This document shows, piece after piece, positions 1 through 38,748 of a stretch of 38,748 nucleotides of DNA. The position numbers and the translations under genes are program-made. Where the stretch lies: assembly GCA_013203595.1 (NCBI GenBank), contig JABMNT010000159.1:1-38748 (forward strand), given 5' to 3'. Numbering within the stretch: the stretch's first letter is position 1; each line of letters begins with the position of its first letter. The stretch comes from Rhodospirillales bacterium. Its GTDB lineage: Bacteria; Pseudomonadota; Alphaproteobacteria; Rhodospirillales; Casp-alpha2. The notes below the pieces were generated by a model. It saw only the letters and a list, made by a program, of their open reading frames with translations, did not search any database and was not told where the DNA came from.

Positions 1-402
1 GCCCGCAACCGGTCTGCCAGCTGCCGTATTCCCTTTGCCACCAACCCGAAAGGCAAGCGTGTCGAAGTGCGTTTCCCTGATGCCCTGGCCAACCCGTATC
101 TGGCCTTCTCGGCAATGATGATGGCTGGCCTTGACGGCATCCAGAACAAGATCAATCCAGGCGACGCCATGGACAAGGACCTCTATGATCTGCCGCCCGA
201 AGAACTGGCGGAAGTGCCGACGGTATGTGGCTCCCTGCGCGAAGCCATTGATTCCATGAACGAAGACCGGGAGTTTCTGACGAAGGGCGATGTGTTCAGC
301 GATGACCAGCTGGACGCCTATGCCGAGCTCAAGATGGAAGAGGTCCATACCTTCGAACATGCACCGCATCCGGTCGAGTACAAGATGTACTACTCGGCTT
401 AA
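1..402 (+). CDS. glnA: Glutamine synthetase type I, C-terminal part (5' end outside window)
   Basis: Glutamine synthetase makes glutamine from glutamate, ammonia and ATP in the cytoplasm. The reading frame is open from base 1, so only the last 133 residues are present. It begins with the conserved NRSASCRIP stretch of the active-site region, followed by RFPD and [16 protein letters not shown], all typical of GlnA. The motif DLYDLPPEE (tyrosine codon at 184-186) matches the adenylylation-site region of GlnE-regulated GSI-beta enzymes, so post-translational control by adenylylation is likely (inferred from the family). The frame stops at TAA 400-402 and a strong hairpin terminator follows, so glnA is the last gene of its transcript. 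Confidence 0.97.
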
Positions 403-735
403 CCATACGTGTTTGGTAAACAACAAAACGAAAGAATTTTCGCTGGACTTATAAATGAATTGAAAAAATTCAGGTCGGTATAACCAGGGCTTCCAGGTAA
501 TGCGGCTAACAGCAAAACCGTATCCCTAATTACCAATGTCCAGCGTTGCCTAAGGTAATGCCCCGCCAGGAAACTGTGCGGGGCATTTTTTTGACTTTCA
601 ACCGCCAACAAACCCGGCACGGTTCAGGAAAAGGCGGTTTATCCATTCATCCCGCTATGGTGTATTAACCTGCATTAATATTCGCGAGAGGAGAAAACTG
701 TTCACCAGTTCTCGTTAATGTGTTAAGTCTGATCC
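403..735. other. Intergenic region between glnA and the LysE-type exporter
   Basis: This 333-base stretch holds no convincing gene. Its left part is AT-rich, the middle carries the glnA terminator (557-592), and the right part is the leader of the exporter gene. Just upstream of that gene, roughly 690-715, GAGA...ACTG and CAGTTCTC can pair imperfectly around a short loop. I see no strong ribosome binding site or clear sigma70 promoter for the exporter. Confidence 0.6.
557..592 (+). terminator. Rho-independent terminator of glnA
   Basis: A perfect 10-bp stem (AATGCCCCGC at 557-566 pairing with GCGGGGCATT at 578-587) encloses an 11-base loop and runs into seven consecutive T (586-592). It lies 155 bases after the glnA stop codon on the same strand. 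Confidence 0.9.
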
Positions 736-1377
736 ATGAACCAATTATACGAGTATCTGCCCGGACTCCTGCTTGTGTATGCCGCTTTCGGGCTTGGTCT
801 GCTGACTCCGGGACCGAATATCCTGGCGGTGGTTGGCACCTCCATGGCCGTCGACCGAAGATCAGGTATGGCATTGGCGGTCGGTGTTGCCGTCGGCACC
901 CTGCTGTGGGCGTTACTGACGGTGATCGGTCTTTCCGCCTTTCTTGCCGCCTTTGCCTCGGCGTTTTTTATGCTGAAAATAGCCGGCGGCTTGTATCTGC
1001 TCTGGTTGGCCTACAAGATTTTTCGCTCGGCCTCCGCATCCTCCCCCCTGGAATTCAGTACAACCCCGGGTAACAGACCCCAGGCCCTTGGCTACATGCT
1101 TCGGGGTCTGCTTATCCAGATGTCGAACCCGAAGGCGGCCCTGGCCTGGTTTGCCATCCTTCCCCTGTGTATCAATGCAGATGCCCCGCTGTGGGTCTGG
1201 GCTGCTGTGGTTGCCGGCACAACTTCGATGTCCATCGTCGGTCACTTAAGTTATGCGATCGCCTTTTCAACACCACCTGCCATAGCCGTTTTTCAAAAGT
1301 CCCGCCGCCTGGTCCTGTCCGGACTGGGTGCGTTTTTCACCTTCGCCGGCCTCAAGCTGCTGCTCAGCAATATGTGA
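736..1377 (+). CDS. LysE/RhtB family amino-acid (or small metabolite) exporter
   Basis: This 213-residue inner-membrane protein belongs to the LysE/RhtB superfamily, which exports amino acids such as lysine, homoserine or threonine. The N-terminal helix is followed by LLTPGPNILAVVGTSM, the hallmark G-P-N region of the family. The rest is mostly hydrophobic, consistent with about six membrane segments, and the length is normal. The substrate cannot be read from the sequence. The ATG start has no strong Shine-Dalgarno sequence in front of it. It stands alone between the glnA terminator and a convergent histidine kinase gene. Confidence 0.9.
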   Translation: MNQLYEYLPGLLLVYAAFGLGLLTPGPNILAVVGTSMAVDRRSGMALAVGVAVGTLLWALLTVIGLSAFLAAFASAFFMLKIAGGLYLLWLAYKIFRSASASSPLEFSTTPGNRPQALGYMLRGLLIQMSNPKAALAWFAILPLCINADAPLWVWAAVVAGTTSMSIVGHLSYAIAFSTPPAIAVFQKSRRLVLSGLGAFFTFAGLKLLLSNM

Positions 1378-1439
1378 AACCAGTCCGGTGGCGAGCCAAC
1401 CTTTGGCCACCCCCGCATGGCGACAGGCCTTCCAGGCGC

Positions 1440-3245
1440 TCAGATGGGAAGCGAAGACTGGCTTCCAACCCTGCCCATAGGCAGCGTTACCGTCACAACG
1501 GTTCCCCTGTCCTGGTCACTTTCCAGAACAAGGGTTCCGCCGTGAAGTTCGACCAGGGATTTGACAATGGCAAGTCCCAGCCCCGTTCCCTGCTGGGTTT
1601 TGTAGGAGTTGGTTTCTGACCTGACAAAGGGGTTGGTAATGGTCGCCAGTTTATTCTTCGGAATACCAATTCCGGTATCTCTGATGCTGATAACATGACA
1701 GCCATTTAACAGGGCAACGCTCAGCGTTACCTGTCCGTCCCGGGGTGTGAACTTTGCCGAATTGCTGAGCAAATTCAAAACAACCTGCTTGAAGGCCCTG
1801 CGGTCAACAAAAAGCGGCGGCAGGTTTTCAGGAATGTCGGTTAAAAATGCAGCCCCGTTCTGAAATTTAGATTCAATAGCCAATTTTATGCATTCCTGGA
1901 TAACCGGCTCGATTGCCAGAAGTTCCTTGTGCAAAATCAGTTTTCCCTGCTCGACGACTGAGAGATCAAGGATGTCATTAATCAGTTCCAACAGGTGTTG
2001 ACTACTGAGTTGTATATCCGTTGCATACTGGACATAGACAGCATTATCGATCGCCCCCAGACGCTGATGTCTGATCATATCCGAAAATCCGATAACCGCA
2101 TTCAGCGGTGTCCGCAATTCATGGCTCATATTGGCAAGAAATTCCGATTTGCTGCGATTGGCTGCAAGGGCCTGACGGGAAGCCACCTCAAGCGCCGTGT
2201 TAGCGGAATCTATCCGTTCCAGCATATGGTTAAAAGCATGCGTGAGATCTCGGGTCTCGCGAAGATGTAAACGGCGGCTATCAGGCACCCGCAAAGTCAT
2301 GTCGCCATCGGCGACACGCATCGCGATATCGGCGATATTGCTGAGGGGCCGGGCCAGCATCCCCGACAGCCACCAACTGATTGCGATCGCGATCACAATG
2401 CCAACCGCCGCGATCGCAACCCCGACGAGCCGCAGACCATTGGATTTATCGACCAGTTCCTGGTAGGGCTGGGGAATCATCACCCCCCAACCGGTGCGGG
2501 GAACCACATTATATCCAGCCACCATTTGCGCCTTCGCCGCCGGTGAAAAAAACTGGATAACGCCGGTCTCGCCCTGGATCATTTTGCGGACAACACTCAG
2601 GCCGGAGATGTCTTTCATCTCGGCAACCCAGTCGTCCAGGGGATGGGCGATTATCCGCCCCGTGCTGTCGACAATAGCGGCATGTCCACCACGCCCGAAG
2701 GAGATCGATTTTTGAATTTTTTGCGGGTATTCCGTATCAAGCTCACCGATCGTCATCAACCCGCCGGCATTCGCCCGAACCATGTACAAAGATGGCTGGC
2801 CCGCCTGGTTACGCAGCAAGTCGCTCATGATGAGCATGCCTGGGCTGGCCTGGGCCTGGGCACGAACCGAAGCCAGTGAATGAAAGACCGCAGCCGGAAA
2901 TTGCACCGTTTTCACACAGTCGGCGGCACATTGCAGACGCTGGATATAGCCCTCTGCATCAACAACACAGACGTGCCGGAATCCCATGGTCGAAAGCACT
3001 TCGTGAAAGTCGAACTGCTTACCATCCCCGCTCAGATGGTTGCCGGTGGCCAGAAACACCGACTGCGCATCGCGGATGTATCGGTCCAGGGCGGTGGTTA
3101 AATTGCGCGCGACGAGCAGATGTTTTTCACTTACCGAAGCGACTTCCCGGTCCAGCGACTGCTGCTGTTCCCAGACAGCCAGCAAAGCAACAGGTACAGT
3201 TGAGACCATAATCATCACAACGAATAAGATGGCGCATAATCTCAC
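1440..3245 (-). CDS. Membrane sensor histidine kinase with periplasmic Cache-like domain and HAMP
   Basis: This is a two-component sensor kinase of about 601 residues. Counted from an upstream TTG at 3272, an N-terminal membrane helix (12-34) leads to a periplasmic double-Cache-like region (about 40-275), a second helix (about 281-303), a HAMP linker (about 304-360), a HisKA domain with the H-box SHELRTPLN (His 384), and an HATPase_c domain with the N-box around Asn 500, a DTGIGIP G1 box (532-538) and GTGLGLAIV G2 box. The TTG has no ribosome binding site, whereas the GTG at 3243-3245 is preceded by AAAGGA at good spacing, so that start is preferred. There is no receiver domain and no response regulator next door, so the partner is unknown. 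Cache domains usually bind small molecules such as amino or carboxylic acids; the ligand here is not predictable. Confidence 0.92.
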   Translation of the reverse strand: MRLCAILFVVMIMVSTVPVALLAVWEQQQSLDREVASVSEKHLLVARNLTTALDRYIRDAQSVFLATGNHLSGDGKQFDFHEVLSTMGFRHVCVVDAEGYIQRLQCAADCVKTVQFPAAVFHSLASVRAQAQASPGMLIMSDLLRNQAGQPSLYMVRANAGGLMTIGELDTEYPQKIQKSISFGRGGHAAIVDSTGRIIAHPLDDWVAEMKDISGLSVVRKMIQGETGVIQFFSPAAKAQMVAGYNVVPRTGWGVMIPQPYQELVDKSNGLRLVGVAIAAVGIVIAIAISWWLSGMLARPLSNIADIAMRVADGDMTLRVPDSRRLHLRETRDLTHAFNHMLERIDSANTALEVASRQALAANRSKSEFLANMSHELRTPLNAVIGFSDMIRHQRLGAIDNAVYVQYATDIQLSSQHLLELINDILDLSVVEQGKLILHKELLAIEPVIQECIKLAIESKFQNGAAFLTDIPENLPPLFVDRRAFKQVVLNLLSNSAKFTPRDGQVTLSVALLNGCHVISIRDTGIGIPKNKLATITNPFVRSETNSYKTQQGTGLGLAIVKSLVELHGGTLVLESDQDRGTVVTVTLPMGRVGSQSSLPI

Positions 3246-3494
3246 TTTGGTTCCTTTGTAAGCATGCGACAATAATTCATTGCAAGCGTTCGATGGGACG
3301 ACCTAAAGCTGCCTTTACATTTTTGCCATGGGAATTAATCTATCGATATAGACCGGATGGAAAAGCTGTCCGGGCAAATAATGTGCCCCATTTTTTTCGA
3401 TGTTATCCATCCCTTATAATCAGTCGTGGGCATTGAGTTAGGTTTTCAGACTATAAACCACAGCCATCCACAAACCTAGACGAAAGTATATAGC

Positions 3495-4550
3495 ATGACC
3501 TATCGTTTCGGCATAATTGGTGCGGGCATTATTTCCGAATTCCACGCCAAAGCCATCGCTGCCATGGAAAACGCCGAACTGGTCGCCGTTTATGGACGGC
3601 GGATCGAGCAGGCAGAGACCGTTGCCCAAGCCCATAAGTGCGCCGCCTATGCCGATTACGACGCGTTCCTGGCCCACGAAGGGCTCGATATTGTCACCAT
3701 CTGCACACCGAGCGGTGCCCATCTTGAACCCGTTGAACGCGCAGCCAGGGCGGGCAAGCATATCATCTGTGAAAAACCCCTGGAAGTAACAACTGAGCGG
3801 GTGGATCAGATGATCGCCGCCTGCGCCGCCAACAAGGTCATGCTGGCAGGGATTTTCCCGCGCCGCTTCAATCGGGCGACCGGTCTCCTGAAGCAGGCCA
3901 TCGACGACGGCCGCTTTGGCAAAATCAACATGGCAGACGCCTATGTGAAATGGTGGCGAACCCAGGACTACTACGACAGCGGCGCCTGGCGCGGCACCTG
4001 GGACCTGGATGGCGGCGGGGCGCTGATGAACCAGTCCATCCATACCATTGATTTGCTGCTGCATGTCATGGGAGACGTTAAGTCGGTGCGCGCCGAAACC
4101 CGGCTGGTCGCCCATCGCGGGATCGAAGTGGAAGATACCGCCGTTGCCATGCTGGAGTTCAAATCCGGCGCCCTCGGTGTGATCCAGGGCTCGACCGCCT
4201 GCTGGTCGGCGGCGGGCCATCCGGCCGAGGTTCATATTACCGGCTCGAAAGGTTCCGTGTTCATGACCGATGACAAGTTCCGGGTCTGGGAGTTCCAGGA
4301 TGCGCGGCCTGAAGATGCGGATATCCGGCGCGATTATGGTTTGGGCCAGGCAACGGCCGGGGCCGGCGCCGCCGACCCGGCGGCCATCGATTTCCGCTGG
4401 CACCAGAAAAACTTTGAAGATGCCGTCCAGGCCCTGGCTGAAGGCCGCGCAGCGGCCATTGACGGCCATGAAGGGCGGCGCTCGATCGCCCTGCTCAACG
4501 CCATCTACCGGTCCGCCGCTGAGGGCGGTGAACGCCAGCAGGTCGAATAA
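3495..4550 (+). CDS. Gfo/Idh/MocA family NAD(P)-dependent oxidoreductase
   Basis: A 351-residue cytosolic dehydrogenase of the Gfo/Idh/MocA family, whose members oxidise or reduce sugars, inositols and related polyols with NAD(P). The Rossmann fold begins at residue 4 with FGIIGAGIISEFHA, and the conserved EKP motif that positions the cofactor and substrate is at residues 93-95 (CEKPLEV). The C-terminal half has the typical alpha/beta substrate domain, including GGGALMNQSIHTIDLL. It opens a co-directional run: the cupin gene begins one base after its stop codon, followed by a TIM-barrel isomerase and an SDR. That context suggests a pathway for an unusual sugar or cyclitol. The exact substrate is unknown. 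Confidence 0.92.
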   Translation: MTYRFGIIGAGIISEFHAKAIAAMENAELVAVYGRRIEQAETVAQAHKCAAYADYDAFLAHEGLDIVTICTPSGAHLEPVERAARAGKHIICEKPLEVTTERVDQMIAACAANKVMLAGIFPRRFNRATGLLKQAIDDGRFGKINMADAYVKWWRTQDYYDSGAWRGTWDLDGGGALMNQSIHTIDLLLHVMGDVKSVRAETRLVAHRGIEVEDTAVAMLEFKSGALGVIQGSTACWSAAGHPAEVHITGSKGSVFMTDDKFRVWEFQDARPEDADIRRDYGLGQATAGAGAADPAAIDFRWHQKNFEDAVQALAEGRAAAIDGHEGRRSIALLNAIYRSAAEGGERQQVE

Positions 4551-4551
4551 C

Positions 4552-4881
4552 ATGCAGCTGACCGACATCCCCTTTGGCCAGACCGACTGGTCAACAATTG
4601 AGAGAACCGAACACCGTGGCGAAACCGGTCTCGCCTACTGGCAGACCCGCACCTTCGGTCCGGTCCGCGTCCGCATGGTCACCTATACAGCCGGATACCT
4701 GGCCGACCACTGGTGCCAGAAAGGCCATATCCTGCTCTGCCTCGAAGGCCAGTTGGATACCGAACTGGCCGACGGCCGCCGGTTCACACTCAAGCCCGGG
4801 ACCAGCTATCAGGTTGCCGACGGAGCCGAAGCCCACCGCTCATCGACAGCCACGGGGGCAAAATTGTTTATTGTTGATTAG
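4552..4881 (+). CDS. Small single-domain cupin protein (DHWC...KGH type)
   Basis: A 109-residue protein with one cupin beta-barrel. The ATG at 4552 lies one base after the stop of the preceding dehydrogenase gene, so the two are probably translationally coupled. The first cupin motif region reads ADHWCQKGH, followed by a LEGQL strand and a GTSYQVADGAEAHRS segment, the usual place of the second cupin motif. It matches my memory of the small family named after its DHCW motif. Function is unknown; such cupins often bind a metal and act as isomerases or as ligand-binding accessory proteins in sugar pathways. Confidence 0.85.
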   Translation: MQLTDIPFGQTDWSTIERTEHRGETGLAYWQTRTFGPVRVRMVTYTAGYLADHWCQKGHILLCLEGQLDTELADGRRFTLKPGTSYQVADGAEAHRSSTATGAKLFIVD

Positions 4882-4948
4882 CCTTGTCTGATAATCAGCG
4901 CCGTCAACGCAATAACGCCCATGGATCACCGAAGGAGCCACAACAGAT

Positions 4949-5824
4949 ATGTATTTAACCGGCTTTGCCGACGAAGCGGCACAGGATCTGGCGGGGCAGA
5001 TCAAGGCGACCCGGGAACTGGGATGGAACGCCATTGAATCGCGTGGCATCGATGGCAGCAATATTCATGATATTTCAGATGCCGCCTTCGCACGCGCCTG
5101 CGAGCAGCTTGACCAGTCCGGAGTTCGGATCAATTGCTTTGGCTCGACCATTGCCAATTGGGGCAAACGGATCGAGGACCCGTTCGAAATCACCCTGGAA
5201 GCCGTTTCCCGGGCCCTTCCCCGCATGCAGCGCCTGGGCACCCGGCTTATCCGCATCATGAGCTATGCACCGCGCAACGCCGCCGACCAGATGACCGGGG
5301 AACGGTTCCGGCGCCTGACCGAAATCAGCCGCCGTTTCCTTGATGCCGGGATCACACCGGTTCATGAAAACTGCATGAACTTTGGCGGCATGAGTTGGCA
5401 ACACAGCCTGCAACTGATCGAAGCCGTACCCGGATTGAAGCTGGTCTATGACACAGGAAATCCGGTCATTACCAGAGACTGGTCGACCGGTGGAACGGAT
5501 TACCAGGACCCCTGGGTGTTTTACCGGAACATCAAGGACCATATCGCCTATGTCCATATCAAGGATGTGGTAAGGCGGGACGGGCGCGACGTCTATACCT
5601 ATCCCAATGAAGGCGACGGGCGTATCGGCGATGTCCTGGCAGATTTAAAAGCCAGCGGCTATGATGGCGGAATATCCATAGAGCCGCACATGGCCAGCGT
5701 CTTTCACGATCCCGACGCCGGTCGCGCCGATGCACAGGAAAGTTACGCGACCTATATCACCTACGGCCACCGGCTGATGGCAATGCTTGATGAAATTGGC
5801 TGGGCATGGCAAAGATTTGCCTGA
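4949..5824 (+). CDS. Sugar phosphate isomerase/epimerase (xylose isomerase-like TIM barrel)
   Basis: A 291-residue protein of the AP-endonuclease-2/xylose-isomerase-like TIM-barrel family, which isomerises or epimerises sugars and keto-inositols. Candidate metal ligands sit at the usual strand ends: Glu in PVHENC, Asp in VYDTGN, His in VHIKDV and Glu in SIEPHM. The ATG has AAGGAG about 11 bases upstream. It lies 67 bases after the cupin gene in a run that also contains a Gfo/Idh/MocA dehydrogenase. That pairing is typical of inositol- or rare-sugar-degrading modules. The specific substrate is not evident. Confidence 0.9.
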   Translation: MYLTGFADEAAQDLAGQIKATRELGWNAIESRGIDGSNIHDISDAAFARACEQLDQSGVRINCFGSTIANWGKRIEDPFEITLEAVSRALPRMQRLGTRLIRIMSYAPRNAADQMTGERFRRLTEISRRFLDAGITPVHENCMNFGGMSWQHSLQLIEAVPGLKLVYDTGNPVITRDWSTGGTDYQDPWVFYRNIKDHIAYVHIKDVVRRDGRDVYTYPNEGDGRIGDVLADLKASGYDGGISIEPHMASVFHDPDAGRADAQESYATYITYGHRLMAMLDEIGWAWQRFA

Positions 5825-5848
5825 ATTAAAATTTCAAGGGGGAAGACA

Positions 5849-6748
5849 ATGAAGGTATTCATAATCGGTGCATCCGGCTATATCGGCGGCTCCGTTGCCG
5901 CCGGGCTGATTGCAAAGGGGCACGACGTGCTCGGGCTGGTGCGCTCGCCCGACCGGGCCGACCAGGTCCGCGCGCTGGGCATCGAGCCGCTGTTGGGTGA
6001 TCTTGACAGCGCCGACGTGCTGACCGCCGGCGCGCAGCAGGCAGACGCCGTGATCAATGCCGCCAGCGCCGAACACAAGGCCTCGGTGGACACCCTGCTG
6101 GCCGCCCTGGCCGGCAGCCGCAAGACCCTGATACAGACCGGCGGATCGAGCATTATCGCGGATTTGTCGGAAGGTCATGGCAATGGCACCATCTATGATG
6201 AAGACACCCCGTTCACTCCCCTGCCCGGCCGCGCCACCCGGGTCGCCATCGGCCAGCAGGTCCTGGAAGCCGCCGATCAGCATATCCGGACCCTGGTCAT
6301 TGCCCCGACCCTGATTTATGGCCACGGCAGTGGTGTCAATCCCGACAGCATTCAAATCCCCTGGCTTATTGATCTGGCGAAAAAGCATGGCTGCGCGCGC
6401 CACATCGGACCGGGCGAAAATGTCTGGGCCAACGTGCATATCGATGATCTGGTCGATCTCTATCTGCTGGCCCTGGAGAAAGCCCCGGCCGGCGCCTTCT
6501 ATTATGCGGAGAACGGCGAAAACTCCATGCGCGAGGTCTGCCAGGTGATCAACGAAGTCTACGGATTGGCCGGGCCGCCACAGTCCATGACCATCGCCGA
6601 AGCGGCCGAAATCTGGGGCGACGGGGCAGCCAATTACACCATGGGCTCAAACAGCCGGGCGCGCGCCAAACGTGCCCGCGCCGAGCTCGGCTGGGCGCCG
6701 CACCGGCCGTCGCTGATTGACGTTCTGCGCAGCTCCGCGGCCACATAA
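5849..6748 (+). CDS. NAD(P)-dependent epimerase/dehydratase-like protein (atypical extended SDR)
   Basis: A 299-residue Rossmann-fold protein beginning with the dinucleotide-binding motif IIGASGYIGG at residues 5-14. The overall layout follows extended short-chain dehydrogenases, with a WANVHIDDLVDLYLLALEKA segment near residue 190. The canonical catalytic Tyr-x-x-x-Lys is not visible at its expected position; that region reads RATRVAIGQQVLEA. It may therefore be an NmrA-like or otherwise atypical member with a changed chemistry. It follows the isomerase gene by 24 bases, with GGGGGA before the ATG, and is probably in the same operon. Confidence 0.85.
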   Translation: MKVFIIGASGYIGGSVAAGLIAKGHDVLGLVRSPDRADQVRALGIEPLLGDLDSADVLTAGAQQADAVINAASAEHKASVDTLLAALAGSRKTLIQTGGSSIIADLSEGHGNGTIYDEDTPFTPLPGRATRVAIGQQVLEAADQHIRTLVIAPTLIYGHGSGVNPDSIQIPWLIDLAKKHGCARHIGPGENVWANVHIDDLVDLYLLALEKAPAGAFYYAENGENSMREVCQVINEVYGLAGPPQSMTIAEAAEIWGDGAANYTMGSNSRARAKRARAELGWAPHRPSLIDVLRSSAAT

Positions 6749-6807
6749 TCGTGGCATTTCCCCTGAGCGCTATTGAAGCCCGGCGTCTCGCGGCATAGAC
6801 TGCGCCA

Positions 6808-6843
6808 GCTTTTTGCAGACGGTTTTTCCGGCCTGCAAAAAGC
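6808..6843. other. Perfect 11-bp inverted repeat upstream of the PhyH-like gene
   Basis: GCTTTTTGCAG at 6808-6818 is perfectly complementary to CTGCAAAAAGC at 6833-6843, with a 14-base loop. It lies between the SDR gene and the dioxygenase gene. There is no T-run after the right arm, so it is not a textbook rho-independent terminator. It could be an mRNA hairpin, a processing site or a regulator-binding site. It covers an in-frame TTG (6813) that would otherwise be a possible start for the next gene. Confidence 0.6.
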
Positions 6844-6863
6844 CGGCCCTGTCGCTTTTACAA

Positions 6864-7637
6864 ATGGTTGAAACTGAGATGCTGAACACGCCGAGCCTTA
6901 CCCCTGAGCAGATCAGGAGCTTTGAAGATGACGGTTTTCTGGTCGTCAGGGGGGCTTTCTCGCCTGCCGAAATGACCTCCTTCAGCACCTGGACCGACGA
7001 GGTTCTGGCGCTGCCGGAGGAGACCGGCCGGCACTGGGTCTACCATGAGAAAAGCCTGCATGGTGACGGCGCCAATCTGGTCAGCCGGATCGAAAACATA
7101 ACCCCCTTTCATGACGGATTTCGGCAGATGACCGAGGCCTTGCGCCGCCCGGTCGGCCAGCTGCTCGGTGAAGACGCCGTTTTGTTCAAGGAAAAGGTCA
7201 ATTTCAAGATGCCCGGTGGCGACGGTTTCAAACCCCACCAGGACAGCCAGGCCGGTTGGGACGCTTATGCCGATTTTTTCATCAGCGTGCTGGTCAGCAT
7301 CGATGCCTCGACACCCGAAAATGGCTGCCTGCAAATCTGCGGCGGGCACCACAAACGGGGCCTGTTCAAATCCTGGGAACCGCTGTCCGATGCCGATATG
7401 GCGGACATGAATTTTGTGAATGTGGAAACCCGACCCGGTGACATGGTGTTTTTCGATTGTTTTGCCCCGCATCGTTCAGAACCGAACCTGAGCGACAAGA
7501 TCCGGCGGATTTATTATGCCACCTATAACCGCAAATCGGCGGGCGATCACTTAACCCGGTATTATGCCGACAAATACAAAAACTACCCACCCGACATCGA
7601 CCGCGAGCAGGGCAAGGCCTATGTGTTCCGGGTCTGA
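6864..7637 (+). CDS. Phytanoyl-CoA dioxygenase (PhyH) family Fe(II)/2-oxoglutarate oxygenase
   Basis: A protein of about 257 residues in the PhyH family, non-haem iron oxygenases that hydroxylate small molecules using 2-oxoglutarate. The metal triad is visible as HQD in FKPHQDSQAGWD and a distal His in FAPHRSEPN, followed by an RR pair suitable for binding 2-oxoglutarate. The N-terminal LTPEQIRSFEDDGFLVVRGAF is typical. I prefer the ATG at 6864 (or the one at 6879), because the longer frame from TTG 6813 starts inside a perfect hairpin. It lies downstream of the sugar-like module and just before an EamA transporter. Its substrate is unknown. Confidence 0.88.
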   Translation: MVETEMLNTPSLTPEQIRSFEDDGFLVVRGAFSPAEMTSFSTWTDEVLALPEETGRHWVYHEKSLHGDGANLVSRIENITPFHDGFRQMTEALRRPVGQLLGEDAVLFKEKVNFKMPGGDGFKPHQDSQAGWDAYADFFISVLVSIDASTPENGCLQICGGHHKRGLFKSWEPLSDADMADMNFVNVETRPGDMVFFDCFAPHRSEPNLSDKIRRIYYATYNRKSAGDHLTRYYADKYKNYPPDIDREQGKAYVFRV

Positions 7638-7666
7638 TCTGCGCATCCGGGCCGGGCAGTAGGCCT

Positions 7667-8515
7667 CTGGATCCGCTTGTTCTCATCCTCGTCCTGACGG
7701 CGGCGGTCCTGCATGCGTCGTGGAACGCAATGGTCAAAAGCGGCGGCGATCCGTGGTTACGCATGGGCACAACAATTGCCACCGCCGGGGTTATCGGGCT
7801 GGCCTTTACGCCGTTTTTCGAGCTTCCCGACCGCGCCGCCTGGCCTTATATCGCCATCTCGATCGCCATTCATCAGGTCTATTTCGTCAGTGTCTGTCTG
7901 GGTTACCGGTTTGGCGATTTATCGCAGGTCTACCCGATCCAGCGCGGTATCGCGCCGTTGCTGGTTGCCGTTGGCGGCTACTATTTTGCCAATGAGTATT
8001 TAAATACCCAGGGCATGATCGCAGTCGCCCTGATCAGCCTGGCAATTCTCAGTCTGGCCCTGGGCTCCAATCTGCGTCTGACCGCTGGTCCGGCCGTTCC
8101 CATCGCCCTGTTCACAGGCGCGCTGATTGCCGCCTATACGGTGGTTGATGGCCTGGGTGGCCGTCTGGCCGGCGATATTTTCGGCTATATTGCCTGGTTG
8201 TCGGCGCTGGAAGCGCTGCCGTTCAGCCTGCTGGTCCTGTGGATGGTCCGGCGCAAGCCACGGGCGGCCAACCGACGTCACATCCTGACCGGTATCGGTG
8301 GCGGTGCGCTGGCCTTTCTTGCCTATGGCCTGGTGATCTGGGCCATGAGCCTGACCCATCTGACCTATGTCTCGGCACTCAGAGAGACCAGCGTCATTCT
8401 GGCCGCCTGGATGGGCAGCCGTCTGCTCGGCGAGCCCTTTGGCCGCTATCGGATTATCGCTGCCAGCCTGGTCGCGGCGGGAGTCCTGATGCTGCAGATC
8501 AGCGAAGCCGGCTAA
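7667..8515 (+). CDS. EamA/DMT superfamily transporter, start codon non-canonical or lost
   Basis: A drug/metabolite transporter-type inner-membrane protein with about ten predicted helices in two EamA repeats. The first in-frame ATG is at 7730, but the frame is open upstream and encodes a family-like first helix ending in HASWNAMVK, beginning LDPLVLILVL at a CTG codon (7667). No in-frame ATG, GTG or TTG was found for that extension. The real start may be CTG, or a start codon may have been lost by mutation or sequencing error. With ATG 7730 the product is 261 residues and lacks most of helix 1; with CTG 7667 it is 282. It follows the dioxygenase gene by 29 bases and may move that pathway's substrate or product. 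Confidence 0.82.
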   Translation: MDPLVLILVLTAAVLHASWNAMVKSGGDPWLRMGTTIATAGVIGLAFTPFFELPDRAAWPYIAISIAIHQVYFVSVCLGYRFGDLSQVYPIQRGIAPLLVAVGGYYFANEYLNTQGMIAVALISLAILSLALGSNLRLTAGPAVPIALFTGALIAAYTVVDGLGGRLAGDIFGYIAWLSALEALPFSLLVLWMVRRKPRAANRRHILTGIGGGALAFLAYGLVIWAMSLTHLTYVSALRETSVILAAWMGSRLLGEPFGRYRIIAASLVAAGVLMLQISEAG

Positions 8516-8548
8516 CCCCGTCCAGCCGGGGCCATACGGCTTGCACCG

Positions 8549-9301
8549 CTAATCTCTAAGGCCATCAATCAGCGGCATGATCTTGGTTGCCGCTTTCTCC
8601 AGATCGGAATTGTAATCAAGCTCGACCCAGGGGGTGCCGGTGATGTCTTCATAACCGAAAGTACCAGCAGGTGACGTCTTCATCACCTCGCAAAAGGCGT
8701 CTTCATAGGCCCCTTCGTCCTCGCCGCGGGCGATAAAGCCGAGCACACTGTCGGCAACCCGGTTCGCAACATCCGGTGCGATCTTCAAAAATCCCGGCCA
8801 TTCACCAACGATATCATAGCCATCACCCAGGGATTTCCCGAAATCGACGATCAGGCCATCATTGATACAGACTTTGACAAAGTCGTCGGTCGACTGGAAC
8901 ACCCGGTCAATGACAAAGCAGTTTGCCGGCGCCGCACCGACCAGCGTCTGCAGAAGCCCGGGATGATAGAGAACATCCGCATCCATGAATAAAACGTCAT
9001 CACCGCCACGTAACACATCTTCGCCCATGGCCAGGGAGTGTTTGGGACCCTGGCGGTAACGCGGATTATAGGTGGATCGAACAAAGCCGGCAGGTGCGAC
9101 CCGACTAACCTCGGCCAGCAAATCCTCGCTGCGGTGACCGACAATCAATGTCAACTCGTCTATACCGCAGTCCAGCAGACACTGGATATGCCGCTCGATC
9201 AGGGTTTGGCCGCCAAATTTCAAAAGCGCCTTCGGCAGTTCCGTGTTTTCGTCACCAAATAATCGGCGCCCCAGTCCCGCCGCCAGCATCAAGGCTTTCA
9301 T
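8549..9301 (-). CDS. Nucleotidyltransferase (phosphocholine/sugar-phosphate cytidylyltransferase-like)
   Basis: A 250-residue NTP-transferase. The signature LAAGLGRRL begins at residue 7, followed by PKALLKFGGQTLIERHI, the nucleotide- and sugar-phosphate-binding segments of this superfamily. FMDADVLYHP carries the metal-binding acidic residues, and the C-terminal WVELDYNSDLEKA resembles the CTP:phosphocholine or CTP:aminoethylphosphonate branch. The product is probably a CDP-alcohol or NDP-sugar. It lies 99 bases downstream of hpnA on the same strand and is likely co-transcribed with it, which raises the possibility of a role in a lipid head group. That role is inference. Confidence 0.85.
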   Translation of the reverse strand: MKALMLAAGLGRRLFGDENTELPKALLKFGGQTLIERHIQCLLDCGIDELTLIVGHRSEDLLAEVSRVAPAGFVRSTYNPRYRQGPKHSLAMGEDVLRGGDDVLFMDADVLYHPGLLQTLVGAAPANCFVIDRVFQSTDDFVKVCINDGLIVDFGKSLGDGYDIVGEWPGFLKIAPDVANRVADSVLGFIARGEDEGAYEDAFCEVMKTSPAGTFGYEDITGTPWVELDYNSDLEKAATKIMPLIDGLRD

Positions 9302-9400
9302 GGTATTTTCCTGTAAATGGCAGATTAAAAAAGTGGGGAATTAGTAACCGCGCCGCTGCCAGGGAGCAAGATATTTGCCAGACTATTTGCGCAAAGACGG

Positions 9401-10384
9401 CTAAAAATAACCTTCCGATTTAAACCAGCTGATCGCGTCGTCCAGGGCCTGGGTTGCCGGTCGCGCTGTATAGCCGAGTTCACGGGCCGCCTTGGCGGAA
9501 GAAAAATACATTTTCTTCTTTGCCATTTTCACCCCGTCGACCACCACAAAGGGAGTGTCACCGCCAACCAGACGGGTCCATGCCTCGGCCACATAGGCAA
9601 TCGGCAGGATCGCATTGTGCGGAATTTTCAGGCGCGGTGGCTTGCGGCCCATGCGGTCGGCAATATGGCCCAATATCCGGGCCAGTGTCATATCTGTACC
9701 GCCAAGGATATAACGTTGTCCCACTTTGCCTTTGTCAAAGGCGAGAAGATGCCCTGCTGCCACATCATCGACATGGGCGATATTGAGCCCGGTATCGACA
9801 AACGCCGGCATCCGACCGGCCGCTGCCTCGACAATCATGCGTCCCGTCGGCGTCGGCTTGATGTCGCGCGGACCGATGGGCGTCGACGGATTGACAATCA
9901 CCACCGGCGCACCATCCTCGTCAATCAGCCGCTGCACCGCCTGCTCGGCCCTGAACTTCGACTGTTTATAAACGCCGATCATATCCCCATAACCGACCGG
10001 GGTCTGTTCATCGGCGATGCCATCTTTGACAATGCCCAGGGTGGCAACGCTGGAGGTATAGACGATGCGCCCGACACCGGCTTCCGCCGCGGCCCGGATA
10101 ATCGCCTTTGAGCCATCGACATTGGCGGCAAACATGGCGGCCGGGTCGCGCGTCCACAGGCGGTAGTCGGCGGCCACGTGATACAGTCCCGTACACCCCT
10201 TCAGGGCTGGTGCCAGGGTGGCTGGCTGCAGCAGGTCACCTTCGATGGTTTCCACATCCAGACCCGCCAGATTTCGCCGGTCACTGCCGGGGCGGGCAAG
10301 GGCGCGGACGGAATCACCACGCGCGAGCAGCAGACGAATCAGGGCGGATCCGACAAAACCTGTGCCACCTGTTACAAGAATCAT
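9401..10384 (-). CDS. hpnA: Hopanoid-associated sugar epimerase HpnA
   Basis: HpnA is a 327-residue extended SDR found in hopanoid gene clusters and thought to act on the sugar-derived side chain or head group; its reaction is not settled. The protein starts MILVTGGTGFVGSALI with the NAD-binding GxxGxxG motif. The TSSVA stretch and Tyr139-x-x-x-Lys143 (YKQSK) give the Ser-Tyr-Lys catalytic set. The open frame extends 17 codons further upstream, but the ATG at 10384 matches the family N-terminus and follows a short purine-rich stretch. It is divergent from ispH-hpnH and is followed by a nucleotidyltransferase on its own strand. Confidence 0.93.
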   Translation of the reverse strand: MILVTGGTGFVGSALIRLLLARGDSVRALARPGSDRRNLAGLDVETIEGDLLQPATLAPALKGCTGLYHVAADYRLWTRDPAAMFAANVDGSKAIIRAAAEAGVGRIVYTSSVATLGIVKDGIADEQTPVGYGDMIGVYKQSKFRAEQAVQRLIDEDGAPVVIVNPSTPIGPRDIKPTPTGRMIVEAAAGRMPAFVDTGLNIAHVDDVAAGHLLAFDKGKVGQRYILGGTDMTLARILGHIADRMGRKPPRLKIPHNAILPIAYVAEAWTRLVGGDTPFVVVDGVKMAKKKMYFSSAKAARELGYTARPATQALDDAISWFKSEGYF

Positions 10385-10592
10385 CGCTTCATACTTACCT
10401 AAGTCAGCCGATATCCACCGTTTTATCAAAGACATGCTGGAAATGTTAGAGAAAATCCGCTAGGTAATGCCCCGATAGGGTTTCACCTTTATCAGGTTCA
10501 ATCCTATTTACAATATGGATTGGCGTTGAAGCACAGAAGCCTTGCGTTATATTCTTTTATGACCCTGAAAAAATCATGACTGCGAGTGCCTT
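10385..10592. promoter_or_regulatory. Divergent hpnA / ispH intergenic region with a hairpin
   Basis: This 208-base region must hold promoters for both hpnA and ispH. A short imperfect stem (CCGATA at 10472-10477 with TATCAGG at 10490-10496, one bulged base, inner GGGT/ACCT pairing) lies on the hpnA side. A 6-bp repeat (CAATCC 10499-10504, GGATTG 10517-10522) follows. The ispH promoter candidate is annotated separately. No strong hpnA promoter was recognised. Confidence 0.45.
10526..10553 (+). promoter_or_regulatory. Candidate sigma70 promoter for ispH-hpnH
   Basis: TTGAAG (10526-10531) and TATATT (10548-10553) are spaced by 16 bases and lie 40 bases upstream of the ispH ATG. This was found by eye only. 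Confidence 0.5.
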
Positions 10593-11552
10593 ATGAGCCG
10601 ACCCATTAAAGTCCTTCTAGCAAGCCCACGGGGCTTTTGCGCAGGGGTTGAACGCGCCATCGAAATCGTTGAGCGGGCCCTTGAAAAATTTGGCCCTCCC
10701 GTTTATGTCCGCCACGAAATCGTCCACAACAAACATGTGGTCGATTCGCTGAAGGCCAAAGGTGCTATTTTTGTCGAGGAAATTGACGAGATTCCGGAAG
10801 GCGCAAATACCATTTTCAGCGCCCACGGGGTTTCCGATGCCGTAGTCGACGGTGCCAAAACCCGCAATCTGGCGGTCGTCGATGCGACCTGCCCGCTGGT
10901 TTCCAAAGTTCACAAGGAAGGCCAGAATCATGCCGGACGCGGGCGTCAGGTGATCCTGATCGGGCATGCCGGCCATCCTGAAGTTGAAGGCACCCAGGGG
11001 CGTATTCCCGGCGGCGTTCTGCTGGTCACCAATGCCAGTGATGTTGCCTCCCTGCATGTTAAAGATCCGTCCCAGCTGGCCTATGTAACGCAAACAACAC
11101 TGAGTGTTGATGATACCCGTGCGGTGATCGAAGCCCTGAAAGCCCGGTTCCCGCAAATCGAAGGCCCGGACGTCAAGGACATCTGCTACGCCACGCAAAA
11201 CCGTCAACAGGCGGTGCGAGTGCTGGCGGCATCGGTTGATCTGCTGCTGGTCGTTGGTGCGTCCAACAGCTCCAACTCCAACCGTCTGCGTGATCTGGGC
11301 GAAGAAATGGGTGTTCCGAGCTATCTGATTGCCGATGCCAAAAAATTCGATCCCGCATGGCTGGCAGATGCCAAAAAAGTCGGGATCACCGCCGGGGCCT
11401 CGGCGCCGGAAGAGCTTGTACAGGGATTGATCGACCGCTTGCGCGATTTTGGCGACGTGACAGTGGAGAAACTCAACGGCGTTGAAGAAAACGTTGTCTT
11501 TAAGCTGCCAAAAGAAATCACTGATTCCAATTTTACGCCGTTAGGAGCCTGA
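10593..11552 (+). CDS. ispH: 4-hydroxy-3-methylbut-2-enyl diphosphate reductase IspH
   Basis: IspH is the last enzyme of the MEP isoprenoid pathway. It reduces HMBPP to IPP and DMAPP with a [4Fe-4S] cluster. The three cluster cysteines are Cys16 ([10 protein letters not shown]), Cys100 ([11 protein letters not shown]) and Cys198 ([10 protein letters not shown]), and the conserved substrate-binding segment [12 protein letters not shown] is at 123-134. The length of 319 residues is normal. The next gene, hpnH, starts four bases after its stop codon and has its Shine-Dalgarno sequence inside the end of ispH. Precursor supply and hopanoid side-chain formation are thus expressed together. Whether this is the only ispH in the genome cannot be seen here. 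Confidence 0.97.
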
Positions 11553-11556
11553 TCGT

Positions 11557-12726
11557 ATGGCTGTTCCCGTCATCCAGCAGTTTCGTGTTGGTAGTTACAT
11601 CATGAAACAGCGCCTTAAGGGCGTAAAGAAATACCCACTGGTGTTAATGCTTGAGCCGCTGTTTCGCTGCAATCTGGCATGCCCGGGCTGTGGGAAAATC
11701 GATTATGAAGACAGTACCCTCAATAAACGTCTGAGCGCTGAGGAATGTTTGCACGCGGCCGACGAATGCGGAGCACCGATTGTCTCGATTCCCGGCGGCG
11801 AGCCGTTAATTCATAAAGAGATCAAGGAAATTGTCGACGGGCTGGTGGCCCGCAAGAAGTTTGTCTATCTGTGCACGAACGGCTTGCTGCTTGAAAAAAA
11901 GCTCGATCTGTTTACGCCGACGCCCTATCTCACCTTCTCCGTGCATCTCGATGGCATGAAAAAACACCACGATAAGGCCGTTGCCCAGGCGGGAACCTTC
12001 GATAAAGCCGTATCGGCGATCAAGGAAGCCAAACGGCGCGGTTTCCGGGTCAATGTGAACTGCACGTTGTTTAACCAAATGACCGCTGGTGAAGCCGCGG
12101 ACTTCTTCGATTACTGCATGAACGAGTTGAACATCGAGGGCATCACCATTTCTCCGGGATATGCCTACGAGCGGGCTCCCGACCAGGAAAGCTTCCTGCC
12201 GCGCCAAAAAACCAAACAATTGTTCCGCGACATTTTCGAACTCCAGGGCAAGAAAAAATGGCGGTTCAGCCAGTCATCGCTGTTTATGGATTTCCTGGCC
12301 GGAAACCAGTCCTACGAATGTACGCCCTGGGGCAATCCGACACGCAATGTATTTGGCTGGCAGAAGCCCTGTTACCTGCTTTCCGAGGGCTATGCCAAGA
12401 CCTTCAGGGAACTGATGGAGGAAACCCAGTGGGACCAGTACGGCACCGGCAAGTACGAGAAATGCGCCGACTGCATGGTGCATTGCGGATATGAGGCCAG
12501 TGCTGTCAACGATACCGTGGCCAACCCGCTCAAGGCTCTGGAGGTCTTTTTGAACGGGATCGACACCAAACGTCCCATGGCACCGGAAATTTCCCTTGAA
12601 AACCAGCGCCCGGCAGAATTTGTCTTTGAAGGTCTGGTTAAAACCCTGACCCAGCAGCGCGAAGAAGACGAAGCCCGCCTACGCGAAGCGAAACAACGGG
12701 CCGATCAGGCTGGTCACGCGGCGTAA
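11557..12726 (+). CDS. hpnH: Adenosyl-hopene transferase HpnH (radical SAM)
   Basis: HpnH is a radical-SAM enzyme that joins the 5'-deoxyadenosyl radical to diploptene, giving adenosylhopane, the first step of C35 hopanoid side-chain formation. The 389-residue protein has the cluster motif CNLACPGC (Cys38, Cys42, Cys45) in the expected N-terminal position, the PGGEPL motif, and a C-terminal cysteine-bearing region (CADCMVHCGYEA). AGGAG nine bases before the ATG overlaps the end of ispH. Its last 48 bases overlap the 3' end of the convergent hpnG gene, which encodes the enzyme for the next reaction. Confidence 0.96.
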   Translation: MAVPVIQQFRVGSYIMKQRLKGVKKYPLVLMLEPLFRCNLACPGCGKIDYEDSTLNKRLSAEECLHAADECGAPIVSIPGGEPLIHKEIKEIVDGLVARKKFVYLCTNGLLLEKKLDLFTPTPYLTFSVHLDGMKKHHDKAVAQAGTFDKAVSAIKEAKRRGFRVNVNCTLFNQMTAGEAADFFDYCMNELNIEGITISPGYAYERAPDQESFLPRQKTKQLFRDIFELQGKKKWRFSQSSLFMDFLAGNQSYECTPWGNPTRNVFGWQKPCYLLSEGYAKTFRELMEETQWDQYGTGKYEKCADCMVHCGYEASAVNDTVANPLKALEVFLNGIDTKRPMAPEISLENQRPAEFVFEGLVKTLTQQREEDEARLREAKQRADQAGHAA

Positions 12727-13359
12727 CTGGGCGATTGCTGTCTCCATGTTTCTGGAGAGTTCCATCAGCGCCTTCAGTTGCTCCGGGTGACGCAGCAGTC
12801 CAGCCATCACGCGGCCTATCTGCGGCCTGCCGTTGGCACCAATAACGCCGAGAGCCGCCGAGGGTATGGCACCTGTCGCGTCATCGGAAATGACGCGAAT
12901 GGCCAGAAAAGGCAACGAGTGAGCAACGGCGACACGGGCCATGCGATGGGATTCCATATCAACGCAAAGTGCTCCGCTCCGCTTGTATATATCTGACTTG
13001 GATTGCACCGTGGCAACTTCCGAATCGGAGCCGTAGATCTCCCCCACCCTTACGATCCCGTTCATCCTGGGCAGGCCGTCACAGACCCGCACTTGCCAGT
13101 TCGCCGCACCGGGCCGGACGACGCCGGTTACATCGGTAACGCCGCTTGAGACGATGATGTCACCGACGCGCAGTTCCGGCGCCAGGGCGCCGGCGACCCC
13201 GAAACTCAGCAGGGCACGGCATCCCTGCTCGATTAAGTCCAGCGACAGGCTTTCCGCACGCTCAGGATCGGCACCCGCACAGACCACCCGCAGATCAGGC
13301 GCATTGCGGGGCAGACAACCTGCTTCACGTGCCAAGCCGGTCACCACCCCGAGTTTCAT
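12679..13359 (-). CDS. hpnG: Adenosylhopane nucleosidase/phosphorylase HpnG
   Basis: HpnG removes adenine from adenosylhopane, leading to ribosylhopane. The 226-residue protein belongs to the purine nucleoside phosphorylase/MTA nucleosidase superfamily. It has a typical LLSFGVAGALAPELRVGDIIVSSGV stretch (quoted only to show its Gly-rich core) and VDMESHRMARVA near residue 150-165, the family substrate-binding region. It is the last gene of the hpnM-C-B-D-E-shc-hpnG operon, with three bases between the shc stop and its ATG. Its stop (TAG, 12679-12681) lies inside the convergent hpnH coding sequence. Confidence 0.93.
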   Translation of the reverse strand: MKLGVVTGLAREAGCLPRNAPDLRVVCAGADPERAESLSLDLIEQGCRALLSFGVAGALAPELRVGDIIVSSGVTDVTGVVRPGAANWQVRVCDGLPRMNGIVRVGEIYGSDSEVATVQSKSDIYKRSGALCVDMESHRMARVAVAHSLPFLAIRVISDDATGAIPSAALGVIGANGRPQIGRVMAGLLRHPEQLKALMELSRNMETAIAQLRRVTSLIGPLFRFA

Positions 13360-13362
13360 GGG

Positions 13363-15327
13363 TTACAGTCCGTAGCGGGGAAGTCTGGCATTTCGGCTAT
13401 TGAGATCGCGGTACCTGGACAACGTCCACAGCGGAAAGAACGAGCGGTAGCCATGGTAACGCAAGTAAAAAATCCGCGGAAACCCGACCGCATTAAAATA
13501 CTCTTCTTCCCATTTTCCACCCTCATGGGGTTCGCGCAGCAGGTATTCAATGCCGCCCTTTACAGACACGCTATGGACTTCGCCAGCGGCCATAAGTCCC
13601 AACACCGCCCATGATGTCTGCGACGGGGTTGACGATTTGACCTCGTCGCGGCGATGCTGCCAGTAACTGGCACAATCCTCTCCCCAGCCGCCATCCGGCT
13701 GCTGGCGGCCCTTCAGCCAGTCAACGGCCTTGCGGACATAGGGTTGCTCCATATCTTCACCAATGGCGTTAAGGGCGCAGAGCACAGACCAGGTCCCATA
13801 CACGTAGTTGTTGCCCCATCGCCCGAACCACGAGCCGTTCACTTCCTGCTCGTTTTTCAGATACCTGAGCGCCCTGACGACCACCTTGTGATCTTTCGAA
13901 TATTCCAGCTGTGCCAGCATTCCCAGACAGCGGGCACTGACGTCTGCCGTCGGCGGATCCAGCAGCGCCCCATGGTCAGCGAAAGGAATATGCTGTAGCA
14001 AATTATGGGTATTGTCGGCGTCAAAGGCGCCCCACCCGCCATTTTCGCTTTGCATCCCGATAACCCACTCAGTCGCCCGGTCGATGGCGTTTTTATATTT
14101 TTCGGGATTCGCCCGGTGCAGCGCCATGACCACAACAGCTGTATCATCAACATCGGGATAATGGTCATTCCAGTACTGGAAGGCCCATCCACCGGGACGC
14201 ACATGCCCCTTATTGGCGGCCCAGTCGCCCTTGACCTCCAATATCTGGCGGCTGACAAGCCATTCCGCGGCCTTGTCAAAAACCGGATCGCCGTCACCAA
14301 TACCGGATTCCAGCAAGGCATGAATGGCCAGACCGGTATCCCAGACCGGTGACAGGCAGGGTTGGCAATAGGCCCGGTTGTTGGCATCATCATAGACCAA
14401 CAGCTTATCGATGGCCTTGCGGGCAATCACATAGTCCGGGTGATCCTTGGCATAGCCCATGGCATCAAAGGCCATTACGGAATTGGCAATGGCCGGGAAG
14501 ATGCCACCCAGACCGTCATCTCCGTTCAGGCGTTCGTGGACAAATTCCAGGGCTTTTTTAATACCACGCGCTTCGAAGTAGGACGGTAACAAGGGTTCCG
14601 CCTTCTGCATAATCCGGTCGAGCAACAAGAACATCTCGCCGATCCAATGGCCCGTCGGATTGACCATATAGTGGGTCTCTTGTTCAGGCGGGACGATAAA
14701 CAGTTCCCTGATATCAACATGGCGCGGGTTTTTTGCCTTGGGCTTCAAAGCGGCAACAACAAATAACGGAATCATCACCGTGCGCGACCAGTAGGACACC
14801 TTATTGATGTGAAACGGCGACCATTTCGGAAGCAGCATGGCTTCGGGACGAATAACGGGAACCGCCCGCCACGGAACCTGTTCGAACAGGGCCAGGGCGA
14901 TGCGTGTAAACACGTTCGATTTTGCCGCTCCGCCATGATCCAAAATGGCTTTTCGGGCTCGCACCATATGTGGTGCCTGTGGATCATCGCCGACCAGTTT
15001 GAGGGCAAAATAGGCCTTCACGGAGGCGCTTATATTAAAATCACCGGCGTGATATAAAGGCCAACCGCCGTGCTTTTCCTGGATGTCGCGCAGATAGACG
15101 GCGAGTTTTTGCTCAACCGCGTCGTTGATATCACCCAGGAAGTGATTGAGGAAAATAAATTCCGCCGGAATGGTCGCATCGGCTTCCAGTTCGAAAGCCC
15201 AATGGCCATCATCTCGTTGCTGGGCTGCAAGCCACTGCGACGCCTCTTCGATCGTCCCATCGAGAAGCCGGTCATCAGAAGCCCTCACCTGATCGGCGGG
15301 GCTCGCTTTTCTGTCAAAACTCACCAT
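13363..15327 (-). CDS. shc: Squalene-hopene cyclase
   Basis: Shc (HpnF) cyclises squalene to hopene and diplopterol and is a monotopic membrane enzyme. The 654-residue length is normal. The catalytic DxDD motif is DVDD at residues 392-395 (YPDVDDTAVV). Several QW-type repeats are visible, such as QSENGGWGAFD and QQPDGGWGEDCASYW, as well as an N-terminal QRDDGHWAFELEAD. The gene starts 120 bases after hpnE with no strong ribosome binding site, and hpnG follows after three bases. It is the central enzyme of the hopanoid operon. Confidence 0.98.
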   Translation of the reverse strand: MVSFDRKASPADQVRASDDRLLDGTIEEASQWLAAQQRDDGHWAFELEADATIPAEFIFLNHFLGDINDAVEQKLAVYLRDIQEKHGGWPLYHAGDFNISASVKAYFALKLVGDDPQAPHMVRARKAILDHGGAAKSNVFTRIALALFEQVPWRAVPVIRPEAMLLPKWSPFHINKVSYWSRTVMIPLFVVAALKPKAKNPRHVDIRELFIVPPEQETHYMVNPTGHWIGEMFLLLDRIMQKAEPLLPSYFEARGIKKALEFVHERLNGDDGLGGIFPAIANSVMAFDAMGYAKDHPDYVIARKAIDKLLVYDDANNRAYCQPCLSPVWDTGLAIHALLESGIGDGDPVFDKAAEWLVSRQILEVKGDWAANKGHVRPGGWAFQYWNDHYPDVDDTAVVVMALHRANPEKYKNAIDRATEWVIGMQSENGGWGAFDADNTHNLLQHIPFADHGALLDPPTADVSARCLGMLAQLEYSKDHKVVVRALRYLKNEQEVNGSWFGRWGNNYVYGTWSVLCALNAIGEDMEQPYVRKAVDWLKGRQQPDGGWGEDCASYWQHRRDEVKSSTPSQTSWAVLGLMAAGEVHSVSVKGGIEYLLREPHEGGKWEEEYFNAVGFPRIFYLRYHGYRSFFPLWTLSRYRDLNSRNARLPRYGL

Positions 15328-15447
15328 CCGGGTTGCCTACAACAAAAGCACCGCCAGCAAAAGGATGTTCCTTCACATGAGCGGTACGATATAATGAATC
15401 AGTTTGGCGGTTTTTGTCAAAAAATAGCAACATTTACAAGGATTGGT

Positions 15448-16713
15448 TTAACAGACAACCAATTCAGCCGCCCGCTGTCCTGAACGAATGGCCCCTTCAA
15501 TCGTTGCCGGAAGCCCATTGTTGGTCCAGTCACCGGCCAGAACCAAATTGTCATAGGCTGTTGACGGATCAGGCCGCTTCAGGACCTGCCCGGGTGTTTG
15601 CGCAAATGTCGCACGTTTTTCCTTTACGATTCGGTGGGGCCCCATCGGGCAGTCACCAAGCTCCAATGCCCTGCAGATTTCCGGCCACAGCCTGAGCGCT
15701 ATATCCGGGCTCGGTTGCGTCGCCAACTCCGTGGCCGCACTGACGGTAACCGATGCCATATCGTTCCTGACAAACAGCCAATGGGAGCAGCCGCCAACGA
15801 GACCAATAAACGCGACTTTCGGGCTGGATGTTGGAAGTCGAAAATGACCGTTTACGATAGCCCTGAACTGGTCGGGCACATCAAGGTCGGGAACCAGCGA
15901 TCCGGCAATTGCCGGTGGCACCGCCAGGATCACATGATCCTGCACCGTCAGTTCAATCCTCGCGCCCGTAAAATTCAGGGCTTTCAGACGTCCGTTTGCA
16001 AATTCCATTTGCTTCAGACGATGGTTGAAAGCGACCGTATTCTTGGTCTTGTGCAAATAGGCCAAAGCCGGCTCAACAAAGCTTTCACTCAACCCCTGGC
16101 GGGCGATCAGCGGTCTGCAGGCGGCAGCACCACGCCCAAAGGTCTCCCGCAGAACCGGCCACAGGAGCTTTGCCGAGGCCTTGTCCGCCTCCGTATTGAG
16201 GACCGACACAGCAAGCGGTTCCCAGAACCGCTCGAACAGCTGGCCGTTGCCCTTCAAACACTGGCTGACGGTTTTCCCAGGCGGTGCCCAGGCCAGCGCG
16301 ATCCCCCTCAGGTATTCCCATAAGCTGGTGCCGGGAACCCGCCCATCGCTCGAAAGCAAGGACCAGGGAATGAGGCCCTTGTCGGGCTTTACCGACCATC
16401 GCTCACCGGTCCGTAAATCCATGAACGGGAAATCCGCCTGATCGGGGCCGGTCAGCGAGGCTTCGGCACCGATTTGCCTGAGATACTTCTGTGTTGCCAG
16501 ATTACCGCTGAGCAGCAGATGGTTGCCATTATCAATACGGCATCCCAAGGTGTCGTCGTAAAAAGACCGACAGCGCCCACCGGCATGACCCGCCCCTTCA
16601 TAAACCGCGACCCGGCGACCACGCGCCGCCAGGGCAACAGCGGCAGCAAGCCCGGCGACCCCGGCACCAATGACATGTACGGTTCCGGCCGCCCCCGAAA
16701 ACCCCGTCGCCAA
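15448..16713 (-). CDS. hpnE: Hydroxysqualene dehydroxylase HpnE
   Basis: HpnE is an FAD-dependent amine-oxidase-like enzyme that reduces hydroxysqualene to squalene. The protein is about 421 residues from the chosen start, in line with the family. The FAD-binding motif VIGAGVAGLAAAVALAARG is at the N-terminus, followed by GGRCRSF, and the C-terminal LVLAGDWTNNGLPATIEGA is the typical FAD-binding end. The open frame reaches back to 16788, but a TTG at 16711-16713 lies one base past the hpnD stop codon and gives the family-like N-terminus; this start is inferred. The gene is coupled to hpnD. Confidence 0.93.
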   Translation of the reverse strand: MATGFSGAAGTVHVIGAGVAGLAAAVALAARGRRVAVYEGAGHAGGRCRSFYDDTLGCRIDNGNHLLLSGNLATQKYLRQIGAEASLTGPDQADFPFMDLRTGERWSVKPDKGLIPWSLLSSDGRVPGTSLWEYLRGIALAWAPPGKTVSQCLKGNGQLFERFWEPLAVSVLNTEADKASAKLLWPVLRETFGRGAAACRPLIARQGLSESFVEPALAYLHKTKNTVAFNHRLKQMEFANGRLKALNFTGARIELTVQDHVILAVPPAIAGSLVPDLDVPDQFRAIVNGHFRLPTSSPKVAFIGLVGGCSHWLFVRNDMASVTVSAATELATQPSPDIALRLWPEICRALELGDCPMGPHRIVKEKRATFAQTPGQVLKRPDPSTAYDNLVLAGDWTNNGLPATIEGAIRSGQRAAELVVC

Positions 16714-16714
16714 C

Positions 16715-17584
16715 CTAGAGCAACCCGAAACGGAGCGCTGTCCAGGCTTTTTCAATCTTCGACAAATGAACGGGTTTGGACAGATCACGCCATCCCCGGC
16801 GCATCAGCTTGTCAAGAATCTGGCTGTAGACTTCCATCATCATAATCGCCGGGCGCACCTGATCCCGACGGCATTGCTTGATCAGGTCTCGCGCCTCCGC
16901 ATAGCGGCGGGCTGCCGTAAGGGAAAGCAGTTCACAGACATCAGCCAAAGCCGGGTCGGCGATGACCGCGTCAATATCGTCGGCGTCAATATCATGGGAG
17001 ATCAGCAGATCGCGCGGAATGTACAGACGATTGCGGCCGGCATCCTCTTTCACATCGCGCAGTATATTCGTCAATTGCAGGGCCTGCCCCTGGGCATCGG
17101 CAAGTCGCACACCGAGGCTTTCGGGCACGCCAAATACCCGTACGGACATGCGCCCGACCGCGCTGGCGACCCGGTCGCAATAGGTTTCCAGCTCCGCCAT
17201 ACTGGCGATCCGCACGGCTTCCTGGGCGTCCGTTTCCATGCCGTCAATGACATCGCGGAAATCGTTTTTGAGTATCCCGTATTTTTCCACCGGCCCCAGC
17301 AAGGCCCTGGAAATCAGATGGCGCGGCTGTTCGCCATAGAGGCGTTCAATTTCACCCCGCCACATGGCCAGCCCGGCCCGCTTTTCGTCGATGGCACCGG
17401 GCTCGTCGGCAATGTCGTCGACTTCACGGCAAAACGCATAGATGGCATACATGGCCCGACGCTTTTCGTCAGGAAGCCGGCGCATGGCCCAATAAAAGGA
17501 GCTGCCTGCACGCAGGACAATGGCCTCTATTTCGGCCTCGGAACCAGCTTCCGCCGCCTCAGAAATGGGTTGTGTAAGGGTCAT
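16715..17584 (-). CDS. hpnD: Presqualene diphosphate synthase HpnD
   Basis: HpnD condenses two farnesyl diphosphates to presqualene diphosphate. The 289-residue protein has both aspartate-rich motifs of the squalene/phytoene synthase fold: FCREVDDIAD (Asp56, Asp57, Asp60) and NILRDVKED (Asp177, Asp181), followed by RNRLYIPRD. It works ahead of HpnC and HpnE in the three-enzyme bacterial squalene route, all encoded here. About 100 bases separate it from hpnB upstream, and hpnE starts at its stop codon. Confidence 0.96.
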   Translation of the reverse strand: MTLTQPISEAAEAGSEAEIEAIVLRAGSSFYWAMRRLPDEKRRAMYAIYAFCREVDDIADEPGAIDEKRAGLAMWRGEIERLYGEQPRHLISRALLGPVEKYGILKNDFRDVIDGMETDAQEAVRIASMAELETYCDRVASAVGRMSVRVFGVPESLGVRLADAQGQALQLTNILRDVKEDAGRNRLYIPRDLLISHDIDADDIDAVIADPALADVCELLSLTAARRYAEARDLIKQCRRDQVRPAIMMMEVYSQILDKLMRRGWRDLSKPVHLSKIEKAWTALRFGLL

Positions 17585-17681
17585 GGTCGATATCCATACA
17601 CGACCAAAAGCATTACGTCATCCCTCACGTTTTCAAAAAATTGCAGGCCCCGATCATTTTCCGACATAGCAGCAACCGGCT

Positions 17682-18833
17682 CTACTTTTTGGCGTAACTT
17701 CTGCCTTTCCAGGCCCCACCCTGGCCGCGCCAGTGGCGAGCTGCCGATGACAGGGTCATCAGTGCATACATTAACCCGGCAAGCGGCAGGGTCAGGGCGC
17801 GGAATAACGACATCTGATAGGCCATCAGGGTTGGCCGGTACAGACCCCCCATGAGCAGACACGATCCACCAGCCGTCAGCCAGAGCAGCGGATTATGGAC
17901 AGCCAGCCCGTACACCAACAGCACTGGCGGCAGCAGATAGATAAGGACCATGGCGACGATTGTTCCCAGCAAATTACACAGTGAATGGTCAAGCTGGACA
18001 AAGGCCGTTCGTGCAACCATCAGCCAGATCTCGGACAGCTTGCCATAGGCACGCAGGCTGCGGGTCTGTGTGGACAGGCCGAGCCAGATCGGCCCCTGGC
18101 GTTTGATCTGGGCGGCCAGCGCACAATCGTCGATCAGTCGGTCGCGAATAGGGGCAATTCCGCCGGTCTGACGCAAGGTTTGGAGCCGGACCAGCATGCA
18201 GCCACCGGCGGCGGCGGCCATCGGATGGGCCGGGTTATTGACCAGCGGGAACGGGTATAGTTTCTGGAAAAAAAAGACAAAGGCCGGGATCAGCAGTTTC
18301 TCCCAGAAACCCACGCAGCGAAGCGCCACCATCAGCGACACCAGATGGCAGTTGTCGGTGATGGCTTTGCATACCAGTTGGCGCAGGTTGTCCGGATCAT
18401 GGGCGATATCCGCATCCGTAAGCAGCACATAGTCCGCATCCGGCGCAATTTCGTCAATTGCCTGCACCCCCTGATTGACCGCCCACAGCTTTCCGGTCCA
18501 GCCTTCTGCAAGCGCCGCGCCGTGAATCACATGCAGGTCTTTGTCTGTTCCGGCCGCTTTCGCAGTTGCATCGTCACTGTTGTCGTCAACCACAATCACG
18601 CGGATCTGGCCCCGGTAGGTTTGCCTGAGCAGCGATGTGACCGTAACACCAATTGTCTCGGCTTCATTGCGCGCCGGAATAACCGCGACGACGGATGGCC
18701 AATGTTCGAGATCGAGATCGACCGCCGGATCCAGTCGCTGATCGGCCCGCCAGAAGCCACCCCGAAAAAAAGCCAGAACGAGCCATATCAGCAGCGACAG
18801 ACCGCTGATCCCTATCAATCCGGCCGCGATCAC
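17682..18833 (-). CDS. hpnB: Hopene-associated glycosyltransferase HpnB
   Basis: HpnB is a GT2-type membrane glycosyltransferase that is part of many hopanoid clusters; its exact acceptor is unproven. With the GTG at 18833 the protein has 383 residues: an N-terminal membrane helix (about 2-24), the GT-A domain with VVAVIPARNEAETIG, VVDDNSDDAT and the metal-binding TDADI (139-143), and C-terminal membrane helices. The frame is open to 18884, but the GTG overlaps the TGA of hpnC in a GTGA junction, which fits coupling and the normal family N-terminus. Confidence 0.92.
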   Translation of the reverse strand: MIAAGLIGISGLSLLIWLVLAFFRGGFWRADQRLDPAVDLDLEHWPSVVAVIPARNEAETIGVTVTSLLRQTYRGQIRVIVVDDNSDDATAKAAGTDKDLHVIHGAALAEGWTGKLWAVNQGVQAIDEIAPDADYVLLTDADIAHDPDNLRQLVCKAITDNCHLVSLMVALRCVGFWEKLLIPAFVFFFQKLYPFPLVNNPAHPMAAAAGGCMLVRLQTLRQTGGIAPIRDRLIDDCALAAQIKRQGPIWLGLSTQTRSLRAYGKLSEIWLMVARTAFVQLDHSLCNLLGTIVAMVLIYLLPPVLLVYGLAVHNPLLWLTAGGSCLLMGGLYRPTLMAYQMSLFRALTLPLAGLMYALMTLSSAARHWRGQGGAWKGRSYAKK

Positions 18834-19738
18834 CTGGACGCCCTGAAGCCCAGCCCGCTTGTCACACCCAGCAGACAGCACCACAGGTAAATGGTTTTTG
18901 GCAACTGGACCCGTGTGGCCAGGGGATCATCCGTCCGCAAGCGGTCAATCAGCCGCTCGGCAATATTGATGATTGCCTGACTTTCCATGGCCAGGCGGCG
19001 GCTGCGCAGCCCTGCGGGAAGTGTTCGGGCCTGCGGCATCAGTTCAGCAGTCGCCGAGATCACCTGATCAAGAAGCAGCCGACCGGGTTTCGAAAGACAG
19101 GGGGCAGCCAGTGCCTGAGCCGTAACCCCATGCCCGTTCATCCAGTCCATGGGAATATACACCCGGTCCATCTGTTCAAAATCTTCCTTGCAGTCCTGCA
19201 GGTGATTGATGATCTGCAGCACGATGCACAGGGCGTCTGACGGGCCATAGCCAGCATCGGATCCCCCGTGTAAATCGATCAGATAGCGACCGACGGGTGC
19301 CGCAGACAACAGACAGTAATCGACAAGTTCGTCCCAGTTCCGGTAGCGGTTTTTTACGGAATCCTGCTTGAAAGCTGTGATCAGATCCAGGCAATGGCGG
19401 TTTGAAACCTGCGTTTCCTTAAGGCTTTCGCGCATGCGGTGGGCGGTCACAAATGCGGGCGAAGCCGTATCATCCCCGAGAATGGCTTTTTCGAACCCGT
19501 CCAGGCGCGCAATCTTTATTTCAGGCGTCAATTGCGGATTGTCGGCGATATCATCAATCGCCCGGGCAAACCGGTAGTAGCAGGCAATATGCGGCCGCAG
19601 GGCGCGCGGCAATAACCAGGAGCCAACGGGAAAGTTTTCGTAGGCCGCATCCTTGCCAGACGGGGTTTCCACGTCGGGCACATCAGAAACTGTCATATTA
19701 AAACCGGTGTTGTGAAAATAAACGGTGTCGACGTTCAC
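18830..19738 (-). CDS. hpnC: Hydroxysqualene synthase HpnC
   Basis: HpnC converts presqualene diphosphate to hydroxysqualene. The 302-residue protein has ARAIDDIADNP (Asp62, Asp63, Asp66) and NHLQDCKEDF (Asp182, Asp186), the two Asp-rich motifs of the squalene-synthase fold, and DVETPSGK...ENFPVGSWLL near the N-terminus, typical of HpnC rather than HpnD. The GTG start at 19738 overlaps the hpnM stop as GTGA. An ATG 14 codons later (in FNMTVSDV) is an alternative but lacks a ribosome binding site. Its TGA in turn overlaps the hpnB GTG. Confidence 0.95.
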   Translation of the reverse strand: MNVDTVYFHNTGFNMTVSDVPDVETPSGKDAAYENFPVGSWLLPRALRPHIACYYRFARAIDDIADNPQLTPEIKIARLDGFEKAILGDDTASPAFVTAHRMRESLKETQVSNRHCLDLITAFKQDSVKNRYRNWDELVDYCLLSAAPVGRYLIDLHGGSDAGYGPSDALCIVLQIINHLQDCKEDFEQMDRVYIPMDWMNGHGVTAQALAAPCLSKPGRLLLDQVISATAELMPQARTLPAGLRSRRLAMESQAIINIAERLIDRLRTDDPLATRVQLPKTIYLWCCLLGVTSGLGFRASR

Positions 19739-20370
19739 GTATCAACTTTGACACGCTTACGCAACTCGTCGAGGAGGCCTTCAACCTTGTTGTCGTGCTG
19801 GCGAATAACCGATGAAAATTCTTTTTGCTGGGTAATTCCCATGCTCAGCCCCTCAACCATGACATCGACAACTTTATAGGAATCATCCTTCGGTCTGACC
19901 CGCCAGACAACGGCAACGGCTTTTTGACCATCGGGCCGCTGCAAGACAGAATGAACCAACGCATCCTTTTCAGCCCGAACCTCGGTTTTTTGGATCTTCA
20001 GCTTTTCGCCGGCATACTTCTCGAACCGATCCGCGTAAGTGATGACCATCAGTTTTTCGAAAAGCGCCAGATACTCTTTCCGTTGCGGATCGCTGGCACG
20101 CCGCCAGTACCGACCCAGCACCCATTTGGCGATGACATTAAAGGCGAAATATTGGTGCATCAACTGGCGAAATCGCTCGCGTCGCTGGTCGGTTTCGAGC
20201 CCCGACTGGGTGAGCGATACAAGTGCATCGTCAGCCAGGTGCTCAATAAATGTGCGGGCGCCAGCTTCAAATTCATCATCGTCTTCAGCGGCAAATGTCT
20301 GGTCTGGCAACAATGCAACGGCTCCGGCGAAGCTGCCAACAAATGTTAAAAAAAGGCGACGATTTAACAT
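19735..20370 (-). CDS. hpnM: Hopanoid-associated MlaC/Ttg2D-type periplasmic protein HpnM
   Basis: HpnM is a 211-residue exported protein of the MlaC/Ttg2D (toluene-tolerance) family, whose members shuttle phospholipids between membranes; the HpnM branch is found with hopanoid genes and may help move lipids to the outer membrane. A Sec signal peptide is clear: NRR, a hydrophobic core, and a probable cleavage after TFA near residue 27. The mature part has FAFNVIAKWVLGRYWRRAS, characteristic of the family. It is the first gene of the hopanoid operon. HpnN, the RND-type partner, is not in this window. Confidence 0.93.
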   Translation of the reverse strand: MLNRRLFLTFVGSFAGAVALLPDQTFAAEDDDEFEAGARTFIEHLADDALVSLTQSGLETDQRRERFRQLMHQYFAFNVIAKWVLGRYWRRASDPQRKEYLALFEKLMVITYADRFEKYAGEKLKIQKTEVRAEKDALVHSVLQRPDGQKAVAVVWRVRPKDDSYKVVDVMVEGLSMGITQQKEFSSVIRQHDNKVEGLLDELRKRVKVDT

Positions 20371-20437
20371 CTATTATTTCCTCTACCATTTTCCCAAACG
20401 CAAACGCTGTACTTATACGTCGTTTGCAACGGGATTG

Positions 20438-20466
20438 AGTATAGAAAATTTCAGGCAATAAGGCAA
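20438..20466 (-). promoter_or_regulatory. Candidate sigma70 promoter of the hpnM-C-B-D-E-shc-hpnG operon
   Basis: On the minus strand, TTGCCT (20461-20466) and TATACT (20438-20443) are separated by exactly 17 bases. The -10 box lies about 67 bases upstream of the hpnM ATG. This is a good match for a housekeeping promoter, found by eye. Confidence 0.65.
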
Positions 20467-20530
20467 TTTAGCAGCTTAATTGCGGAAGCCCGATCCGGCC
20501 GGGATGATCCGAAGATTGGTAAAGGGATGA

Positions 20531-21697
20531 TCAGGCGGCGACCAGACGATCGCGAAATTCATTGCGCGCAGCCGCATACCAGGGTGGCTCCGGCGGCCAC
20601 CACCACAGATTATCAAGGGCGTTGTCCGGGTAGGCATCCGTATAATTCTTTTTGGCAACCGGTGTCAGATGTTTGTCGGCACCAACAGCTACAGAATTAT
20701 AACCCGTCTCTGAAGCCAGTTTCCCACCGACATCAGGTCGGTAGATATAGTCCAGGAAGGCATAAATCTGATCGAAATTTTCCGCTCCCTTTGGAATTGA
20801 AAGACCATCCAGCCAGGCCAATGCCCCTTCCTGTGGGGCCATGTAATTGATCGCCTTGCCTGCATTTTTCAATGCAATGGCCGGGCCATCCCAGGTTTGG
20901 CCAAGAATTACACCGTTTTCCAAAAGCCCCCTTTTCTGGGTTTCCGCATCGTTCCAGAACAATTTAATGGACGGCTTTTTCTCAATGGCAAAGTCGGTCA
21001 CTTCCGACCAGATCCGCCGCATGGTATCCTCGTCCTTGTAGGCATCCAGCATCCGGTTCGACGGCAGTTTACCGATCCGGTCGAGATAAAGGCCGATACC
21101 CAACATCATCGAATGGGGGCGCGCCATGACCCGGCCCTTTAGCTCAGGCAGCCACAAATCCCCATAACTCAGTTTATCATAGGTCTGTTCCCAGCCTGTC
21201 GTATGCCAGGCCATGGCTTCCGTTCCCCAGAAATAGGGAAGATGGTAATTTTTACCGTCCCAGGTCCAGTGCTCCTGCGACCGGTCCAGCATGTTTTTAT
21301 GGATCTGCTCGATGGGGACGCGTTTCATATCAAAGGGCTGCAGCATGTCCAGTGGCTTCCACTGCAAGGCCCGCAGCGCTGTCGGTCCGATCAGATCAAA
21401 GCCACTCCCCTTGACGGCTTTCGCCTTATTCAATAATTCCTCGTTCGATCCGTAGGGAATATGATGGAGCTTGATCCCTGTTTCCTTTTCGAAGCCGGCA
21501 ACAAACTTCTTCGGAAAATAATCCGACCACATCATCACCCGAATTTCGCCCGACGATGATCTTGCGTCACGGACAATCCACGGCCCCATGGCGGCAGCTC
21601 CTGCCGCTCCCAGCGCCAGCTTCAAAGCGCGCCGACGGGCCGGCTGAACGGGTTTATCAGATTTTGCTACGGAAGTGGCGGGTTCAGATTTTGTCAT
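20531..21697 (-). CDS. PotD-like extracellular solute-binding protein
   Basis: A 388-residue periplasmic substrate-binding protein resembling the spermidine/putrescine-binding PotD/PotF family. The N-terminus has RRRALKLALGAAGAAAMGP, a twin-arginine-like signal, after a polar 20-residue leader. The mature part starts IRVMMWSDYFPKKFVAGFEKETGI and includes LPYFWGTEAMAWHT, close to the PotD pattern. No permease or ATPase gene is adjacent, so it is either an orphan or its partners are elsewhere. It ends 160 bases before hpnM on the same strand, with no clear terminator between them. The ligand is not certain; a polyamine or similar cation is the best guess. Confidence 0.88.
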   Translation of the reverse strand: MTKSEPATSVAKSDKPVQPARRRALKLALGAAGAAAMGPWIVRDARSSSGEIRVMMWSDYFPKKFVAGFEKETGIKLHHIPYGSNEELLNKAKAVKGSGFDLIGPTALRALQWKPLDMLQPFDMKRVPIEQIHKNMLDRSQEHWTWDGKNYHLPYFWGTEAMAWHTTGWEQTYDKLSYGDLWLPELKGRVMARPHSMMLGIGLYLDRIGKLPSNRMLDAYKDEDTMRRIWSEVTDFAIEKKPSIKLFWNDAETQKRGLLENGVILGQTWDGPAIALKNAGKAINYMAPQEGALAWLDGLSIPKGAENFDQIYAFLDYIYRPDVGGKLASETGYNSVAVGADKHLTPVAKKNYTDAYPDNALDNLWWWPPEPPWYAAARNEFRDRLVAA

Positions 21698-21822
21698 TTT
21701 GAATTGATGTCATTCCTGTTTAAAGTGTGAAGAAATAACGCGTTTCCTTTATACGCCCATATGGCCGCTTGTGAATACTAAACCACTCAATTCTGGCAAT
21801 ATTTTGTCCTCTAATGGCCAAA

Positions 21823-22764
21823 TCAAACCTTTTTGACTGAGCCCGCCAGCGCCTTGCGCACGTTATCGGCCGTCAGAAAACTGACCCGCACGTTGGACTC
21901 GTCCGTCATGGCGCCGATATGTGGGGCCAGGATCAGATTGGGAACACCTTCCAAAACCGATCCGGCCTTGACCGGTTCCTGCTCAAACACATCCAGAAAG
22001 GCACCACCCAGGCGCTCGTCCCGCAAGGCATCGGCAAGCGCCTGCTCAACAACCACACCGCCACGCGCCGCATTGATCAGGATCGCGTCGGGTTTCATTT
22101 TGGCAATCGCTGCCGCGTCGATCATGTGCCGGGTTTCATCAATCAATGGAACATGCAGGCTGATGGCGTCAGAATCCGTCAGCAGGTCTTCGAACGACGA
22201 CGGGGTTACCGACAGCTCTTTCCAGGCGGGATCGTCAGCCGGCACCAGCGGATCATAAGCCGACAGGGTCATACCCAGCGGCTTCGCCCGCAGCGCAACC
22301 GCACGGGCAATCGCGCCAAACCCAACCAGGCCCAGATGATGCCCCTGAATTTCACGCCCCCCCAATGTCAGGCGCGGCCACGCACCGGACAGCACCTTGT
22401 CACTGGCGTGATAGGCGCGGCGGAACAGCACAAACAAAGCGCCAATCACCAGTTCCGCAACGGAATCGGTGTTTGCGCCAGTGGCCGGAAACACCTGAAT
22501 ATTACGTGCCGCACAGGCCTCGAGATCGATATTATCCAGCCCCACACCCAGCCGCCCGACAACCCGCAGATTGACGGCGGCCTGTAAAAGATCACCACGC
22601 ACCTGGGTTATATTGCGGACCAGCAGGGCCCGCGCATCTTTCAATGCCGCCCTCAGGGCTTCGGGTTGATTGACCAGATCCGGGTCGAACAGGACATCGA
22701 AATCCCTGGCAAGAGATTCGACGGCTGAAAGTTCCATATGCTCGGAGATAACAATATCGGCCAT
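21823..22764 (-). CDS. slcC: D-2-hydroxyacid dehydrogenase, probably (S)-sulfolactate dehydrogenase (SlcC-like)
   Basis: A 313-residue NAD-dependent dehydrogenase of the D-3-phosphoglycerate/D-2-hydroxyacid family. It has RLGVGLDNID, TGANTDSVAELVIGA, the dinucleotide motif VGFGAIARAV, and the catalytic Arg234 (NAARGG), Glu263 and His282 (PHIGAMTDES). Sulfolactate dehydrogenase SlcC belongs to this family and makes sulfopyruvate. Being divergent from a GntR gene and next to comDE-like genes strongly suggests that role here, though phosphoglycerate or another hydroxyacid remains possible from sequence alone. Confidence 0.75.
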   Translation of the reverse strand: MADIVISEHMELSAVESLARDFDVLFDPDLVNQPEALRAALKDARALLVRNITQVRGDLLQAAVNLRVVGRLGVGLDNIDLEACAARNIQVFPATGANTDSVAELVIGALFVLFRRAYHASDKVLSGAWPRLTLGGREIQGHHLGLVGFGAIARAVALRAKPLGMTLSAYDPLVPADDPAWKELSVTPSSFEDLLTDSDAISLHVPLIDETRHMIDAAAIAKMKPDAILINAARGGVVVEQALADALRDERLGGAFLDVFEQEPVKAGSVLEGVPNLILAPHIGAMTDESNVRVSFLTADNVRKALAGSVKKV

Positions 22765-22844
22765 TGGCTACCCGTTCCCTGACTGTTTTTGACTTAGCTC
22801 GAGCTTTGCATACCCTATTGCCTTCCACAAGAAATTCCTATAAC

Positions 22845-22856
22845 TCTTATATAAGA
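22845..22856. promoter_or_regulatory. Candidate operator of the GntR/HutC regulator
   Basis: TCTTATATAAGA is a perfect 12-bp palindrome in the divergent slcC-like/gntR intergenic region, 16 bases before the regulator ATG. It resembles the A/T-centred palindromes bound by HutC-type GntR proteins. A TATAAC -10-like hexamer (22839-22844) adjoins it, so binding would block the promoter. The regulator's own operator is inferred. Confidence 0.6.
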
Positions 22857-22871
22857 ATTTACAGGAACCGC

Positions 22872-23603
22872 ATGCAGACATCACATGTCACCCCGGGCGA
22901 CGGCCCGCTTTTCGCACAGGTCCAGGCGCTGATGATCCGGCGCATGGTCGATGGGCAGTGGCGCCCGGGCGACTGTCTGCCATCGGAATTTGCGCTGGCG
23001 GCCGAGTTTTCCGTATCGCAGGGCACCGTCCGCAAGGCGCTCGACGCCCTGGCCCAGGAAAAACTGGTGGTCCGCCATCAGGGGCGCGGCACCTTCGTAT
23101 CGGCTCATTCGCCACAGCGCGAGCTTTTCCGGTTTTTCCATCTGGTTGGTAAAAACGACATTCAGCAGCCCCCCCGGACCAGCCAGCTGATTGCCTTCAA
23201 CAGCCGTCGTGGCAGCCGCCAGGAAACGCAACGGCTGGGGCTGGCTGCAGGCCAGCGGATCATAAACATCAGGCGCCTGCGCAGCATGGGTGGAAATCCG
23301 GTGATTATCGAAAATATTTCCCTGCCGGAAGCCCTGTTTGCCGGGCTTGGAAAACGCCAGGAGGTTCCGAACGAGCTCTACCAGTTTTATGAACAGAGCT
23401 ACGGCGTCACCATCTACAAAGCCGTTGAACATTTGACTGCCTGTGCGGCCAGCGCTGACGAAGCCGGCTACCTGTCCATAGCCACAGGTGCGCCCCTTCT
23501 TGAAGTTGACCGACTGGCCGTCACCCTGGACGGAACTCCGGTTGAATGGCGGGTCAGCCGCTGCGACACCCGCGCGCATTCCTATCTCAGTGAAATCATC
23601 TAA
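22872..23603 (+). CDS. GntR family (HutC subfamily) transcriptional regulator
   Basis: A 243-residue regulator with an N-terminal winged helix: LFAQVQALMIRRMVDGQWRPGDCLPSEFALAAEFSVSQGTVRKAL is the GntR signature region (residues about 14-58), followed by HQGRGTFV. The C-terminal half, with VPNELYQFYEQSYGV and ADEAGYLSIATGAPLLEVDRLA, fits the UTRA ligand-binding domain of HutC-type members. The ATG at 22872 follows AGGA at good spacing; the open frame extends 36 codons upstream without such support. It lies 27 bases before comD and is divergent from the slcC-like gene, so it probably controls both. The inducer may be a sulfonate (inference). Confidence 0.92.
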   Translation: MQTSHVTPGDGPLFAQVQALMIRRMVDGQWRPGDCLPSEFALAAEFSVSQGTVRKALDALAQEKLVVRHQGRGTFVSAHSPQRELFRFFHLVGKNDIQQPPRTSQLIAFNSRRGSRQETQRLGLAAGQRIINIRRLRSMGGNPVIIENISLPEALFAGLGKRQEVPNELYQFYEQSYGVTIYKAVEHLTACAASADEAGYLSIATGAPLLEVDRLAVTLDGTPVEWRVSRCDTRAHSYLSEII

Positions 23604-23630
23604 CAGACATGAACAGGAAACGAGGACATA

Positions 23631-24134
23631 ATGACTTTCAATATCAGTGAACGCATCGTCGACGACATGGTCGCGGCAGGCATTAATTTCGTTACAACGG
23701 TGCCCTGCAAGCAGTTGGCCGGGGTCATCGATCTGGTTGAAAAAAACGACCAGATCAGGCACGTGCCATCAAACAAGGAAGATGAAGGTATGGGGCTTTG
23801 CGCCGGGTCCTACATGGGCGGTGGCAAGCCATGCATCATCATGCAAAACACGGCCATTGGTGTCACCGTCAACACCCTCTCCGCACTCATACAGTTCTAC
23901 CAGTTCCCGCTGCCGATGCTGATCAGCTATCGCGGCGAAGTCGGCGAGCCGGTTGCCTGTCAGGTCGAAATGGCCCTGCACACCAAACCGATTCTGCAGC
24001 AAATGAACATCCCGACCTTCCATTTCCACAAGAAATCCGATGTTGAGGAATTGCCAGCCATTCTGGCCTACACGCAGATGTGCAAAAAACCAACGGCGAT
24101 CCTGACCGACGCATCCTTCTGGAGGGCTGCATAA
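23631..24134 (+). CDS. comD: Sulfopyruvate decarboxylase, alpha subunit (ComD-like)
   Basis: A 167-residue protein matching the N-terminal half of a ThDP-dependent decarboxylase. It has VPCKQLAGVID, PSNKEDEGMGLCAGSYMGGGKP with the Glu that activates thiamine diphosphate, and MQNTAIGVTVNTLSAL. The split alpha/beta arrangement and sizes fit sulfopyruvate decarboxylase, which converts sulfopyruvate to sulfoacetaldehyde. A phosphonopyruvate decarboxylase is usually one long chain of the same family and is less likely. The stop codon overlaps the ATG of the beta gene (TAATG). Confidence 0.88.
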   Translation: MTFNISERIVDDMVAAGINFVTTVPCKQLAGVIDLVEKNDQIRHVPSNKEDEGMGLCAGSYMGGGKPCIIMQNTAIGVTVNTLSALIQFYQFPLPMLISYRGEVGEPVACQVEMALHTKPILQQMNIPTFHFHKKSDVEELPAILAYTQMCKKPTAILTDASFWRAA

Positions 24135-24697
24135 TGATTAGAAACGAAGTTCTGAAATCCATCGTTCCGGTCATTACCGATGAACTGGTGATCTGTAATA
24201 TCGGCAGCCCGTCGCAGGAATTGTTCAGCCTGGACGATCAGCCAAGCAACTTCTACATGCTGGGCACCATGGGTTTGTGTTCGTCCATTGGCCTGGGCCT
24301 GGCTTTGTCGCAACGTGAAAAGGTCATCGCCATCGATGGCGACGGTTCGGTGCTGACCAATCTGGGCACCCTGCCGACCATTGCCAATAATGTTGCGGAT
24401 AACTTTATCCTGCTGATCATCGACAATGGCAGTTATGGCTCGACCGGCGACCAGCCGACCTATGCCGGCATGAAAACATCGCTGGCGGCCGTTGCCGAAG
24501 CCTGCGGCTGTGACCATGTTGTTGAATGCCAGGCCGAGGACACGGCGGAAGAATTAAAGAAAGCGCTGGCCGCTGATCAGATGACCATCATTGTCTGCAA
24601 ATGCCAGTCCGGCAACGTGAAAGTACCGGTTATTACCATGAACCCGGTGGTGATTGGTGACCGGTTCATGAAGGAAGTCCAGAAACGCAACGCCTGA
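24134..24697 (+). CDS. comE: Sulfopyruvate decarboxylase, beta subunit (ComE-like)
   Basis: A 187-residue protein supplying the ThDP-binding half of the enzyme. The cofactor motif reads GDGSVLTNLGTLPTIANN, the classical GDG...NN pattern, preceded by MLGTMGLCSSIGLGLAL. It pairs with the ComD-like subunit encoded immediately upstream; the ATG overlaps that gene's TAA and GGAGG lies eight bases upstream inside comD. The product sulfoacetaldehyde would normally be handled by Xsc, which is not in this window. A strong hairpin terminator follows. Confidence 0.88.
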   Translation: MIRNEVLKSIVPVITDELVICNIGSPSQELFSLDDQPSNFYMLGTMGLCSSIGLGLALSQREKVIAIDGDGSVLTNLGTLPTIANNVADNFILLIIDNGSYGSTGDQPTYAGMKTSLAAVAEACGCDHVVECQAEDTAEELKKALAADQMTIIVCKCQSGNVKVPVITMNPVVIGDRFMKEVQKRNA

Positions 24698-24720
24698 GCT
24701 TGCCTGCGGATCCGCAAACA

Positions 24721-24765
24721 AACCCTGTGGCGCTGGCTCGCCAGATCGCCACAGGGTTGTCTTTT
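24721..24765 (+). terminator. Compound hairpin terminator after comE
   Basis: A perfect 12-bp stem (AACCCTGTGGCG 24721-24732 with CGCCACAGGGTT 24747-24758) is extended by an inner 5-bp stem (CTGGC/GCCAG) with a two-base loop and a two-base bulge. A T-rich tract (TCTTTT) follows, 23 bases after the comE stop. Confidence 0.85.
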
Positions 24766-24824
24766 GTCTGCAGACCGGATACCACCAGTGCAGACCCTTC
24801 ATCTCCACAATCAGGCCACCGCCC

Positions 24825-25595
24825 ATGCTTTTCCCCGTCGTTGAAGGTGTTGAATTTAATAGCCTGACCGTTTCTCTTATTCTGGCCGTGTTCTTCGTTG
24901 CCGGGCTGGCCAAGGGTGCAATCGGTTTTGGCCTGCCGATTATCGCAATCTCCCTGCTGTCATCGTTTATTCCGGTCAGCGTCGGCCTCGCCCTCAACGT
25001 CATACCGCCGGTCATCCTCAATGTCTGGCAGGCGACCCACAAGGCGTCACTGGCAAGCAACGCGAAACGAATCTGGCCGGTGTTGCTGGGCCTGGCCGCC
25101 GGGATCGCGCTGACCACCCAAATCATTACCGGTGTGCCGCCCCAGTTGATCCTGGGCATGGTTGGTGTGGTGATCCTGCTGTTCTGTATCAATTCGCGCT
25201 GGGGCATGCAGTTGACGGTGCCAAAAAACCGGGAAAAACCCTACGGCCTGCTCACCGGATTGATCTGCGGGATTATGGGCGGCCTGACTACCGTCAGCGT
25301 GCCGCCGTTTCTGGCCTTCCTGGTCACCCTGGGTTTGAACAAGGACGAATTTGTATCGACCCTCGGGCTGTATTTCGTGTTTGCCAGCATCTGTCTGATC
25401 GCCGCCTTCAGTTTCGTCGGCCTGTTGAACGCCACTTTTATCCCTTTCGCCCTGGCCTGCACGGCAGTTGCCGGCCTCGGCATGTGGTGCGGCTTTAAAA
25501 TTCGCAACCGTCTGGATCAGAAGAAATTCTACAATGCGGTGCTGGTGATGATGGCGCTGATAAGCCTCAATCTCATCCGCCGCGCGGTCTTTTGA
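24825..25595 (+). CDS. TauE/SafE family sulfite/sulfonate exporter-like membrane protein
   Basis: A 256-residue membrane protein with about eight hydrophobic segments. FVAGLAKGAIGFGLPIIAI near the N-terminus and the repeated GLICGIMGGLTTVSVPPFLAF half fit the two-repeat TauE/SafE family. Several members of the family export sulfite released from sulfonates or take up related anions. Placed after a sulfopyruvate decarboxylase, a sulfite or sulfonate role is reasonable, although a strong terminator lies between the genes. The ATG at 24825 has only a weak ribosome binding site. Confidence 0.88.
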   Translation: MLFPVVEGVEFNSLTVSLILAVFFVAGLAKGAIGFGLPIIAISLLSSFIPVSVGLALNVIPPVILNVWQATHKASLASNAKRIWPVLLGLAAGIALTTQIITGVPPQLILGMVGVVILLFCINSRWGMQLTVPKNREKPYGLLTGLICGIMGGLTTVSVPPFLAFLVTLGLNKDEFVSTLGLYFVFASICLIAAFSFVGLLNATFIPFALACTAVAGLGMWCGFKIRNRLDQKKFYNAVLVMMALISLNLIRRAVF

Positions 25596-25669
25596 ACGGG
25601 CCACCCCGTCGACATTGCCCGATGACCTCGGCATCCATTTGTACGCCCGTCACACACCGCCAATCAATC

Positions 25670-26851
25670 TCACAACAAATCAACTTTCACCTCCGCGCCG
25701 CCCCGCTCTGCCGACAGATAGCCACTGTAGACGGTTGATATGGTATCAGCGGCCAGTTGGCTGTTGCTTTCCACTTCCTCATCATAGGCCACGGTCCGGT
25801 AAAAGGCTTCGATTTCCTGCATGAAGCCGTGCGCGTGGTCCTCATCGGGGGCGGTTTTTGCCCAACCCTGTTTGGTGCCGATTTTTTCGACCACGTAAAT
25901 GTCGTCGAACTGTTTTTCGACCGGATTATAGGTCTGCATCATGTCGGTCGGATTGAGATTGCATTGGCTGCGGTGGTTGTTGGCGCAAACTTCCAGCCAG
26001 TTATGAACACCACCCATGACAATTTCCGAGGCAAACACCGTGGCCAGGGTGCCGTCTTCAAAGACCACGTGGACCATGGCAAAATCTTCAACGTCCTGAT
26101 AGTCGGCGCGCAGATGTCCGGCGTCCATAAATCCGTCCAGGCTGGTCAGGGTATGGGTGCGCGCCGTCACCGAGGCTGGACGGATGGCCTTGCCAAAGCG
26201 GGCCCGGCCTTCGACCCGCTTCAGATAGAGCGCCGCACTCAGCGGATGCACTCCCTTGCCAATCATCGAGCCGCCGCCGGAATATTTCCAATGGCCATAG
26301 GCTTCGGAATGGGAGCCTGAATGGGCTTCCTCGCCATGCATCCACAGGATCTGCGCTTTGGTTTTCTCGATCACTTCACGCTCTTTCTGGATGGCCGGGG
26401 CATAGACCCAGTTTTCCGCGTAGAGAATTTGCGCCGTTGATGCGGCCTCGGCGTCCAGCATGTTGCGGATCGAGGTCAGCGCAGCCTGACGGACCGGCTC
26501 CTTGGCCGCAAGTTGCCCATCAAAGCCTTCGCTGCCATCACCGAAGCTGCCGGTCAGGGGTTTTTCGACAATGGGAAACACGTTTCTGTTCAGGGCCATG
26601 ATGGCAATCTCTTCGTGCAGGGCAGCGGGTACCAGCACATGAACAACATCCACCTGATCGAGTAATCCATCCAGATCTTCCCAGGCATCGATGCCATGGC
26701 TGGCAGCAAAGGCTCTGGTGTTGGCAGGCGTGCGGCCATAGACGCCGGCAATTTCCACATCGCAGCCGTAAACCTTTTCAATGGCCTCCATGTGAAAGCG
26801 GGCGGCAAAGCCGGAGCCGATCAGCCCGGCCCGTATTTTTTTCTTTTTCAT
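25670..26851 (-). CDS. Gfo/Idh/MocA family oxidoreductase (second copy type)
   Basis: A 393-residue cytosolic oxidoreductase. The N-terminal Rossmann motif is AGLIGSGFAARFHMEAI, and EKP is at residues 96-98 (PIVEKPLTG), followed by an insertion of about 30 residues rich in Gly and Asp. The C-terminal half has the typical HSEAYGHWKYSGGGSMIGKGVHPL segment. The ATG at 26851 is preceded by GGAG at good spacing; the open frame runs 35 more codons upstream but that part looks non-coding. It is longer than the family member at 3495-4550 and is not closely similar by eye. It converges on the TauE-like gene. Substrate unknown. Confidence 0.88.
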   Translation of the reverse strand: MKKKKIRAGLIGSGFAARFHMEAIEKVYGCDVEIAGVYGRTPANTRAFAASHGIDAWEDLDGLLDQVDVVHVLVPAALHEEIAIMALNRNVFPIVEKPLTGSFGDGSEGFDGQLAAKEPVRQAALTSIRNMLDAEAASTAQILYAENWVYAPAIQKEREVIEKTKAQILWMHGEEAHSGSHSEAYGHWKYSGGGSMIGKGVHPLSAALYLKRVEGRARFGKAIRPASVTARTHTLTSLDGFMDAGHLRADYQDVEDFAMVHVVFEDGTLATVFASEIVMGGVHNWLEVCANNHRSQCNLNPTDMMQTYNPVEKQFDDIYVVEKIGTKQGWAKTAPDEDHAHGFMQEIEAFYRTVAYDEEVESNSQLAADTISTVYSGYLSAERGGAEVKVDLL

Positions 26852-27152
26852 TCCTGGTCTCCAACTGTTGAATTCACCCTCTGGCCCTGCGCAGCGCATA
26901 AACGGCGTCGGCCAGCGGGTCCGGGGCGAACCGTTCCTCGTCTTGTTCTCCGCCATACACTGCCATTTGACTGCCCTGTTATCTGCCCGTTTCGATCAGC
27001 GGATGTGATCATCCAATGGCAGACTTGAAAAAGCAACAGAGCCGGTTCCTGCGCTCGTTGGCGGCCTCTGTTCAGGCCAGGTTACGGACGTTGTAAGCGG
27101 TTCGCTTCGGTGCTAAAGCTGGCGCCCACCCCTCCAACTGAAAGCTGTCACT
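26852..27152. other. Intergenic region between divergent oxidoreductase and DUF1993 genes
   Basis: No gene is seen in these 301 bases. They must carry promoters for both flanking genes. A short inverted repeat, GGATG-TGAT-CATCC at 27001-27014, could be a regulator site. No clear -35/-10 pair was found by eye. Confidence 0.5.
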
Positions 27153-27659
27153 ATGACAATCTCCATGTACCAGGCCAGCGTCCCGCGTCTGGTAAACTCG
27201 CTCAGCAATCTGGATAAAATCCTGGACAAGACACGGGCCCATGTCGAGGCGAAAAAGCTCGACGAAGCCATCCTTGTCAATTTTCGCCTTTTCCCCGACA
27301 TGTTCCCCATGAGCCGCCAGGTGCAGATTGCCTGCGATGCGGCCAAAGGCGTGGTCGCCCGTCTGGCCGGGGCTGAAATTCCCGCTGACGCCGACACCGA
27401 GCAAACCCTTGGCGACCTCAAGGCACGCATTGCCAAGACCATCGCCTTCATTGAAGGCTTCACCCCGGCCCAGATCGACGGAACCGAGGACAAGGAGATC
27501 ATCACCAAACGCGGTGACAAGGAAACCCACTACACCGGCATCCAGTTCCTGTTGGGCCATGCCCTGCCCAATGTGTATTTTCACGTAACCACAACCTACA
27601 ACATCCTGCGCCATAACGGCGTTGAAATCGGCAAGCGGGACTTTCTGGGAACCCCGTAA
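27153..27659 (+). CDS. DUF1993 family protein
   Basis: A 168-residue soluble protein of the DUF1993 family, helical and without signal peptide. MYQASVPRLVNSLSNLDKILDKTRAHVE and the C-terminal GKRDFLGTP are typical of that family. Its fold resembles DinB-like four-helix bundles, and function is unknown. It stands alone, divergent from the oxidoreductase gene. A GC-rich hairpin (about 27671-27709) follows the stop codon without a T-run. Confidence 0.88.
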   Translation: MTISMYQASVPRLVNSLSNLDKILDKTRAHVEAKKLDEAILVNFRLFPDMFPMSRQVQIACDAAKGVVARLAGAEIPADADTEQTLGDLKARIAKTIAFIEGFTPAQIDGTEDKEIITKRGDKETHYTGIQFLLGHALPNVYFHVTTTYNILRHNGVEIGKRDFLGTP

Positions 27660-27670
27660 CCCAAAGCTCA

Positions 27671-27709
27671 ATCCGCCCCCGGGTCAGCCGCTGCGGCCGG
27701 GGGGCGGAA
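27671..27709 (+). terminator. GC-rich stem-loop after the DUF1993 gene
   Basis: ATCCGCCCCCGG (27671-27682) pairs with CCGGGGGGCGGA (27697-27708) with one bulged base. No T-run follows, so it may stabilise or process the mRNA end rather than terminate by itself. Confidence 0.4.
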
Positions 27710-27830
27710 TTGGATGATCAACAGACGACCCGACGCGCCACCTGACCGCGGATAGCATTATCTCTGGAGGATTACCTGCCCGCGACGCGTTGCAGACACA
27801 CCCCACCTCTGAACCTGGGTTTATCCGGGC

Positions 27831-29189
27831 TTAAGATTTTGGCTTCGGTTTTGATTTCGGTTTTGGCTTCAGCTTCGGTTTTGACTGATCCTGTTTGATA
27901 ACGACCTCGCGTTGCGGGAACGGAATGACGATATCGTTTTCCTGCAGCGCCTGATAGATCATGAACAGCAGATCGCCGCCGACCCGGTTCTTGCCGTCGT
28001 CGACGCCCTCCATCCAGAACTCGAGCAGAATCTCGATACCACTGTCATTAAAGGCCTGGACTTCCGCGTCGGGACGTTCCTCGACCGGCAGATCATCGCC
28101 GCTGAGAACCCGCGGATGCGACGACGCAACGTCACGCAGAATATCAAACAATTTTTCAAGATCGGTGCCGTAGGCGACCTCGAAGACAATCGGGTAGCGC
28201 TGCTTTTGATTGTTGTGGGTCCAGTTGGTGAACGCCGTGGTGATAAAGCGCTCGTTGGGGACCATGATGTCCTTGCCGTCATAGGTTTCCAGGGTCGCCG
28301 AGCGCATGCTCAGTTCCCGCAAAACCCCGGAGCGGCCGTCCTCCAGTTCGATGAAGTCGCCAATGGCGATCGAACGGTCGAGCAGGATAATGATTCCGGA
28401 GATGAAGTTCGATGCGATTTGCTGAAGACCAAAGCCCAGACCGACACCAATGGCGCCGCCAAAAACCACAAATGCGGTCAGATCAATGCCGGCGATCTGC
28501 AGAATGACCAGGGCGATGAAAATGAAAAGCCCGATCTGGAAGGTCTTGAGGACCAGCTCCTTGGTGGTTTCGGTGAGCGTCTCGCGGGCGCGAATGAAAT
28601 CGCTGCCCTCCTTGTTGGAGCGGCGGCCGATCCAGAACAGGACCGCGCCAAAAATCAGGGTTCGTGTCAGGGCATAGACGGTGAACTCAATATTGCCGAG
28701 CGAAAAGCGGATACCGTCCAGCATGTGGATCAGTTCATCGAGCAGTCCGACTGCATAGATAATGGCCAGCGGCGCCAACAGGAAAAGCGCAAAGACGCGA
28801 ACCGCCTGGGTGGCCGAGATTCGTGTCGCCACGATATAGGTGATGGAGAATAAGTTGAAGCCCTGAACCAGCTGCACCAGCCATTTCTTGTCAAAGAACT
28901 CCTGGGAAATGGCGACGGCTATTCCCAGCAGGATCGCGTTGGTGACCGGAAACGCGAGATCGCGCAAATGGAATGAGGCGCTGCCCACCCGGTTCCTGAT
29001 ATTGCTTATAGTTTCGGGGTGATCATCAGCCGTATATTTTTCAATGCGACGCTTCAGAAACCGCGAAATAAACAACGAGCATAGGGCCGTCAGGGCGATC
29101 GCCAGCAACTGCAGGTAAAAACCCGGGCTCTTGATGTTGGTCACAATTATTTCTAAAAGTGAATCAAATTCGAATGGTGATTCTAACAC
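27831..29189 (-). CDS. MscS-type mechanosensitive ion channel with Lys-Pro-rich tail
   Basis: A protein of about 452 residues with several membrane helices and a MscS core. The pore-lining segment is AFVVFGGAIGVGLGFGLQQIASNFISGIIILLDRSIAIGDFIEL in part (Gly/Ala-rich TM3 then the beta domain), followed by LRELSMRSATLETYDGKDIMVPNE. It would open under hypo-osmotic stress. The open frame reaches 29279, but its first 30 codons look non-coding, so the GTG near 29189 is preferred (uncertain). The last about 17 residues are a Lys-Pro repeat, KPKLKPKPK and so on, encoded by an imperfect hexamer repeat at about 27834-27884. Confidence 0.88.
   Translation of the reverse strand: MLESPFEFDSLLEIIVTNIKSPGFYLQLLAIALTALCSLFISRFLKRRIEKYTADDHPETISNIRNRVGSASFHLRDLAFPVTNAILLGIAVAISQEFFDKKWLVQLVQGFNLFSITYIVATRISATQAVRVFALFLLAPLAIIYAVGLLDELIHMLDGIRFSLGNIEFTVYALTRTLIFGAVLFWIGRRSNKEGSDFIRARETLTETTKELVLKTFQIGLFIFIALVILQIAGIDLTAFVVFGGAIGVGLGFGLQQIASNFISGIIILLDRSIAIGDFIELEDGRSGVLRELSMRSATLETYDGKDIMVPNERFITTAFTNWTHNNQKQRYPIVFEVAYGTDLEKLFDILRDVASSHPRVLSGDDLPVEERPDAEVQAFNDSGIEILLEFWMEGVDDGKNRVGGDLLFMIYQALQENDIVIPFPQREVVIKQDQSKPKLKPKPKSKPKPKS
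27834..27884 (-). repeat. Imperfect hexanucleotide repeat encoding a KP-rich tail
   Basis: On the plus strand the units TTCGGTTTT/GGCTTC recur several times; read on the minus strand they encode alternating Lys-Pro and Lys-Leu/Ser residues at the very C-terminus of the channel. Such repeats can change length by slippage. Confidence 0.7.
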
Positions 29190-29376
29190 AATTTCTGCTC
29201 TGCTCCGCTTGTGGCCGACCCGATGGGTCTGGTTGCAGCCTAATGGATTACGCACAGCCTGCCAACTACCGAAGCGCAACGGCTGACCAGCTTCCGTTCG
29301 CTCTGAGCGGAATGAAAAGGTGGGGCTAAATCACGGACAGGGCCAGTTCAGGAGCGTTAGCGGGGAAATGAAGGCT

Positions 29377-29886
29377 TTACCCTTGAGCCGCAGCGGCCAT
29401 GCGCCGTTCACGCAGCGACATCACCGGCAGCGCCGGATCATGGGCCACCTGATAGGGTGCTGAATAATGCGTAACGGTTGCCACCCAGTCCGCTTCGGTT
29501 TCGCCGGCCTCGATTTCCAGGGCATTGAATCCACAGCGCTGCATGTTCCAGTACTGGTCCCGCAGCACATTGCCAACGGCCCGGATTTCGCCGGCAAAGC
29601 CATAGCGGTGCAGCAGACGCGCATAGGAATAGGCGCGACCATTGGTAAAGGCGGGAAACTCCAGCGCGACCAATGCCAGTTCATCAAGATCGGCCCTGAT
29701 CAAACCCGGTGTCTGATCAGCGGTCAGGCGAACACCGACGGGCCCGGTTCTGGCAATCAGGTGATCGCGGTCCTGTTGCCAGCGGGCCAGCGAGACAACA
29801 ACCGCACCCGCTTCGGGCAGCACCGCATCATCGTCCAGCTGCAGCCAGCCATCGTCGACAAGTTTTCCGTCTTTAAGCAGCGGCAT
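29377..29886 (-). CDS. DUF934 family protein of sulfur assimilation
   Basis: A 169-residue protein of the DUF934 family, regularly found beside sulfite reductase genes in proteobacteria. RADLDELALVALEFPAFTNGRAYSYARLL and DQYWNMQRCGFNALEI are hallmark segments. No enzymatic activity is established; an accessory role in sulfite reduction or cysteine synthesis is inferred from context. The ATG at 29886 overlaps the 3' end of cysI by 14 bases and has GGAG eight bases upstream. An APS/PAPS reductase (cysH), the usual neighbour, is absent here. Confidence 0.9.
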   Translation of the reverse strand: MPLLKDGKLVDDGWLQLDDDAVLPEAGAVVVSLARWQQDRDHLIARTGPVGVRLTADQTPGLIRADLDELALVALEFPAFTNGRAYSYARLLHRYGFAGEIRAVGNVLRDQYWNMQRCGFNALEIEAGETEADWVATVTHYSAPYQVAHDPALPVMSLRERRMAAAAQG

Positions 29887-31543
29887 CGAGTTTCTCCGGG
29901 TACAGGCGGGATTTGAAGGGAGCCGTGCCAACACGGCGATAGGTGTCGAGGAAACGCTCGTTATCGTCTCTCAGTTCCACATACAGGCTGATTACCGATT
30001 CAATCGCATCAACCACGTCGGCCGACGAAAAAGCCGGGCCGATAATGCTGCCAATGGCGGCATCTTCGGCACCGCTGCCGCCGAGCGTGATCTGATAATA
30101 TTCCTCGCCCCGCCGGTCCACACCGAGCAGACCGATGTGACCCACATGGTGGTGCCCGCAGGCATTGATGCAGCCGGAGATCTTGAGCTTCAGCTCACCC
30201 AGATCAAACTGTTTGTCGAGATCCGCATAGCGCCTGGAAATCCGCTGCGCCAGGGGGATCGCCCGGGCATTGGCCAAAGCACAGTAGTCGAGCCCCGGGC
30301 AGGCGATCATGTCGGTGACCTTGCCGATGTTCGGCATGGCCAGGCCGATTTCGCCCAGTTCCTGCCAAAGTTCAAACAACTCCGACTGCTTGACATGGGC
30401 AAACACCAGGTTCTGCTCGTGGGTAGCGCGGATTTCATCGAAACTGTAGGTCTCGGCCAGATCCGCCAGTTCTTCCATCTGATCAGCGGTCACATCGCCA
30501 GGCGGCAGCCCTTCCGGCTTCAGCGATATATTGACGATCTTATAGCCGGGCTGGCGATGGGCAACCACGTTGCCGTTGACCCAACGGGCAAATTCCGGGT
30601 TCTCGAATTTCTTGATCTCGAAGCCGCGGTCGACGGCATCCAGCTTTTCAAAAGGCGGCGGCGCGAAATAAGAGCGGATACGTTCAATCTCGTAGTCCGG
30701 CACTTTCAGTGAACTGTTGCGGATTTCCTGCCATTCGGCATCGACCTGCGCGCGCAGTTCTTCGAGCCCGGTCTCATGCACCAGAATCTTGATCCGCGCT
30801 TTGTATTTGTTGTCGCGGCGGCCATACATGTTGTAGACCCGCAAAACCGCTTCCAGATAGGACAGCAAGTCTTCCTGAGGAACAAATTCGTTAAACACCT
30901 TGGCGATCATCGGCGTGCGACCCAGGCCACCACCGACCCAGACCTGGAAGCCGATCTCACCTGCTTCATTGCGCTTGATGATCAGGCCAATGTCGTGAAA
31001 ACGGATAACGGCACGGTCAAAATCCGATGCCGATACGGCAATCTTGAACTTACGCCCCAGATAGGTGAACTCCGGGTGCAGGGTCGACCACTGGCGGACG
31101 ATTTCCGCCCAGATGCGGGAATCATCAACCTCGTCGGCAACCGCACCTGCATAAGGATCGGCCGTGACATTGCGGATGCAGTTACCGCTGGTCTGAATGG
31201 CATGCATTTCAACGTCGGCCAGTTCCGCCAGCAGAACCGGAACCTGCTCCAGCTTCGGCCAGTTGAACTGGATATTCTGGCGGGTCGTGAAATGGCCATA
31301 ACCACGGTCGTAGGTGCGGGCAATATGGGCCAGCTTGCGCATCTGCACGGAGGAAAAGGTGCCGTAGGGGATGGCCACACGCAGCATATAGGCATGCAGC
31401 TGCAGATACAGGCCGTTCATCAGCCGCAGCGGGCGGAACTCCTCTTCCGACATCTCGCCGGACATGCGCCGGGCGACCTGGCCCCGGAACTCAGCAACCC
31501 GTTCGTTGACAAAGCTGCGATCAAATTCATCGTATCGGTACAT
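29873..31543 (-). CDS. cysI: Nitrite/sulfite reductase haemoprotein (CysI-like)
   Basis: A 556-residue sirohaem- and [4Fe-4S]-dependent reductase that takes sulfite to sulfide (or nitrite to ammonia). The cluster cysteines are Cys415 and Cys421 (CPGLDYC) and Cys458 and Cys462 (CINAC). TSGNCIRNVTADPYAG and the GYGHFTTRQNIQF segment are the conserved substrate and sirohaem regions. Its neighbours DUF2849 and DUF934 point to sulfite rather than nitrite as substrate. It lies three bases after the DUF2849 gene and overlaps the DUF934 gene. Confidence 0.93.
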   Translation of the reverse strand: MYRYDEFDRSFVNERVAEFRGQVARRMSGEMSEEEFRPLRLMNGLYLQLHAYMLRVAIPYGTFSSVQMRKLAHIARTYDRGYGHFTTRQNIQFNWPKLEQVPVLLAELADVEMHAIQTSGNCIRNVTADPYAGAVADEVDDSRIWAEIVRQWSTLHPEFTYLGRKFKIAVSASDFDRAVIRFHDIGLIIKRNEAGEIGFQVWVGGGLGRTPMIAKVFNEFVPQEDLLSYLEAVLRVYNMYGRRDNKYKARIKILVHETGLEELRAQVDAEWQEIRNSSLKVPDYEIERIRSYFAPPPFEKLDAVDRGFEIKKFENPEFARWVNGNVVAHRQPGYKIVNISLKPEGLPPGDVTADQMEELADLAETYSFDEIRATHEQNLVFAHVKQSELFELWQELGEIGLAMPNIGKVTDMIACPGLDYCALANARAIPLAQRISRRYADLDKQFDLGELKLKISGCINACGHHHVGHIGLLGVDRRGEEYYQITLGGSGAEDAAIGSIIGPAFSSADVVDAIESVISLYVELRDDNERFLDTYRRVGTAPFKSRLYPEKLDAAA

Positions 31544-31546
31544 AGG

Positions 31547-31900
31547 TTAGCCAACTCCATTAAAATAAACCGGCGACACGTCGTCCAGGTGTCGCAGATG
31601 GCCGGGTACATCCTGGCGGGCGAAGTCCGCATGGGTCGACGGGCCATAGGCACGAATGCGCTCGCGAAAGCGAACCGGACGCACGTCGCCGTCTTCCGCT
31701 TCTGTAACTTCAATGGCGTAAGGGCCGACAATGATTTTTGCCTGCTCCGCCGCGTTGGCCATGGTCAGGCGTTTGTCGAGCTCGGTGTCGTCGCTGAGGA
31801 CCTGCGCATCCAGAATCGAATCAGCCCAGCAACCATCCGACGCCAAAAACACGACCAGTCCATCGTTCAGGCGGTTGGCGGTTATCACTTGCTGTGTCAT
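31547..31900 (-). CDS. DUF2849 family protein
   Basis: A 117-residue protein of the DUF2849 family, which sits immediately before sulfite reductase genes in Alphaproteobacteria. The N-terminal VITANRLNDGLVVFLASDGCW and central AEQAKIIVGPYAIEV are characteristic. The molecular role is unknown. It is the first gene of the DUF2849-cysI-DUF934 operon and has the TTGACT promoter candidate upstream. Confidence 0.9.
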   Translation of the reverse strand: MTQQVITANRLNDGLVVFLASDGCWADSILDAQVLSDDTELDKRLTMANAAEQAKIIVGPYAIEVTEAEDGDVRPVRFRERIRAYGPSTHADFARQDVPGHLRHLDDVSPVYFNGVG

Positions 31901-31934
31901 TTCGCGTTCCTTTCCGGTGCCGCAGCGGCGGCGT

Positions 31935-32062
31935 TTTGCGCAATTAACTCTTTTATTTCGTCATTTAGTTTTTTCTTCTCATAAATATGGTACATTTAAA
32001 TTAAATAGTCAATTTATTTGTAAATTATATTAATATACATTTTTTTATTGTATTAATTGTCG
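31935..32062. promoter_or_regulatory. AT-rich divergent promoter region, cys operon / ACR3 gene
   Basis: About 130 bases here are strikingly AT-rich compared with the surrounding coding DNA. The region separates the leftward cys operon from the rightward ACR3 gene and contains at least one good sigma70-like promoter for the former. Runs such as AAATTATATTAATATACAT may be regulator or H-NS-like/MucR-like protein binding sites (inference). Confidence 0.6.
31984..32012 (-). promoter_or_regulatory. Candidate sigma70 promoter for the DUF2849-cysI-DUF934 operon
   Basis: On the minus strand TTGACT (32007-32012) and CATATT (31984-31989) are spaced by exactly 17 bases, about 84 bases upstream of the DUF2849 ATG. 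Confidence 0.6.
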
Positions 32063-32149
32063 ATGGCGATAGCCGATAGGGCCTGTTATCCTGCCCTCTC
32101 GCGCTGCTGTCGGCAGCTCCGCACCTTCATTCTGACCAAGGCCTTCCCC

Positions 32150-33220
32150 ATGACATCTGAAACGGCTCCCGAACCAACGGACACCATCGGCTTTTTCGAG
32201 CGCTGGTTATCACTCTGGGTCGCCGCCTGCATCATTGCCGGGATCACGCTGGGCAATGTGGCCAGCGATGCGTTTCTGGTGCTGGCCGAGATCAAATATG
32301 CCTCCGTCAACCTGGTAGTTGCGGTGCTGATCTGGGCGATGATTTACCCGATGATGGTCAACGTCGATTTTTCCAGCCTGCGCCATATTGGCGAACGCCC
32401 GAAAGGCCTGGTCATCACCATCGTCGTCAACTGGCTGATCAAACCGTTTTCCATGGCGGCGCTGGGGATTTTGTTTTTTGAAGGCCTGTTCGCCGACTAT
32501 ATCGATCCGAAAAATGCCAGTGAGTATATCGCCGGGATGATCCTGCTGGGGGCGGCACCCTGCACGGCCATGGTTTTTGTCTGGTCACAGATGACCAAAG
32601 GCGACGCCACCTATACCCTGGTCCAGGTCTCGCTCAACGATGTCATCATGATATTTGCCTTCGCCCCGCTTGTCGCCCTGCTGCTGGGCATCACTGATAT
32701 CGTCATCCCCTGGCAGACCCTGCTGCTGTCCGTCGCCCTGTATGTGGTGATCCCGCTGATCGCCGGCTACCTGACCCGCCGCTGGCTGCTGGCGCGGGCC
32801 CCGGACGGCCGGGGCGATGCCGCAATCAGCCGCTTTGCGGCTTCCGTCAAACCCTATTCGGTGATCGGACTGCTGGCCACCGTGGTTCTGCTGTTCGGCT
32901 TTCAGGGCAAGGTTATTCTCGCCCAGCCGCTGCTGATTGCCCTGATTGCGGTGCCCTTGATTGTCCAGTCCTACGGGATCTTTGTCATCGCCTATGCCGC
33001 CGCCTGGATGTGGAAGGTGCCGCACAATGTGGCCGCCCCCTGCGCCCTGATCGGCACGTCCAACTTTTTCGAACTGGCGGTCGCCGTTGCCATCGGCCTG
33101 TTCGGTCTCGATTCCGGCGCTGCCCTGACCACCGTGGTCGGGGTTCTGGTCGAGGTCCCGGTGATGCTGTCGCTGGTCGCCTTCGCCAACCGCACGCGCA
33201 GGCATTTTCCGGTGAAATAG
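32150..33220 (+). CDS. arsB: ACR3 family arsenite efflux transporter
   Basis: A 356-residue membrane transporter with about ten helices. It starts [20 protein letters not shown] and contains [19 protein letters not shown] and the conserved Cys in [14 protein letters not shown], all typical of ACR3 arsenite exporters (also named ArsB). It pumps As(III) out of the cell. The open frame begins at 32057, but the ATG at 32150, preceded by AAGG, gives the family N-terminus. There is no arsR or arsC next to it. It is divergent from the sulfite reductase operon. Confidence 0.9.
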
Positions 33221-33370
33221 CACCTTGTTTTGGTGAAATCGCCGACGTTTCTGCCATCAGCACTCTTAATAATTGCAACCCCTCCTCACTTTATACTAAT
33301 GTGTGGTGTAATATAATAATGTCCGTGAATTGTATAATAAATAAAACAGGCCTTGGGGGAGGCAAATATT

Positions 33371-34168
33371 ATGGACGGAAAAGAGATTAGTACGGCGGAA
33401 ATCGAAGACTTCAACGTGACCACTTTGGCCTCTGAAACACCGCCCCGGGACGATGCTTATCTGCTCGACTTGTTTATCGGCAAAAACAGCGCTCCGTTTC
33501 TGAATGTCTACAAAGCAATGCAATCGGAAAAACGCTTTAAATGGACGGGCTGGTCGGGAATCAATTTTGTTGCCGGCTTGTTCGCCTTTCCCTGGTTTTT
33601 TTATCGAAAACTATATCTGGAAGGCGCTGCCCTGATCCTGATCCCGGTCCTGCTCAGCTTTCTGTTTCCCGAATTCATGGATAAGGCGCGGCTCGGCCTT
33701 ACCGGTGTTTTAATGATTTTGGCAAACCGATACTATATGGAGCAATCGCTCAAAAAGGTAAGGGCAATCGATGCGCTGGAAATACCGGTTGAAGAGCGCG
33801 ACGCTTTGCTCCGGTCGCGGGGCGGGGTTTCTCTGGCAGGTGGCATTTTTGGTGCCGTCATTTTTTGCGCTTTAATTGGCTTGTTCTTTCTCGAAGCCAG
33901 CGCCGCAAAAACCCTGCCTTCCTGCGATGCGGCGCCTACAAAAAATTTAGTGAAGTCTTTGATGCTGGAAAGCCTGAAAGAGCAAAATATCCCCACCGAC
34001 GCAATTGTATTTGAAAATTTTACGGCCATTGGCACGGAGGCTGATGAGCGCCATACATGCAGCGTCTTGATGCGAAACAACACCTCCTCGGCGACCAGAA
34101 ATTATAGCGTTGAATGGGAGAATAAAAACGATGGAAAATTTCGGGTTTTCTTTAATCTGACCCCATAA
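33371..34168 (+). CDS. DUF2628 family membrane protein
   Basis: A 265-residue protein with a polar N-terminal part (1-55), three hydrophobic segments (WSGINFVAGLFAFPWFFYRKLY region, the following LILIPVLLSFLF, and GGIFGAVIFCALIGLFFL), and a C-terminal extracytoplasmic-looking domain (about 180-265) with two cysteines. The FAFPWFFYRKLY region fits the DUF2628 family. Its function is unknown. GGGAGG precedes the ATG at ideal spacing. It is preceded by an AT-rich leader with several TATAAT-like hexamers (33300-33340) and followed 14 bases later by a PrsW-like protease gene. Confidence 0.85.
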   Translation: MDGKEISTAEIEDFNVTTLASETPPRDDAYLLDLFIGKNSAPFLNVYKAMQSEKRFKWTGWSGINFVAGLFAFPWFFYRKLYLEGAALILIPVLLSFLFPEFMDKARLGLTGVLMILANRYYMEQSLKKVRAIDALEIPVEERDALLRSRGGVSLAGGIFGAVIFCALIGLFFLEASAAKTLPSCDAAPTKNLVKSLMLESLKEQNIPTDAIVFENFTAIGTEADERHTCSVLMRNNTSSATRNYSVEWENKNDGKFRVFFNLTP

Positions 34169-34182
34169 CAAGGCTCATCGCC

Positions 34183-35199
34183 GTGCGGTTTATCATGCTT
34201 TTTTTGGCCATTGCTCCGGCGATGGTGTGGCTGCATTATTTTTGGGAACGCGGTTCGTTCCGGGTTTATTATGAGTCACTGCTGACGGCACTTGCGATCG
34301 GGGCCGTCGTCGCCTTCCCGGCAGCGGCTGTCGCGCTGTTTACAATGGGGACAATGAATGCGGGCGGTGACATCCATCTTCAGGCCCTGGCGAATGCATT
34401 TCTGGGCGCATCCATTCCGGAAGAAATTGCAAAGTTTTGCGGTATTTTCATCTGCCTGTATCGCGGCAGGAATGAACTGCGCCGTCCCTACGACATTGTG
34501 GTCATTGGCGTTGCCGTCTCCGTTGGTTTTGCCGCCCTGGAAAATATGTTTTATATTGGCGATTCCGAAAACTGGAGGGCAACGGCTTTCCTGCGCAGTT
34601 TAACCGCTGTTCCGGGACACGCCTTTACCGGCGCAATTATGGGCACCCTTATCGCAATCTCGCGGATAAGGTCAGGGTCGCGGACATTTCTTATCCTTGC
34701 CCTGTGCCTGCCGGTTATATTGCACGGCCTCTATGACTACCTGGTTTTTCTTGAACAGATCATACGCTCCCGACACATCACGGCGCTGTTCTGGATGGCG
34801 GAACTGGCACAACTGGCCTTTATTCTGGTCGTCAGTGGTGAGGGTATTCTGAGCCTGAAAATCTCCGCCCGTATCCTCAATAGCCCTCTGAAATTCGAAT
34901 CCGCCCCCTACCCGGATTTATCGCCGTTGTTTTTGAAAAAATGGCAGAAAGCGGACCGACTGAGGTATTGGCTGTGGTTTCTTTTATCCCTGGTCATGAT
35001 AGCGGCCGGCCTGCTTCTCGGGCTTTACCTGATATTGAGCGCAGAAGACTATGGCAGCCTGATTTTTGAATTCGGTGAAACCAGAAATATCCCGCGCCTG
35101 TTTCTCGGGCTTGGATTGTGCATATTCTTGGGATTTCATGGCTTTACGTTCTTCAGACATGGCCGCAGTCAAAAGCGGTTAAACAGCAAAATCAGATAG
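34183..35199 (+). CDS. PrsW family glutamic-type intramembrane protease
   Basis: A 338-residue multi-pass membrane protein of the PrsW family, relatives of the CPBP/Abi proteases. The active-site motifs are visible: EEIAKF (Glu80, Glu81, Lys84), ALEN (Glu120), GHAFTG (His146) and HGLYDY (His181, Asp185). PrsW in Bacillus subtilis cuts the anti-sigma factor RsiW; the substrate here is unknown and no sigma/anti-sigma pair is nearby. It follows the DUF2628 gene closely and is probably co-expressed with it. It starts at GTG 34183 (or ATG 34195), and its stop overlaps the convergent amidase gene by eight bases. Confidence 0.88.
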   Translation: MRFIMLFLAIAPAMVWLHYFWERGSFRVYYESLLTALAIGAVVAFPAAAVALFTMGTMNAGGDIHLQALANAFLGASIPEEIAKFCGIFICLYRGRNELRRPYDIVVIGVAVSVGFAALENMFYIGDSENWRATAFLRSLTAVPGHAFTGAIMGTLIAISRIRSGSRTFLILALCLPVILHGLYDYLVFLEQIIRSRHITALFWMAELAQLAFILVVSGEGILSLKISARILNSPLKFESAPYPDLSPLFLKKWQKADRLRYWLWFLLSLVMIAAGLLLGLYLILSAEDYGSLIFEFGETRNIPRLFLGLGLCIFLGFHGFTFFRHGRSQKRLNSKIR

Positions 35200-36523
35200 C
35201 CAGCAACCGTTTCGCCACCCGAAACAAGTCAGCGTCCCCGCCCCTGCGACCGATCAGCTGGACGCCGATGGGCATCCCGTTGGGGCCTGTCATCAGCGGC
35301 AGCGACAATGTGGGCACGCCGATCAGCGTCCACATGCGCTGGAAGATGGCGTTGCCGGTGGACGCGAGCCCCAGGGGCGCTTCACCGGTGGCCGATGCGG
35401 TGATCATGGCGTCGTAATGACCCAGCAACTGGTCAACAGCATGATTGAGCGATCCGGCCAGTTCCGCTGCTTCCATATAGGCCCCCGCCGTTATCTGGCG
35501 GCCGGCTTCAATGCGTTCACTGGTTTCCGCCATCAGCTGATCGTGGTAATCCAGATAATAGGATGCCAGATTGTGCCACAGACTGACATCCATGACCGTG
35601 CCATGGGCGTCGACGGCACGGTCGAAAATGCCGGCCAGTTCGACGTCGTGCACCTGCTCGCCCAGACCGTCCAGATAGTGCGCCATCACCGGCGCCAGGT
35701 AACTTTCCGCTTCGGCCCAGGGCGGGCCTTTGACAAAGGCCAGCTTGAGCGCTGCGGGTTCCGGTTGTTCGGCCACAGCTTGGCTCAGCCGGGCCCCGCA
35801 ATGACCGCGCATATCGAAGTCGGCGGCGTCATAGACCATCAGCACATCGGCAATCAGCGCCAGATCATCCAGGCTGTTGGCGTAAACCCCCAGATGATCG
35901 AGCGGGCGCGAGATCACAAACACGCCTTTGCGCGAGATCCGCCCGTAGCTCGGTTTGTAGCCGTAGACCCCGCAATAGGACGCCGGGCGCAGCATCGAGC
36001 CGCCGGTCTGCGAGCCCAGCGCCAGCGGCACCATATGATCAGCTACCGCCGCCGCCGAACCCGACGACGAGCCACCGGGCGTGCGGGCCGGATCGTGCGG
36101 GTTGGTGGTGCCGCGCTGGCCGTTGAGGGCAAACTCGGTGGTGATGGTTTTACCCAGGATCACCGCACCGGCCCGGCGCAGCAGCGAGACCACGGTCGCA
36201 TCATTGGCCGGCCGCCGCCCGCGAAAATGCGCCGAGCCGCATTCGGTGGGCAGATCGGCGGTGTCGATAATATCCTTGAGCCCGACCGGAACCCCATGCA
36301 AAGGCCCCAGTGCCGCCCCCCCGGCGACTGCGGCATCGGCGGCCCTGGCCTCTGCCAGCGCCAGGTTGCGGTCCAGATGAGCCCAGGCTTTAACCACCGG
36401 CTCGCGCGCCTCGATCCGTTCCAGACAGGCCCGGACAAGCTGCTCGGACGTGGTTTCACCAGCCGCAATCGCCGCCGCCATGGCGGTTGCCAACATCTGA
36501 TTCAGGGTGTCTGTCTCGGCCAT
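35192..36523 (-). CDS. Amidase signature family enzyme
   Basis: A 443-residue hydrolase of the amidase-signature family (GatA-like). The Ser-cisSer-Lys machinery is present: Lys83 in VPVGLKDIID, the GGSSSGSAAAV loop at 150-160, and nucleophile Ser176 in LGSQTGGSML. The ATG at 36523 follows GGAG eight bases upstream; the open frame reaches 36550. No GatB or GatC is adjacent, so this is a stand-alone amidase acting on small amides rather than the tRNA amidotransferase. It is divergent from a thioesterase gene. Confidence 0.92.
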   Translation of the reverse strand: MAETDTLNQMLATAMAAAIAAGETTSEQLVRACLERIEAREPVVKAWAHLDRNLALAEARAADAAVAGGAALGPLHGVPVGLKDIIDTADLPTECGSAHFRGRRPANDATVVSLLRRAGAVILGKTITTEFALNGQRGTTNPHDPARTPGGSSSGSAAAVADHMVPLALGSQTGGSMLRPASYCGVYGYKPSYGRISRKGVFVISRPLDHLGVYANSLDDLALIADVLMVYDAADFDMRGHCGARLSQAVAEQPEPAALKLAFVKGPPWAEAESYLAPVMAHYLDGLGEQVHDVELAGIFDRAVDAHGTVMDVSLWHNLASYYLDYHDQLMAETSERIEAGRQITAGAYMEAAELAGSLNHAVDQLLGHYDAMITASATGEAPLGLASTGNAIFQRMWTLIGVPTLSLPLMTGPNGMPIGVQLIGRRGGDADLFRVAKRLLAI

Positions 36524-36545
36524 GGGGCTGTCTCCGTTGTTCGGT

Positions 36546-36565
36546 TGCAATTGCTGTCAATTGCA
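36546..36565. promoter_or_regulatory. Inverted repeat operator candidate between amidase and thioesterase genes
   Basis: TGCAATTG (36546-36553) and CAATTGCA (36558-36565) are perfect inverted copies separated by CTGT, in the 57-base divergent gap. One regulator dimer bound here could control both genes. The regulator is not encoded nearby. Confidence 0.6.
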
Positions 36566-36580
36566 GGCAAAACAAGTGCC

Positions 36581-37048
36581 ATGGAAAACGATACACTTGA
36601 TTTGAAGGACCGGACAAGTTTTCGGTTCTGGACGCCGGTCACCATCCGCTTTTCGGATCAGGACCCGCTGGGACATGTGAACAACGTCGCCTATGCGGCC
36701 TATATCGAGGCGGCGCGGACGATGTTTCTGGGTGGCCTGCTGGACCCCACGGCAAACGCCGGGATCGACTTCATTCTGGCCCGTGTGGTCATCGATTATA
36801 TCAAAGAATCCCATTATCCGGGCACCGTCGATGTGGGCGGGCGGGTGCTCAAACTCGGCACCAAGTCGATCACCACCGGCTACGGGGTGTTTGCCGGTGA
36901 TGCCTGTGTGGCGACCAGCGAAAGTGTCAATGTGTTCTTTTCAACAAAAGAGCGCAAAACCGTTGCCATCCCGGACCAGGTGCGGGCCAACCTGGAAGCT
37001 GATCCCATGCAGGAGCACAATACCCGCGGATACGTGCGCGGCTATTAG
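36581..37048 (+). CDS. Hot-dog fold acyl-CoA thioesterase (YbgC/FadM-like)
   Basis: A 155-residue thioesterase of the 4-hydroxybenzoyl-CoA thioesterase/YbgC type. The active-site region reads RFSDQDPLGHVNNVAYAAYIE, with the catalytic Asp and the HVNN motif. It would release CoA from short or aromatic acyl-CoAs. The open frame continues far upstream on the antisense of the amidase gene, but the ATG at 36581 gives the standard N-terminus. The hydroxyacid dehydrogenase gene follows after 16 bases, so they form an operon. Confidence 0.92.
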   Translation: MENDTLDLKDRTSFRFWTPVTIRFSDQDPLGHVNNVAYAAYIEAARTMFLGGLLDPTANAGIDFILARVVIDYIKESHYPGTVDVGGRVLKLGTKSITTGYGVFAGDACVATSESVNVFFSTKERKTVAIPDQVRANLEADPMQEHNTRGYVRGY

Positions 37049-37064
37049 CAGGAGTTTAAGTATT

Positions 37065-38066
37065 ATGACAAAACTAAAATCAGCACTTTTTCACAACTAT
37101 CCGGCGGTCGACGGCATTGTTTACCCACCGGCGACCCTCGCTAAAATCGCCACGCTGACGGATTTTTATCCCGAACGCATCGATGCCGGCAATTTTGATG
37201 CCCATGCCGAGCAGCTGGCCGGGGTCGAGGTAATTTTTGCCACCTGGGGCCTGTTCGCCTTCGAAGATAAACACTTCAAGGCTATGCCCAACCTGAAGGC
37301 GGTGTTTTACGCCGCCGGCAACGTCAAGGCCTTTGCCCAGCCGCTGATCGACCACGACGTCATTCTGGTCAGTGCCTGGCAGGCCAATGCCATTCCGGTC
37401 GCCGAAATGTGCCTGTCGCAGATTTTGCTGTCGTTGCGCGGCTATTTCCGCTGTGTCCGCCAGTACAAAGCGACCAGGGATCTGAACACCAAGGCCTACC
37501 CCCGGCCCGGCGTCAATGGAGAAACCATCGGTATGCTGGGTATGGGCAAGATCGGCACCTGCACGCGGCACCTGCTCCGCGACTACCCGCTCAAGGTGAT
37601 TGCCTATGATCCGTTCCTGAGCGAGGAGCGGGCGGCGGAACTGGACGTGGAAAAAGTCTCCATGCAGGCTGTGTTCGAGCGTTCTGCCGTGGTCTGTAAC
37701 CACATCCCCGACATCGAGAGCACCCGCGGCGTCCTCAATGCCGGCCATTTCGACGCCATGCGCGACGGCGCCACCTTCATCAACACCGGGCGCGGCGCCC
37801 AGGTGGTCGAGGACGACCTGATCCGCATACTCACCGCCAGGCCCGACCTGACCGCCCTGCTCGACGTCACCATGCCCGAGCCACCAGCGGAAAATTCGCC
37901 GTTCTGGCAATTGCCAAACGTCATCAACAGCCCGCATATCGGCGGCACTACCGGTGACGAGGTGATCCGGCTTTCCGATCTGGTGATCGCGGAGTTCGAG
38001 CGCTGGTCAGAGGGCCAGCCCCTGCATTATCAGGTCACCGCCAAAGTGTTCGAGACTATGGGCTGA
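37065..38066 (+). CDS. D-isomer specific 2-hydroxyacid dehydrogenase
   Basis: A 333-residue NAD(P)-dependent dehydrogenase. The Rossmann motif is GMLGMGKIGTCTRHL, with NTGRGAQVVEDDL holding the catalytic Arg, a Glu in TMPEPP, and the catalytic His in SPHIGGTTGDEV. It is clearly distinct from the SlcC-like enzyme at 21823-22764. AGGAG lies about ten bases before the ATG at 37065. Substrate is unknown; glyoxylate/hydroxypyruvate-type or sugar-acid substrates are usual. Its stop codon directly abuts the stop of the convergent MmgE/PrpD gene. Confidence 0.92.
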   Translation: MTKLKSALFHNYPAVDGIVYPPATLAKIATLTDFYPERIDAGNFDAHAEQLAGVEVIFATWGLFAFEDKHFKAMPNLKAVFYAAGNVKAFAQPLIDHDVILVSAWQANAIPVAEMCLSQILLSLRGYFRCVRQYKATRDLNTKAYPRPGVNGETIGMLGMGKIGTCTRHLLRDYPLKVIAYDPFLSEERAAELDVEKVSMQAVFERSAVVCNHIPDIESTRGVLNAGHFDAMRDGATFINTGRGAQVVEDDLIRILTARPDLTALLDVTMPEPPAENSPFWQLPNVINSPHIGGTTGDEVIRLSDLVIAEFERWSEGQPLHYQVTAKVFETMG

Positions 38067-38748
38067 TTATAAAATCCAGGCGGCCTCTTTATCCATCGCC
38101 CAGACCCGGGCGATAAGTGCGGTTTGCGCCTGATCGTCGAGAACCACGCCGGCCAGTTCCCTGAACTTGTCTTCCAGTTCCTGATCGGTGAGCGGACTGT
38201 CCGGGTCGCCACGGCGGGTTGGGGCATGGAAATCAAATTGCCGGCCATCGATCATCTCGATGGTCACCGTGGCCGAGCGATGCTTGGGGAAAGCCGCTTC
38301 GGCGTCGGCGCCGACAACCACCTCAACCTTGGCCATCAGGGCCCGCAGCGCCGCATCATCCAGCCAGGCATCGGTGAAGGCGGCAAGCCGCACACTGCCC
38401 TCAAGGGCAGCCATGGCCGCCACATAGGGCAGGCTGAACTTTGCCTCGTAAGGGGTTTTCGGGTCCGCATTGCCGCAGACTTCCCTGGCCTTTGCATAAC
38501 TCGACACGTGAATCTTTTTGACCGTATCCGCCGACAGCTCAACCTGTTTGCGGATTTCCAGTACCGCATCGATGCCGGCAAAGGCATGGCCGCAGCAGCA
38601 GTGGTTCTTCTGGGTCATCCGGGTAATGGTGTAATCATCGCTGCCCAGCGGCGCAAAGGCCGCCTGCCAGTCGACATCGCGGCTCATGGCATTGCCGAAA
38701 CCGCGTTCGCCTTCCAGCATATTGTCGGCCCCGGTCACCCCCGCCGCC
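38067..38748 (-). CDS. MmgE/PrpD family protein (C-terminal part; 5' end outside window)
   Basis: At least 227 residues of a protein of the MmgE/PrpD family, which includes 2-methylcitrate dehydratase and cis-aconitate decarboxylase. The reading frame is open to the window edge, so the N-terminus is missing. The segment KNHCCCGHAFAGIDAVLEI corresponds to the conserved Cys/His region of the C-terminal domain, and DGRQFDFHAPTRRGDPDSPLTDQELEDKFREL is the usual end of the second domain. There is no methylcitrate synthase nearby, so many catabolic substrates are possible. Confidence 0.88.
   Translation of the reverse strand, partial: AAGVTGADNMLEGERGFGNAMSRDVDWQAAFAPLGSDDYTITRMTQKNHCCCGHAFAGIDAVLEIRKQVELSADTVKKIHVSSYAKAREVCGNADPKTPYEAKFSLPYVAAMAALEGSVRLAAFTDAWLDDAALRALMAKVEVVVGADAEAAFPKHRSATVTIEMIDGRQFDFHAPTRRGDPDSPLTDQELEDKFRELAGVVLDDQAQTALIARVWAMDKEAAWIL

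Follow-up and report, generated by a model that had tools for sequence, protein, structure and literature searches.

A DUF2628-subfamily membrane protein encoded directly upstream of a PrsW-type intramembrane protease as its putative dedicated partner

The analysed stretch of DNA (the window; 38,748 nucleotides) contained two adjacent forward-strand genes, encoding a DUF2628 membrane protein and a PrsW-family intramembrane protease (Table 1). Open reading frame (ORF) calls and Pfam matches bore out the preliminary description of this DNA with respect to the coordinates, the strand and the spacing of 14 bases between the genes. The upstream ORF barely passed the Pfam model for DUF2628 (24.4 bits, cut-off 23), and the downstream ORF matched the PrsW model with 104.1 bits (E 9e-30, cut-off 23.5). 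A ribosome-binding-like site (GGGGGAGG, 33355–33362) was located 5′ of the DUF2628 ATG, and AAGG at 34170–34173 preceded the GTG of the PrsW gene. The AT-rich leader reported ahead of the pair was also found, with a GC content of 0.387 versus 0.567 for the whole window. It contained a sigma-70-like site (33290–33317; 10 of 12 matches), and two such sites were counted against a shuffle mean of 1.7, which is the chance level. The pair was flanked by a sodium/bile-acid symporter-family gene upstream and a convergent amidase gene downstream. The preliminary description had noted no sigma/anti-sigma pair. Indeed, no sigma or anti-sigma family was detected in the 30 other window ORFs scanned (E 1e-6) or the two flanking genes, and no ECF sigma/anti-sigma gene adjoined the pair, which leaves a sigma pathway without local support.

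Table 1. Positions of the two genes and of their features within the window.
Feature	Position	Strand	Basis
AT-rich leader with sigma-70-like site and ribosome-binding-like site	33221..33370	+	GC 0.387
DUF2628-subfamily membrane protein (P0001), 265 aa	33371..34168	+	ATG 33371, TAA 34168; PF10947
DUF2628 model match, residues 63–115	33557..33715	+	Pfam; no variation at W75, Y78-R79-K80 and Y82 across the 8 pair members aligned
GGVSLAGGIFG, residues 151–161 (GGxSxxGxxxG at the entry of the last membrane helix)	33821..33853	+	alignment
Last membrane helix of the DUF2628 protein, residues 155–179	33833..33907	+	predicted helix; hydropathy 158–176, mean 2.29
C-terminal domain of the window copy only, residues 183–265; helix and four strands predicted, perhaps a cystatin-like roll	33917..34165	+	low-confidence model
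PrsW-family glutamic intramembrane protease (P0002), 338 aa	34183..35199	+	GTG start; PF13367
EExxK active-site motif (E80, E81, K84)	34420..34434	+	motif match; role PMC4602095
H146, further active-site histidine	34618..34620	+	invariant in alignments A1 and A6; role PMC4602095
HxxxD motif (H181, D185)	34723..34737	+	motif match; role PMC4602095
PrsW C-terminal extension past the core, approximately residues 233–338, two more predicted long helices	34879..35196	+	model

The EExxK and HxxxD motifs and the further histidine are placed in the active site of PrsW in the available part of PMC4602095. All nine paired PrsW proteins (see below) kept EExxK together with E[ND]xxY. HxxxD was present in eight, with HxxxN in the protein of genome G1257, and the further histidine occurred within PxHxxxG at the expected place in eight, with a histidine at the corresponding place in G1257 by eye. 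The Pfam match on the window PrsW stopped at residue 194. Its structure model (mean pLDDT 79) showed core helices of high confidence, and the helices of the C-terminal extension (248–286 and 303–337) were located in a low-confidence part. When the model was compared with the PDB, the best match had E 0.40 and none reached E 0.001. Since the available part of PMC4602095 reports a likeness of PrsW to a CAAX protease, this result is uninformative and no sign of a new fold. The PrsW of Bacillus subtilis, which acts as site-1 protease on the anti-sigma factor RsiW, belongs to the same family and has the same EExxK, HxxxD and further histidine. Unlike it, the window protease is linked to a DUF2628 gene, has the two-helix extension, is encoded without a sigma/anti-sigma gene among the window ORFs scanned, and scored far below the cut-off of the NCBIfam equivalog for the RsiW protease (NF033739; 101.7 bits, cut-off 225). 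To our knowledge, few substrates or regulators of PrsW proteases have been reported outside Bacillota.

Hydropathy analysis of the window DUF2628 protein indicated two membrane segments (residues 81–99 and 158–176), and the protein had no match in NCBIfam. The membrane anchor in the preliminary description was thereby supported, as was a C-terminal part with two cysteines, which lie within the 89 residues past the last hydropathy segment; the extracytoplasmic location claimed for this part is probable, the protein being predicted to have its N-terminus in the cytoplasm and its C-terminus outside. The motif GGxSxxGxxxG marked the entry into the last membrane helix, and its residues G151, G152, S154, G157 and G161 were invariant in the eight aligned pair members. 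Counted on the same sequences in which it had been spotted, the motif occurred in 9/9 paired DUF2628 proteins, 1/4 unpaired relatives (L005) and 0/16 canonical DUF2628 proteins. GxxxG-type patterns are frequent in packed membrane helices. The paired proteins and the four unpaired relatives formed one group (100/100 support), separate from the 16 canonical sequences and set off by a last membrane helix with a GG[TV]S segment ahead of it. Canonical DUF2628 proteins (PF10947), among them Escherichia coli YigF, share the membrane-domain core with the paired subfamily by profile but lack the added segment and last helix. Within the first 25 residues, acidic residues outnumbered basic ones in all nine partners (L166 and L178 being taken from trimmed starts), and the N-terminal tails differed in sequence. 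No effector domain was detected by Pfam in any of the nine.

At the level of whole families, DUF2628 and PrsW were not associated. Among 385 genomes of the class, PrsW (PF13367) was found in 25, DUF2628 (PF10947) in 143 and both in 10, against 9.3 expected if independent (25 × 143 / 385). The window's own genome was the only one with an adjacent family pair among the matches listed (1/25 PrsW genomes), and a profile search of the flanks of the PrsW loci in the class, covering approximately 1.5 kb and less at contig ends (locus L025 shows nothing upstream), revealed no further DUF2628 partner. This family-level test is insensitive because members of the paired subfamily often score under the Pfam DUF2628 cut-off: of the eight other pair proteins, L165, L166, L174 and L089 passed, and L167, L168, L114 and L178 were below (the L114 gene passed in the genome search, with 23.3 bits). 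A Pfam scan of 57 of the 64 ORFs upstream of other PrsW genes likewise gave no common partner. The scan kept one ORF of 75 aa (L012) and omitted seven of 70–91 aa as likely spurious (L016, L080, L090, L099, L118, L121 and L148). The best 25 of the 91 upstream families had four of the 57 members each (TPR, glutamate-synthase-like Fer4_20/Pyr_redox, histidine-kinase); DUF2628 was not among these 25, with L089 and L114 in the scanned set.

An association was found at the level of one DUF2628 subfamily, whose gene immediately preceded PrsW, in the same orientation, in nine genomes including that of the window, with spacings of −4 to 90 bases. Genome contigs were scanned with a PrsW alignment and the best 80 loci, ranked by likeness to the window PrsW, were taken from a larger number; two had DUF2628 directly upstream and 78 did not, three of the latter with <550 bases visible upstream. 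Pairs were present in the alphaproteobacteria Microvirga sp. VF16 (L114, G791; gap 5) and UBA6062 (L089, G792; gap 29), whose proteins matched those of the window with E 1e-18 and 2e-29 for DUF2628 and E 1e-23 and 5e-27 for PrsW, respectively. In the family of Microvirga, a search with the PrsW alignment detected PrsW in 8 of 248 genomes. Five of these carried the partner, namely G791, G975 (1-base overlap), G819 (gap 35), G921 (gap 24) and G910 (4-base overlap). The three unpaired genomes were G865, in which the PrsW-like genes (L169, L172 and L213) contained stretches of unknown residues and no partner was detected, and G843 and G911, with short PrsW pieces that were counted as unpaired (the G911 piece lay at a contig start). 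In the family of UBA6062, PrsW was found in 2 of 25 genomes (G792 and G1044, gap 7), each of which also carried the partner. A search of the same 25 genomes with the DUF2628 alignment returned the same two only; since the DUF2628 proteins of both genomes and one PrsW had been query sequences, the informative part is that neither gene occurred alone. The paired fractions of 5/8 and 2/2 stem from targeted searches and are not unbiased frequencies.

In the order of Microvirga, 52 of 244 genomes matched the DUF2628 alignment, five with >70 bits and the next with 37 bits. Of the five, G791 (a query sequence) and G1257 (gap 90) were paired and G1140, G1099 and G1174 were unpaired; none of the lower-scoring loci among the matches listed adjoined PrsW. 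Altogether, four relatives of the partner had no PrsW nearby (L005 and L179–L181), of which L005 contained the full glycine motif. An association of DUF2628 with PrsW in other genomes, on which the preliminary description had made its proposal depend, thus held for one subfamily and failed for the families as a whole.

The nine pairs were located in eight gene settings, several of which rest on one identified flank. Only Microvirga and G975 shared a setting (xseB-pair-dxs). Besides the symporter and amidase genes of the window, the neighbours were a Dus-family gene in G1044, a DUF374 gene in G819, a carB-like gene in G910, MarR-family and TRAP-transporter genes in G921, a threonyl-tRNA-synthetase-like gene in G1257 and a gene without assignment at L089. 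Retention of the pair in distant genomes despite changing surroundings suggests that the two genes may work as a unit.

The pair could also be co-inherited as a compact cassette or for shared expression without contact between the products, each of which would then act alone, for example in membrane quality control. We consider this improbable. The patchy distribution and low GC content (0.505 for the window pair, the 0.5th percentile of equal-length windows on the contig) would be consistent with transfer as a block, and co-transfer would make the distances correlate even if the products had no contact. Among 48 genomes of the window genome's family, the window PrsW matched itself alone, and the DUF2628 protein matched itself and a weak relative in G038 (E 1e-6), a genome without a PrsW match. 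Given this near-absence and the low GC content of the pair, its transfer into the window genome is likely. However, the DUF2628–PrsW order was kept in eight settings between sequences mostly 17–45% identical, which would outlast the usual passive linkage, and the glycine motif was kept in the paired forms. The distances of the two proteins were correlated (Mantel r 0.89, permutation p 1e-4, without species-history correction), also without G975, which removes one close pair (r 0.74, p 2e-4). As the Mantel test takes no account of shared species history, this correlation supports co-inheritance rather than contact. The groups {window, L089, G1044}, {L114, G975} and {G910, {G819, G921}} were common to both trees, and the branching inside the first differed between the two.

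The paired PrsW proteins did not form one clade. A first PrsW tree comprised 102 sequences of 200–480 aa, with duplicates, fragments and fusions left out (L031, L032, L033, L016, L118, L120, L133, L090, L104 and L018). A second comprised 36 chosen sequences, without the long branch L178. Six loci missed by our own PrsW profile were not in the trees (L013, L015, L028, L029, L030 and L035); L013, L015 and L028 pass the Pfam PrsW cut-off, and the flanks of all six were searched for DUF2628. A single clade of the eight paired PrsW covered by the approximately unbiased (AU) tests was rejected (p 0.003); with L169, which has no partner gene nearby, added to the clade, the p value was 0.08. An unpaired tandem-PrsW lineage (L017 and L019) was placed among the paired PrsW, and the PrsW of G1257 formed a long branch apart from the other paired PrsW in the larger tree. 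Either the partner was gained or lost repeatedly, or the tree is unsure.

Eight of the nine paired DUF2628 proteins stopped 26–37 residues from the start of the glycine motif, which is the end of the last helix. The window copy extended 115 residues from the motif start, with an extra domain of approximately 83 residues. In the model of the window DUF2628 protein (mean pLDDT 64), this domain was of low confidence (53–76 blockwise). In structure comparisons of the domain with VIA, the top three matches had Z 9.3, 9.1 and 8.8, whereas models lacking a clear match usually reach Z 7 to 8 at best. Two of the three were potato multicystatin entries and one was a designed binder; the Z 9.1 match to potato multicystatin spanned 81 residues, and cystatin-based binders were also among the best entries. 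Foldseek returned nothing at E 0.001 or better (best E 0.26). Sequence searches detected no relatives of the domain in the PDB, phages or plasmids, and no Pfam family reached its cut-off. A sub-threshold match to F54D1_6_C (E 0.21, 12.2 bits of 27) was put down to chance. The preliminary description had argued from this domain, as an extracytoplasmic one, that the DUF2628 protein may be a substrate, sensor or chaperone. That argument was not supported, the window copy being the only one of the nine partners with such a domain, and the comparison of DUF2628 protein sizes with and without PrsW that it had suggested showed an addition in this copy only. Being absent from eight of nine pair members, the domain cannot underlie the conserved association.

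We tentatively interpret the DUF2628 protein as a membrane partner dedicated to PrsW; it would dock by its last helix and probably act as an adaptor or regulatory subunit. The two genes would then form a unit of a PrsW-type protease with intact motifs and a dedicated partner from a distinct DUF2628 subfamily. The last helix of the partner may pack on PrsW via its glycine face, and the partner could bring substrates to PrsW or hold it in check. In the window copy, the added domain, perhaps cystatin-like, may serve as a sensing or inhibitory head.

The main rival to an adaptor or regulatory subunit is a dedicated substrate, which we regard as rather unlikely: PrsW would cut in or near the glycine-rich last helix and free the N-terminal part inside or, in the window copy, the ectodomain outside. 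Anti-sigma substrates have a single last helix with the N-terminus inside and the C-terminus outside, and the last helix of the partner probably has the same orientation. The genes pair one-to-one, and the glycine/serine-rich entry segment, possibly helix-weakening, was present in all nine partners. In regulated intramembrane proteolysis of anti-sigma factors, the intramembrane protease likewise has a membrane protein linked or dedicated to it. Unlike in that system, the ORFs scanned included no sigma gene, and the partner has no sigma-binding domain. Moreover, an ectodomain that a classical site-1 cut could remove is missing from eight of the nine partners, which favours a partner over a classical substrate. 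The N-terminal part that would be released is, in turn, acidic but variable, and without a Pfam effector domain.

A very improbable alternative is a conflict module, in which PrsW would be an export or processing channel and its DUF2628 neighbour the cargo or an immunity factor. In the available part of PMC3482391, polymorphic toxin systems have PrsW domains joined to the N-terminal side of toxin domains, and the patchy distribution of the pair would fit such a role. In those systems too, PrsW is a module combined with other domains. Here, however, a separate gene encodes the linked product, a small membrane protein. The PrsW ORFs of G819, G921 and G910 were much longer, with 718, 1365 and 903 open codons, respectively, and Pfam detected TPR repeats behind their PrsW domain, with no toxin domain in these three or in the window PrsW. 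Neither window protein had a match in PADLOC, the DUF2628 proteins of the window and Microvirga had no plasmid match, and a search of viral contigs with the DUF2628 pair alignment gave no relative. The window PrsW gave four weak plasmid matches, all with <36% identity, and a PHROGs search gave two chance-level matches (E 0.27 and 0.23).

PrsW itself is well known; what is new is a DUF2628 membrane partner genetically linked to it, so far undescribed. No paper with both names, DUF2628 and PrsW, was found in a literature search whose scope left out most subscription papers and all preprints, in agreement with the earlier view of the pair as undescribed, and a search by Pfam accession found no paper with both PF10947 and PF13367. 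In the available parts of the literature, DUF2628 appears in passing as a domain of unknown function in a protein architecture or as a table entry. It is possible, though somewhat doubtful, that the DUF2628 protein is the first described dedicated non-catalytic PrsW subunit, which would dock by a glycine-face helix and control access or activity, with lineage-specific add-ons (an extracytoplasmic head on the window partner, TPR repeats on three proteases) tuning the input. If the partner controls PrsW, the pair would provide a genetically simple two-gene system for intramembrane protease access, for example in soil Microvirga. The pairing offers a testable hypothesis for one subfamily of DUF2628, a family of unknown function. 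Additionally, the genomes of the window (G000), Microvirga and UBA6062 each contained one canonical-type DUF2628 gene besides the paired one.

In three genomes, PrsW was fused to TPR repeats, and in each of them the same DUF2628 partner was encoded upstream of the fusion (loci L209, L210 and L211). By eye, the repeats of the L209 fusion are preceded by a stretch of charged residues and by a hydrophobic helix, which suggests that these repeats may be located outside the cytoplasm. Genomes G310 and G084 (loci L017, L019, L031 and L032) carried two tandem PrsW-like genes with a 4-base overlap. DUF2628 was absent beside these tandem genes, and the longer PrsW of each tandem was placed among the paired PrsW proteins in the tree.

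A different partner of PrsW is possibly encoded at locus L065, where 8 bases separated the two genes. The upstream product had no Pfam match; its front part appeared PH-like by eye.

DUF2628-subfamily genes also occurred with no PrsW found nearby (L179, L180 and L181). The N-terminal regions were Ala/Pro-rich in two of these three proteins, and a convergent MatE transporter gene was identified with Pfam at L180 and by eye at L179 and L181. In genome G038, a search with the window PrsW as the query gave no PrsW match, and the DUF2628-subfamily domain at L005 contained the full GGxSxxGxxxG motif.

Coordinates of additional PrsW and DUF2628-subfamily loci and of other loci in the window
Feature	Location	Strand	Remark
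PrsW with C-terminal TPR repeats, one protein	L209:2943-5099	-	Pfam
PrsW with C-terminal TPR repeats, one protein	L210:11-4108	-	Pfam
PrsW with C-terminal TPR repeats, one protein	L211:1957-4668	-	Pfam
193-residue protein, two hydrophobic segments	L065:207-788		Upstream of PrsW
PrsW	L065:797-1501		From another class of the phylum
DUF2628-subfamily protein, long N-terminal region	L179:769-1770
DUF2628-subfamily protein, long N-terminal region	L180:1-1950
DUF2628-subfamily protein, long N-terminal region	L181:1-1962
GYF_2 domain, then DUF2628-subfamily domain	L005:1036-1968		Genome G038, which belongs to the family of the window genome
Presumed hopanoid-type cluster	Window 9404-20370
GntR/UTRA regulator, short TPP-enzyme N-domain protein, TauE sulfite exporter	Window 22764-25592

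Elsewhere in the window, a cluster that we take to be of the hopanoid type encoded a squalene-hopene cyclase, a squalene/phytoene synthase, an amine oxidase, a radical SAM protein with DUF3463, a phosphorylase-family protein, LytB/IspH and MlaC. The locus with the TauE exporter is perhaps involved in sulfonate degradation.
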